Assembly (NCBI GenBank): GCA_016934325.1
Contig: JAFGSV010000031.1
Coordinates: 1 to 36,056, forward strand
Length of the DNA: 36,056 nucleotides
Origin: Candidatus Aenigmatarchaeota archaeon
Lineage (GTDB): Archaea > Aenigmatarchaeota > Aenigmatarchaeia > QMZP01 > JAFGSV01
Direction: 5' to 3'
Within the stretch, counting starts at the first letter, position 1. Each line of letters starts with the position of its first letter. The position numbers and the translations under genes were made by a program. Positions 1-36,056 of the stretch are shown here, piece by piece. The notes under the pieces are model-generated. The model made no database searches. It was given only the letters and a program-made list of their open reading frames with translations, and was not told the origin of the DNA.

Positions 1-237
1 ACTATTTATTATATCTTTTTTTATTTTGGCAAATGGCAGGGCACCTTTTTTAACAGTTTTGGCTTTTCCACATTGGCAATACACACAATTAAAAGTGCAT
101 ACTTTATCTTGTGGAGCAAAAAGATTAATCCCCAAAGACCGCCCAAGTCTTCTTGAGGCAACAGGACCATAAATAATAGGTGTTAGTAATATTTGCTGTT
201 GTGATTCATCGCATTGTGTTGTTATTTTTCGCGTCAT
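1..237 (-). CDS. Radical SAM Fe-S protein, N-terminal part (runs off the window)
   Basis: Reading the reverse strand from ATG at 237 gives 79 open codons to the window edge. Residues 23-37 read [15 protein letters not shown], followed by a Cys triad at 47, 51 and 54 (CxxxCxxC, context [10 protein letters not shown]) that would ligate a 4Fe-4S cluster. The '[12 protein letters not shown]' lead-in is typical of a widespread uncharacterised archaeal and bacterial radical SAM family. The substrate cannot be told from this fragment. It is AT-rich like its neighbours. If the element at 299-388 is an integron attC site, this gene would be the next cassette. The family call is firm; the function is unknown. 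Confidence 0.85.
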
Positions 238-298
238 AAGTATAAGTTATTCAATGGATTTGATAAATCTTTCGATTAAGCGAGCCCGAGAAAATTAC

Positions 299-388
299 GC
301 CTAACATCAGGATTATGAGAAGTCGTGCGTAGCACGATTTGGGTGAAGAAGTCTGCAAGACTTCGTAACCTCATAATCCTTGTTATAT
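299..388 (-). other. Integron attC-like folded element
   Basis: On the minus strand, directly downstream of the hydrolase gene, the element opens with ATATAAC (one mismatch to the attC R'' consensus RYYYAAC) and ends with GTTAGGC (perfect R' consensus GTTRRRY). The ends pair: TAACA with TGTTA, then a 2-nt bulge on one side, then a perfect 11-bp stem (309-319 with 370-380). Inside are two hairpins, TCGTGC/GCACGA (323-328/332-337) and GAAGTC/GACTTC (348-353/359-364). Size (90 bp), orientation after a gene and one-sided bulge fit attC. It could instead be a MITE relic or a structured RNA. Only one copy is visible. Confidence 0.5.
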
Positions 389-452
389 TCCCCGAAGGGC
401 TGAAATTTAGTGCAACGTTCTGAAGGGAAATTTCAGAGTTTGATTTTTTGGC
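380..452. repeat. Left copy of a split inverted repeat flanking the hydrolase gene
   Basis: TTGTTATATTC (380-390) and TTTGATTTTTTGGC (439-452) recur as perfect reverse complements at 1056-1066 and 1040-1053. On the right the two blocks are 2 bp apart. On the left they are separated by 48 bp that hold the stem-loop at 400-436. Confidence 0.6.
400..436 (-). terminator. Stem-loop at the 3' end of the hydrolase gene
   Basis: Perfect 9-bp inverted repeat CTGAAATTT (400-408) and AAATTTCAG (428-436). A small CCC-GAA-GGG hairpin (391-399) abuts it on the far side. The hydrolase stop codon (433-435) lies inside one arm. It may stabilise or end the hydrolase mRNA. It could also be an insert, because the same flanking motifs occur without it at 1040-1066. 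Confidence 0.4.
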
Positions 453-993
453 GTTCAATAAACTTTTCAACTACTGTAATTATCTCAGGAAATTCTGTTT
501 TATTTACATCAGCTCCAAAATGTCCCTCATTAGCATATTCGTGATACTCGGGTTCAAGTTTGTCTTTAATAAATACTGCTTCAGAAATTGGGATATAAGG
601 GTCATTCCTCGAGGCAAATAACACAATCTTTTCGGCGTTGTTTTTTATCTTTTCCCATTCCCACGGATTATCAAAATATCCACTTTTTTTCTCGTGTTCA
701 TCGCCCAAATCCGTATAACAAACGCTAACTAGAATTGCGAGTTTACATTTATTTTCTTCAAGATATCTCAAAATCGCGACTGCACCAGAGGAATGACCTA
801 TTAAAATTGCATCTTCAGTAGATAATTTTTCCTTGATAAACGGAAGCCAATATTCTTTTCTTGCCAAATCAGGGTCGGGCATATTTTCTGCAATTACATC
901 TAATCCCAATTTCTGAAGCCCATCTTTGACATTTTGGAACCAATTTTCCGTAATGTCTGTGTTGCCATTCCCTGGAATAATTATTGCTCTCAT
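433..993 (-). CDS. RBBP9/YdeN-type serine hydrolase (alpha/beta fold)
   Basis: A 186-residue protein, the usual size for the RBBP9/YdeN (DUF1234-like) hydrolases. The start MRAIIIPGNGNT is the typical beta-1 and oxyanion-loop region. The nucleophile elbow GHSSG puts Ser68 at the active site; Asp131 (SRNDPYIP) and His158 (GHFG) complete the triad. These proteins are small cytosolic carboxylic-ester hydrolases whose natural substrates are mostly unknown. The gene is AT-rich, stands alone, and is transcribed away from the tyrosine recombinase. Inverted and direct short repeats bracket it, and an attC-like fold follows it, so it may be a mobile single-gene cassette. Confidence 0.85.
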   Translation of the reverse strand: MRAIIIPGNGNTDITENWFQNVKDGLQKLGLDVIAENMPDPDLARKEYWLPFIKEKLSTEDAILIGHSSGAVAILRYLEENKCKLAILVSVCYTDLGDEHEKKSGYFDNPWEWEKIKNNAEKIVLFASRNDPYIPISEAVFIKDKLEPEYHEYANEGHFGADVNKTEFPEIITVVEKFIERQKIKL

Positions 994-1039
994 AATATTG
1001 ATATGTTTGATATAACTAAATAAAGTTTATGTTTTCAAA

Positions 1040-1066
1040 GCCAAAAAATCAAATTGAATATAACAA
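1040..1066. repeat. Right copy of the inverted repeat flanking the hydrolase gene
   Basis: GCCAAAAAATCAAA (1040-1053), 2 bp, then GAATATAACAA (1056-1066): exact reverse complements of blocks at 439-452 and 380-390. The copy lies in the intergenic region between the divergent hydrolase and recombinase genes, next to the recombinase-site candidate at 1067-1097. Confidence 0.6.
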
Positions 1067-1097
1067 CTATTAAGCGAGATAAATGTTCGCTTAATAG
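1067..1097. repeat. Candidate recombinase core site or operator (11-bp arms, 9-bp spacer)
   Basis: Perfect inverted repeat: CTATTAAGCGA (1067-1077), 9-nt spacer, TCGCTTAATAG (1087-1097), placed about 50 bp upstream of the tyrosine recombinase start. The 11-bp arms match the geometry of tyrosine-recombinase core sites; the 9-bp spacer is a little long. ATTAAGCGAG (1069-1078) recurs as a direct repeat at 275-284, so the two copies bracket the hydrolase and the attC-like element. An autoregulatory operator is the main alternative. Confidence 0.5.
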
Positions 1098-1144
1098 GTC
1101 AAATTTGGATAAAAAACGAGATTTTATAAACTTGTTCCCCAATA

Positions 1145-1963
1145 ATGAATTATATGGCAGGAGATAGCAAAATATATTCTCCAGAAGAGAGGTATAAACT
1201 GATCGGGAAGCTTATCGAAGAAATAAAACTCAGAAGATATTCCTTTCAAACCGGAAAATCTTATATCTCAATAATAAAAGACTTTCTTGCTTCAGGAAAA
1301 ACGCCGAGAGAGTTTCTCCTCCTTTACACAACAAAAAGCAAATCTACAATGAGATCAGCATATTTTGCATTGAAATTCTTTCATGAAAACGTTCTGAATG
1401 CTAAATTTGAAGAGAAAGTGCCACTAGCCAGAAAATCCCTAAAATTGCCTTTAGTTTTAAGCAAGGATGAAGTAATCAAGATGGTCGATTCCAAAGATAA
1501 TTTGAAGCATAAGCTAGTTATAATGTTTCTCTATTATGCTGGATTGAGATTAGATGAAGTAAGAAATATCTCATGGCCAGATATTGATCTTGATAGAGAA
1601 ATTATTCATCTCAAAACGGCGAAGGGTGACAAGGAAAGGGTTGTATTTCTCCATAAAAAGTTAATAGAAACATTGAGAATGCTCGGCATGAAAGAGGCAG
1701 GTCCAATATTAATTTCTCAAAGAGATGAAAAATATAACAAAAGGACAATACAACAGATTATAAAATCTGCTTCTAAAAAAGCGGGAATCAAAAAGAACGT
1801 AACACCTCACACTTTAAGACATAGTTTTGCTACACACCTTCTAGAATCTGGTGCAGATATAAGATACATCCAACAATTATTAGGTCATAAAGATTTGAAA
1901 ACCACACAGATTTACACTCATGTAGCAAATAAGGACATAAAGAAACTCGCAAATTTGCTTTAG
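1145..1963 (+). CDS. Tyrosine recombinase (XerC/XerD/phage integrase family)
   Basis: The protein has 272 residues: an N-terminal SAM-like core-binding domain (about 15-90) and a catalytic domain (about 100-272). All catalytic residues are visible: Arg135 (AGLRLDEV), Lys160 (TAKGDKERV), His222 and Arg225 (HTLRH), His248 (LLGHKD) and Tyr257 (QIYTHV). The length fits the compact archaeal Xer-like enzymes. The extra helix-bearing insert that marks integron integrases, before the HTLRH box, is not seen. A TATA-like TTTATAAA (1123-1130) centred about 27 bp before codon 4 suggests a leaderless start at ATG 1154 rather than 1145. It probably acts on the inverted repeat just upstream and mobilises this AT-rich block. 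Confidence 0.93.
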   Translation: MNYMAGDSKIYSPEERYKLIGKLIEEIKLRRYSFQTGKSYISIIKDFLASGKTPREFLLLYTTKSKSTMRSAYFALKFFHENVLNAKFEEKVPLARKSLKLPLVLSKDEVIKMVDSKDNLKHKLVIMFLYYAGLRLDEVRNISWPDIDLDREIIHLKTAKGDKERVVFLHKKLIETLRMLGMKEAGPILISQRDEKYNKRTIQQIIKSASKKAGIKKNVTPHTLRHSFATHLLESGADIRYIQQLLGHKDLKTTQIYTHVANKDIKKLANLL

Positions 1964-1974
1964 ATTTCATTTTT

Positions 1975-1992
1975 GACACCAAAATAGGTGTC
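1975..1992 (+). terminator. Short stem-loop after the recombinase gene
   Basis: GACACC (1975-1980), 6-nt loop, GGTGTC (1987-1992), preceded by a T run (TTTTT). It lies 11 bp past the recombinase stop, at the point where base composition changes back to G+C-rich host sequence. It could be a terminator or one end of the AT-rich block. Confidence 0.35.
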
Positions 1993-2064
1993 GCTAACTT
2001 TACAGTTCAGTTGGCGGGAAATTATTTAATCCTTCATGCCATTCCCGTTATTGTATCGCCAATT

Positions 2065-2703
2065 TCATGGCATTTCCATGGGTATCCCGTATTTCCTGCA
2101 GACGGCGGCGGCATCCTCCCCGACGATCAGCGACACGCCGTCCAGGAACTCCCGGGGGAGGTCCGAGTCGGACATGGGCTCCTGGAAAAGCTTCATAACT
2201 TGCTGCAGGCCGAGCACGTCTTCATACGAGGATGACAATGCGTAATTGGTGCTTCTTTCGGCGAAGTAGCCGTGGTAGGGCCGGACGTGCCTTGTTATCT
2301 CCAGCCAGCTGTCGTATGCCTGGCTCTCCCTGAGCATTTGCTGGGTGATTTCTGGGGCTTGCAGCAGGCCGGTCGCGAACTGAGCGGCTCCGGAGGACGG
2401 AGAAGCCATATCAATATCCGGAGCGGGCTCAACGGTCTCGGCGACCGGGCGGAAAGGCAGTATCATTTTCGGATTGGGGAAGGTGAAGGCGCCGGAGCCC
2501 GCGTCGTTCCCCATGATGAACTCGTAGTCCGTCCCGTCCTCGCTCCTGGAATTCCCGTCGAAAACGGCCAGGAAGTTTACCGGCTGGACCTGGCCGCTGA
2601 ACTTTGGCGACGAGTATCTGAACATGCGGTGGCCCAGCGGGCAGTAGAATATCCTCTCATTGATCAAGGTCGTCCCGCAGGACAGCTGGCCCCAGTAAGA
2701 CAT
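2065..2703 (-). CDS. Unknown protein, 212 residues
   Basis: I do not recognise this family. There is no signal peptide or membrane segment. Residues 1-35 hold two cysteines, Cys9 and Cys21, and a GHRMF stretch, perhaps a degenerate metal site. The middle (about 85-110) is rich in Pro, Ala and Ser and reads as a linker. The C-terminal half is predicted helical (QQMLRESQAYDSWLEITRHV). Codon use is that of the host. The start at ATG 2703 is supported by a TATA-like AATAAATATA (reverse of 2725-2734) centred 26 bp upstream, giving a leaderless mRNA. It is transcribed on its own. Confidence 0.7.
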   Translation of the reverse strand: MSYWGQLSCGTTLINERIFYCPLGHRMFRYSSPKFSGQVQPVNFLAVFDGNSRSEDGTDYEFIMGNDAGSGAFTFPNPKMILPFRPVAETVEPAPDIDMASPSSGAAQFATGLLQAPEITQQMLRESQAYDSWLEITRHVRPYHGYFAERSTNYALSSSYEDVLGLQQVMKLFQEPMSDSDLPREFLDGVSLIVGEDAAAVCRKYGIPMEMP

Positions 2704-2724
2704 ATTCTGCTATTCGGACGGCAG

Positions 2725-2734
2725 TATATTTATT
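2725..2734 (-). promoter_or_regulatory. TATA box for the 2065-2703 gene
   Basis: On the minus strand AATAAATATA is centred 26 bp upstream of ATG 2703, so transcription should start at or next to the start codon. Confidence 0.6.
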
Positions 2735-2849
2735 GTTTTGCGGCGACGGTGGGAAATGTTGTTCCCCGATTCAGCGAAGTTGGACCGTTCTGGGGCAGCC
2801 GCCGGGATTGCTTCCCGGTCATACCCGGGAACGCCGGCATAGAAAAGCA

Positions 2850-3188
2850 TCACCGGAAAGAAGGGTATAGGCCTGCCCTCTGTAGCGCGTCGATGGTCTC
2901 TTTCCTGACGGCTTCCGCTTTATTTCCACAGTGCACCCTGAAGCTGTGGGTGTATTTACTCGCACCGGCGGGGGGACCCATCCATCCCAGGATGTACTCT
3001 GAACCGCCTTCGTCACAGCCCGTGACATTGGTCCCATCTCCGTAAATCGACCTGATTCCCACGCCGTGAAGGTATCTGTATGTTTTACGGATCGCGTCAA
3101 CGAAAAGTTCCATCGCAGTTATCGCATCCGACGAGCCCGAATTCATATCGAATCCTTCGTCCGTGCGGGCAATAATCACTTTACCCAT
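2850..3188 (-). CDS. Unknown small protein, 112 residues
   Basis: Unrecognised. It starts MGKVIIARTDEGFD and continues with a helix (AITAMELFVDAIRKTYRYL), a Gly-rich middle with SEYILGWMGPP, and a final strand-helix unit (FRVHCGNKAEAVRKETIDAL). The pattern suggests a small soluble alpha/beta fold. The start at ATG 3188 is chosen because a strong TATA box lies 27 bp upstream. Codon use is host-like. No neighbour suggests its role. Confidence 0.65.
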   Translation of the reverse strand: MGKVIIARTDEGFDMNSGSSDAITAMELFVDAIRKTYRYLHGVGIRSIYGDGTNVTGCDEGGSEYILGWMGPPAGASKYTHSFRVHCGNKAEAVRKETIDALQRAGLYPSFR

Positions 3189-3210
3189 AACTTAGAAACA
3201 ACACAGAAAA

Positions 3211-3222
3211 TTTTATATACCT
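3211..3222 (-). promoter_or_regulatory. TATA box for the 2850-3188 gene
   Basis: AGGTATATAAAA on the minus strand, centred about 27 bp from ATG 3188. It is one of the clearest TATA boxes in the window and fixes a leaderless start. Confidence 0.7.
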
Positions 3223-3246
3223 TTGCCCCCTGCCGCCCTATGCAAC

Positions 3247-5973
3247 CTAGCCGCCGACAAGCGTCCCGATCTGCTCCACGTACTGCTGGTAAAGCCCCAG
3301 ATCCCCGTCTGCGAGGGCCTGCTGGGCCTTGCCGTAGAGGTCGGCTATCTGTACCAGCTTCTCGGCATCTGTCCCGGTCGTTGGCGGCGACGGGATCCCT
3401 CCCGGGCCTGCGGGGGACGGGGCGGCTGAAGTGCCGAAGATGTCGTCCAGTGCCTCCGCCAGCGTCCTCTTCATGGTGACCCTGTCCCCGTATGCGACTA
3501 TGACCCTCTGCAGCTGCGGCAGAGTCCCCTTCTCCGTCGCCTCGAGGTACAGCGGCTCGACGTACAGGATGCTGTTCTCTATGGGTATCACGAGCGTGTT
3601 TCCCCTGACGACGCTCGAGCCTGCCTGGGACCACAGGGTTATGAGCTGGGATATGTCCGGGTCCTGGTCTATCCTGGCCTCGATCTGCATGGGCCCGTAT
3701 GTGAGCTGCTGCTTCGAGAACTGGAAGATGAGCAGCTTGCCGTAGTTGGGCGTATCGGCCCTGGCCGCCATCCATCCGATCAGGTTCTCCTTGCCCTTCG
3801 GGGTGAAGGGGGTCATCAGCACGAACTCCTCGTTCTCATCCCCGGGCAGCTTCATGATGATGTAATAGGACTGCATGGGCTGCCTCGACCCCCGGTATAT
3901 CTCGTCCGGGGTGACCCAGACGTCCTCCTTGTTGTAGAACACCATGGGGTCGTCCATGTGATATGTCGAGTATACGGCGGCCTGGATGTTGAATATGCCC
4001 TCGGGATACCTGATGTGCGCCTTCAGCCCGTCAGGCATGAGATCGAAATCCCTGAAGAGGTCCGGGAAGATGCGCTGGTACGTGCGTATTATCGGGTCCT
4101 CCTCGTCGACCACGTAGAACTTCACGTCCCCGTTGTACGCGTCTATGACCACCTTCACTGAGTTGCGTATGTAATTGAGAACGCGGTTGCCGATGCTCCT
4201 TGCCTGGACGGGCTCCGAGTACGGATACGTGCTGGTGGTCGTGTAGGCATCGATCATCCAGAAGAGCCTCCCGTCCGCGGTCACGAGGTAGGGATCGGGG
4301 TCGTATGAAAGGAAAGGCGCGATCATGGGCGCCCTCTCGGCGATGTTCCTGTACATGAGCAGCCTGCTGTCGGGGGTCAGCGATCCCGAGACCAGCAGCT
4401 CGACCGAGCTGAACTTGGCCGCGTAGACGAGCTTCCTCAGCGAATCGGACAGGGGAACTCCTCCCGTGCCCCCGTAGCTCGTGTAGATGTTGACGTCCCC
4501 CGAGGGGTAATCGAACTCCTCCGTGCTGGTCCCCGTAATCACGTAATCGTTCGTAAGCTCCCCGAAGTATATCCTGTCCTGTTCGACATCTATGTAGCCG
4601 GACGTGGGAGGGATGTCCTTCATGTAGAAGATGGGCAGGCCCTCGCTTGACACCTGGTCGACGGGATTCATCACCGCCCCGTACCCGTGGGTGTATACGA
4701 GGTGCTCGTTGACCCACGTCTGCGCCTGGCCGGGCAGGTCCCTGGTGTTCATCTCCCTCGCCGACACCAGCACCTGCTTGTACATGCCGTCCAGCCTGTA
4801 CCTGTCGACATCGACGTCGTTGAACTCGTAATACGTCCTGAAGAGCTGCAGCTGGTTGTAGGTCTGCTGCAACGGCCTCCAGTCCCAGAGCCTTATGTTG
4901 CTTACGGTCGCGTCGTTATCCTTTATGTCAGCCGCCGTCAGCGTGTGGTTCCCCGAGAACATCATCGCCTGGGCGTTATCGAGCCCGTAAGCCAGGAGCG
5001 TGCTCTGGATGTTCCTTTCAAGGAAAGGCTTCTCGAGGTTGAACTCGTTCGGCTGGACCACGAGTCCCTGGACGATCCCCGCCGCCAAGAAGCCGATGAA
5101 CGCGATGATGACGAAAGCCGCTATGCCGTACACGATGAACCTCATCTTCCTTATCCGCATGTTGACGAGGAAAAGGATGGATATCAGCACTGTGATGGCC
5201 GACAGTATGGCCAGCAGGGGCATGCTCACGTTTATCTTAGTGTATCCAGCGCCGAAGACGGCGCCTCCGGGCGCTAGCAGCAGCCCGAACCTCGCTATCC
5301 AGAGCTCGGCCGCTATCACCAGGAATATGAGGAAGAGCATAACGCTCAGCAGGGGAATGAAGCGGTTCCACGAGCCCGACCATTTGACTTTCATGGATCC
5401 GGTTCCCGAGAATCCGAATGGGTTTATCTTCTCCTCGCTTTCGGCTTCCTTCATCTCGATCCTGAAGCCGCTCGAATGGATCACGAAGGTGACGGCGGCT
5501 ATGACCGCGGAGAATATGAAAAGCGTGAGCAGGTAGCCGAGGGCGAGGGAATAGAACGGGAGGTTGAATGCGTAGAATGATATGTCCATGCCGAACACGG
5601 GGTCCATCATGGAGAACTGCGTCGCGTTGAGATGCATGAGCACGGTCTCCCAGCTGTTAGCCATGCCGACGGCGATGAAGAGGCTTGCCAGGGCGGCTAT
5701 GGTGTTCATTATCCTAGTAGGGGCGACATGCCTGCCCTTCTTGCCCTTCCCCAGGGCCGCCCTCCTGGCGAGCATCACGCTGAAAAGGGAGACGGAGAAG
5801 AAAACGAGAAAGGAGATGACTCCAATGGCCACCGAAGTCAGCAGGACCTTCATGAAGACTGACTCGTAGCCGACCGAAATGAACCAGAACCAGTCGCCCA
5901 GTATTCCGAAAAGCATCGATGACACTATGAACAGGAAGACCAGCACACCGAAAACCAGCTGACCCATTCTCAT
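3247..5973 (-). CDS. UPF0182 family large membrane protein
   Basis: About 908 residues, the usual size of UPF0182 (COG1615) proteins. The N-terminal third has about seven hydrophobic segments (for example QLVFGVLVFLFIVSSMLF and FIVYGIAAFVIIAFIGFLAA). A large outward-facing domain follows with family-like stretches (RLWDWRPLQQTYNQLQLFRTY; VYTHGYGAVMNPV). The tail is Pro/Gly-rich and ends in a short helical unit. Function is unknown in all members. An ATG at 6000 is in frame, but ATG 5973 is chosen because GGTGAT (5977-5982) sits just upstream as a ribosome site and a TATA-like CATATTTAAT (reverse of 6003-6012) puts the transcript start near 5982. It is divergent from the CBS gene. Confidence 0.92.
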   Translation of the reverse strand: MRMGQLVFGVLVFLFIVSSMLFGILGDWFWFISVGYESVFMKVLLTSVAIGVISFLVFFSVSLFSVMLARRAALGKGKKGRHVAPTRIMNTIAALASLFIAVGMANSWETVLMHLNATQFSMMDPVFGMDISFYAFNLPFYSLALGYLLTLFIFSAVIAAVTFVIHSSGFRIEMKEAESEEKINPFGFSGTGSMKVKWSGSWNRFIPLLSVMLFLIFLVIAAELWIARFGLLLAPGGAVFGAGYTKINVSMPLLAILSAITVLISILFLVNMRIRKMRFIVYGIAAFVIIAFIGFLAAGIVQGLVVQPNEFNLEKPFLERNIQSTLLAYGLDNAQAMMFSGNHTLTAADIKDNDATVSNIRLWDWRPLQQTYNQLQLFRTYYEFNDVDVDRYRLDGMYKQVLVSAREMNTRDLPGQAQTWVNEHLVYTHGYGAVMNPVDQVSSEGLPIFYMKDIPPTSGYIDVEQDRIYFGELTNDYVITGTSTEEFDYPSGDVNIYTSYGGTGGVPLSDSLRKLVYAAKFSSVELLVSGSLTPDSRLLMYRNIAERAPMIAPFLSYDPDPYLVTADGRLFWMIDAYTTTSTYPYSEPVQARSIGNRVLNYIRNSVKVVIDAYNGDVKFYVVDEEDPIIRTYQRIFPDLFRDFDLMPDGLKAHIRYPEGIFNIQAAVYSTYHMDDPMVFYNKEDVWVTPDEIYRGSRQPMQSYYIIMKLPGDENEEFVLMTPFTPKGKENLIGWMAARADTPNYGKLLIFQFSKQQLTYGPMQIEARIDQDPDISQLITLWSQAGSSVVRGNTLVIPIENSILYVEPLYLEATEKGTLPQLQRVIVAYGDRVTMKRTLAEALDDIFGTSAAPSPAGPGGIPSPPTTGTDAEKLVQIADLYGKAQQALADGDLGLYQQYVEQIGTLVGG

Positions 5974-6043
5974 ACAATCACCTATATGCATTGGACGCAT
6001 GAATTAAATATGTTTGTATCTTTTGTGCGGTTTGGTGGTATAT

Positions 6044-6066
6044 ACACGCAAACTTAACACGCAAAC
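6044..6066. repeat. Tandem ACACGCAAAC pair between divergent promoters
   Basis: ACACGCAAAC occurs at 6044-6053 and 6057-6066 (13-bp period), between the UPF0182 and CBS start regions. Such a pair could bind a regulator of one or both genes; nothing in the window identifies it. Confidence 0.35.
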
Positions 6067-6134
6067 ATGGACCGCTGAAAAATATTTAAATTGCTTTTCC
6101 ATTTAATTAAAATGGGCTTCTTGTTTTCGAAGAG

Positions 6135-6530
6135 GTGGCTCGATTGACTTGCTTTCTGAAGGATGAGATGAACAGGGATGTGACTTTGGTGAATCCCGAC
6201 AAGTCTGTGAGGTACGCCGGCCAGATCCTGAAGGCCGTCGGGATAGGATGCATGCTGGTTATCGACAAGGGCAAGGTCGTCGGCATCCTGACGGAAAGGG
6301 ACATTACCCAGAAGGTGGTCGCCGACGGCCTCGACCCGGAGAAGACGCGGGTGAGGGACATCATGTCCAAGAACATCATCTCGCTGAGCAAGGACGATAC
6401 CATAGATGACGCGGTGGACCTGATGGAGCAGAAGGGGATAAAGAAGCTGCCCATCATGGAGAATGGCAAGATACTGGGCATCGTGACCATGACCGACCTG
6501 CTCAGGAAGCTCAGGGAACGGGAGAAGTGA
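6135..6530 (+). CDS. Tandem CBS-domain protein
   Basis: A small cytosolic protein made of two CBS motifs (about residues 10-62 and 73-128), with repeat signatures GKVVGILTERDI and GKILGIVTMTDL. CBS pairs bind adenosyl ligands such as AMP or ATP and usually sense energy state; stand-alone pairs often regulate partners in trans. The N-terminus is uncertain. GTG 6135 is the longest, TTG 6144 has a ribosome-site-like GAGGTG 6 nt upstream, and ATG 6168 is also possible. AT-rich TATA candidates lie at about 6078-6108. Confidence 0.9.
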   Translation: MARLTCFLKDEMNRDVTLVNPDKSVRYAGQILKAVGIGCMLVIDKGKVVGILTERDITQKVVADGLDPEKTRVRDIMSKNIISLSKDDTIDDAVDLMEQKGIKKLPIMENGKILGIVTMTDLLRKLREREK

Positions 6531-6563
6531 CTGTCAATGATCATCTGGTTCCCGGATTTCTAA

Positions 6564-7094
6564 TCAGCTTCCGAACCGCCCCGTCAGCTTCGTCTGGGCG
6601 AGCACGTGCCCATGCATCGCCTGCTCGACCTGCTCAAGCGTCGAGCCCGCCTCGAGGTCCAGCCTGGCGTCAAGCGCGTACAGCTTGAAGACGTACCTGT
6701 GGGTCCCGGACGGCGGGCACGGGCCCCCGTATGCGTTCCTGCCCCAGCCGTTCTTCCCCTGCACGGCGCCGGCGGGGACGCTGTCCTCGCCTATCCTCGT
6801 CGTCACGGGCATGTTGAACACGACCCAATGCACCCAGGTGCCCATGGGTGCGTCCGGGTCGTCCATGATCAGCACCAGGCTGCTCGCGTTTTCCGGGACG
6901 TTCGCTATACGCAGCTCAGGGTTGACGTCGTCCCCGCGGCAGGTATATTTCCCGGGTATCATCCCGTTGTCGCCGAAGGCCGGGCTCGACAAGCTCAGCT
7001 CTCCCATCTGCCTCACCTCCTTTGATATGCCGGCGCAGCCCGAAACGAACAGGACCGCGACAAGCACGATTGACATCATCATCGACGATCTCAT
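6564..7094 (-). CDS. YbhB/YbcL (PEBP) family lipoprotein
   Basis: Phosphatidylethanolamine-binding protein fold of the bacterial/archaeal YbhB/YbcL type, about 176 residues. Family motifs are LVLIMDDPDAPMGTWVHW (ligand-pocket DPD..H) and GPCPPSGTHRYVFKLYALD. The N-terminus is a lipoprotein signal: hydrophobic run SIVLVAVLFVSGC with the lipid-modified Cys in VSGC, so the protein should be anchored outside the membrane. The longest frame starts at TTG 7097, but ATG 7094 is better because TTTTTTAAACC (about 7112-7122, minus strand) is centred about 23 bp upstream. The ligand is unknown. Confidence 0.9.
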   Translation of the reverse strand: MRSSMMMSIVLVAVLFVSGCAGISKEVRQMGELSLSSPAFGDNGMIPGKYTCRGDDVNPELRIANVPENASSLVLIMDDPDAPMGTWVHWVVFNMPVTTRIGEDSVPAGAVQGKNGWGRNAYGGPCPPSGTHRYVFKLYALDARLDLEAGSTLEQVEQAMHGHVLAQTKLTGRFGS

Positions 7095-7177
7095 CAATCC
7101 AGAATTGGATTCCCGGTTTAAAAAACGCTGATATGCAACCTTTCATGGTGACATTTCGACCGGGGATGTGATCGTAT

Positions 7178-7189
7178 TAATATTATAAA
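7178..7189 (+). promoter_or_regulatory. TATA box for the 7211 gene
   Basis: TAATATTATAAA is centred about 26 bp before ATG 7211, giving a leaderless transcript. Confidence 0.65.
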
Positions 7190-7210
7190 GCTTACTGCCG
7201 CATTATCATC

Positions 7211-7453
7211 ATGGAATCCCACGTTTCCCACCGATTCAGACTCAACGGGCATACTGCTATCGTTAAGATATATTTCGATGTAGCGGATAATGGCACAAGA
7301 ACGTGGCCTCAGTATGATGTGAAGGTGGATGGCGAACTGGTTGGGGAAAGGAGATTGGTGCCTGTGCCCTGGAATGACGAGATGCTCATCAGGACGGCCA
7401 AGCAGGAATACAGGCACATATTCCATTCAGGTGATAATGAATCAGTTGCCTGA
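7211..7453 (+). CDS. Small unknown protein, 80 residues
   Basis: Unrecognised. It is a soluble, beta-rich small protein (HTAIVKIYFDVADNG; YDVKVDGELVGERRLVPV) ending in a helix. A TATA box at the standard distance supports the start. It precedes the SRAP gene by about 70 bp on the same strand, but that gene has its own TATA box, so the two need not be co-transcribed. Confidence 0.65.
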   Translation: MESHVSHRFRLNGHTAIVKIYFDVADNGTRTWPQYDVKVDGELVGERRLVPVPWNDEMLIRTAKQEYRHIFHSGDNESVA

Positions 7454-7492
7454 TTATGCCGAATACTGCTTCTCATCCCGTTTTGGCTTGCC

Positions 7493-7503
7493 CATTAAAA
7501 TAT
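7493..7503 (+). promoter_or_regulatory. TATA box fixing the SRAP start
   Basis: CATTAAAATAT is centred about 24 bp before ATG 7522. It matters because it supports the start whose second codon is Arg instead of the catalytic Cys. A stop codon at 7516-7518 also rules out a longer frame. Confidence 0.55.
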
Positions 7504-7521
7504 CGAAGCGAAAGATGAAGC

Positions 7522-8220
7522 ATGCGCGGAAGGTTCACATTCGTGATATCCTGCGCCGATTTCCTGCAGCATTACAAGATAGACAAGGGGCTGAACAGTT
7601 ACATCCCAAACTTCAACGCGTCCCCCGGCCAGGACATACCCGTCGTCCTGACCGCAGGCAGCGAGACGGTTCTCGATACGAACAGGTGGGGGCTCATCCC
7701 CCATTGGGCCAAGGACCCCGAGATAGGCGGCAGGATGATAAACGCCCGGGCGGAGACCATGGCGGAGAAGCCCTCATCCAGGTCATCGTTCTTCGGCCGG
7801 AGATGCTTGGTCATAGCGGACGGATTCTACGAGTGGGAGAAGGAGGGCGGAGCCAAGGTCCCGTATTACGTCAGGCTGAAGGACAGGCCCGTCTTCGGGT
7901 TCGCCGGATTGTGGGACCAGTGGAAATCTCCGGAGGGGGCCGTCATCAAGAGCTGCGCGATCATAACGGTCTGGCCGAACGAATTCATGAAGGGCATCCA
8001 CGACAGGATGCCAGCGATCCTACCGAAGAGCAGCGAGCCGGCCTGGCTGGATCCAGAAAACAAGGAGAAATCTGATCTGCTGTCTCTGCTCAGGCCTTGC
8101 GATTCATCTTCAATGGAGGCGTATCAGGTCTCGAATGCTGTCAACGACCCCCTCAACAACAGCGAGGATTGCATAAAGCCTGTTCCAAGAAAAGATAGAG
8201 GCCTTTCGAAGTTCTTCTGA
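7522..8220 (+). CDS. SRAP-domain protein (YedK/HMCES family) lacking the catalytic Cys2
   Basis: A 232-residue SRAP protein. Active members expose Cys2 after Met removal and form a thiazolidine crosslink with abasic sites in single-stranded DNA, shielding them. Visible family parts are GRF at the start, WGLIPHWA (56-63), Asn74 in INARAET, Glu104 in GFYEW, and His160 in GIHDRMP. The usual MCGRF start reads MRGRF here: codon 2 is CGC, one base away from TGC. An in-frame stop just upstream and a TATA box leave no other start. The DNA-binding pocket is intact, so the protein may bind but should not crosslink by the known chemistry. Cys11 is the nearest other cysteine. Confidence 0.93.
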   Translation: MRGRFTFVISCADFLQHYKIDKGLNSYIPNFNASPGQDIPVVLTAGSETVLDTNRWGLIPHWAKDPEIGGRMINARAETMAEKPSSRSSFFGRRCLVIADGFYEWEKEGGAKVPYYVRLKDRPVFGFAGLWDQWKSPEGAVIKSCAIITVWPNEFMKGIHDRMPAILPKSSEPAWLDPENKEKSDLLSLLRPCDSSSMEAYQVSNAVNDPLNNSEDCIKPVPRKDRGLSKFF

Positions 8221-8237
8221 TGGCTGCTTTCGTGACC

Positions 8238-9257
8238 CTAGAACCGCAATTCTTCGCTGGCGAAGAAGGCCCTGCCGGTGCTGGTGTAGAAGGTGACGTA
8301 GAAGGTTCCGAAGTTCTCGCTCGGCAGCTCCTCGAAGTCGGTCGCGTATATTGGACCGATGACGAACGCTATGTCCTCTTCCCCGAATCCCTTCAGGGGG
8401 GTGAGCCTGAAGTCCTCCTTCTTGACGTCAAGTGTCGAAGAGAAGAGCCTCTTCTCCTCCTCCCCCTTCACGTCGGTCTGCTTTATGTAGACGGTCAGCG
8501 AGCCGTCAGCGGCCGTCGTCCTTCCCTTCATGTCCTTCAGGACCAGGTACGAGTGTATCCTGTCCCCCACGATCGCGGCGTAGAACTCCTTGACACCAAC
8601 TGCCTCGTAGACCTTGTCCTTGAGCGCCATGCATTCCTTCCTCCTGCCGGTGTCCACGATCTCGTCGCACGCCTCGCCCATGAAGACGTATTTCTTCGCA
8701 TATGCCCCGGCGAAGCCGAGATAGCATTCGTCCCTGGATGATGCGTCCTGCGGCTCGTCGCAGACGGCCATGGCATCTATGTCGTATGCCACCGCCGCAT
8801 AGCACATGCCCAGGTATTCCGGGATGACAATCACGTCGCAGATCGCGGTGTCCACCGACTTGACCGCCGACTTGTAGAATGATTCCTCGTAGCACCGCTC
8901 CAGCTCCTCCTCGGCTGAGCTCGTCATGATGCCCCCGCCGTAGATGAAAGAGCAGTTGTCGACCCTCTCCTCGCAGACCCCCTGGTTGCAGACGCTGTTA
9001 TCGCCGCATGCCTTGCCCGTCAGGGGTATGTTGTTGCATTCGAAGTCCGTCTGCTCGGAGCAGAAATCGGTCGTGCACGGGTTGCCGTCGGAGCAGGTGG
9101 CCGGGCATTTCCTTGCCTGCGATGCGTCAGAATCCGGGCCGGTGTCGACCTGCACGTCGGTAACCTTTCCCGTCAAATCGGTTCCCGTCGAGAGGCAGCC
9201 AGAAACTATGACCAAGGCCACTAGTACGGCCATGAGCGGGACTATTTCCGCCTTCAT
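8238..9257 (-). CDS. Cysteine-rich surface lipoprotein, unknown function
   Basis: 339 residues with a lipoprotein signal (VLVALVIVSGC, lipobox VSGC). Residues about 50-97 form a Cys-rich module with CSDGNPCTTDFC and CGDNSVCNQGVC, like the Cys repeats on the subtilase at 28335-34760. A second Cys-containing helical region (about 100-215; CYEESF, CDVIV, CYAAVAYD, CDEP, CYLGF) follows. The C-terminal third looks beta-rich (GSLTVYIKQTDVKG; FGTFYVTFYTSTG). It should be exposed on the outer face of the membrane. ATG 9257 has a TATA-like GATTTTTAAAT (minus strand, 9278-9288) 26 bp upstream. It converges with the SRAP gene with 17 bp between stops. Confidence 0.8.
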   Translation of the reverse strand: MKAEIVPLMAVLVALVIVSGCLSTGTDLTGKVTDVQVDTGPDSDASQARKCPATCSDGNPCTTDFCSEQTDFECNNIPLTGKACGDNSVCNQGVCEERVDNCSFIYGGGIMTSSAEEELERCYEESFYKSAVKSVDTAICDVIVIPEYLGMCYAAVAYDIDAMAVCDEPQDASSRDECYLGFAGAYAKKYVFMGEACDEIVDTGRRKECMALKDKVYEAVGVKEFYAAIVGDRIHSYLVLKDMKGRTTAADGSLTVYIKQTDVKGEEEKRLFSSTLDVKKEDFRLTPLKGFGEEDIAFVIGPIYATDFEELPSENFGTFYVTFYTSTGRAFFASEELRF

Positions 9258-9424
9258 GCCTTGATTTTGGAAGGAAGATTTAAAAATCCGTCAGAGTCAG
9301 CCCGTTTGCTGCATGCGTTGCTTGAAATCCGTGCCGCTTCCTTGGCTCTTCGCGGCCGCCCGGCTGTATTTGCGGGAATCCCGGCAGCCCAGAGAGCCCG
9401 TGCCGAAAAGTGACCGGAAACTGG

Positions 9425-9434
9425 CTAATTTAAG
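9425..9434 (+). promoter_or_regulatory. TATA box for orc1/cdc6
   Basis: CTAATTTAAG is centred about 27 bp before ATG 9457, implying a leaderless transcript. Confidence 0.6.
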
Positions 9435-9456
9435 TCTTATCGGCAGTTAACTATAC

Positions 9457-10503
9457 ATGCCTCCCCGAGACATCCTGCTGGCGGAAGAGACGCTGTTCAG
9501 GGACGACTCCATATTCAACCCTGACCACATCCCCGACCAGTTCCGCTTCAGGGAAGCCCAGCTAAGGGAGATGACCTTCGCCCTCAAGCCGGCCCTGCGC
9601 GACGGGAGGCCGGGGAACGCGTTCCTCATAGGCCCTCCCGCGACCGGCAAGACCACCGCCGTCAGGCTCGTCTTCGACGAGATGGCGAAGGAGACGAACA
9701 AGGTCCTTGCGGTGCACGTGAACTGCCACATGCACCCGAGCGCATTCAAGATATTCTCCGAGATCCACAGGAGCGTCTTCGGCATGGCCCCCCCTGACAC
9801 GGGCACCCCGCTGTCCAAGGTGGCCGGGGACGTCTTCACGAGGCTCTCGAAGGAAGGGAAGGTCCTGGTCGTCGCCCTGGACGACATAAACTTCCTGTTC
9901 GAGAACGGCACGGCGAACGACATCCTCTACATGATCCTGAGGGCGCACGAGTCCTACAAGGGGATACTGACCTCCGTCTTCGCGGTCGCCACCGAGGAGC
10001 TGCTGCACGAGCTCGACGAGAGGGTAAGGTCCATATTCTCCCCCGTCAGGATAGACTTCCCGGAGTACAGCGGCAGGGAGCTCAGGGACATCCTCGCGAG
10101 GAGGTGCGAGGCGGGCCTGTATCCCGACGTGATCCCGGGGGAGCTTCTGGACAGGATAGCCTCCCGCTCGAGGGACCTCAGGTTCGGGATCGAGCTCGTC
10201 AAGCAGTCCGCCATGGCGGCCGAGGCGGACGCGTGCAGGCGCATCGAGGAGCAGCACGTCGAGAAGGCCCTGCGGGCCATGACCAGGCACGAGGACGTCG
10301 ACAGCGGCAAGATACTGCTATCCATAGTCCGGTCGCAGGGGCCCATGGAGTCGGGGAAGCTCTACGAGCTGCTCAAGAGGGAGCAGGGCATGAGCTACAC
10401 CACTTTCTACCGCCTTCTGCAGAGGCTGAAGTCTGAGAAGGCGCTGGCGATAAAGCCGGTGGAGAAGACGCGCGGGAAGACCAGCATGATAAGCGCGAAG
10501 TGA
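9457..10503 (+). CDS. Orc1/Cdc6-type replication initiator AAA+ ATPase
   Basis: 348 residues, slightly short for archaeal Orc1/Cdc6. The start, RDDSIFNPDHIPDQFRFREAQ split around residues 15-35, is the family N-terminus. Walker A is GPPATGKTT (59-67) and Walker B is VVALDDINF (138-146). A lid region with RDLRFGIELVKQS (family RDLR..I..L) follows, and then a C-terminal winged helix (about 285-348). It should bind origin DNA and load the MCM helicase. Walker B reads LDD where LDE is usual, which may alter ATP hydrolysis. No origin-recognition repeats were seen in the 200 bp upstream or the 70 bp downstream. Confidence 0.92.
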   Translation: MPPRDILLAEETLFRDDSIFNPDHIPDQFRFREAQLREMTFALKPALRDGRPGNAFLIGPPATGKTTAVRLVFDEMAKETNKVLAVHVNCHMHPSAFKIFSEIHRSVFGMAPPDTGTPLSKVAGDVFTRLSKEGKVLVVALDDINFLFENGTANDILYMILRAHESYKGILTSVFAVATEELLHELDERVRSIFSPVRIDFPEYSGRELRDILARRCEAGLYPDVIPGELLDRIASRSRDLRFGIELVKQSAMAAEADACRRIEEQHVEKALRAMTRHEDVDSGKILLSIVRSQGPMESGKLYELLKREQGMSYTTFYRLLQRLKSEKALAIKPVEKTRGKTSMISAK

Positions 10504-10542
10504 ATGGATGACAGCGGTTTCTTTGGTTTCTCTGAATGGTGG

Positions 10543-10553
10543 TGTATAAAAAT
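10543..10553 (+). promoter_or_regulatory. TATA box for the 10574 gene
   Basis: TGTATAAAAAT is centred about 26 bp before ATG 10574. Confidence 0.65.
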
Positions 10554-10573
10554 TTTATCCCGATATTCTAATC

Positions 10574-11590
10574 ATGAGAGACGAAGGCCATCATGAGAAT
10601 ATCGAGGACTTCCGCGGTGTCCTGGACATAATCAACCATGAGCTCAAAGCCCTTACATTCCTGTATCTCGGCGGCCGTCCATCGACCATATATGAAGTTT
10701 CAGAGCGGGTGAACGGATTTCTCAAGCATGGAAAATTGCACGTCGACGACAATAACATATACAGGTATCTCCTGACCATCGACGAAGCCGGGAATGGCTG
10801 TCTGGCCGAAAGGTCAGGGGTCGCCGGGAAAATAAGGGGGACCGCACGAGCCTGGAGCCTGACCCCGCTGGGGGAATGGCTGCAACCCGCCGTCTCGTTC
10901 GGGATGCACTTCGTGCCATCCAGATACGGGGTCTCCACGTGGAAGGTCTTGGGTCCCATGAACTCGAAATACAAGAGGAGGAGTTCATACGGGAGGGTTG
11001 ATATCATCAGGTCTTTGGCGTGCCATGATGCGCAGTCCGTCAGACAGCTGTCGGAGCACACTGGGCTCAGTATTCACGATGCGAAGTGCAAGCTCGGCGA
11101 CCTGTCCAAAGTGGCTCTGGGAAGCGGCCTCTACCCTGAAGGCCTGCCTATGGTGAAGCCGGTGCATGGCGACACGAAACCCAGCGGGTACGTGTATCAA
11201 TGGACTGGCAAGCGATACGATCCCGATGATTTCAGAATCCACCACACGAAGACCATGGATCTGGCCAGGGTCTTCACGCAATCATCGGAAGGGAGCTTTT
11301 TCTGGACGTCCTCGCTGTTCCCCGAATCAGGCTATTCGGATCCGGAAAAGTTGCGCGATGGGCTGAAAGTGCTGCTGAGAAAGGGTTACGTATCCAGAAA
11401 AGCCGCCAGGGATTTCATGAGCTACGAGTTGACTTGGGATGGGAAGTCATATTATGAAGATTGCTTGGATCCTATAATGGGCTATGCGAGCAGGGATCGG
11501 GAATATGTCGGTTTCGTACTGAGCAACCAGCCTTCTCCAGACGAATTGATGGATGCTGCGAAAGTAGGGTATCTGCTGCGCCAATCCTAG
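10574..11590 (+). CDS. Probable DNA-binding winged-helix protein, unknown role
   Basis: 338 residues, not a recognised family. The first 110 residues read as a winged helix (LTFLYLGGRPSTIYEVSER, then a recognition-type helix and LTPLGEWLQP). A second HTH-like unit lies at about 148-180 (RSLACHDAQSVRQLSEHTG), and a third region at about 260-300 pairs DGLKVLLRKGYVSRKAAR with LTWDGKSYY. Repeated HTH units suggest a transcription regulator or replication accessory. It lies 70 bp after orc1/cdc6 on the same strand but has its own TATA box. The function is inferred only from fold-like patterns. Confidence 0.65.
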   Translation: MRDEGHHENIEDFRGVLDIINHELKALTFLYLGGRPSTIYEVSERVNGFLKHGKLHVDDNNIYRYLLTIDEAGNGCLAERSGVAGKIRGTARAWSLTPLGEWLQPAVSFGMHFVPSRYGVSTWKVLGPMNSKYKRRSSYGRVDIIRSLACHDAQSVRQLSEHTGLSIHDAKCKLGDLSKVALGSGLYPEGLPMVKPVHGDTKPSGYVYQWTGKRYDPDDFRIHHTKTMDLARVFTQSSEGSFFWTSSLFPESGYSDPEKLRDGLKVLLRKGYVSRKAARDFMSYELTWDGKSYYEDCLDPIMGYASRDREYVGFVLSNQPSPDELMDAAKVGYLLRQS

Positions 11591-11728
11591 ATGGTGCGGC
11601 CGTCCGAAGACGTGCAGGAATTTCCGCGGGCTGCGTGCATGCTCATGTTGCGTTCTGACAGCCATGGCATGCATCAATTCCCGGATTCGGCATCCTTTTA
11701 AATCAGGCAGCGGGTAATTGTTGTATAT

Positions 11729-11749
11729 GCACCCCCGCTTTTCGGGTGC
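11729..11749 (+). promoter_or_regulatory. Hairpin over the methyltransferase start region
   Basis: GCACCC (11729-11734), 9-nt loop, GGGTGC (11744-11749). It overlaps the first in-frame GTG (11746). If transcripts start near 11726 (from TTTTAAA at about 11696) the hairpin would mask that start. If they start near 11752 (from GTATATG at 11723-11729) the mRNA would be leaderless and lack it. Confidence 0.35.
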
Positions 11750-12429
11750 CTGACGTGATGATGATGAGGGGACCTGAGGACATCACCAACATGAAGGACG
11801 GCTGGAGGGAGCGCTCCGACCCCGTCGCAAGCGACATGGCAAGGGTTTCAGTATGCTTCAGGTATAGCTGGGCGCTCAAGAGGATACGGCTGCTTGAAAG
11901 GGCGACGGGGAAGAGGGTCAGGAACGTCCTCGATGTCGGCTGCTCCGTCGGCTACGGATGCAAGATCATGCGTGACGGCGGCCTGGACGCCGAGGGGATG
12001 GACGTCAATCCCGGTGTCGTAAGGATAGCCAAGAAGCGCTATCCCGGCGTCAGGTTCAGGGTTGGGGACGCCCTGGGCGTCAATGAGTATCACGATGTGA
12101 TCACGGCGTTCGAGGTCATAGAGCATATAAAGGACTGGAGGAGGGCGCTCAATGTCTGGAAGAAGCATTGCCGGCTGCTGCTCATGTCCACCCCCAACCT
12201 GAAGTACCTGAAGAACGAGAACCCACACCACTTCAAGGAATTCACTTACGAGGAGGCGAAGGGCATGTCGCCGAAGGTATGGGGGATGTGCCTGTCGCCC
12301 ATCACGACAAAGCCCATCACGGCGCTGTTCGGCGGGGAGGCAGCTGCGCGCTTCAGGCTCGCCGCCGGGAAGCCGTTCCCGAGGCTCAGCAGGCATTTCC
12401 TTATCGAGGTCGACGGGGAAAGGGAATAG
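11746..12429 (+). CDS. Class I SAM-dependent methyltransferase
   Basis: 227 residues. Motif I, VLDVGCSVGYG, is near residue 61; motif II carries the acidic GMDVNPG; FEVIEHIKDW corresponds to motif IV and the Ubie/Methyltransf_11-type helix; LLLMSTPNLKYLKNENPHH resembles methyltransferases acting on glycans or lipids. The acceptor is unknown, but it converges, 3 bp apart, with a glycosyltransferase-flippase-epimerase run, which hints at O- or N-methylation of a surface sugar. The start is uncertain: GTG 11746, GTG 11755 and ATG 11758 are all in frame, and the TATA at 11723-11729 favours 11755 or 11758. Confidence 0.88.
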   Translation: MPDVMMMRGPEDITNMKDGWRERSDPVASDMARVSVCFRYSWALKRIRLLERATGKRVRNVLDVGCSVGYGCKIMRDGGLDAEGMDVNPGVVRIAKKRYPGVRFRVGDALGVNEYHDVITAFEVIEHIKDWRRALNVWKKHCRLLLMSTPNLKYLKNENPHHFKEFTYEEAKGMSPKVWGMCLSPITTKPITALFGGEAAARFRLAAGKPFPRLSRHFLIEVDGERE

Positions 12430-12432
12430 ACT

Positions 12433-13554
12433 TCATTCGAACTTCCCGAAGACCTCCGCGAGAATCCTCTCCATTGCGTCCCAGCTGTAATGACTCACGC
12501 ATTTCTTCCTGGCCTTCGCGCCCATCCTGCGGGCCTCTCCATCGTTCCCGGCGACGTGCATTATCGCTTCGGCCAGAGCCCTTGTGTCGTCCGGCTCGAC
12601 AACGATGCCGCACTCGTCAAGTATCCCCGGTATGTCAGAAACTGATGACCCTATGACCGGCTTGCCCATGGCCAGCGCCTCGAATATCTTCCCGGGGACC
12701 TGCGCCTCGTTGTAGGGCGTCCTCCTCTGGGGGAGGACCACCATGTCCGCAGCCGCCAGGAAGGACGGCATCTCGCTGTGCGGCCTCTTCCCGGCGTGCA
12801 TGAGCATGCTCCCGTACTTCCCCTGCAGCGACCTGAGATAGCCGCCACCGATGTCCCCTACCATGAGCAGCCTGATGTCGTCCCTGCCGGCCATCCGCAG
12901 GGCTTCCAGGATGTGCTCTATGCCCTTCATGGGCCTGGCCGTCCCCGAGAACAGGATGATCTTCCCGTCTCCTATGCCCAGCTTGCTCCTCATCTCCTCC
13001 CTGTCGTACCTGGCGGGATCGAAATAGCCCGTGTCGGCGCCGTGGGGAAGGATGCTGCCGCCGTATCTCTTCTGCAGGAAGCTGGACACGACGGTCACGT
13101 CGTCGGCAAGCTTCGCCAGGAAATGCATGAGCAGCAGGTATTGGAGAGAGTTGGGCTTCCACAGAGAAAGCATGGACAGCACGAACGAGCGCCTGCTGTA
13201 GGGATGGTACCATGAGGATATCTCCCAGTCCTCTACATCGAGGACGACCGGCTTCCTGTCCATGACCTTCTTCAGGAAACCGACGCCGTAGCTCGTGGCC
13301 TTCGGCTTGAAGGCGTAGACCACGTCCCCCGTAATCTTCCGCAGCATCTCCCTGCACGGGAGGGCGAAGAGCGGCATGGACCTGCCCCTCACCGTCCTGT
13401 AGTCGAATTCGCCCGCATAGGGGGGGAACACACCCTCCCCGAACACCGGCCCTATGACTTCCACCTCATGCCGCCTTTGTAGGACCCGGACTATCGGGTA
13501 AGTCCTGACGATGGAATTCGTGGACAGGTCATAGACGAGGACCGATATCTTCAT
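12433..13554 (-). CDS. Glycosyltransferase family 4 (GT-B fold)
   Basis: 373 residues with two Rossmann-like halves. N-terminal MKISVLVYDLSTNSIVRTYP is the acceptor side. The C-terminal half carries IILFSGTARPMKGIEHIL and the nucleotide-sugar-binding motif QVPGKIFEALAMGKPVI (family EX7E-like segment with FEALA.GKPVI). It transfers a sugar from an NDP donor to a lipid-linked or protein glycan at the inner face of the membrane. Its ATG overlaps the flippase stop by 4 nt (ATGA), so translation is coupled. Donor and acceptor cannot be assigned. Confidence 0.93.
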   Translation of the reverse strand: MKISVLVYDLSTNSIVRTYPIVRVLQRRHEVEVIGPVFGEGVFPPYAGEFDYRTVRGRSMPLFALPCREMLRKITGDVVYAFKPKATSYGVGFLKKVMDRKPVVLDVEDWEISSWYHPYSRRSFVLSMLSLWKPNSLQYLLLMHFLAKLADDVTVVSSFLQKRYGGSILPHGADTGYFDPARYDREEMRSKLGIGDGKIILFSGTARPMKGIEHILEALRMAGRDDIRLLMVGDIGGGYLRSLQGKYGSMLMHAGKRPHSEMPSFLAAADMVVLPQRRTPYNEAQVPGKIFEALAMGKPVIGSSVSDIPGILDECGIVVEPDDTRALAEAIMHVAGNDGEARRMGAKARKKCVSHYSWDAMERILAEVFGKFE

Positions 13555-15158
13555 CTGATCACTTTCTTGAGCAGTCTCCTGATCAACGAGAGTTTCATGT
13601 TCGATTTCCTCTCTATGGTCTTGAGCATCTCTATGTCCTCCCTGGAAAGCGCCCTGAAGTACGAGACCAGCAGCATGTAGAACAGGAGAGCAAGCAGCGA
13701 GAACGCGATTATGAGCGGAATGCCCTGCTCGGGGATGAGCGCCATGAAGATGCCGTAGACGCTTATGAACGCGACGGCGGCAAGGACAGCCGTCTTCACG
13801 AAGCTCCTCGATATCTGCCTTATCCCGGTCATCCTGAAAATGAGCGCCTGGTACAGGCAGAAGCTCACGGCGTACATCGTCATGCTTGCGAAGGCGGCCC
13901 CGTCAATGCCGAACACGGGTATCAGCGCGAGGTTGAGCACGACGTTCACGAGCGTGTTGACTATGGTTACGTACAGTATGTACTTCGTCTTCTTGTACAT
14001 GTTGAGCAGGTTGAAGCTCAATATGCTGAACCCGCTTATGAAGAACCCTATCGTCAGGAAGAGCATCGCCGAGTAGCCCTCCGCGTACATCGGCCCGAAG
14101 ATCAGCGTTATTATCTGCCGCGGAAAGAATATGAATGCGAACAACAGTGGGGCGTTCAGGTACAGCAGCCATTTGCTCACCGTCCTGTAGACGCCGGCGA
14201 GGTCATCCTCCTTCTTGAGGGCATAAAGCGACGTGATGACCGGCAGGAAGAGGGCGTTGAGCGCATATGGGAACATGGTGAGCAGCCTCGCCGTCGGGAC
14301 GGCGGCGTTGTAGATGCCGACGTCTTCCGCCGCCTTGAATATGCCGATCATCAGGGTGTCCGTGTAGGTCGTTATGAGGAGCATGAAATTAGTGAAAAGG
14401 AGCGGGAACGAGAAGAGCAGCAGCTCCTTCTTCATGGGCAAAGACTTGATCATGCTTCTGAAGGGGAATATCCTCCTCAGCATGAACACGGATATGACGG
14501 CCGTGACGACCGCCGCCATCGTCCATGCCAGAGAAAGCCCCGCCAGGCCGAGCCCCAGCATGCCGAAGAGCAGAATGAACAGCAGCCTCATCGAGTTGGC
14601 GGTGAGCACCTCGGAATAGATCTGGTAATCCATCCTCTTGAAGCCTATGAAGAACGAGTTGATCAGCAGGAAGGTGACCGTGAACGGGAGCGAGAAGGAC
14701 AGAACCGCGAGGACGATTCCCAGCTGCGCGTTGCTGAAAACCGCCTCGGACAGCAGGGGGGAGAACGCGAGCATGGTCGCCAGAAGGATGAACGAGAGGG
14801 GCATGGCCAGCCGCACGCTCGATGATATGACGCCCCTCAGCTTGGCCTCTTCCTTCTTCTGCGAATAGAAGGCTATGTACCTGATCACCCCCCTGGAAAG
14901 CCCAAGCAGGGCCACGGCCTCGAAGAAGCCGATGAGCGCCAGGCCCATCGAGAAGACGCCGTAGTCCGCGGGCCCGAAGTACTGGGCGATGAATATCCTG
15001 TAGACATAGGCGAGTATCTTGGAAGTTATCAGCCCGAAGAAATACAGGCCCCCGCCCCTGGCTATCATCTTCAGGGACTGCATGCCTTCAGGATCTTTCT
15101 CCACGCTCACGGTATCGCCCCGCGCCTCCAGTTCGTTCCCGGATTTCACCAGCCCCAT
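13551..15158 (-). CDS. Wzx-like polysaccharide flippase (MOP superfamily)
   Basis: 535 residues with about 14 hydrophobic helices, for example PLSFILLATMLAFSPLL, LLFILLFGMLGLGLAGLSLA and IPLIIAFSLLALLFYMLLV. The N-terminal GGGLYFFGLITSKILAYVYR and ADYGVFSMGLALIGF are typical of archaeal and bacterial polysaccharide exporters. It would flip lipid-linked oligosaccharides outward for S-layer or pilin glycosylation. The open frame extends 72 codons further to 15374, but that part is non-hydrophobic, Arg/Gly-rich and overlaps the epimerase. ATG 15158 has a TATA-like TTTTTTTATACG (minus strand, 15177-15188) centred 25 bp upstream. First gene of a two-gene operon with the glycosyltransferase. Confidence 0.93.
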   Translation of the reverse strand: MGLVKSGNELEARGDTVSVEKDPEGMQSLKMIARGGGLYFFGLITSKILAYVYRIFIAQYFGPADYGVFSMGLALIGFFEAVALLGLSRGVIRYIAFYSQKKEEAKLRGVISSSVRLAMPLSFILLATMLAFSPLLSEAVFSNAQLGIVLAVLSFSLPFTVTFLLINSFFIGFKRMDYQIYSEVLTANSMRLLFILLFGMLGLGLAGLSLAWTMAAVVTAVISVFMLRRIFPFRSMIKSLPMKKELLLFSFPLLFTNFMLLITTYTDTLMIGIFKAAEDVGIYNAAVPTARLLTMFPYALNALFLPVITSLYALKKEDDLAGVYRTVSKWLLYLNAPLLFAFIFFPRQIITLIFGPMYAEGYSAMLFLTIGFFISGFSILSFNLLNMYKKTKYILYVTIVNTLVNVVLNLALIPVFGIDGAAFASMTMYAVSFCLYQALIFRMTGIRQISRSFVKTAVLAAVAFISVYGIFMALIPEQGIPLIIAFSLLALLFYMLLVSYFRALSREDIEMLKTIERKSNMKLSLIRRLLKKVIR

Positions 15159-15176
15159 AATAATTGTAATGACGCT

Positions 15177-15188
15177 CGTATAAAAAAA
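15177..15188 (-). promoter_or_regulatory. TATA box of the flippase-glycosyltransferase operon
   Basis: On the minus strand TTTTTTTATACG is centred about 25 bp from ATG 15158. This rejects the longer flippase frame. Confidence 0.65.
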
Positions 15189-15208
15189 CAGAATTAGCCG
15201 CCCGCGGG

Positions 15209-16321
15209 TCAGCCGGAGATGAGCCCCCTTTCCGAAAGCTCCTGCTTCGCCTGATCGTACCTGTCGGTCGCCTGCTGCCCCTCGCTCCATTCCACGAGCT
15301 CCCGGACGCCCTCCTTGAAGCCGACCTTCGGCTCGAAACCTAGTTTCCTTATGCTGCCGATGTCGGCGAAGCAATGCCTTATGTCCCCCGACCTGTACTT
15401 GCCGGCGATCACGGGCTCGATGTCCTTCCCGAGCAGGTCGGCAAGAGTCCTGGCGACCTGCATGATGGTGACCGTGTTCCCCGTGCCTACGTTGAAGGAG
15501 CGGAAGTCCGCCTCGCGGCTCTTCATGGCGATGATGTTCGCCTCGACTATGTCATGCACGGATACGAGGTCCCTGGACTGGTTGCCGTCCTCGAAGATTA
15601 TAGGAGGATTCCCGTTCTTCAGGCGGGACGAGAATATGGCGGCCACCCCCGTGTAAGGGTTCGACAGGGACTGCCTCGGCCCATAGACGTTGAAGTATCT
15701 CAGAGAGACCGCCGGTATGCCGTATGCCCTTCCGACCGTCAGGCACAGCTCTTCCTGGTCCCTCTTTGTTATCGCGTAGACGGATGTGGGCTTCAGCGGC
15801 TTGTCCTCGCTCGTCGCGACCTTCCTGACGGGCTTGCCGCACGACGGGCATTTCATCTCCCAGTCCCGCCTGGCCAGCTGCTCGTCCGTCCTCAGGTCCG
15901 GATATACCATTCCGCAGGCATCGCATTCGTAGGCGCCCTCGCCGTAGATGGACATGGAGCTTGCGACTATGAGCTTCTTGATCTTGTCCTTCATCCTGGC
16001 GATGCTTCCCAGCAGCTTTGCCGTCCCGAGGGTGTTCATGTCGACGTACCTGCCTATCTCGTACATCGACTGCCCGACCCCGACCGCGGCCGCCTGGTGG
16101 AAGACAACTTCCACCCCGTCCAGGATCTTCTGAACCAGCCCGTCGTTGTGTATGCTGGCGAAGTGGTATTTCGCGCCGTCGTTGAGGTAATCGGGCTTCC
16201 TCGATCCGTGCACCTGCTCCTCGAGGGAGTCTATCACGATGACCTCGTGCCCGTCCCCGACAAGCCTGTCCACGAGGTGGCTTCCAATGAATCCGGCGCC
16301 CCCTGTAACCAAGACCTTCAT
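15209..16321 (-). CDS. NDP-sugar epimerase with zinc-ribbon insert (dTDP-L-rhamnose 4-epimerase-like)
   Basis: 370-residue extended short-chain dehydrogenase. The Rossmann motif TGGAGFIGSH lies at 6-15; the catalytic pair is Tyr182 and Lys186 (YAITK), with the usual Ser in ASSMSIYG. Between them is an insert with two CxxC pairs (Cys133/136 in ECDACG, Cys158/161 in KCPSCG), a zinc-ribbon-like feature I associate with proteins annotated dTDP-L-rhamnose 4-epimerase. It probably interconverts an NDP-hexose for the neighbouring glycosyltransferase. A GTG at 16330 is in frame, but ATG 16321 with upstream GGAAG is preferred. It has its own promoter and ends 50 bp before the flippase start. Confidence 0.9.
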   Translation of the reverse strand: MKVLVTGGAGFIGSHLVDRLVGDGHEVIVIDSLEEQVHGSRKPDYLNDGAKYHFASIHNDGLVQKILDGVEVVFHQAAAVGVGQSMYEIGRYVDMNTLGTAKLLGSIARMKDKIKKLIVASSMSIYGEGAYECDACGMVYPDLRTDEQLARRDWEMKCPSCGKPVRKVATSEDKPLKPTSVYAITKRDQEELCLTVGRAYGIPAVSLRYFNVYGPRQSLSNPYTGVAAIFSSRLKNGNPPIIFEDGNQSRDLVSVHDIVEANIIAMKSREADFRSFNVGTGNTVTIMQVARTLADLLGKDIEPVIAGKYRSGDIRHCFADIGSIRKLGFEPKVGFKEGVRELVEWSEGQQATDRYDQAKQELSERGLISG

Positions 16322-16351
16322 GCGAAACACTTCCTTAATATTGGCCCGATT

Positions 16352-16365
16352 ATGTTATAAATATT
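16352..16365 (-). promoter_or_regulatory. TATA box for the epimerase
   Basis: AAATATTTATAACA on the minus strand puts transcription start near 16332, leaving a short leader with GGAAG before ATG 16321. Confidence 0.6.
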
Positions 16366-16397
16366 TTCGTCCCCTGCGCGGATGCGCATCAAGAATA

Positions 16398-17921
16398 TCA
16401 CGGCGCCAGCTCCCTCCTCAGACGGCCCACGACAGCATACGCGAAGTTCAGGTAGCTCCCGGCGATGTACCTAATGAAGCCTCCCTTGTGCTTCGTGCCG
16501 TGGAATATCCTGGCGTACCATTCCGCGAGCGACAGCGTCTTCCCGAGCTTCCGGTGGTTGTTGAGCATGGTCAGCATGGCCTTCCTCAGCGACACGAGGT
16601 CCTTGACCCCCGACCGGTTGAAGCGCGGCAGCAGCTCGCTGTCGAAGAAGTTGAGCTTGTACATCTCGTCCTCGCTTATGTCCGGGTCCACTATGTCCCA
16701 CAGCCTCGTGTTGGGCAGCGGCAGGGTGATCGAGAGCACGTATGAATTGGCCCCTATCTCCCTCGCCAGACTGTACGTCTTCAGCATCTCCTCCCTGGTC
16801 TCTGTCGGCAGGCCGATCATGATGTTCGCCAGCGTCCTCATCCCGTGCTTCCTGCATAACCTGAAAGCCTCCCTGGTCTGGCTGGTCGTTATCCTCTTGT
16901 CGATTATGTCGCGGAGCACCCTGTCCGATCCGGACTCCACGCCGAAATCTATCTGAATGCACCCGCTCGACTTCATGACCCTGATCATCTCGTCGTCGAC
17001 CGTGTTAACCCTGCCCTGGCACGCCCACCGCATGCCGAGCTCGCGCATGATCCTGCAGACCATGAACAGGTGCCCCTTGTCCAGGGTGAGCGTGTCGTCG
17101 ACGAACCATATGGCTTCGGCGCCGTACATGTCCCTGAGCAGCTTCACCTCCCCGTATATGTTCCCATAGCTCCTGTGCCTGACCTTCCTGCCGAAGAGCT
17201 TGTTGCATTCGCAGAAGGTGCACGAGTAGGGGCAGCCCCTGGACGTCATGACCAGCCCGGTCTTCATGGGCAGGCCCCTGAGGACCCATTCGTGGAAATC
17301 GAGGTGCCTTTCCATGTTCACGAGGTCGAACGACGGGTAAGGTATCTCGTCCAGGTCCTCCATCAAGGGCCTCGGCCCGGTTAAGCGGACCTTCCCCCTG
17401 CTGAGGAACGCGATGCCCCTCACCTCATCGGGGGGCTTGCCCGAATCCAGCTTGTTTATGAGTTCTAGCGTCGTCGCCTCCCCTTCTCCCAGCACGACGT
17501 AGTCAACGCCGTTCCTCAGGAATATCCCCGGGGTGTCGGTAGGCTGGGTCCCGCCGGCCAGCACCGTCGTCCCCGGCGATTCCGCCTTCACGGCTTTAAC
17601 GACCTCGACCGCCTCCCTCAGCTCGTTGATGAGGCACGTCACGCCGACGAAGCGCGGCCTCATCGCGCCTATTCTCCTGACGATCGCCTTCATCGCCTCG
17701 TCGCTGCTGAAGCGGCGCTTCCCCATTATCCTGTCGTCGATGATCGCGTTCCCGTAACCGTTCTTTCTCAGATAGCTGGAAACGTACATGACTCCGAGGG
17801 AATACCTGGAATCGCGCCATCTCGAGGGAGGGATGACGAAGACTATGTCGTCCGGCGATCCGCCCGCTGCCCTTGGCCCCCTGTCCGCGCTCATGTCCGG
17901 CATTGCTTTCACGTCTCGCAT
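16398..17921 (-). CDS. Cobalamin-binding-type radical SAM enzyme
   Basis: 507 residues. Residues about 25-160 form a B12-binding-like Rossmann domain (SLGVMYVSSYLRKNGY; LAGGTQPTDTPGIFL; DYVVLGEGEATTLELI). The radical SAM domain follows with Cys230, Cys234 and Cys237 (RGCPYSCTFCE), and then IGLPTETREEM, typical of this class. Many relatives are methylases or act on lipid and glycan building blocks; the cobalamin-contacting His motif is not obvious, so B12 use is not certain. It lies upstream of the epimerase, flippase and glycosyltransferase on the same strand, suggesting a surface-molecule modification. ATG 17921 has a TATA-like ATAATTAATTT 25 bp upstream. Confidence 0.9.
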   Translation of the reverse strand: MRDVKAMPDMSADRGPRAAGGSPDDIVFVIPPSRWRDSRYSLGVMYVSSYLRKNGYGNAIIDDRIMGKRRFSSDEAMKAIVRRIGAMRPRFVGVTCLINELREAVEVVKAVKAESPGTTVLAGGTQPTDTPGIFLRNGVDYVVLGEGEATTLELINKLDSGKPPDEVRGIAFLSRGKVRLTGPRPLMEDLDEIPYPSFDLVNMERHLDFHEWVLRGLPMKTGLVMTSRGCPYSCTFCECNKLFGRKVRHRSYGNIYGEVKLLRDMYGAEAIWFVDDTLTLDKGHLFMVCRIMRELGMRWACQGRVNTVDDEMIRVMKSSGCIQIDFGVESGSDRVLRDIIDKRITTSQTREAFRLCRKHGMRTLANIMIGLPTETREEMLKTYSLAREIGANSYVLSITLPLPNTRLWDIVDPDISEDEMYKLNFFDSELLPRFNRSGVKDLVSLRKAMLTMLNNHRKLGKTLSLAEWYARIFHGTKHKGGFIRYIAGSYLNFAYAVVGRLRRELAP

Positions 17922-17940
17922 CCTTAGTATTCACCGAGAG

Positions 17941-17951
17941 AAATTAATTAT
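17941..17951 (-). promoter_or_regulatory. TATA box for the radical SAM gene
   Basis: ATAATTAATTT on the minus strand, centred 25 bp from ATG 17921. Confidence 0.6.
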
Positions 17952-18053
17952 TATTGGTGCGGGGCCAGCGGCCAGCCGATGGCGCATTCATGCCCTTGAT
18001 CGCTCATCCGCCCAGCTGCTTCAGTGCAAGCCAGACGTCATACATGGCCTCGC

Positions 18054-18527
18054 CTATTTCCTCTTCCACCACCACGCGAGCGACCATCCGAACACGAGAA
18101 TCACCACGAACACCACGAGTATCACCCAGTTGTCCGGAAGGGGCTGGTTGCAGGACTGGCTTATCGTGAAGTCCCGCTCTATGACCTTGCTTCCCTGCCG
18201 CAGCTTGGCCGTCGCCTCAATCACTGGCTCGCTTGATTCGAGCCTGACGGTTAACTGCGCCTCGTCATCGGGCCAGCAGATCGCCTTATCTATATAGTAG
18301 AAGCTGGACCTCCACGTCCCCCCGTCATCGACGTTCCCGGGCACGTCAAGCTTGACGTCCCAGCACGATTCTCCCAGGCCCTCCGCGGACACGGAGATGA
18401 CGAAGTCCCTGCACGTTCCGTTCACGCTGACGCCCGTTATCTCCTGGGATCTCCCGAAGATGGGGATGATGCACAGGAAGATGAAAACAGCGACGATGAC
18501 GGCCAGCAATATGAGGGTGGTCCGCAT
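18054..18527 (-). CDS. Membrane protein with an external Cys-containing domain, unknown
   Basis: 157 residues. An N-terminal helix (TLILLAVIVAVFIFLCIIPIF) and a C-terminal helix (WVILVVFVVILVFGWSLAWWW) bracket about 100 residues that should face outward and contain Cys39, Cys55, Cys84 and Cys125. The outer part looks beta-rich (AQLTVRLESSEPVIEATAKL), like an Ig-type domain. The tail KRK is cytoplasmic. It starts 10 bp after the stop of the 18538-18822 gene and is probably co-transcribed with it. The family is not recognised. Confidence 0.75.
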   Translation of the reverse strand: MRTTLILLAVIVAVFIFLCIIPIFGRSQEITGVSVNGTCRDFVISVSAEGLGESCWDVKLDVPGNVDDGGTWRSSFYYIDKAICWPDDEAQLTVRLESSEPVIEATAKLRQGSKVIERDFTISQSCNQPLPDNWVILVVFVVILVFGWSLAWWWKRK

Positions 18528-18537
18528 GGCGCCCGCC

Positions 18538-18822
18538 TCACTCCCAGTTCACGGTCTTCATCTTTATCTTGAAGAGGCTCTCTATGAAGTCTGTGCCGGC
18601 GTATCCGGCGACCAGGGCGAACTTGACGTCGTTGGCGATGAAGACCCCCGCGAGCAGGCCCATCCCGCCGCTGGAAAGCAGCGAGAGGACGATCCATTCC
18701 TTCCTCACATTCCTCTTCTTGGCGGGGGTCGCGTTAAGGTATTTCGTTATGCCGACGAGTCCCCGTATCACCCCGCCGAGGAAGCCGGCGAGGAATATCA
18801 GAAGGACGCCGAGGCCATCCAT
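18538..18822 (-). CDS. Small membrane protein whose promoter is interrupted by the transposon
   Basis: 94 residues from ATG 18822. Helix 1 is LGVLLIFLAGFLGGVIRGLVG; a basic loop (PAKKRNVRKEW) follows; then a hydrophobic region IVLSLLSSGGMGLLAGVFIA and the conserved-looking FALVAGYAGTDFIESL, reminiscent of small holin-like proteins but not assignable. The open frame reaches 18858, but that lies inside the transposon end. The TIR-derived box AATTTAAAG is about 28 bp upstream of ATG 18822. Without the insertion the native TTTTTAAA (now at 25447-25453 on the right side) would sit about 25 bp upstream, so the transposon separated the gene from its TATA box. Confidence 0.78.
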   Translation of the reverse strand: MDGLGVLLIFLAGFLGGVIRGLVGITKYLNATPAKKRNVRKEWIVLSLLSSGGMGLLAGVFIANDVKFALVAGYAGTDFIESLFKIKMKTVNWE

Positions 18823-18828
18823 GCTTAA

Positions 18829-18837
18829 AGTTAAACC
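18829..18837 (+). repeat. Left target-site duplication, AGTTAAACC
   Basis: A perfect direct copy of 25432-25440. It lies exactly 5 bp outside the TGCACTTT block of the left terminal repeat, mirroring the right side. Confidence 0.88.
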
Positions 18838-18842
18838 GGGGT

Positions 18843-18854
18843 TGCACTTTAAAT
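18843..18854 (+). repeat. Left terminal inverted repeat core
   Basis: TGCACTTTAAAT, 11 of 12 matching the reverse complement of 25415-25426. Read outward on the minus strand it forms ATTTAAAGTGCA, which also serves as a TATA-like box for the 18538-18822 gene. Confidence 0.8.
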
Positions 18855-18860
18855 TCAATC

Positions 18861-18872
18861 TGCACTTTTAAT
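18861..18872 (+). repeat. Subterminal copy of the terminal repeat
   Basis: TGCACTTTTAAT, a perfect 12-bp reverse complement of 25415-25426, lying 18 bp inside the outer copy. Iterated ends are often transposase-binding sites. Confidence 0.75.
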
Positions 18873-18907
18873 CGGTGCAAAACCTGTTTCTAACAGAGGA
18901 GGTAAAT

Positions 18908-19135
18908 ATGACAGAGAAAGACAAGGATGAAACTTTTAAAGAGAAAAACGAAGTTTTAGATATGACGAATGGGAAAAAGAGAAAAAAGATAAGAGTTGAT
19001 AGTCATTTAAGAAAAGTGCCTGGAAAACAAAAAAGAGTGCGAGTAAAAGCCCATTCAAGAACTATAGAAAAGCAAAAAGCAAAACCGAAGAAAAAGAAGA
19101 AGAAAATAGTCTGGAAAAAATTGGCAAGATGGTAG
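18908..19135 (+). CDS. Lys/Arg-rich small protein, possible antitoxin partner of the PIN protein
   Basis: 75 residues from ATG 18908, chosen because AGAGGAGGT lies just upstream, the clearest Shine-Dalgarno in the window (the GTG at 18875 is in frame but falls in the element's end region). The N-terminus is acidic and charged (TEKDKDETFKEKNEVLD); the rest is very basic with two copies of a V-x-(S/A)-H-x-R unit (RVDSHLRKV, RVKAHSRTI) and a KKKKKK run. It looks nucleic-acid binding. It ends 1 nt before the PIN gene, so the two are translationally coupled as in toxin-antitoxin pairs, though it resembles no standard antitoxin I know. Confidence 0.75.
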   Translation: MTEKDKDETFKEKNEVLDMTNGKKRKKIRVDSHLRKVPGKQKRVRVKAHSRTIEKQKAKPKKKKKKIVWKKLARW

Positions 19136-19136
19136 A

Positions 19137-19769
19137 ATGGTGGTTAGGTTTTTTCTGGATTCGAATGTAATTGCTGATTATATTATAATTAACTTGGGAA
19201 TTAACGAAGAGAAACAGGAAATATTGAGAGAAGATTTAAAAGAAATTGAAAAATATCTAAAACAACAATGGAAAGACATTAAACAGCATGCGATATATTC
19301 GTTCCTTCTACTCGAATTATTGAGACGGAAAAAGCATTTTACTCATCATAAGTTTTTCACATCATTATTAGCGGTTTCTGAAGTAGCGTCCGTAATATAC
19401 GAGAAATATTGCATAGATCAAATGTATGAGAGGAGAATCCCATTCAAATACTGGTTTAAGCCCGATTTTGAAATTAAAATCCCGCAGAAAATATTAGAAA
19501 GGATTAGATTATCTATTATAAAATTCCATATGCTTTACATATCAAGAAAAATAATACAACTCGCTGAAAATATTGTGATCCAGGAAGTTACAGATATTAT
19601 TACAAATAAAAAGCGTGATACGCATGATGCATTTCTTTCGGCACAAGCGGTTTTTAATGGGTGTGATTTTTTTGTTACAAATGATGGGAGACTGATTCGT
19701 AAAATGAAAAAATACAAGAATATCGAATATATTAGACCTGAAAGAGCATATAGAGTTTTATGTAAATAG
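19137..19769 (+). CDS. PIN-domain ribonuclease-like protein
   Basis: 210 residues, longer than VapC toxins (about 130). Acidic active-site residues are placed as in PIN nucleases: Asp8 in FFLDSNVIADY, Glu60 in FLLLELL, Asp164 in THDAFLSA and Asp183 in VTNDGRL. A helical, positively charged insert (about 90-160) accounts for the extra length. PIN proteins cut single-stranded RNA with divalent metal ions. Immediate coupling to a basic protein suggests a toxin-antitoxin or RNA-processing unit that could help maintain the transposon. AT-rich codon use. Confidence 0.85.
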   Translation: MVVRFFLDSNVIADYIIINLGINEEKQEILREDLKEIEKYLKQQWKDIKQHAIYSFLLLELLRRKKHFTHHKFFTSLLAVSEVASVIYEKYCIDQMYERRIPFKYWFKPDFEIKIPQKILERIRLSIIKFHMLYISRKIIQLAENIVIQEVTDIITNKKRDTHDAFLSAQAVFNGCDFFVTNDGRLIRKMKKYKNIEYIRPERAYRVLCK

Positions 19770-19848
19770 TTAAGAATACCAAATTTATTTACAAATAAGA
19801 GCTTTTTATAAAAACATTGTTTTTAATCCTTTAATACAAAATTAAATT

Positions 19849-20430
19849 ATGCCATTTACAGAAAAATTGAAATGGGAAGTAAAACGCAAGGCACATTTCA
19901 AGTGTTGTTGGTGTCGTGAAATAAGACATAGTTTAGATGTCCACCACATCGTCCCTGAAAGTGAAAATGGACCCTCTACTTTCGAAAATGCCGCTCCTTT
20001 ATGCAAGAATTGTCACGACATAGTTGGTCACAATCCTAAAAAAAGGAAGGAAATAGTGGAAAGAAGAAATTTCTTATATGAACAATGCGAGAAGTCAAAT
20101 GAAGATACAAAGAAATTGGAAGAGATACACTGCATAGTAACAGACATGAAAAAAGATAACGATGATAAAATGAGAGAAGTAAAATCGATAATGTCTGGTT
20201 TAGTTAAAAAAACTGAATGTCTTTTTTCTAAATTGGAAACTACACCTTCAAGTCAATGGTCTGATACCCTGTCACAAATTGGCACGACAACAAGCACCAT
20301 TTCTACTGGTTCTGGTGCAATGATAGATTTTGGTAATATTCACTCTCAATCTCGTTGTGGTCATTGTGGATATTCTGGATTCCCTATGTCAGGCGGTAAA
20401 TGCCCCGCATGTGGAGGACAGATGGAATAA
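19849..20430 (+). CDS. HNH endonuclease-like protein with C-terminal zinc ribbon
   Basis: 193 residues. The N-terminal HNH fold has Cys19/Cys22, His32-His33 (VHHIVP), Asn47 (FENAAPLC) and Cys52/Cys55-His56 (CKNCHD). A long charged helical region (about 62-130) follows, then a Ser/Thr linker (about 131-160), then a second zinc site, Cys170/Cys173 and Cys185/Cys188 (CGHCGYSGF, CPACGG). HNH proteins cut or nick DNA. The coiled middle suggests a dimer, and the ribbon may bind DNA or protein. As cargo on a transposon it could act in defence or homing. A/T-rich boxes near 19803-19825 could serve as promoter. Confidence 0.85.
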   Translation: MPFTEKLKWEVKRKAHFKCCWCREIRHSLDVHHIVPESENGPSTFENAAPLCKNCHDIVGHNPKKRKEIVERRNFLYEQCEKSNEDTKKLEEIHCIVTDMKKDNDDKMREVKSIMSGLVKKTECLFSKLETTPSSQWSDTLSQIGTTTSTISTGSGAMIDFGNIHSQSRCGHCGYSGFPMSGGKCPACGGQME

Positions 20431-20459
20431 GATATTATTAATAGTTTTCAAGTGGTAAA

Positions 20460-21338
20460 ATGATTTTAATGAATATAAACAAAATTTTGAATGGCAAAAT
20501 GATTTTCAACTTTATCCCAAGGGGTTTTAAGGATATTGACAAAGCGATAATTGTTGTTGCCTTAGTATTAACAGTAACAATATTTTTCTATCTATTCAGC
20601 GGGGCACCTTTTACAATTGCTACTCCAACTAATACAAACATTAAAGGATATGCCGAATATTTAATATTGCCCATATTTTTGGTTTATTCCTTAACATCGA
20701 TAATTGTTATTAGTGTGACATTGAATAAAAGAGGACTCTTGAGAAAGATATCTCTTCTTGGTCTCGGTGCGGGTATATTCATCTCATATCTATTAATTTT
20801 CGTCATAGGAAATGAGAATTTAACATTCGACTCAATGCTTAGTCCTATTATGAGTTATTTCGCAATATCATTTGGATCAATTGCATCAATAACCATTCTT
20901 GTTAGTAAATTTTCACAAACTACGATGAAAACGTCAATAACATCGGTTATTATTTTTCTGATATTCTTCACATTTTCTGCCATGCTATTCGGAAATCTTC
21001 TGATATTCTTTCCTCTATTAACATTCTTCTTCGTGTTGCTTTTTTCTATTCTTACATTAATCACTATTCCTTTCGTTTTTAGCACAGATGATATAAAATA
21101 TGATGGAAAGGATGTTAAATTCAAGGTGATTAATGTTGATATTTTAAATGGAGGGGGTTCAAAAAAATTAGTAATAAAAGCGAGAAAAGAAGGTGAAAAA
21201 ACCATTTCTACATTAATTCCAAGAACTGGTCGATCTTTGCTTGTAACAGATAGTCTTGAACCTGGCGATTTCATTAAGTGCCATTATTTATATGGTGGTG
21301 AAAAGAACTATATTATTAGAGAAATGGAGAAATTATGA
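20460..21338 (+). CDS. Multi-pass membrane protein with cytoplasmic C-terminal domain, unknown
   Basis: 292 residues with about six hydrophobic helices between 28 and 210 (AIIVVALVLTVTIFFYLF; LILPIFLVYSLTSIIVISV; LLIFFPLLTFFFVLLFSIL) and a roughly 80-residue soluble tail that looks beta-rich (KFKVINVDILNGGGSKKLVIKA cut into strands; ITTLIP-like segments). The family is not recognised. It overlaps the following lipoprotein gene by 4 nt (ATGA), so the two are made together and probably work together at the membrane. Confidence 0.78.
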   Translation: MILMNINKILNGKMIFNFIPRGFKDIDKAIIVVALVLTVTIFFYLFSGAPFTIATPTNTNIKGYAEYLILPIFLVYSLTSIIVISVTLNKRGLLRKISLLGLGAGIFISYLLIFVIGNENLTFDSMLSPIMSYFAISFGSIASITILVSKFSQTTMKTSITSVIIFLIFFTFSAMLFGNLLIFFPLLTFFFVLLFSILTLITIPFVFSTDDIKYDGKDVKFKVINVDILNGGGSKKLVIKARKEGEKTISTLIPRTGRSLLVTDSLEPGDFIKCHYLYGGEKNYIIREMEKL

Positions 21339-21742
21339 AAAATTATATAGTATCCATAATAATTATTCTAATAGTTTTTAGTAGTGGTTGTGTCATTTTT
21401 GACAATTTAAACATTAAGAGGTCAATTAATATCGAAAATATTGGAACTGGGGATAATTTTAGAGTGGATGTCTCAATTGAGAATCAGGTAAATGAACCTA
21501 TTATTGTCAATGAGGTTAGTCTAGTTTTTGATGAAGACCAATTTACATGTATACCACAAAGTCAGCCAAACTTGAATTTACAAATATTACCTGGAGATAG
21601 AAAAGTAATTGAATTCGATAGATGTGAAGAAGATTATAATGCTGTTCCAGGTGAATTTCTGATAAAAGGTATACTTATTTATACAAGGAATAATATTCAA
21701 CAAAAATTGGATATTGAAGGGGCAAAAAGAATTGTAGAGTAA
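21335..21742 (+). CDS. Small lipoprotein coupled to the membrane protein upstream
   Basis: 135 residues. The signal is MKNYIVSIIIILIVFSSGC, with the lipid-carrying Cys19 in SSGC. The mature part looks like a single beta-sandwich (FRVDVSIENQVNEPIIVNEVS; RKVIEFD) with Cys67 and Cys87-like residues that could pair. It should sit on the outer face of the membrane beside the multi-pass partner whose stop codon it overlaps. No known family was recognised. Confidence 0.75.
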   Translation: MKNYIVSIIIILIVFSSGCVIFDNLNIKRSINIENIGTGDNFRVDVSIENQVNEPIIVNEVSLVFDEDQFTCIPQSQPNLNLQILPGDRKVIEFDRCEEDYNAVPGEFLIKGILIYTRNNIQQKLDIEGAKRIVE

Positions 21743-21775
21743 AGAACAGAATCACTAAATAGAAATGTGATATGA

Positions 21776-22033
21776 TTAAAACCAGAAAGTATCTTTCTTT
21801 TTCGGTTTTTTTACTCTTTTCTTCGGAAAAATTAAGCCGTCTCCTATTGTCTGGGTTCTCGCTCCAGGCATGACTTTCTTTCTTGGAAATATAAGCCCGT
21901 CCCCAATTGTTCTCATTTTCTTCCCCCTGTGTTTATATGGTTTCCAAGAATATGAACAACTTCTACAAAACATCTTCCCTGGTTCCGATGCCTGTGTTTG
22001 ACTACTTTTGCATCTTGGACATTTTATCCCCAT
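21776..22033 (-). CDS. Zinc-ribbon protein with a duplicated TIGDGLIFP motif
   Basis: 85 residues. The N-terminal zinc ribbon has Cys5/Cys8 (CPRC) and Cys23/Cys26 (CRSC), like transposase or transcription-factor ribbons. The rest is basic and holds two near-identical units 20 residues apart: RTIGDGLIFPRKKV (41-54) and QTIGDGLIFPKKRV (61-74). The motif is unfamiliar and looks like a short binding peptide. Its start is 1 nt from the stop of the 22035-22250 gene, so the two form an operon on the minus strand. Confidence 0.72.
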   Translation of the reverse strand: MGIKCPRCKSSQTQASEPGKMFCRSCSYSWKPYKHRGKKMRTIGDGLIFPRKKVMPGARTQTIGDGLIFPKKRVKKPKKKDTFWF

Positions 22034-22034
22034 A

Positions 22035-22250
22035 TTACCATCCTATCTCGCTCAATTTCTTCCTGAAATATATTGCTAATGCAACTATAGTCCCTGCACT
22101 GAACAGAAACCACTTAAATATTTCTCCCCCTATCTGGCTGGATATAACTTCACTCACAATAAGAATTCCAAAAATGAAAACCAATGGCACTACGATGAAG
22201 GTAAAAACAGCTTCTTGCACTTTGCTTTCATACTTGGTGTGTCTTGGCAT
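22035..22250 (-). CDS. Small two-helix membrane protein
   Basis: 71 residues with two hydrophobic segments (AVFTFIVVPLVFIFGILIV; WFLFSAGTIVALAIYF) and basic ends (MPRHTKYESK; RKKLSEIGW). The function is unknown. ATG 22250 is supported by a TATA-like TTTTTATAAATC (minus strand, about 22273-22284) about 28 bp upstream. The zinc-ribbon gene follows after 1 nt. Confidence 0.68.
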   Translation of the reverse strand: MPRHTKYESKVQEAVFTFIVVPLVFIFGILIVSEVISSQIGGEIFKWFLFSAGTIVALAIYFRKKLSEIGW

Positions 22251-22286
22251 ATTTCAGATTTCTCATTGTGATTTATAAAAAAATGT

Positions 22287-22550
22287 TTAAACGGAAGTTG
22301 TTTCCTTGAGTTTTGAGAACAATTCCTTACCTTTTTCTGTTAATTCATATACTCTGCCGAACTTTTCTTCTGGTGTCAGACATCTAACGAGATTCCTGTC
22401 GGAAAATTCTTTCAGTGCCCTGCTTATGTGAGTCGTGGATAGCTTCAACTCGCTACTTATCTGTGAAGGGGTTTTCGGTTTTTCCAATGCCATTAAAACT
22501 TTTCTTCTCGTCCTCCCTCTCACCACGAAACTGTAAGAAGCCCATTCCAT
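22287..22550 (-). CDS. Winged-helix transcription regulator (MarR/ArsR-like)
   Basis: 87 residues. The winged helix spans about 12-80: RRKVLMALEKPKTPSQIS, then the recognition region STTHISRALKEFSDRNLV, then the wing FGRVYELTEKGKELF. This layout is common in small archaeal regulators. ATG 22550 has ACAAATTAAAT about 26 bp upstream on the minus strand. It is divergent from the transglutaminase-like gene, with overlapping promoter regions, so it probably controls that gene and itself. Confidence 0.82.
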   Translation of the reverse strand: MEWASYSFVVRGRTRRKVLMALEKPKTPSQISSELKLSTTHISRALKEFSDRNLVRCLTPEEKFGRVYELTEKGKELFSKLKETTSV

Positions 22551-22642
22551 ATATATCAGAAAGAGACCATTTAATTTGTCTTAATCGACCGAAAAAAGAC
22601 CAAAAATATACCATTTATAAAGACACACAGCATATGATAGTC

Positions 22643-23671
22643 ATGAAACCAACGCACTGGAAATTCTTATCGGTTTTATGTATAGTCGTTATTGTGCTTA
22701 TTTCAGTTGTTCTATACACGACCATTTTATCAGAGCAGAATTCATGGAATATGTTGAAAGATCAAAATGAATTAGTGGAATCACAAAGAGCGACTATTAA
22801 CCGTCAAACTGCTGATTTGTTTAATAAAGGGCAGAAAATCGAATATCAGCAAAGCACCATAAAGCAGCTTAACAACACTGCGGAAGAGCAGAAGACCCGA
22901 ATTGATGATATGGTAGACGAATTATGGAATTTACGAAACGAAGTTGGTTCTTTAAATCAAATATTGAGTCTGAAGAGCACTCAACTTCAACTCACAGAAG
23001 AAGAACTTGCACAGATAAGTAACGATCTTGAATCTACCCAAGGTGAACTTGCCGAAACATCCCGTTTGCTGGATCTCGCTACGGAATTCGAAGATAGAGT
23101 CATGCAAGGCATCGACAGGTCGAAGTCTTATTTATTGCTGGGTCAATATGAAAAAACAGTGAGTATTGTCTCGACATTTACTGATGTATATCCTGCAACC
23201 AATGATGTTGAATTGTGGTCGAGGGCTGCCGACATATACAATTGGCTCGGTGAACATTATTCCTATTGTTCAGACAAAGGTTTTTGCGTAGGAAATAATT
23301 GTTATCAGTTGCAGTATTTCTCACCAGACGAACTTCTTTATTACGGTGCCCAGGACGTTCTATGTGGCGATTGTGACGATTACGCACAGCTTTTTGTGGG
23401 AATGATGTATGCATCAGGAGTTCCTCACGATAAGGCAAGAGTAGAATGTGGGTTAGTTCCTGTTGGTGGTCATTGCTGGGCAGCGGTTAACATCGATTCT
23501 CAGTGGTATAGGATTGATCCTGTATGTTCAGACCCAGCTAAATATATCGACTTTTTCGGTTATCAGATTCAGATATCGGGTGAGGAATTCCCAGAATATT
23601 TCAGTCACGTAGATTGCTTCGATTCGTATCAATTAACGAATTGGTATACAGCCGAAGAATTCCACCAATAA
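22643..23671 (+). CDS. Membrane-anchored coiled-coil transglutaminase-like protein
   Basis: 342 residues from ATG 22643. An N-terminal anchor helix (FLSVLCIVVIVLISVVLYT) is followed by a long coiled coil (about 32-150, rich in Q, E, L) and a transglutaminase-like cysteine domain whose triad is visible: Cys244 (GDCDDYAQLF), His277 (GGHCWAAV) and Asp292 (YRIDPV). The domain should face outward and could hydrolyse or crosslink peptides, or have lost that role. The frame runs upstream to 22415, but TTTATAA (22614-22620) centred 26 bp before 22643 supports the chosen start; ATG 22634 is close. Its stop is 1 nt from the convergent winged-helix gene. Confidence 0.83.
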   Translation: MKPTHWKFLSVLCIVVIVLISVVLYTTILSEQNSWNMLKDQNELVESQRATINRQTADLFNKGQKIEYQQSTIKQLNNTAEEQKTRIDDMVDELWNLRNEVGSLNQILSLKSTQLQLTEEELAQISNDLESTQGELAETSRLLDLATEFEDRVMQGIDRSKSYLLLGQYEKTVSIVSTFTDVYPATNDVELWSRAADIYNWLGEHYSYCSDKGFCVGNNCYQLQYFSPDELLYYGAQDVLCGDCDDYAQLFVGMMYASGVPHDKARVECGLVPVGGHCWAAVNIDSQWYRIDPVCSDPAKYIDFFGYQIQISGEEFPEYFSHVDCFDSYQLTNWYTAEEFHQ

Positions 23672-23672
23672 A

Positions 23673-23927
23673 TCAGCGTTTGGTGCGTTTCTTCCTTCTT
23701 CTCTTTGTAACCAATTTCCAGCGTATTGTGCCACCCAACTTTTTTCTTTTGACTTGTAAGTATCCCCTTCTGAACAATCTTGCAAGAGTGTCATGTGCTG
23801 TCTGCCAACTCATTTCCAAGATTTCTGACAATTCATGAGTTGTATACTCGTGATCTCTATTCATCCGCATTTCATGTAGTATCGATATTTCCCTATGGGT
23901 GAATTTAGCTTTTCTTCTCACTGGCAT
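23673..23927 (-). CDS. Small basic winged-helix protein
   Basis: 84 residues. HTH pattern: FTHREISILHEMRMN, then TTHELSEILEMSWQTAHDTLARL and a short wing, ending in a very basic tail (TKRRRKKRTKR) suited to DNA binding. It overlaps the 3' end of the AbrB-like gene by 23 nt and is read after it, so the two form an operon and probably co-regulate element genes. Confidence 0.78.
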   Translation of the reverse strand: MPVRRKAKFTHREISILHEMRMNRDHEYTTHELSEILEMSWQTAHDTLARLFRRGYLQVKRKKLGGTIRWKLVTKRRRKKRTKR

Positions 23928-24243
23928 TTTTACTCACCTTCTTTTTCCTTCCCCTCTTCTTGACCTTTCTAACTATATTGCACCAAAATTCATCGACCCG
24001 AATTTCTTGCTTGGCTTTTACAGGCTTCCGCACAACGAATTCTAAACTAAAACCAGCCTCCAAACTTAAAACTTCCTTTATTTCACGAGGAAACCTGACG
24101 AATAACTGACCATACGAATCTTTGCTTATGGTAGCAGTCTCAACTATCTCGGTTTCGTCCAACGGAAGGTCGTCATCAATATCTCTGGGTTTTTGGGGGA
24201 GTTCCCATTCAGTTTCCGTATTTGAACGTGTGTTATTTTCCAT
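23905..24243 (-). CDS. AbrB/SpoVT-like DNA-binding regulator
   Basis: 112 residues. Residues about 36-80 fit the AbrB/MazE swapped-hairpin fold (ATISKDSYGQLFVRFPREIKE, split after residue 55, then LSLEAGFSLEFVV). The N-terminus is acidic and the C-terminus very basic (KKRGRKKKV). AbrB-type proteins bind as dimers to short repeats. Three AACATACG copies lie between this gene and the divergent transposase, two of them flanking this gene's own TATA box (ACTTTATATAG, minus strand, about 24265-24277), so autoregulation and transposase repression are likely (inference). Confidence 0.75.
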   Translation of the reverse strand: MENNTRSNTETEWELPQKPRDIDDDLPLDETEIVETATISKDSYGQLFVRFPREIKEVLSLEAGFSLEFVVRKPVKAKQEIRVDEFWCNIVRKVKKRGRKKKVSKNASEKKS

Positions 24244-24256
24244 ATTATATTAATTT

Positions 24257-24344
24257 AACATACGTCTATATAAAGTTTTAATTAAACATACGAAAAAACG
24301 AAAGATATTTAAAACTTCTATACCATATTCTCAATAAACATACG
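24257..24344. promoter_or_regulatory. Three AACATACG operator candidates in the AbrB/transposase intergenic region
   Basis: AACATACG at 24257-24264, 24285-24292 and 24337-24344, all in the same orientation. The first two bracket the TATA box of the AbrB-like gene. The third overlaps the probable transposase promoter (AATAAA about 28 bp before ATG 24365) and sits in the centre of an inverted repeat TTCTCAA/TTGAGAA (24328-24334/24349-24355). Confidence 0.6.
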
Positions 24345-24364
24345 TAATTTGAGAATGTGATGTT

Positions 24365-25419
24365 ATGATGCAAACGACCGTAAGGACATTCAGAGAGAAG
24401 GGTAAGAGAAAGAAGCGACACTGGACTCAATACAATCTTGCACATACAAGCGAGAAGATAGTAGCTATGAGGATACTCAACGAGGCTGTGAATTCGCTTA
24501 ACATACCATATGAGTATAACGGTATTGGAAGACCGCCTATGGGAATTGACGATATGATAAAATGCTGTGTTGTCAAGGTCTACAATTCATTCAGCACGAG
24601 GCACATAATTCCAGACCTGAATTATGCACATGCACTTGGTTACATAAAACAACCACCGCACTTCAATATCATATCGAAATATATGAGAAATCCTGAAATC
24701 GAGGAATATCTTCACAAATTATACAACATTCTTGCCCAACCTTTAGTTGGTATAGACGAGATATTCGCACCAGATGCTACTGGTTTCGGAACTCACAAGA
24801 AAGACTGGATGGAAACCAGAGGGTGGTTCAGGTCGAAAAAGGTGTCTCTTTGGAAAGAATTCAAGAAATTGCACATAGTATGCGGAACATTGACGACGAT
24901 CATAACCGAAGCGAGAACCAGTGAAGGTCGCTGCCACGATTCACCGTTTTTCAAGGATTTAATCCGAGAAACTGCAAAGAGATTCGATGTGAAATATGTT
25001 TGTGCCGACTCAGGCTATCTATCGAAGGACAACTGTGAATATGTAAAGGAATTGGAGGAAAGCCTTTTATCAAACCAAAGACGAACATGCGGGAAAAGGC
25101 TATCATAGAGATTAAAAACGGCAAGAAAATGACACCTTGGAGAGAGATGGTCTGGTTCTGGGTGAATCATAGACAAATATTCGAATTGTATTACCATCAG
25201 CGTTCAACAGTGGAAAGTGTATTCTCGGCTATCAAAAGGAGATTTTTACCTTATCTCAGAAGCAAAGACGATCAAGGGCAATACAACGAAATGTTATGCA
25301 AGGTCGTTTGTCACAACTTGAGCGTGCTTGTGAATTCCATCTTCACACTCGGTCTCACTGCTGATTTCAACAGGAAGGTCACCGCAGCGGAAAACCGCTT
25401 CTATAAAGACAGGTATTAA
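24365..25419 (+). pseudogene. DDE transposase, broken by a single-base frameshift
   Basis: Two frames join into one IS4/IS5-like transposase of about 350 residues. Frame one (24365-25108) has a helical N-terminus (RPPMGIDDMIKCCVVKVYNS), the first acidic residue in FAPDATGFG and the second in VCADSGYLSKDN. The reading then continues one frame back (open from 25039 to 25419) with GKPFIKPKTNMREKA and the Glu motif STVESVFSAIKRRF. Restoring one G near 25054-25057 would give ELGGKPFIKPK, the expected family sequence. Loss of one G from a run, an assembly error, or programmed -1 shifting are the options; no classic slippery heptamer is seen. The final TAA (25417-25419) lies in the right terminal repeat. 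Confidence 0.85.
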
Positions 25420-25426
25420 AAGTGCA
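25415..25426 (-). repeat. Right terminal inverted repeat core
   Basis: ATTAAAAGTGCA: perfect reverse complement of 18861-18872 and 11 of 12 to 18843-18854. It overlaps the transposase stop codon and lies 5 bp inside the right AGTTAAACC copy. Confidence 0.82.
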
Positions 25427-25431
25427 CACCT

Positions 25432-25440
25432 AGTTAAACC
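25432..25440 (+). repeat. Right target-site duplication, AGTTAAACC
   Basis: A perfect copy of 18829-18837. Outside it the sequence continues as the second half of a palindrome (TTAAACCA 25434-25441, TT, TGGTTTAA 25444-25451), so the element entered a symmetric divergent promoter region. Confidence 0.88.
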
Positions 25441-25508
25441 ATTTGGTTTAAAAAGGCAGGATGCCGGTAAAAACCGTTTTTATTGCAGCTGCGCATAAAT
25501 ATAGTATT

Positions 25509-25922
25509 ATGAGGGCGCAGGCGGCATTCGAATACATGCTCATCGTCATAATAGCCCTCGCCTTCATGGTGCCGGCGTGGACGTACATAACCTCGGTCAA
25601 GACCGAGGCAAGCGAAGAGCTGGCCCTATCCTACGCCAAGAGCAGCGTCGACAGGCTCGCCAGCACGGCGGACCTGATCTACTCCCAGGGGCCTCCCGCC
25701 AAGGTGAAGGTCCACGTCTACATACCGGACGGGGTCGAGGGCTACAACTTCACCAACAAGACCGTGGCCCTTTTTGTCAGGTACCGGAACACGGTCACGC
25801 CCGTCTACGCTGATTCCAAGGCGTCGCTGAACGGCACCCTTCCCCTCGTCGAGGGCAACTATTGGATGCAGGTGGAGGCGGTCGAGAATGACAACTATGA
25901 TGTCTTCGTCCAGGCGGTGTAA
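25509..25922 (+). CDS. Type IV pilin-like protein with class III signal peptide (1)
   Basis: 137 residues from ATG 25509. MRAQAAFEYMLIVIIALAFMVP is, in two parts, a short leader ending before the QAAFEYM motif and a hydrophobic helix: the archaeal class III (DUF361-type) signal cut by a prepilin peptidase. The exported domain looks beta-rich with several N-x-S/T sites (NFTN, NGTL) that could be glycosylated by the cluster at 12-18 kb. The frame extends upstream to 25461, but GTTTTTATTG (about 25474-25483) lies about 29 bp before 25509. It is in an overlapping pair with the next gene. Confidence 0.88.
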   Translation: MRAQAAFEYMLIVIIALAFMVPAWTYITSVKTEASEELALSYAKSSVDRLASTADLIYSQGPPAKVKVHVYIPDGVEGYNFTNKTVALFVRYRNTVTPVYADSKASLNGTLPLVEGNYWMQVEAVENDNYDVFVQAV

Positions 25923-26310
25923 GGCCCAGATAGCCTTCGAGTACATGTTCATATTCGGTATATTGATGGCCGCGATCATCATGGGCACCGCCTTCGCGTG
26001 GTCGAAATCGGTAGAGATAAGCAATCAGATGACGCGGCTCGAGGTCGACAGCCTCCTCATAAGGGTCTCCGACAAGATCAACACGGCATGGCTCGAGGGC
26101 GAGGGATTCAGCACGAACATAACGATCCCTGAGAAGGTGGCCGACTCCGGGTTCACGCTCAACGTGACGTCCAACTTCCTGGTGCTGAGCGTGCTTGAGC
26201 AGGATTTCACCAGGCCCATCATCACGAAGAACGTCACCGGGAACTTCTCCATCGGGGGCCTGAACAACCTCGCCAACAAGGGAGACCATATAGCCATAAC
26301 CCATCTGTGA
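25888..26310 (+). CDS. Type IV pilin-like protein with class III signal peptide (2)
   Basis: 140 residues if read from ATG 25888; ATG 25897 or 25900 would shorten the leader and the overlap with the previous gene. RRCKAQIAFEYMFIF holds the processing motif QIAFEYM, followed by the hydrophobic helix ILMAAIIMGTAFAW. The outer domain has N-x-T/S sites (NITI, NVTS, NVTG, NFSI). It is probably a pilus or adhesion filament subunit made together with the first protein. Confidence 0.87.
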   Translation: MTTMMSSSRRCKAQIAFEYMFIFGILMAAIIMGTAFAWSKSVEISNQMTRLEVDSLLIRVSDKINTAWLEGEGFSTNITIPEKVADSGFTLNVTSNFLVLSVLEQDFTRPIITKNVTGNFSIGGLNNLANKGDHIAITHL

Positions 26311-26351
26311 CCATGCACCGGGTCTTGCCGGCATCGAACACCATATGATCC

Positions 26352-26361
26352 ATATATTAAA
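26352..26361 (+). promoter_or_regulatory. TATA box for NAD kinase
   Basis: CATATATTAA is centred about 26 bp before ATG 26383. Confidence 0.6.
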
Positions 26362-26382
26362 ACGAGCCGGCAAATTATTCTT

Positions 26383-27135
26383 ATGAGATTCATAGTCAGG
26401 ACCAAGAACGGCTACGGGGGGAGCATCAGGGACGAGGTGGTTAGGATGCTCGAGGCGAACGGGGAAGAGCACACGGACAGGATCGAGCCGGGATGCGACT
26501 TCGCCGTAATCATCGGGGGCGACGGGACCCTGCTGAGGGACCACAGCTGGATAGACTGCCCGGTCCTCGGCATCAATCCCGGCAGGAGCGTGGGCTTCTA
26601 CATGCGGGCCTGCAACCTGGATTTCAGGCGCAGGCTCATGTCCCTGCTGCACGGCAGGCCGCGGAAGGACTACTATATTTACGACCTCATGAGGCTGCAG
26701 GCGAGCGTGAACGGGCACGGCATGGACGCCCTCGCCCTGAACGAGGTGCTCGTGAGCCCGGTGTTCGTGCGCAGGATCATGGAAGCGGAGCTGGAAGTCG
26801 GAGGAAGGAAGAGCCTGGAGAGGAACAGCGCGATCATCGCGTACACGCCGACCGGGTCCAACGCCTTCGCCCGTTCAGCTGGGGCCAAGCCGCTCAGCCA
26901 TGGCTCCAAGTCTTTCGGGGTCGTCGCGCTTGCTCCTTATTCCGGATCCCTTAAGAGGGGAGAGAAGAAGATGCGGGACGGCTATGTCAGGATAAGGTAC
27001 TCGAGCGATAAGGGCGAGGTCTGCATCGACGGCAGCGAGCTGCACTTGATGGAGCTCAGGCATGGGGACGTCGTCGAGATAGGGAAGCACCCCAAGCCGC
27101 TCAGGCTAGTCGGATTCAGGCCGAGGCTGGGCTGA
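26383..27135 (+). CDS. nadK: NAD kinase (archaeal type)
   Basis: 250 residues. The ATP-binding GGDGT motif is at 45-49 (IIGGDGTLLR), followed by INPGRSVGF, LNEVLVSP and the NAD-binding TPTGSNAFARSAGAKP; the family usually reads TPTGSTAYS in the last. It phosphorylates NAD to NADP in the cytosol. The protein is compact, lacking the N-terminal extension of bacterial forms. A TATA box at standard distance supports the start. It converges with the XTP/dITP pyrophosphatase. Confidence 0.93.
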   Translation: MRFIVRTKNGYGGSIRDEVVRMLEANGEEHTDRIEPGCDFAVIIGGDGTLLRDHSWIDCPVLGINPGRSVGFYMRACNLDFRRRLMSLLHGRPRKDYYIYDLMRLQASVNGHGMDALALNEVLVSPVFVRRIMEAELEVGGRKSLERNSAIIAYTPTGSNAFARSAGAKPLSHGSKSFGVVALAPYSGSLKRGEKKMRDGYVRIRYSSDKGEVCIDGSELHLMELRHGDVVEIGKHPKPLRLVGFRPRLG

Positions 27136-27167
27136 TCAATCAGATAAGAAAACCAAATCTGTGCGGT

Positions 27168-27734
27168 TCACTTCTCGCCCTTTTCCTTCAGCCACTTCGC
27201 GAAGCTCTCCAGGGCCAGCCTGCGCTGGGATATGCCGTTCTTCTCCGCCGTGCCTATCTCCGCGTAGGTCCTTTCGTATCCCTCGGGTATGAAAATCGTG
27301 TCCCAGGCGAAGTCATAACCCTTCGTCACCCTGTCGCTGATCCTGCCGGACACGCTGCCCCTGAAGGTCCTGACGCGCCCCTCGGGGTCGCAATAGGCGA
27401 AGACCGTGACGGCCTCCGCGGACCTGTCTTTGCCTTTGAGGAAATCGACGATGCCCTGTGGCCCTATCGATTCGAAGAAGTGCTTGATGAGGGTTCCCGG
27501 ATATCCGTTCATGGCTCTTATGTAAAGCCCGGTGTCCTCCACGATGAGGGGCTTCTTGACCATGCTGAAGGCATGCCTGGCCTTCTCCCTGGCGACGGGC
27601 TCCGCATCCTTCTCCTGTATCTCCCCGATGTCAAGGCTCCTCTGCTCGACTGCTATGCCGAACCCGGCGAGTATCTCCTTCACCTCTTCCGCCTTCATCC
27701 TGTTGCCCGTTATGAAAAGCAGGGGCCCGGCCAC
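27168..27734 (-). CDS. XTP/dITP pyrophosphatase (RdgB/HAM1 family)
   Basis: 188 residues, the typical length. Motifs: LLFITGNRMKAEEV (TGN..K start), IVEDTGLYI, YPGTLIKHFFES, FAWDTIFIPEG, and the terminal SQRRLALESF (S.R..A). It removes hydrolysed purine nucleotides such as XTP and ITP to NMP plus pyrophosphate, keeping the pool clean. It is the last gene of a minus-strand operon, 1 nt after the rhomboid stop. The association with proteases is probably only operonic. Confidence 0.95.
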   Translation of the reverse strand: MAGPLLFITGNRMKAEEVKEILAGFGIAVEQRSLDIGEIQEKDAEPVAREKARHAFSMVKKPLIVEDTGLYIRAMNGYPGTLIKHFFESIGPQGIVDFLKGKDRSAEAVTVFAYCDPEGRVRTFRGSVSGRISDRVTKGYDFAWDTIFIPEGYERTYAEIGTAEKNGISQRRLALESFAKWLKEKGEK

Positions 27735-27735
27735 G

Positions 27736-28338
27736 TCACCACCTCTCCCATATCCATTCGAACTCCCCGGGACCGGATCCGCGCTCCGTGCGCTTCCAGT
27801 TGTACATGAGCAGACCCCCGAAGATTATGCCGCCGAGATGCCCGAAGTGGGCAATCCCCGACGCAATGTCCGTGAAGCCCGCCAGTATCGAGAACGCGAT
27901 GAACCCTATGACCACGTACATGGCCTTTATGGGAACCGGGATCGGGAATATGATCAGCCTGTTGTTCGGGTACTTCACCGCGTAGGCGGTCAGCACGGCG
28001 TAGACCGCGCCGCTCGCGCCCAGCATCGGTATGTCGGATATGCCGGTAAGCAGTATGTGGAACAGCGCCGACCCGACCCCGGACACGACGTACATGGTCA
28101 CGAACCTCCTGACGCCAAGGAAGCCCTCTACGGCCGAGCCGAATATGAACAGCCCTATCATGTTCAGCCCCAGGTGCTCGATGCTGGCGTGGGCGAACAT
28201 GTAGGTGAAGAACTGCCAGTACATGCCGGACAGCGCCATGGTCGGGGTCAGGGCCAGGATCAGCGTGGACTGCGCCATGGTGACCTGGAGCAGGAACACC
28301 AGGAATGTCGCGCCCATTATGGCAAGGGTCACCTTCAT
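27736..28338 (-). CDS. Rhomboid-family intramembrane serine protease
   Basis: 200 residues with six membrane helices. The H-x-x-x-N pair is seen in His55-Asn59 (EHLGLNM), the nucleophile Ser109 in GASGAVYAVL and the base His167 in FGHLGG, so it should be active. Rhomboids cut other proteins inside or next to the membrane. The C-terminal tail (SGPGEFEWIWERW) is cytosolic. Its start codon overlaps the stop of the giant subtilase by 4 nt (ATGA), so it is made with it and could process membrane-anchored surface proteins (inference). Confidence 0.95.
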   Translation of the reverse strand: MKVTLAIMGATFLVFLLQVTMAQSTLILALTPTMALSGMYWQFFTYMFAHASIEHLGLNMIGLFIFGSAVEGFLGVRRFVTMYVVSGVGSALFHILLTGISDIPMLGASGAVYAVLTAYAVKYPNNRLIIFPIPVPIKAMYVVIGFIAFSILAGFTDIASGIAHFGHLGGIIFGGLLMYNWKRTERGSGPGEFEWIWERW

Positions 28339-31300
28339 TTCTTCCTCACCCCCTTCCGGAAAATTTCACCTATCATGGCCCTCAGCCGCTGCAAGTGCTG
28401 CAAGAGCACGTCCATCTTTAATGATTGCAGCATGCTTATAAACCAAAGCCAGTCGGTCTTGAAGGATTCGACCTGGACGAAGACCTCGCCGAACTCGTTC
28501 TGGCCCACGAATCCCGTCAGCTCGACCCTTCCCTTGGGTCCCGGGGGGTTGCTGAAGACCAGGACCTGGCCCGTCTGGTCCTCCAGCGTGGAGCCCATGA
28601 TCCCCGTCTGCTCCTGCATGGTCTGGGATATCCTGCCGCTCAACCTGACCTTCTTGTCAAGGAAGTGCTCGGCATTGCTGAGCAGCTCGGCGCTGTTCGT
28701 CTCTATGATCTCCCATTTGTGCTCCAGCGACTCCCAGCTGAGCTCCTTCATGCTCCTCGTGTAATAGAAGTATCCCGCCCCGCCGATGATGATCACGGCC
28801 ACGACGACCAACGCGATTAACCCGAAGTCGAAGCCGATGGGCTGCATCCCGCCCGCGACGCAGGTGGAGTTCTCGCAACCGATGGCGCACTCCTCCACGA
28901 TCATCCAGCCCCCTTCGAGGTACTGCTGGACCGTTCCGCCCGAGCACCGCCTTTCCCCGATCGCAGGCTGGGTCATCAGCGCAGCCTTGCACGTCAGGGT
29001 CGCCGGGTCGCATCCGTTCTGGCACTTCTCTTTGTCCTCCCACTGGCTGCCGTCGGACCTGCACTGCTGCAGCATGCTGCCGCTACACCTCAGATGGCCC
29101 CCGGTGCACAGGGTACTGCAAGCGCCGCCCTCGCAGCCGTTCGGGCATACCTGGCTCGTTTCCCACGCGTCGCCCGCGGTGTTGCACTGGACGAGGTTCC
29201 CGGTGAGCGAGCACTTGACGGCTCCCGGCGTGCAAAGGATCTTGGACTCCTGCACGACCAGGCTCGTCCGCACGCTTGCCGATGCCTGCTGGTCCGACGA
29301 CGCCGACAGGTCCAGGCCGAATGCGCCGAGGTTCTGGGTGTACGGGACGGTTATCGAGAGGCTGAAGTTCCCCGACGTTCCCGGGCCCATTGACCGGGAT
29401 GAAGGGGTAACCAGGAACTGGCATTCCGAGCAGTCGGTGGCGGCCGACAGGGACACTCCGGTCAGGTTCGAGTAGCCGTTGTTCCTGACCCCGACGTTCA
29501 CGCTCTTGCTTCCGCCCTGGATTATGGTTATGCTCGAGGGGTAATCCGCTATCTGGATCGATGAGGTCGTGTAGCCGTTGCCGCCCCCCGAGTTATGGCA
29601 ATCGCTCGTGTCGAACAAGCAGCTGCCGGTGCAGCCGAGCGAGCCATAGTCATATCCCAGCGAATCGCACGTCTCGCCGTCCATGTCCCCGCCGTCGCAT
29701 TCCTCCGCCTGGTCGTCCACGACCCCGTTGCCGCAGTACTCCTCCCCTACCGCGTACGCGGAGAAGGCGGTAGCGTTCAGGATAATCATGTCCCTGGCCT
29801 TGTCGAGCGAGTAGTCGTCGCCTTCATCGAGCTTGTTCCCCCAGCCGCTCGCTCCCCCCGCGCAATGCCTCTGGGACATGTTCCAGCTGCCGCACTTGTA
29901 GGCGACGATGGCGCTCTCGTCGGTTATGAGCCCCGAGTACGGGACCGTGATGTGGGCGTTGACGAAGCTGAGGTTCGTCTCGGCGGCGATGACCGACCTG
30001 AACTGCTTGTCGGCGGGTGGCTCCACGAGCTGTGGAGGGACGTCGTCGATGCTGAAGGTTGCTGTCAGGTCATCGATGAAGAAAGCATAGTGCAGCGTGA
30101 TCCAGAAGCCTCTGCTCAGGTTCAGGTCCCAGTTATCCTGCGGGACCTGGAAGGAATGGTTAGTGACCGTCTGGGCGGATTCCCTCACGTGGCCGTCCGA
30201 CGGGCTGATGACCGACAGGGACATGTTCATCGGGGCATCCAGATGGTCCCTGAAGAGCAGCGTTATCTGGCTGGCCGGCCTGATCTCCATGACATCGATG
30301 ACTGTCTCGTTGCCCGCTCCCAGCGTGTCGTTGGCGAAGATGCCGACGTCGTAGTAGCCGTCGGGCAGCGCGGCCGAGGCGTTGGCCCCGTATGCGCTGC
30401 CCCCCAGCGGCTGCATCTGGCCGGACTGCGAGCCGGAATCGCCGCTCATGTTATAAAGAACATGGGACAAGCCGTCGGTGTCCGTGACGTCGGCAGTTAT
30501 GCTCAGGGTCTCGCCGGAAAGGAGCAGGTGCGGCATGACCGATGCCGAGGATATCCCGGGCGGGGAATTGACCCTGGCCGACCTCCTGGGCGTCGAATTG
30601 AGGTTGCCGGAAGGGTCGTCAGCGTAGACCGTGTAATAGAACCAGCCGCCGCCCAGGCCGGTCATGTTCATGTAGCAGTAGGTGTCCTCGCCGTCCTTGA
30701 CCATGGACATGCTGACGTTCGATCCCGAATCCTCCCATTCGAGCAGGCAGGCCGTCAGGTTCTCGTCGGCCGAGACGTTTATGAAGAGCCAGTCCAGGTT
30801 CGTGTAATTCCCGTCGGGCAGCGTCGGGTAGGAGAAGGCCAGGCCGGGCGGATCGCCGTCTTCCCATCCGCTAGGCGTGCCGTAGGCGTTTGAATCGGTA
30901 ACGTTGCCGTAGTTCGAGTCGGTCCCGGGGATGAAATAGGGCGGCTCCGTGCGTCCCCAGAAGTTGCCCGAGCCCTGGTAGGAGAGTTCTATCGCCTCGT
31001 CCGAGTGGACCGGCTCCTCGCCTTGCAGGGCGGTCTGCATGATGTTGTTCTCTGTCACCACGAGGTCGCCCGCGCCCTGCAGGTAAAGCCCGCTGAAATC
31101 GGCGCCCGTGATGTTGCACCCGCGCACGCTCGAGCCGTCGGAGTTCTGAATGGCATAACCGTACCCGACGCCCGATATCTCGCTCCCCTGCAGCCCGACG
31201 TGATGGCTGTCCAGCACGTACACGCCGAACCCGTTCAGGGAGAGGTTGGCGTTCGTTATGTTCACGTGGCTCGAGTTTATGATGGTTATCTTGCCTATGT

Positions 31301-34300
31301 TCGACGCGTTGAGCTCATGCAGGTCGATGGATCCCAACGTGACCGGGTCGCTCTCGGTGCCGTGCACGTCATAGTAGTAGTGGAGGGGCTCGCCGTTCAC
31401 CGTGTTCGACTGGTTTATGTGGTTGTATGTCGCAGCGTATGATTCGACGAAAAGGCCGTACCTCCCGAAGTGGTTCGTGACCTGGTTGCTGGAGAACTCG
31501 TTGTAGGAGCCGCCTACGTACAAGCCACCCTTGTTTCCATCGATGGTGTTTCCTTGCACTTCGTTGCCGTCCCCCTTGACGGAGATGCCGGTGCAGTTGT
31601 TGCCGGATACGTTGTTCCAGCGTATCGTCGATCCCGCGTCCCCGACCCCGATGCCGCCGAAGTCGAAGGAGAACGGGATTCCGAAGATGATGAAATCGAA
31701 CAGGCAACTGGAGGTACCGGTGACGTTGTTCCCCTCGATCGAATTGTTTTCTGAATCGCTGGTGAATATCCCTACCAGCACGTTGTCATGGACCTCGTTA
31801 TCCGTGACCGAGCTGTCATCGGTCTCTATGAGCAATATCCCTCCCTCGTTTCCCTCTATCGTATTTGAAGCGATCGACAGGTTCGCCGATTGATAAGCAT
31901 AGATGCCGTAGAAGCTGCCGCTCAGATCGAAGCCGCTCAGGTTGACGAAGCTTGAGTTTACGGCCATTATCCTCCCGACGTTGGTCACGTTCGGGACGGT
32001 CAGCGCCAGCGGAGACGCGGTGATGGGGGAAACCTGCGTACCGTGGTCGTCATGGAAATGGAGCAGCGGCTCCGAGTTGACGGTGTTGCTCTCGTCGATG
32101 TCGTTGAACAGGGAATCGAAGTCCTCGAAATAGATACCTTGCTGGTAATCCTGGCTCTTCGATATCGAGTTGCCCGTGAAGTTGTTGCCGCTGGAGCCGC
32201 CGTCGATGAAAATGCCGGCCTTGGCGTCGCTCACTGTGTTGTCTTCGATCAGGGACCCCGTCACCCTGTCCAGCTTGATGCCGTCACCGAATACGCTGTT
32301 CCCGGTTATCGTCACGTTGTCGGAATAGGCGGCCTCGAGGTGGCCTGACTCTTTGCCCAGGCTGATGAACTGGTCGTCAGCATCATAATAATAATTAACC
32401 GGCCGGTTATCTACCTCGTTGCCTGCGTCGATGTCATGGTCGAAGTAGCCGCCGGCGCTCCCGCTGACCCATAGCCCGACTCCGTTGCCGTTCATGCTGT
32501 TGTTCTTCAGCGTCGACCCGCTGGCGAAATCGAGGAATATTCCGTACTGGAAGTTCTCGAGAACGCAGTTCCTGATGTCGACGTCATCGCTTTCAACAAG
32601 GATCCCCGACCCTTCGCCCTGGCCGGTGATGTTGCTGTAATCGCAGTTGAGGGTGACGTCGTCCCTGTAAATGCCGATGCAGTCCCCGTCGGTCGATGAT
32701 ATGTCGCCGTCCAGGAAGAAGAGGCTCGCGTTCTGGTAGTTGTTGATCTTGTATTCGCAGTCTTCGCAGCTCACGCATGTCGTGCCGTTGTTCAGGACCC
32801 TCACGACCACCCTGTCCTGCGACCAGCCGCCGGACGAATGGACATGCAGCAGGACGCTGTACAAGCCGTCAGGCTCGTTCGTCGTGTCCCAGCTCCCAAG
32901 CTTGCCGCCGTTCTCCTCGATCGTGCTGAAATTGATGGTGTTCCATGAAGGGGGATACGCCCCGGATCCGTATGACAGGGTATAGTTGATGAAGTTACCC
33001 CCTGAGGCCGTGCCGAGAATGTCGACGCTGCCCTCTACGACCTCCCCGAAGGACAGCGAGGATATGTCGGAAGCCGGAACCTCATCGATCTGCATGGCCA
33101 TCCTAAGGTTGATGCGGCCGAATCCCATGTACTCGTCATGGTCGACGGGGTCTGTCGAGCTCTTGATGATCTTCCTCACCTCCTGCTGGCTGAAGCTCGA
33201 ATTCCTTGAGAGTATGAGCCCCGCGAGCCCTGCGACATGAGGGCATGCCATAGAGGTTCCCATCCACGAAGCGTAGGTATCATCGACCATCGTGCTCAGT
33301 ATCGCTGTGGAGGGGGCGGAGGGGGAATCCCCGCCAGGCGCCGCGACGTCCACCCAGTAGCCGTAGTTGGAATAGGACGCCTTCTTGTCATCGTTCTTCG
33401 TCGCCGAGACGGCTATGACGTTTCCGTAAGCCGCCGGATAGCTGGAATCCATGGAGTCCGTGTCGTCGTTTCCTGCCGCCGCTATCAGGATGGCGCCGCT
33501 GGCATAGGCGTCGTCCATTGCCTCCTGCAGCATGCTCGAGTGCTCCCCGCCGAAGCTCATGCTTATTATGTCGGCGCTGTTCTTCACGGCGTACTCCAGA
33601 GCCTGCGCTATGTCGTCCTCCTTCAGGACCCCGCCAAGGGGGTGCTTGAAGCCAGCCCTTACTGCCATCACGGTGCAGTTCCTGCACACCCCCGCCACCC
33701 CGATCGAGTTGTCCGTGACCGCCGCCGCAATGCCGGAGCAATGAGTCCCGTGGCCGTGGCCGTCCATGGGGTCGTTGTCCTCGTCCTCGCAGTCGGCGTC
33801 GATGCATCCCGAAGCTGTCGCGCTGTCCACGAAGTCGTATCCCCTGCAGTCGCCGTATATGCCGTTGCCGTCAAGGTCCGTCGATTCGTTGCAGTCCTCG
33901 TCCGTGTTGTTCCAGATGTTCCCGGCCAAGTCGGGATGGTCCCAGTCGACGCCGGTGTCGATGATCGCGATGATTATGCCATGGTCTCCTTGCTCTATGT
34001 CCCAGGCATCCCCGCTCTCCATCAACGTGTGGGTCCACTGCTGGTAGAAGCTCGCATCGTTGGGGGCATCGAACGCCCTGTATATGTAGTTCGGCTCGGC
34101 GTACTCCACGAGCGGGTTCTCGCCGTACTCCATAACCGCGGACGCCACGTCCGCGTCATCTTCAAGCTCCAGCCTGTATATCCTCGACAGGCCATCGTGC
34201 CGCTCCTGCTCTCCAGAATCGGCTGCCTTGAGCTTCATCACTTTCTGGTTTTCCTGCCCTGCCTGCATGCCGAACACCCTTGTTATCCTCACCGCCCCGT

Positions 34301-34760
34301 ACCTGGCGTTCAGCTCGTCCAAGGACTGGGACGGACCCGCCTCGGCCACTCCGGCGATCAGGGCCCCTGCCATGCCGTCAGGGGGGGCAGGGCCGAAGGA
34401 CGCCCCCGGCCTGAGCTTGACTATCAGCTCCCCCGGCGCATGCGGTGGCAAGGCGTCGGCAGCTTCCTCATCTTCCAGGGGGACCCTGATTCCCAGGAAC
34501 CTGCGCCTCATGTCGCTGCCGTTGAAAAGATATTCGGCTTTCATCCTGTCGAGGAGGCTACCCATGATTTCCGGGCTGTCATGATTACTGCCGGGCCGCA
34601 TGAGAAGGGGATTCCCGTGGGGATTCGCATCCCCCGGCGCATTTTCGGTGCCAACCGGATCATGTCCCCCGGCCAGGAGACCGCCGGCAGCCGTCCCAAG
34701 AACGAAAGCTGATATGATTATGAGAAATGCTCCTGACACTAACAATAGCTCCGTCTTCAT
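28335..34760 (-). CDS. Giant membrane-anchored subtilase (S8) with beta-helix and Cys-rich stalk
   Basis: 2141 residues from ATG 34760. Signal peptide (ELLLVSGAFLIIISAFVLG); prodomain (about 105-230, ELIVKLRPGA to EPNYIYRA); S8 protease (about 240-550) with Asp268 (IIDTGVDW), His337 (GHGTHCSG), oxyanion Asn431 (AAAGND) and Ser503 (GTSMACPH); an Ig-like domain to about 660; a NosD-like parallel beta-helix (about 660-1265); more Ig-like domains; a CGNGVVDD-type Cys module (about 1672-1722); a CARDB-like domain; three or more Cys repeats (about 1842-1965); a membrane helix (LIALVVVAVIIIGGAGYFYY, about 1975); and a cytosolic OB-like tail. The frame runs upstream to 34991, but AATATTTATTC (minus strand, 34782-34792) centred 27 bp before 34760 and the signal peptide fix the start. 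First gene of the operon. Confidence 0.93.
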   Translation of the reverse strand: MKTELLLVSGAFLIIISAFVLGTAAGGLLAGGHDPVGTENAPGDANPHGNPLLMRPGSNHDSPEIMGSLLDRMKAEYLFNGSDMRRRFLGIRVPLEDEEAADALPPHAPGELIVKLRPGASFGPAPPDGMAGALIAGVAEAGPSQSLDELNARYGAVRITRVFGMQAGQENQKVMKLKAADSGEQERHDGLSRIYRLELEDDADVASAVMEYGENPLVEYAEPNYIYRAFDAPNDASFYQQWTHTLMESGDAWDIEQGDHGIIIAIIDTGVDWDHPDLAGNIWNNTDEDCNESTDLDGNGIYGDCRGYDFVDSATASGCIDADCEDEDNDPMDGHGHGTHCSGIAAAVTDNSIGVAGVCRNCTVMAVRAGFKHPLGGVLKEDDIAQALEYAVKNSADIISMSFGGEHSSMLQEAMDDAYASGAILIAAAGNDDTDSMDSSYPAAYGNVIAVSATKNDDKKASYSNYGYWVDVAAPGGDSPSAPSTAILSTMVDDTYASWMGTSMACPHVAGLAGLILSRNSSFSQQEVRKIIKSSTDPVDHDEYMGFGRINLRMAMQIDEVPASDISSLSFGEVVEGSVDILGTASGGNFINYTLSYGSGAYPPSWNTINFSTIEENGGKLGSWDTTNEPDGLYSVLLHVHSSGGWSQDRVVVRVLNNGTTCVSCEDCEYKINNYQNASLFFLDGDISSTDGDCIGIYRDDVTLNCDYSNITGQGEGSGILVESDDVDIRNCVLENFQYGIFLDFASGSTLKNNSMNGNGVGLWVSGSAGGYFDHDIDAGNEVDNRPVNYYYDADDQFISLGKESGHLEAAYSDNVTITGNSVFGDGIKLDRVTGSLIEDNTVSDAKAGIFIDGGSSGNNFTGNSISKSQDYQQGIYFEDFDSLFNDIDESNTVNSEPLLHFHDDHGTQVSPITASPLALTVPNVTNVGRIMAVNSSFVNLSGFDLSGSFYGIYAYQSANLSIASNTIEGNEGGILLIETDDSSVTDNEVHDNVLVGIFTSDSENNSIEGNNVTGTSSCLFDFIIFGIPFSFDFGGIGVGDAGSTIRWNNVSGNNCTGISVKGDGNEVQGNTIDGNKGGLYVGGSYNEFSSNQVTNHFGRYGLFVESYAATYNHINQSNTVNGEPLHYYYDVHGTESDPVTLGSIDLHELNASNIGKITIINSSHVNITNANLSLNGFGVYVLDSHHVGLQGSEISGVGYGYAIQNSDGSSVRGCNITGADFSGLYLQGAGDLVVTENNIMQTALQGEEPVHSDEAIELSYQGSGNFWGRTEPPYFIPGTDSNYGNVTDSNAYGTPSGWEDGDPPGLAFSYPTLPDGNYTNLDWLFINVSADENLTACLLEWEDSGSNVSMSMVKDGEDTYCYMNMTGLGGGWFYYTVYADDPSGNLNSTPRRSARVNSPPGISSASVMPHLLLSGETLSITADVTDTDGLSHVLYNMSGDSGSQSGQMQPLGGSAYGANASAALPDGYYDVGIFANDTLGAGNETVIDVMEIRPASQITLLFRDHLDAPMNMSLSVISPSDGHVRESAQTVTNHSFQVPQDNWDLNLSRGFWITLHYAFFIDDLTATFSIDDVPPQLVEPPADKQFRSVIAAETNLSFVNAHITVPYSGLITDESAIVAYKCGSWNMSQRHCAGGASGWGNKLDEGDDYSLDKARDMIILNATAFSAYAVGEEYCGNGVVDDQAEECDGGDMDGETCDSLGYDYGSLGCTGSCLFDTSDCHNSGGGNGYTTSSIQIADYPSSITIIQGGSKSVNVGVRNNGYSNLTGVSLSAATDCSECQFLVTPSSRSMGPGTSGNFSLSITVPYTQNLGAFGLDLSASSDQQASASVRTSLVVQESKILCTPGAVKCSLTGNLVQCNTAGDAWETSQVCPNGCEGGACSTLCTGGHLRCSGSMLQQCRSDGSQWEDKEKCQNGCDPATLTCKAALMTQPAIGERRCSGGTVQQYLEGGWMIVEECAIGCENSTCVAGGMQPIGFDFGLIALVVVAVIIIGGAGYFYYTRSMKELSWESLEHKWEIIETNSAELLSNAEHFLDKKVRLSGRISQTMQEQTGIMGSTLEDQTGQVLVFSNPPGPKGRVELTGFVGQNEFGEVFVQVESFKTDWLWFISMLQSLKMDVLLQHLQRLRAMIGEIFRKGVRKK

Positions 34761-34781
34761 GAAAGAGAATTGCCGATGCGG

Positions 34782-34792
34782 GAATAAATATT
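34782..34792 (-). promoter_or_regulatory. TATA box of the subtilase-rhomboid-pyrophosphatase operon
   Basis: AATATTTATTC on the minus strand, centred about 27 bp from ATG 34760. It lies inside the spurious upstream extension of the frame and so supports the shorter protein. Confidence 0.6.
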
Positions 34793-34822
34793 GTCCAGGA
34801 AAAACGGCTGGAGCTCGGAATC

Positions 34823-35284
34823 TCAGATCTCCGTTATGTCCTCGTCGTACCCTTCCCAGGAGTTCAGGAAGGAGTTCAGGTCCTCGAAGGGGACTATGGG
34901 CACACCGTCGTGGATGACCATCCCCTCGGGAAGCAGCGTGACTATGAGCGGAATAATGCCCTTGTCTGTCTCGGACTTCAGCAGCATGCACCTCTCAGCC
35001 TGCTTGGCTGCCGCCGACCTGAGCTGCGATTCCCTGTATCTCCTCCCCGTCCACCTTTTGCAGTCCGCGGCGAAGAGGTGCCTCTGGCTCTCGGCCAGGA
35101 CATCGTACTGCCTCCTGCCCCAGCTGCCCTTCCTGACCGCGCCCACCGTGACATCGTAGCCGTTCTGCTCGAACACGAAGCCTACCAGCATCTCGAAGTA
35201 CTGCCACTTCATCCTGGGGCCTATGGATTCCAGGTCCCGCATGGTCCGGACAGGCAATTCCGGGTTTCTCATGAGCTCCACCAT
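34823..35284 (-). CDS. PD-(D/E)XK nuclease-like protein (restriction-endonuclease fold)
   Basis: 153 residues. The fold pattern is visible: Glu31 in a helix (QYFEMLVGFVFEQNGY), Asp61 (QYDVLAES), and Asp74-x-Lys76 (FAADCKRW), followed by the helix ESQLRSAAAK and a final VPIVPFEDLNSFL that is common in archaeal Mrr/RecB-like small nucleases. It probably cuts or binds DNA; the substrate is unknown. The start is ATG 35284, or ATG 35272. It stands alone upstream of the giant protease, which has its own promoter. Confidence 0.82.
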   Translation of the reverse strand: MVELMRNPELPVRTMRDLESIGPRMKWQYFEMLVGFVFEQNGYDVTVGAVRKGSWGRRQYDVLAESQRHLFAADCKRWTGRRYRESQLRSAAAKQAERCMLLKSETDKGIIPLIVTLLPEGMVIHDGVPIVPFEDLNSFLNSWEGYDEDITEI

Positions 35285-35383
35285 GGCGCAAGGTTTCTTA
35301 TCCCTTCACCCACCAACAACCATGTCTTCATATATATATCCGGGTATCAAAATATTATTAAATTCAAATATGGAGGTGTGATT

Positions 35384-35821
35384 GTGGCTGATAACGCAAG
35401 TGTCGGAAGCAGGATCGTCGCGGTGATAATTGACACGATTGTTCTCTGGGTAATCATTGCTATCCTTGCGATTCCGCTTGGCCTTGGGGCAGTTATGTAC
35501 TCGGGCATGGCAGGAGCCATGGACATGGCGGCAATGATGGGGGCATGGGCATCGTTCATGTTCCTTGCGGCGGTGATAAGCATTGCATACTTCACCTATC
35601 TGGAGGGCAGCTCGGGACAGACGCTCGGCAAGAAGCTCGTGAACATAAAGGTCGTCAAGGAGAAGGGCAAGATGACATATGTCGACGCGTTCGTCAGGAC
35701 CCTGCTCAGGATCATCGATGGCATCGCCTTCTACCTGATTGGCTTCATAGTGATCATAGCGAGCGAGAAGAAGCAGAGGATCGGCGACATGGCAGCGGGA
35801 ACGTTAGTGGTGAAGGCTTGA
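35384..35821 (+). CDS. RDD-family membrane protein
   Basis: 145 residues from GTG 35384, preceded by GGAGGTG (35372-35378) with 5-nt spacing, one of the few real ribosome sites in the host part. Three to four helices; the RDD signature residues are in SRIVAVIIDTIVLW and GQTLGKKLVNIKVV, and FVRTLLRIID. Function is unclear in general (some members are linked to ion or solute transport). The open frame extends far upstream, but that part is antisense to the nuclease gene. It converges with the endonuclease III gene. Confidence 0.88.
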   Translation: MADNASVGSRIVAVIIDTIVLWVIIAILAIPLGLGAVMYSGMAGAMDMAAMMGAWASFMFLAAVISIAYFTYLEGSSGQTLGKKLVNIKVVKEKGKMTYVDAFVRTLLRIIDGIAFYLIGFIVIIASEKKQRIGDMAAGTLVVKA

Positions 35822-35847
35822 TTATTCCCTTCACCATCATTTCTTTT

Positions 35848-36056
35848 TCATTTTCTCATTCGATCCTGTAAGTTTTCAGAAATCTCTTTCGGCCTGACGG
35901 CATTCCTGTAATAATCGCAGATGCCCCTCAGCCCGCACATCGTGCACCTCGGGTTCCTGGACGTGCAGATGCGCTGGCCGAACCTGACAAACAGCAGGTT
36001 CATCTCGCGCCAGTATCTTCTGGGGACTGTTTTCTTCAGAGCGGGCTCGGTCTCCT
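35848..36056 (-). CDS. Endonuclease III-like DNA glycosylase, C-terminal end (runs off the window)
   Basis: Reverse-strand reading gives about 69 codons ending at TGA 35848. The end carries the iron-sulphur loop of Nth/MutY-type HhH-GPD glycosylases: Cys-x6-Cys-x2-Cys-x5-Cys (ICTSRNPRC, TMC, GLRGIC), preceded by YWREMNLLFVRFGQR, the last helix of the family. It should remove oxidised pyrimidines. The catalytic Lys/Asp part is outside the window. This short end is read only at the window edge. Confidence 0.9.
   Translation of the reverse strand, partial: ETEPALKKTVPRRYWREMNLLFVRFGQRICTSRNPRCTMCGLRGICDYYRNAVRPKEISENLQDRMRK

Follow-up and report, generated by a model that had tools for sequence, protein, structure and literature searches.

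An integron-like locus with a Xer-like integrase lacking the I2 domain in a member of the Aenigmatarchaeota

Integron integrases are held to have arisen from a Xer-like recombinase through acquisition of the I2 helix, and common detection software defines IntI by the I2 domain. The parts of PMC7790495 consulted here state that cassette capture requires this helix and that in bacteria it enables recombination of single strands, docking the extrahelical bases of the folded attC site and blocking the second strand exchange; because I2 is described there as necessary, an I2-less integrase working on a folded attC would run against the accepted mechanism. The same parts note that in CTXphi hairpins can serve as substrates of Xer proteins if cleavage comes from one of two partners. 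Archaeal integrons were reported by Ghaly et al. in 2022, and the consulted sections of that paper (PMC9668308) give six IntIs and 539 attCs, the latter mostly without an integrase. Their search for IntIs demanded the IntI-specific domain, which archaeal IntIs are stated to possess, so integrases of the type described below would escape their definition. Among open PMC papers we found no description of an I2-less integron integrase.

Here we describe a locus at one end of a 36,056-nt contig from a Candidatus Aenigmatarchaeota archaeon (GCA_016934325.1, JAFGSV010000031.1), the whole of which was analysed and is called the window. Its first 1.97 kb are AT-rich (0.31-0.36 GC), whereas the remaining contig lies mostly at 0.5-0.65 GC; a second AT-rich island at 19001-25500 (GC 0.29-0.43) is perhaps another insertion. 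Within the AT-rich end a hydrolase gene (993-433) and a further open reading frame running from 237 past position 1 both lie on the minus strand, and a tyrosine recombinase, P0001, is encoded divergently at 1145-1963 on the plus strand. A preliminary description had placed an attC-like site at 299-388 behind a single-gene cassette, with the next gene pointing the same way and a divergent tyrosine recombinase on the other side, and had read this as an integron layout. These points were borne out: the attC-type site is real, it follows the hydrolase stop codon by 45 nt in the correct orientation, it ends a cassette holding that single gene, and attC, cassette, attI and divergent recombinase are all present. 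The recombinase is a tyrosine recombinase as described, while the IntI-specific domain that would make it a canonical IntI is absent. We read the locus, with a probability of roughly 0.8, as the end nearest attI of an archaeal integron; its integrase P0001, lacking I2, would act on a folded attC and a double-stranded attI.

Cassette 1 occupies 305-1066 on the minus strand (762 bp, from GTTATATTCAAT to the G of GTTAGGC), and its serine hydrolase gene (433-993, PF06821, 186 aa) starts 73 nt into it. Its attC, at 299-388 on the minus strand, runs from ATATAAC to GTTAGGC as originally noted, and comprises R'' (ATATAAC), L'' (AGGATTATGAG), a first hairpin, CCCAAAT, a second hairpin, ACTT, L' (CTCATAATCCT), a GA bulge and R' (GTTAGGC). 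The complementary arms, one-sided bulge and internal hairpins that had been proposed all appear on DNA folding of this strand, as a TAACA/TGTTA stem, the GA bulge, an 11-bp stem and two hairpins, with an energy of -19.6 kcal/mol against -6.4 +/- 2.2 for shuffled sequences (z -6.1; 0/200 shuffles as low). The opposite strand folds similarly well and could equally be the reactive one, a point against the integron reading. One element of the preliminary description was mistaken, namely the pairing of ATATAAC with GTTAGGC: the true partner is GTTATAT at 1066-1060, beyond the hydrolase gene at the start of the same cassette, with which ATATAAC forms an inverted repeat (I3).

The covariance-model search that had been proposed recovered the site at 291-393 on the minus strand with 64.1 bits (E 1.6e-11), using a model of 21 related sites from which the window site and its near-identical copy in a Pacearchaeota record (L042) had been left out. 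Scanning the window against Rfam gave nothing at gathering threshold. The genome contains 33 copies of GTTAGGC, but only two attC model matches at E <= 0.1; blastn found no further copy of the site in its own genome, and the second attC was seen by the covariance model only. It is highly improbable that the hairpin is an accidental palindrome, a terminator or a MITE-like repeat next to a housekeeping XerA: such a reading draws on the commonness of tyrosine recombinases and hairpins, and on XerA_Arch being the best NCBIfam profile of P0001 (though, at 201.6 bits, below the NF040815 cut-off of 220), and is opposed by the leave-out E value, by attC covariation and cassette-boundary statistics, and by a recombinase distribution that is patchy and crosses phyla.

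Related attC sites were gathered by a motif-plus-stem scan, an earlier scan for strict stems having missed most of them, that of the window included, and 23 were aligned from TAACA to GTTA to build the covariance model. Pairing of R'' with R' and of L'' with L' is evident from this alignment. Compensatory changes occur in 18/21 RNAalifold pairs, 93.1% of paired cells are complementary against 67.4 +/- 1.4% in shuffles, and the covariation score is 0.645 against 0.174 for shuffled alignments (0/500 as high), with slid registers reaching no more than 0.146; the pairs of the R boxes are nearly invariant and therefore uninformative on covariation. Selection on the attC fold is thereby shown, at the level of sequence comparison. 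CCCAAAT is nearly and ACTTC fully conserved. In canonical attCs the extrahelical bases lie on one side, at positions within the L box. Here the extra bases are also one-sided, in 23/23 sites, and sit between L' and R': the spacer on the R'' side is 1 nt (21 sites) or 2 nt (2 sites), and that on the R' side 2-5 nt. A search of 85 sources with the attC model gave 61 matches at E <= 0.1. Loci L042-L096 account for 47 of these, every one placed 5' of the integrase on the opposite strand and none downstream of it, some of them being training sites and two weak ones (L054 and L070) being attI itself.

An integron makes a specific prediction about cassette ends: R'' pairs with the first bases of its own cassette in the circular form, and the downstream GTTRRRY is already part of the next cassette. 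In the window, R'' of the attC complements 6/6 bases at the start of its own cassette and does not fit the next start. Over 34 cassettes with both ends defined, the six R'' bases before AAC match the own start at 5.09/6 positions against 2.88/6 for the next start (Wilcoxon p 8.6e-6; 0/10,000 permutations of the starts reach the observed sum), and all six match in 20/34. These 34 were counted from 48 sites, the remainder having no preceding boundary or no AAC/GTT; the 48 were in turn entered from the 61 matches after setting aside same-genome duplicates, cut-off and opposite-orientation matches and some weak ones. Three further arrays with 15 cassettes gave 4.87 against 2.87 (p 0.006; 0/10,000 permutations). 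Pairing of R'' with the own start is the signature of circular cassettes, and the family bears it. As exceptions that count against the integron reading, some cassettes, for example 3/4 in the L146 array, do not pair with their own start, and such cassettes perhaps reflect missed sites. The longest open reading frame lies on the expected strand in 22/32 delimited cassettes; the 9/32 with it on the other strand and the 1/32 with none count against the integron reading. Pfam names could be given to 7/10 cassette proteins scanned, the broken second cassette of the window included (isochorismatase, HIT, serine hydrolase, HAD, PNPOx, LMW phosphatase and bPH_2).

Homology between cassettes begins at their first base. 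Cassette 3 of L052 and cassette 3 of L146, from Woesearchaeota and Pacearchaeota records, are 84% identical over 657 nt from base 1 and then continue into different attCs, so that one cassette is common to separate lineages; cassette 1 of L031 and that starting at boundary 3385 of L039 are 88.6% identical over 393 nt, again from the first base. The L146 cassette at 14872-15622 has its body in common with L052 (84%), and its attC is 99% identical over 84 nt to one in L100, a locus from a relative of the window's order. Cassette bodies and attCs thus seem to be exchanged separately. In a further case, window positions 301-448 span the attC together with the 3' end of cassette 1, beginning shortly ahead of the stop codon, and match 1907-2054 of the Pacearchaeota record L042 at 96% identity. 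There the cassette with the matching 3' module carries an unrelated gene of the isochorismatase family; the integrases of the two loci are only 78% identical in DNA. The presence of one 3' module on two different genes bears on how cassettes are born. Within this shared module, between the hydrolase stop codon and attC, lies a short inverted repeat (CTGAAATTT...AAATTTCAG, 403-435), possibly a terminator.

The array appears to continue past position 1. Cassette 2 begins with GTTAGGCGTAAT at 305 on the minus strand and runs off the contig at position 1, and its gene (1-237, minus strand) is represented by the first 79 codons, with the CxxxCxxC N-terminus of a radical-SAM protein. A search for further attCs beyond position 1, as the preliminary description had proposed, located one at 26596-26707 on the minus strand of another contig of the same genome (G000:C1, 27,352 bases), 645 nt from its end, and this is probably the attC of cassette 2. 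The R'' of that site is complementary to GTTAGGCGT at window position 305 (6/6 after GTT), and the terminal open reading frame of C1, open at its 5' side and 191 aa long, covers positions 51-150 of the 166 of the radical-SAM profile with 28.3 bits, slightly below the Pfam cut-off of 29.5; it is probably the remainder of the split cassette-2 gene. The R'' match and the split gene together imply that C1 ends where the window contig (C12) begins, and we take the two to be neighbours. The integron would then consist of two cassettes, with the hydrolase and the radical-SAM gene, between attI and a last GTTATGCCAAT. The radical-SAM half on C1 had no relative in the other genomes of a 145-genome set at E <= 1e-10, and no unbroken homologue was found there.

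Between cassette 1 and the integrase lies attI (1060-1142, minus strand), a conserved block made up of a left arm, an upstream inverted box, a further box and an AT-rich, TATA-like stretch. On the cassette strand the order is TATA-like stretch, TTCGCTT box, inverted box (CTATTAAGCGA in the window), left arm (TCGCTTAATAG) and GTT; in the window the left arm and inverted box (1067-1077 and 1087-1097, 11 bp each) are perfectly complementary (z -5.4). An alignment of 16 loci shows conservation upstream of the recombinase gene that stops sharply at GTT (1066-1064 in the window); the sequences beyond are locus-specific and mostly start GTTRnnnnMAAT. Crossover would accordingly be placed at G|TT within this GTT. 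The position 5' of the integrase gene differs from the arrangement in the consulted sections of Ghaly et al., where attI is put downstream of intI (PMC9668308). A conserved TATATAAAAT stretch upstream of attI on the cassette strand is a candidate for the cassette promoter Pc.

P0001 (1145-1963, plus strand, 272 aa) is a Xer-like tyrosine recombinase in which R135, K160, H222, R225, H248 and Y257, which we take to be the catalytic residues, are invariant across 28 aligned sequences. It aligns with IntI4 (PDB 2a3v) in two blocks, between which it has 16 residues in place of the 61 of IntI4. In the aligned archaeal relatives (excluding the truncated L076) 56-66 residues separate the Lys motif and HxxR; the figure is 63-69 for six Xer-like proteins of bacteria and 104-106 for four bacterial IntIs, so that about 44 residues, corresponding to the I2 domain of an integron integrase, are missing from every measurable archaeal relative. 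The canonical IntI profile TIGR02249 scores P0001 at 186.7 bits, below its curated cut-off of 265, a cut-off reached in 0/145 related genomes, and among the TIGR02249 matches listed the alignments end near profile position 183 or begin near 233. An AlphaFold model (mean pLDDT 82.1, pTM 0.59) is closest to XerA (Z 23.4, 249 aligned residues, rmsd 10.7), followed by the archaeal Xer 4a8e (Z 20.6) and IntI4 (Z 20.1, 242 aligned, rmsd 8.7); domain movement or the modest pTM could explain such large rmsd values. In a quick tree whose deep order is weakly supported, 48 family-A integrases group together (SH-aLRT 100) with phyla mixed inside, and four bacterial IntIs stand apart (99). A more diverged family B (for example L031, L036 and L039), less than 50% identical to P0001, is also without the IntI-specific domain and also adjoins attCs of the same type.

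The missing I2, the Xer-like inverted arms of attI and a structural match to XerA above that to IntI4 would suit an integrase that recombines attC in Xer fashion, as the duplex L'-R' core, the hairpin serving transcription termination or mRNA stability. We consider this unlikely, since a duplex L'-R' site needs neither the L''/L' pairing, which covaries strongly despite sequence drift, nor an R'' that fits the start of its own cassette rather than the next, and the spacer asymmetry in every aligned site also speaks against it.

Relatives of P0001 occur in 68/145 related genomes at E <= 1e-10, the weaker ones being other tyrosine recombinases. Genomes of named archaeal species yielded 55 distinct loci, with full-length matches of up to 85% identity, among them records named Pacearchaeota, Woesearchaeota, Aenigmatarchaeota, Diapherotrites, Altiarchaeales, Nanohalarchaeota, Archaeoglobales, Argoarchaeum and Thermoplasmatales/DHVE2. 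Integrase loci often lie at contig ends (L043, L046, L050, L055, L062, L072 and others), as if variable arrays were breaking assemblies. A viral collection gave no relative of the integrase; among the best-scoring 5000 plasmid records the relatives were distant, all below 60% identity, and of 559 matching phage records all but two were below 60%, those two lying at 60-80%. attCs of the window's type were found in 58/145 related genomes at E <= 1e-3 and in 20/24 of the genomes that we selected among those behind the 55 loci, with up to 33 per genome; the maximum is in a Nanohalarchaeota MAG (G165, behind L090), and the Argoarchaeum genome behind L080 has 17. Strong integrase matches accompany attCs in 29/58 genomes, against 7/87 of the others (Fisher p 2e-8, kinship ignored). 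The 29/58 attC genomes without a strong P0001 relative, most of them incomplete MAGs, count against the integron reading.

Those same genomes would be accounted for if the cassettes were moved by canonical IntIs with I2, encoded in other cells or by mobile elements, and P0001 were an unrelated neighbour, and bacterial IntI1 does recombine archaeal attCs according to the consulted sections of PMC9668308. Several observations make such an outside source very improbable. No IntI passes the cut-off in any of the 145 genomes, attI sits directly 5' of a P0001-type integrase in the aligned loci and tracks the integrase across phyla, attCs lie only on the attI side, and the attC model (R1), searched down to E <= 10, matched nothing in four bacterial records bearing IntI.

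Under the integron reading, P0001 would insert circular single-gene cassettes, each ending 3' in a single attC, into the attI that adjoins the P0001 gene, with the join falling between the G and TT of GTT. We infer that P0001 is the recombining enzyme, which would bind attI as a duplex and attC as a reactive folded single strand, R'' pairing with R' and L'' with L' so that 1-2 bases remain between R'' and L'' against 2-5 between L' and R'. With the extra bases out of the helix, the attC arm reads by eye TTAAT-4-GTTA, the same as attI, so the spacing of TTAAT to GTTA in the folded arm would resemble the double-stranded attI core; given this match, the one-sided bases could have two roles, adapting the site to the enzyme and marking the strand. 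The spacer would then set polarity, replacing the canonical extrahelical bases and I2.

The resemblance to bacterial integrons (class 1; VchIntIA, or IntI4) extends to the divergent tyrosine recombinase, attI, single-gene cassettes, GTTRRRY/RYYYAAC boxes, R''/R' and L''/L' stems and one-sided extra bases; the differences are the shorter stretch between the Lys and HxxR motifs of the integrase and, in attC, the conserved CCCAAAT and ACTTC, the two internal hairpins and the extra bases adjoining the R' box. On a strict definition, as judged from sequence, one defining integron feature, the IntI domain, is lacking, and the locus appears integron-like in all other testable respects, the position of the extra bases left aside. 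Archaeal XerA (PDB 5hxy, 4a8e) is closest in fold and domain make-up. XerA, however, is a chromosome-dimer resolvase, whereas the P0001 family has a patchy distribution, moves across phyla and occurs in association with attI and cassettes. An I2-less recombinase acting on a single-stranded hairpin, as proposed here for P0001, has a parallel in CTXphi and IMEX via XerCD, which differ, in the consulted parts of PMC7790495, in that a host dif site is hijacked and a phage integrated, without gene cassettes or arrays. Like the integrons of Ghaly et al., as given in the consulted sections of PMC9668308, those described here are attC arrays of archaeal MAGs (Nanoarchaeota and Aenigmatarchaeota among them), organised in cassettes and mostly CALINs; unlike the IntIs of that study, the integrases lack the IntI-specific domain.

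Taken more widely, P0001 may represent a second type of integron integrase, Xer-like and without I2, which acts on a folded attC whose one-sided spacer of 2-5 nt replaces the lock formed by I2 and extrahelical bases, and which would be the main cassette engine in DPANN and several other archaeal phyla, either as a preserved pre-I2 state or as an independent invention; we give this wider proposal a little better than an even chance. The occurrence of such attCs in two fifths of the related genomes (58/145) suggests that archaeal integrons are far commoner than the literature says, and that tools demanding the IntI domain miss their integrases. If the proposal is true, I2 is not needed for integron life, these archaea offer a natural model of the pre-I2 state, and the I2 step becomes testable with real enzymes rather than laboratory-evolved ones. 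A second integrase type would also explain many of the archaeal attC clusters that have been reported without an integrase.

Follow-up and report, generated by a model that had tools for sequence, protein, structure and literature searches.

The AT-rich, 6.6-kb block in the window, which is the entire contig C12 (36,056 bases) out of the 35 making up an archaeal assembly of 1.24 Mb, is very probably a genuine DDE transposon. It appears to represent a divergent IS5/IS903-like family with variable cargo, whose members generate 9-bp target-site duplications, follow a 6-bp TATA rule in archaea and would form arrays by re-entry at the same site. The family is apparently widespread and undescribed. 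The host is a member of Aenigmatarchaeota, which bears out the archaeal origin assumed in a preliminary description of this DNA made from the letters alone.

Boundaries, relatives and the uninterrupted site

The preliminary description placed a perfect 9-bp repeat exactly 5 bp from inverted ends on either side of the block, with a change in composition at both points, and both observations were confirmed. The repeat AGTTAAACC occurs exactly twice in the window (0.14 occurrences expected), and directly inside each copy lie 5 bp followed by TGCACTTT in inverted orientation, giving the left end GGGGTTGCACTTT (18838-18850) and the right end AGGTGTGCACTTT (25419-25431, reverse complement; Table 1). 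A scan of the whole window for 16-bp inverted ends bordered by any 9-bp direct repeat (at least 12 matches, spacing 1.5-10 kb) returned the 18829/25432 pair alone; a comparable pair was found in 7 of 100 Markov-shuffled windows. The GC content drops from ~0.59 left of the block to 0.31-0.41 between the repeats, and is 0.57 beyond. The two ends match each other at 12/16 positions, less than in most relatives (13-16/16), and are themselves degenerate (GGGGTTG and AGGTGTG versus the GGCTTTG type of the family). The left end is nevertheless homologous to the distal end of an element in G004, another genome of the same family, with 31 of the first 40 bases identical; the inner TGCACTTT, 18 bp inside the first, is common to both distal ends and is a family feature. 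The counterpart of the right end in the G004 element is GGCTTTGCACTTTTAATCCC.

Table 1. Coordinates of the block, its genes and its surroundings in the window
Feature	Position	Strand	Evidence or remark
Host gene, 94-aa membrane protein, left of block	18538..18822	-	Ancestral TATA box probably on far side of element
9-bp target-site duplication AGTTAAACC, perfect, left copy	18829..18837	+	Sequence
Left (distal) end: GGGGT-TGCACTTT plus inner TGCACTTT 18 bp inward	18838..18868	+	Sequence
Small Lys/Arg-rich protein, 75 aa, no family	18908..19135	+	Sequence
PIN-like protein, 210 aa	19137..19769	+	Weak, E 0.009, below Pfam cut-off
HNH endonuclease domain with C-terminal zinc ribbon, 193 aa	19849..20430	+	Pfam HNH E 3e-9; sequence
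Multi-pass membrane protein	20460..21338	+	Homologue in neighbouring family remnant of G004, 30% identity, E 6e-17
Lipoprotein-like partner overlapping membrane gene	21335..21742	+	Same pair in G004, 31%, E 2e-12
Small zinc-ribbon-like protein, 85 aa	21776..22033	-	Sequence
Small membrane protein, 71 aa	22035..22250	-	Sequence
Winged-helix regulator, HVO_A0261-type	22287..22550	-	E 7e-9
Membrane-anchored, coiled-coil, transglutaminase-like protein	22643..23671	+	Transglut_core E 7e-9
Winged-helix regulator, 84 aa	23673..23927	-	MarR_2 E 3e-4
AbrB-like protein by eye, 112 aa, divergent to transposase	23905..24243	-	No family match
Transposase N-terminal part, 247 aa, both catalytic Asp	24365..25108	+	Pfam DDE_Tnp_1 E 2e-12
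Transposase C-terminal part, -1 frame, Y-(2)-R-(3)-E-(6)-K signature	25057..25419	+	72% identity to intact G004 transposase
Right (transposase-proximal) inverted end AGGTG-TGCACTTT, running on as TTAATACC	25419..25431	-	Sequence
9-bp target-site duplication AGTTAAACC, perfect, right copy	25432..25440	+	Sequence
Target-site context: 6-bp spacer ATTTGG, then TATA-like TTTAAAAA	25441..25454	.	Conserved upstream of orthologous left gene, G001
Host pilin-like gene, right of block	25509..25922	+	

The block as a whole is present in a single copy in its own genome, another contig of which carries a transposase relic with mismatched family ends. A scan of genome contigs for close relatives, made with the window transposase fragment, yielded no match, and neither did a scan of viral contigs. 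By profile search, 27 of the 156 genomes in the class encode the transposase; wherever its flanks were long enough, 16-bp inverted ends bounded by a 9-bp direct repeat were looked for. Together with genomes added later, this defined 36 elements with homologous transposases, one type of end sequence (GGCTTTG-type, matching at 11-16/16) and differing 9-bp duplications, including GGTGGAATG, AAAGCTTTA, GGTAATCTG, CGACTGACC and TATTCCCTA as independent examples; one element (G060a) was fitted by hand, and its duplication is off by one base. The other copies that the preliminary description had proposed to look for, with ends of the same kind and other duplications, thus exist. One of them, the 6.9-kb element of G004, has the ends GGCTTTGCACTTTTAA / GGCTTTGCACTTTAAA and its own duplication, GGTGGAATG. 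Twenty-nine of the elements are archaeal (counting one on a contig binned as Omnitrophota), with hosts in Aenigmatarchaeota, the host phylum of the window, and in methanogen-type archaea including Methanocellaceae; the seven bacterial elements are from Acidobacteria, Blastocatellia, Rubrobacter and Actinobacteria. Most of these genomes are metagenome assemblies.

An empty site, likewise proposed as a check, was found in G001, a genome of the same family in which the orthologue of the left gene encodes a protein 81% identical to that in the window. There, TTTTTAAACCAAATGGTT stands uninterrupted upstream of the orthologue, which is preceded by TTTTTAAACCAAATGGTTGATATTTTAAT-ATG; the window minus strand, on which the target context reads TTTTTAAA-CCAAAT-GGTTTAACT, becomes TTTTTAAACCAAAT-GGTTTAACT-TTAAGC-ATG when the block is left out. 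The two are identical over 18 bp across the junction, and the match is limited to those 18 bp. Of these bases, 14 are found to the right of the block in the window and the remainder inside the 9-bp repeat, so what the block interrupts is an ancestral upstream region. Beyond the site G001 has a different gene, and the conserved stretch is therefore probably to be assigned to the left gene, which has its TATA box 21 bp ahead of the start; judging from G001, the window element probably separates the 94-aa membrane-protein gene from this TATA box. Orthologous synteny of the flanks across the family was considered and dropped: in G002 the genes on either side are not neighbours, and in G003 they are on separate contigs.

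Transposase and cargo

The transposase of the window is split by a one-base deletion near 25055 relative to its intact relative in G004, a protein of 343 aa to which the N-terminal part is 65% identical, and its reading frame is lost at this point. The preliminary description had the transposase end inside the right repeat; it does extend to the right end of the block, but its frame stops at 25417-25419, overlapping the 13-bp end by one base, and the gene is not intact. A programmed frameshift was rejected by eye because homology switches frame upstream of the only slippery-looking run; the single open frame of the G004 transposase is further evidence against it. The window copy would therefore be mobile only if the frameshift were an assembly error or if another copy acted in trans. 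Three points are absent from the preliminary description: this frameshift, the location of the target site next to a promoter, and the way in which elements stack.

The fold of the transposase is clear from Pfam, and both a DDE_Tnp_1-type catalytic domain and the YREK signature are present. The best NCBIfam match of the family transposases is IS5, although four intact close relatives score 99.7-115 bits and so miss the curated cut-off of 140. Annotated plasmid relatives are ~23-29% identical to the family, those with a name (IS5/IS903B) at ~23%. Many family transposases, but not those in the clade of the window, have an N-terminal SWIM zinc finger. As predicted from domain and signature, the enzyme is of IS5 type, below curated cut-offs; given the 9-bp duplications, the GGCTTTG ends and the ever-present cargo, these elements are best regarded as cargo transposons of a divergent, IS903-like family.

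Passenger genes are found in all 36 elements, which measure 2.6-7 kb (one array member, ~32 kb) with a transposase gene of ~1-1.5 kb, yet the transposase is the sole gene common to all. Restriction-modification is the commonest recognisable cargo (Pfam, PADLOC), and an N6-adenine methylase/Eco57I-type protein family recurs in 9 of the 36. The membrane-lipoprotein pair of the window is also found in G004, beside a transposase relic in a neighbouring remnant, which indicates that this pair travels with the family. Homology between the transposase-adjacent regulators of the window and G004 was unsupported (E 0.002 and none); only their arrangement is alike.

Two other accounts of the block have to be weighed against a cargo transposon. 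It could be an ordinary genomic island, or an AT-rich chromosomal stretch with a chance transposase and a coincidental 9-bp repeat; the composition shift alone would be compatible with this, and the window ends, at just 12/16, are of a kind that ~7% of shuffled windows yield. Homologous ends at unrelated sites, each with another perfect 9-bp duplication, refute such an origin, as does the uninterrupted site in G001, and we give it hardly any credence; the transposon defined to the base in the preliminary description is supported by the same two lines of evidence. That description also saw in the cargo a self-maintenance or defence set. Read as a self-maintaining defence island, the element would have a toxin-antitoxin pair in the PIN and basic proteins, and the HNH protein with its ribbon would serve restriction. 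The HNH domain is indeed solid, and restriction-modification genes are frequent in sister elements. However, PADLOC gave no convincing match for the window cargo, with weak partial hits and no complete recognised anti-phage system, the PIN call lies below the Pfam cut-off, an antitoxin role of the basic protein lacks support, and the surface protein taken for 'Cys-protease-like' is transglutaminase-like instead (Table 1). A defence function is therefore unsupported for the window copy, and we consider it unlikely.

Insertion 6 bp from archaeal TATA boxes

In most archaeal elements, one of the two flanks consists of TATWTAAA, six bases and then the 9-bp duplication. This spacing was evaluated by scoring, at every gap of 0-55 bp, the better of the two flanks against TATWTAAA. 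In a first set of 19 elements, the mean match was 6.63/8 at gap 6, as opposed to 3.0-4.7 at the 55 other gaps, and at least 7/8 was reached at gap 6 in 12 of the 19 elements and at other gaps in none or one. Because the consensus had been chosen by eye from this set, a second set of ten elements was collected from another archaeal group; here the score was 5.7 at gap 6, whereas the other gaps averaged 3.4 and did not exceed 4.5, and a matrix trained on the first set gave 4.3 bits at gap 6 compared with at most 0.1 at other gaps. Among all 29 archaeal elements, 22 reach 6/8 at gap 6 (average at other gaps, 1.65 elements). For one of these (H135A), the matching flank is the end of a neighbouring element, so that 21 of the 29 abut a TATA box at 6 bp; about seven, such as G023, G032 and H132, have no clear fit. 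The signal was absent from the bacterial members in the fixed-gap scan. A simple TATA matrix, taken at its best match anywhere, produced no clear peak, unlike the fixed-gap scan. On this statistical showing, a 6-bp spacing from the TATA box appears to be the insertion rule of the archaeal members.

Archaeal core promoters carry a BRE (consensus cRnAAnt). Reading outward from the element, the six intervening bases fit this motif, its C being the last base of the duplication, and TTTAWATA follows. The BRE-like cRnAAnY averages 3.6/5 where the TATA box faces the element versus 1.6/5 on the opposite side, and a gene start at suitable distance (an open frame of 80 codons or more that begins 12-60 bp past the TATA box) was found in 13 of 22 cases reading away, as against 4 reading inward. 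BRE position and gene starts together place the usual site directly upstream of an intact, outward-pointing core promoter, and for most elements this replaced the notion of a promoter reading into the element. At the window target, the TATA match is 7/8 and the BRE is poor in both directions (2/5 and 1/5), which leaves the orientation of the promoter uncertain.

In five cases (G004, L022, L063, L069 and L135), one 9-bp sequence is common to two elements. A further array, on a Blastocatellia contig, comprises five different elements side by side from 7,890 to 61,105 (53 kb) around copies of GAACCATAG; each has its own matched pair of ends, and one spans ~32 kb. A clear TATA box accompanies three of the archaeal arrays (G004, L069 and L135), and in each of them the neighbouring element is on the far side from that box. 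This agrees with elements entering one after another at a target left intact each time, the order of entry being inferred.

The following mechanism is proposed. GGCTTTG-type inverted repeats, with an inner repeat at 18-bp spacing, enclose the transposase gene and variable passenger genes, and transposition creates the 9-bp duplication seen throughout the family. In archaea, the duplication starts exactly 6 bp from a TATA box, as the gap statistics show, and the commonest landing would probably be just upstream of the BRE/TATA of a gene that reads away, whose promoter would survive. For the window copy, the landing place would have been the intergenic DNA next to the gene of the 94-aa membrane protein. 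As insertion leaves the TATA side of a target intact, further elements could enter the same site, so that the observed arrays with one 9-bp sequence would have grown by repeated entry. More tentatively, and with somewhat less than even confidence, we suggest that the archaeal core promoter is itself what the transposase, or a partner, recognises, either as BRE/TATA sequence or as bound TBP and TFB, and that cargo is thereby placed 6 bp away; promoters would then act as reusable landing pads on which islands of cargo transposons, many with restriction-modification genes, could build up.

The spacing might alternatively be a by-product of selection, if only intergenic insertions survive and the intergenic DNA of small archaeal genomes consists mostly of promoters. 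In compact archaeal genomes, any insertion between genes can be expected to have a TATA box somewhere in its vicinity, but selection of this kind predicts a spread of distances, whereas the signal sits at one gap of 56 in both sets; we therefore judge it improbable. For the stacking, it is conceivable, if rather doubtful, that new elements recognise the ends of resident elements and not the promoter, since the Blastocatellia array and others have element ends immediately next to the common 9-bp sequence. Against this, most archaeal insertions are single with the TATA context alone, and the neighbours in G004, L069 and L135, three cases only, lie away from the TATA box as serial entry on the promoter side predicts.

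Relation to known elements and implications

The family shares with the IS903 group of the IS5 family an RNase H-type DDE transposase with the Y-(2)-R-(3)-E-(6)-K signature, the 9-bp duplication and ends that start with GGCTTTG; one member has the end AGCTTTGTTGAATAAG, which we take to be close to that of IS903. It differs in its low identity (~23-29%, below NCBIfam cut-offs), in the SWIM zinc finger of many members, and in that its elements are not compact and passenger-free, every defined one bearing passenger genes. Transporter IS (tIS) likewise combine an IS-type transposase and ends with genes unrelated to transposition; here, however, cargo is the rule, at 2.6-7 kb and up to ~32 kb, and the archaeal target is fixed at promoters. 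Casposons are set apart by Cas1 integrase and family B DNA polymerase genes, neither of which is among the window cargo.

The nearest functional parallel is the TnGBS/ISLre2/ISKra4 group of prokaryotic Mutator-like transposases, which insert 15-17 bp upstream of the -35 element of sigmaA promoters (Guerillot et al. 2014, PMC3942029). Insertion at a fixed distance from host promoters and large cargo-bearing members are common to both, but the transposases are unrelated, with Pfam matches of the present family to DDE_Tnp_1 and not to Mutator models, and the archaeal members sit 6 bp from a TATA box. The yeast retrotransposons Ty1 and Ty3 also integrate near promoters, guided by the transcription machinery; unlike the present family, they are retroelements using an integrase. 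In the open-access literature searched, no description of the family, or of TATA-targeted insertion in archaea, was found.

Some bacterial Mutator-like elements, and yeast retroelements as well, are thus already described as targeting promoters at a fixed distance. The present elements would add an archaeal transposon family with exact boundaries and a simple, directly testable rule for where mobile DNA lands. The mechanism proposed here may explain the accumulation of gene islands, many of which include restriction-modification genes, at a single point of a tiny archaeal genome, and would offer a handle on the mobility of cargo genes in the uncultured Aenigmatarchaeota.

Degraded and possible miniature copies

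A 4-kb AT-rich island on contig C23 of the window's own genome carries ends of the GGCTTTG-type cargo-transposon family that do not match each other, GGCTTTGTTTAATAAG on the left and GGCTTTGCACAAATAG on the right, together with the C-terminal part of a relic transposase, and may be the decayed remains of a stack of two elements. In G004, a genome of the same taxonomic family as the window's host, a further family end, GGCTTTGCACAAAAAG, immediately adjoins the element; this neighbouring stretch also holds a transposase relic and the membrane–lipoprotein gene pair, and no far end was found for it. Three short stretches of about 95–110 bp lie beside full elements; they have family-type ends and the same 9-bp repeat at their borders, and are possibly miniature, non-autonomous (MITE-like) copies.

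Coordinates of the features described
Location	Coordinates	Strand	Feature
Own genome, C23 (L074)	7440-11402		AT-rich island
G004 (L021)	12962-about 16000		Neighbour of element
L064	8513-8621		Short stretch
L064	12116-12225		Short stretch
L134	1045-1140		Short stretch
G159, C66 (L148-L151)	7,890-61,105		Tandem array
Window	1-2000		AT-rich contig left end
Window	28335-34991	minus	Open frame

Other features of the window

The window contains a second AT-rich stretch (GC 0.32–0.36) and a 2,218-codon open frame, which encodes a predicted giant protein.

Elements in assemblies binned as bacterial

Five distinct family elements, one of them ~32 kb long, form a tandem run in a Blastocatellia assembly (G159), and GAACCATAG is common to all five. 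A family element is also present on JAOAET010000052.1 (L057), a contig binned as Omnitrophota; its transposase is 52% identical to that of G004, and it adjoins a TATA-like box lying slightly out of the usual register. This contig is possibly archaeal and misbinned.
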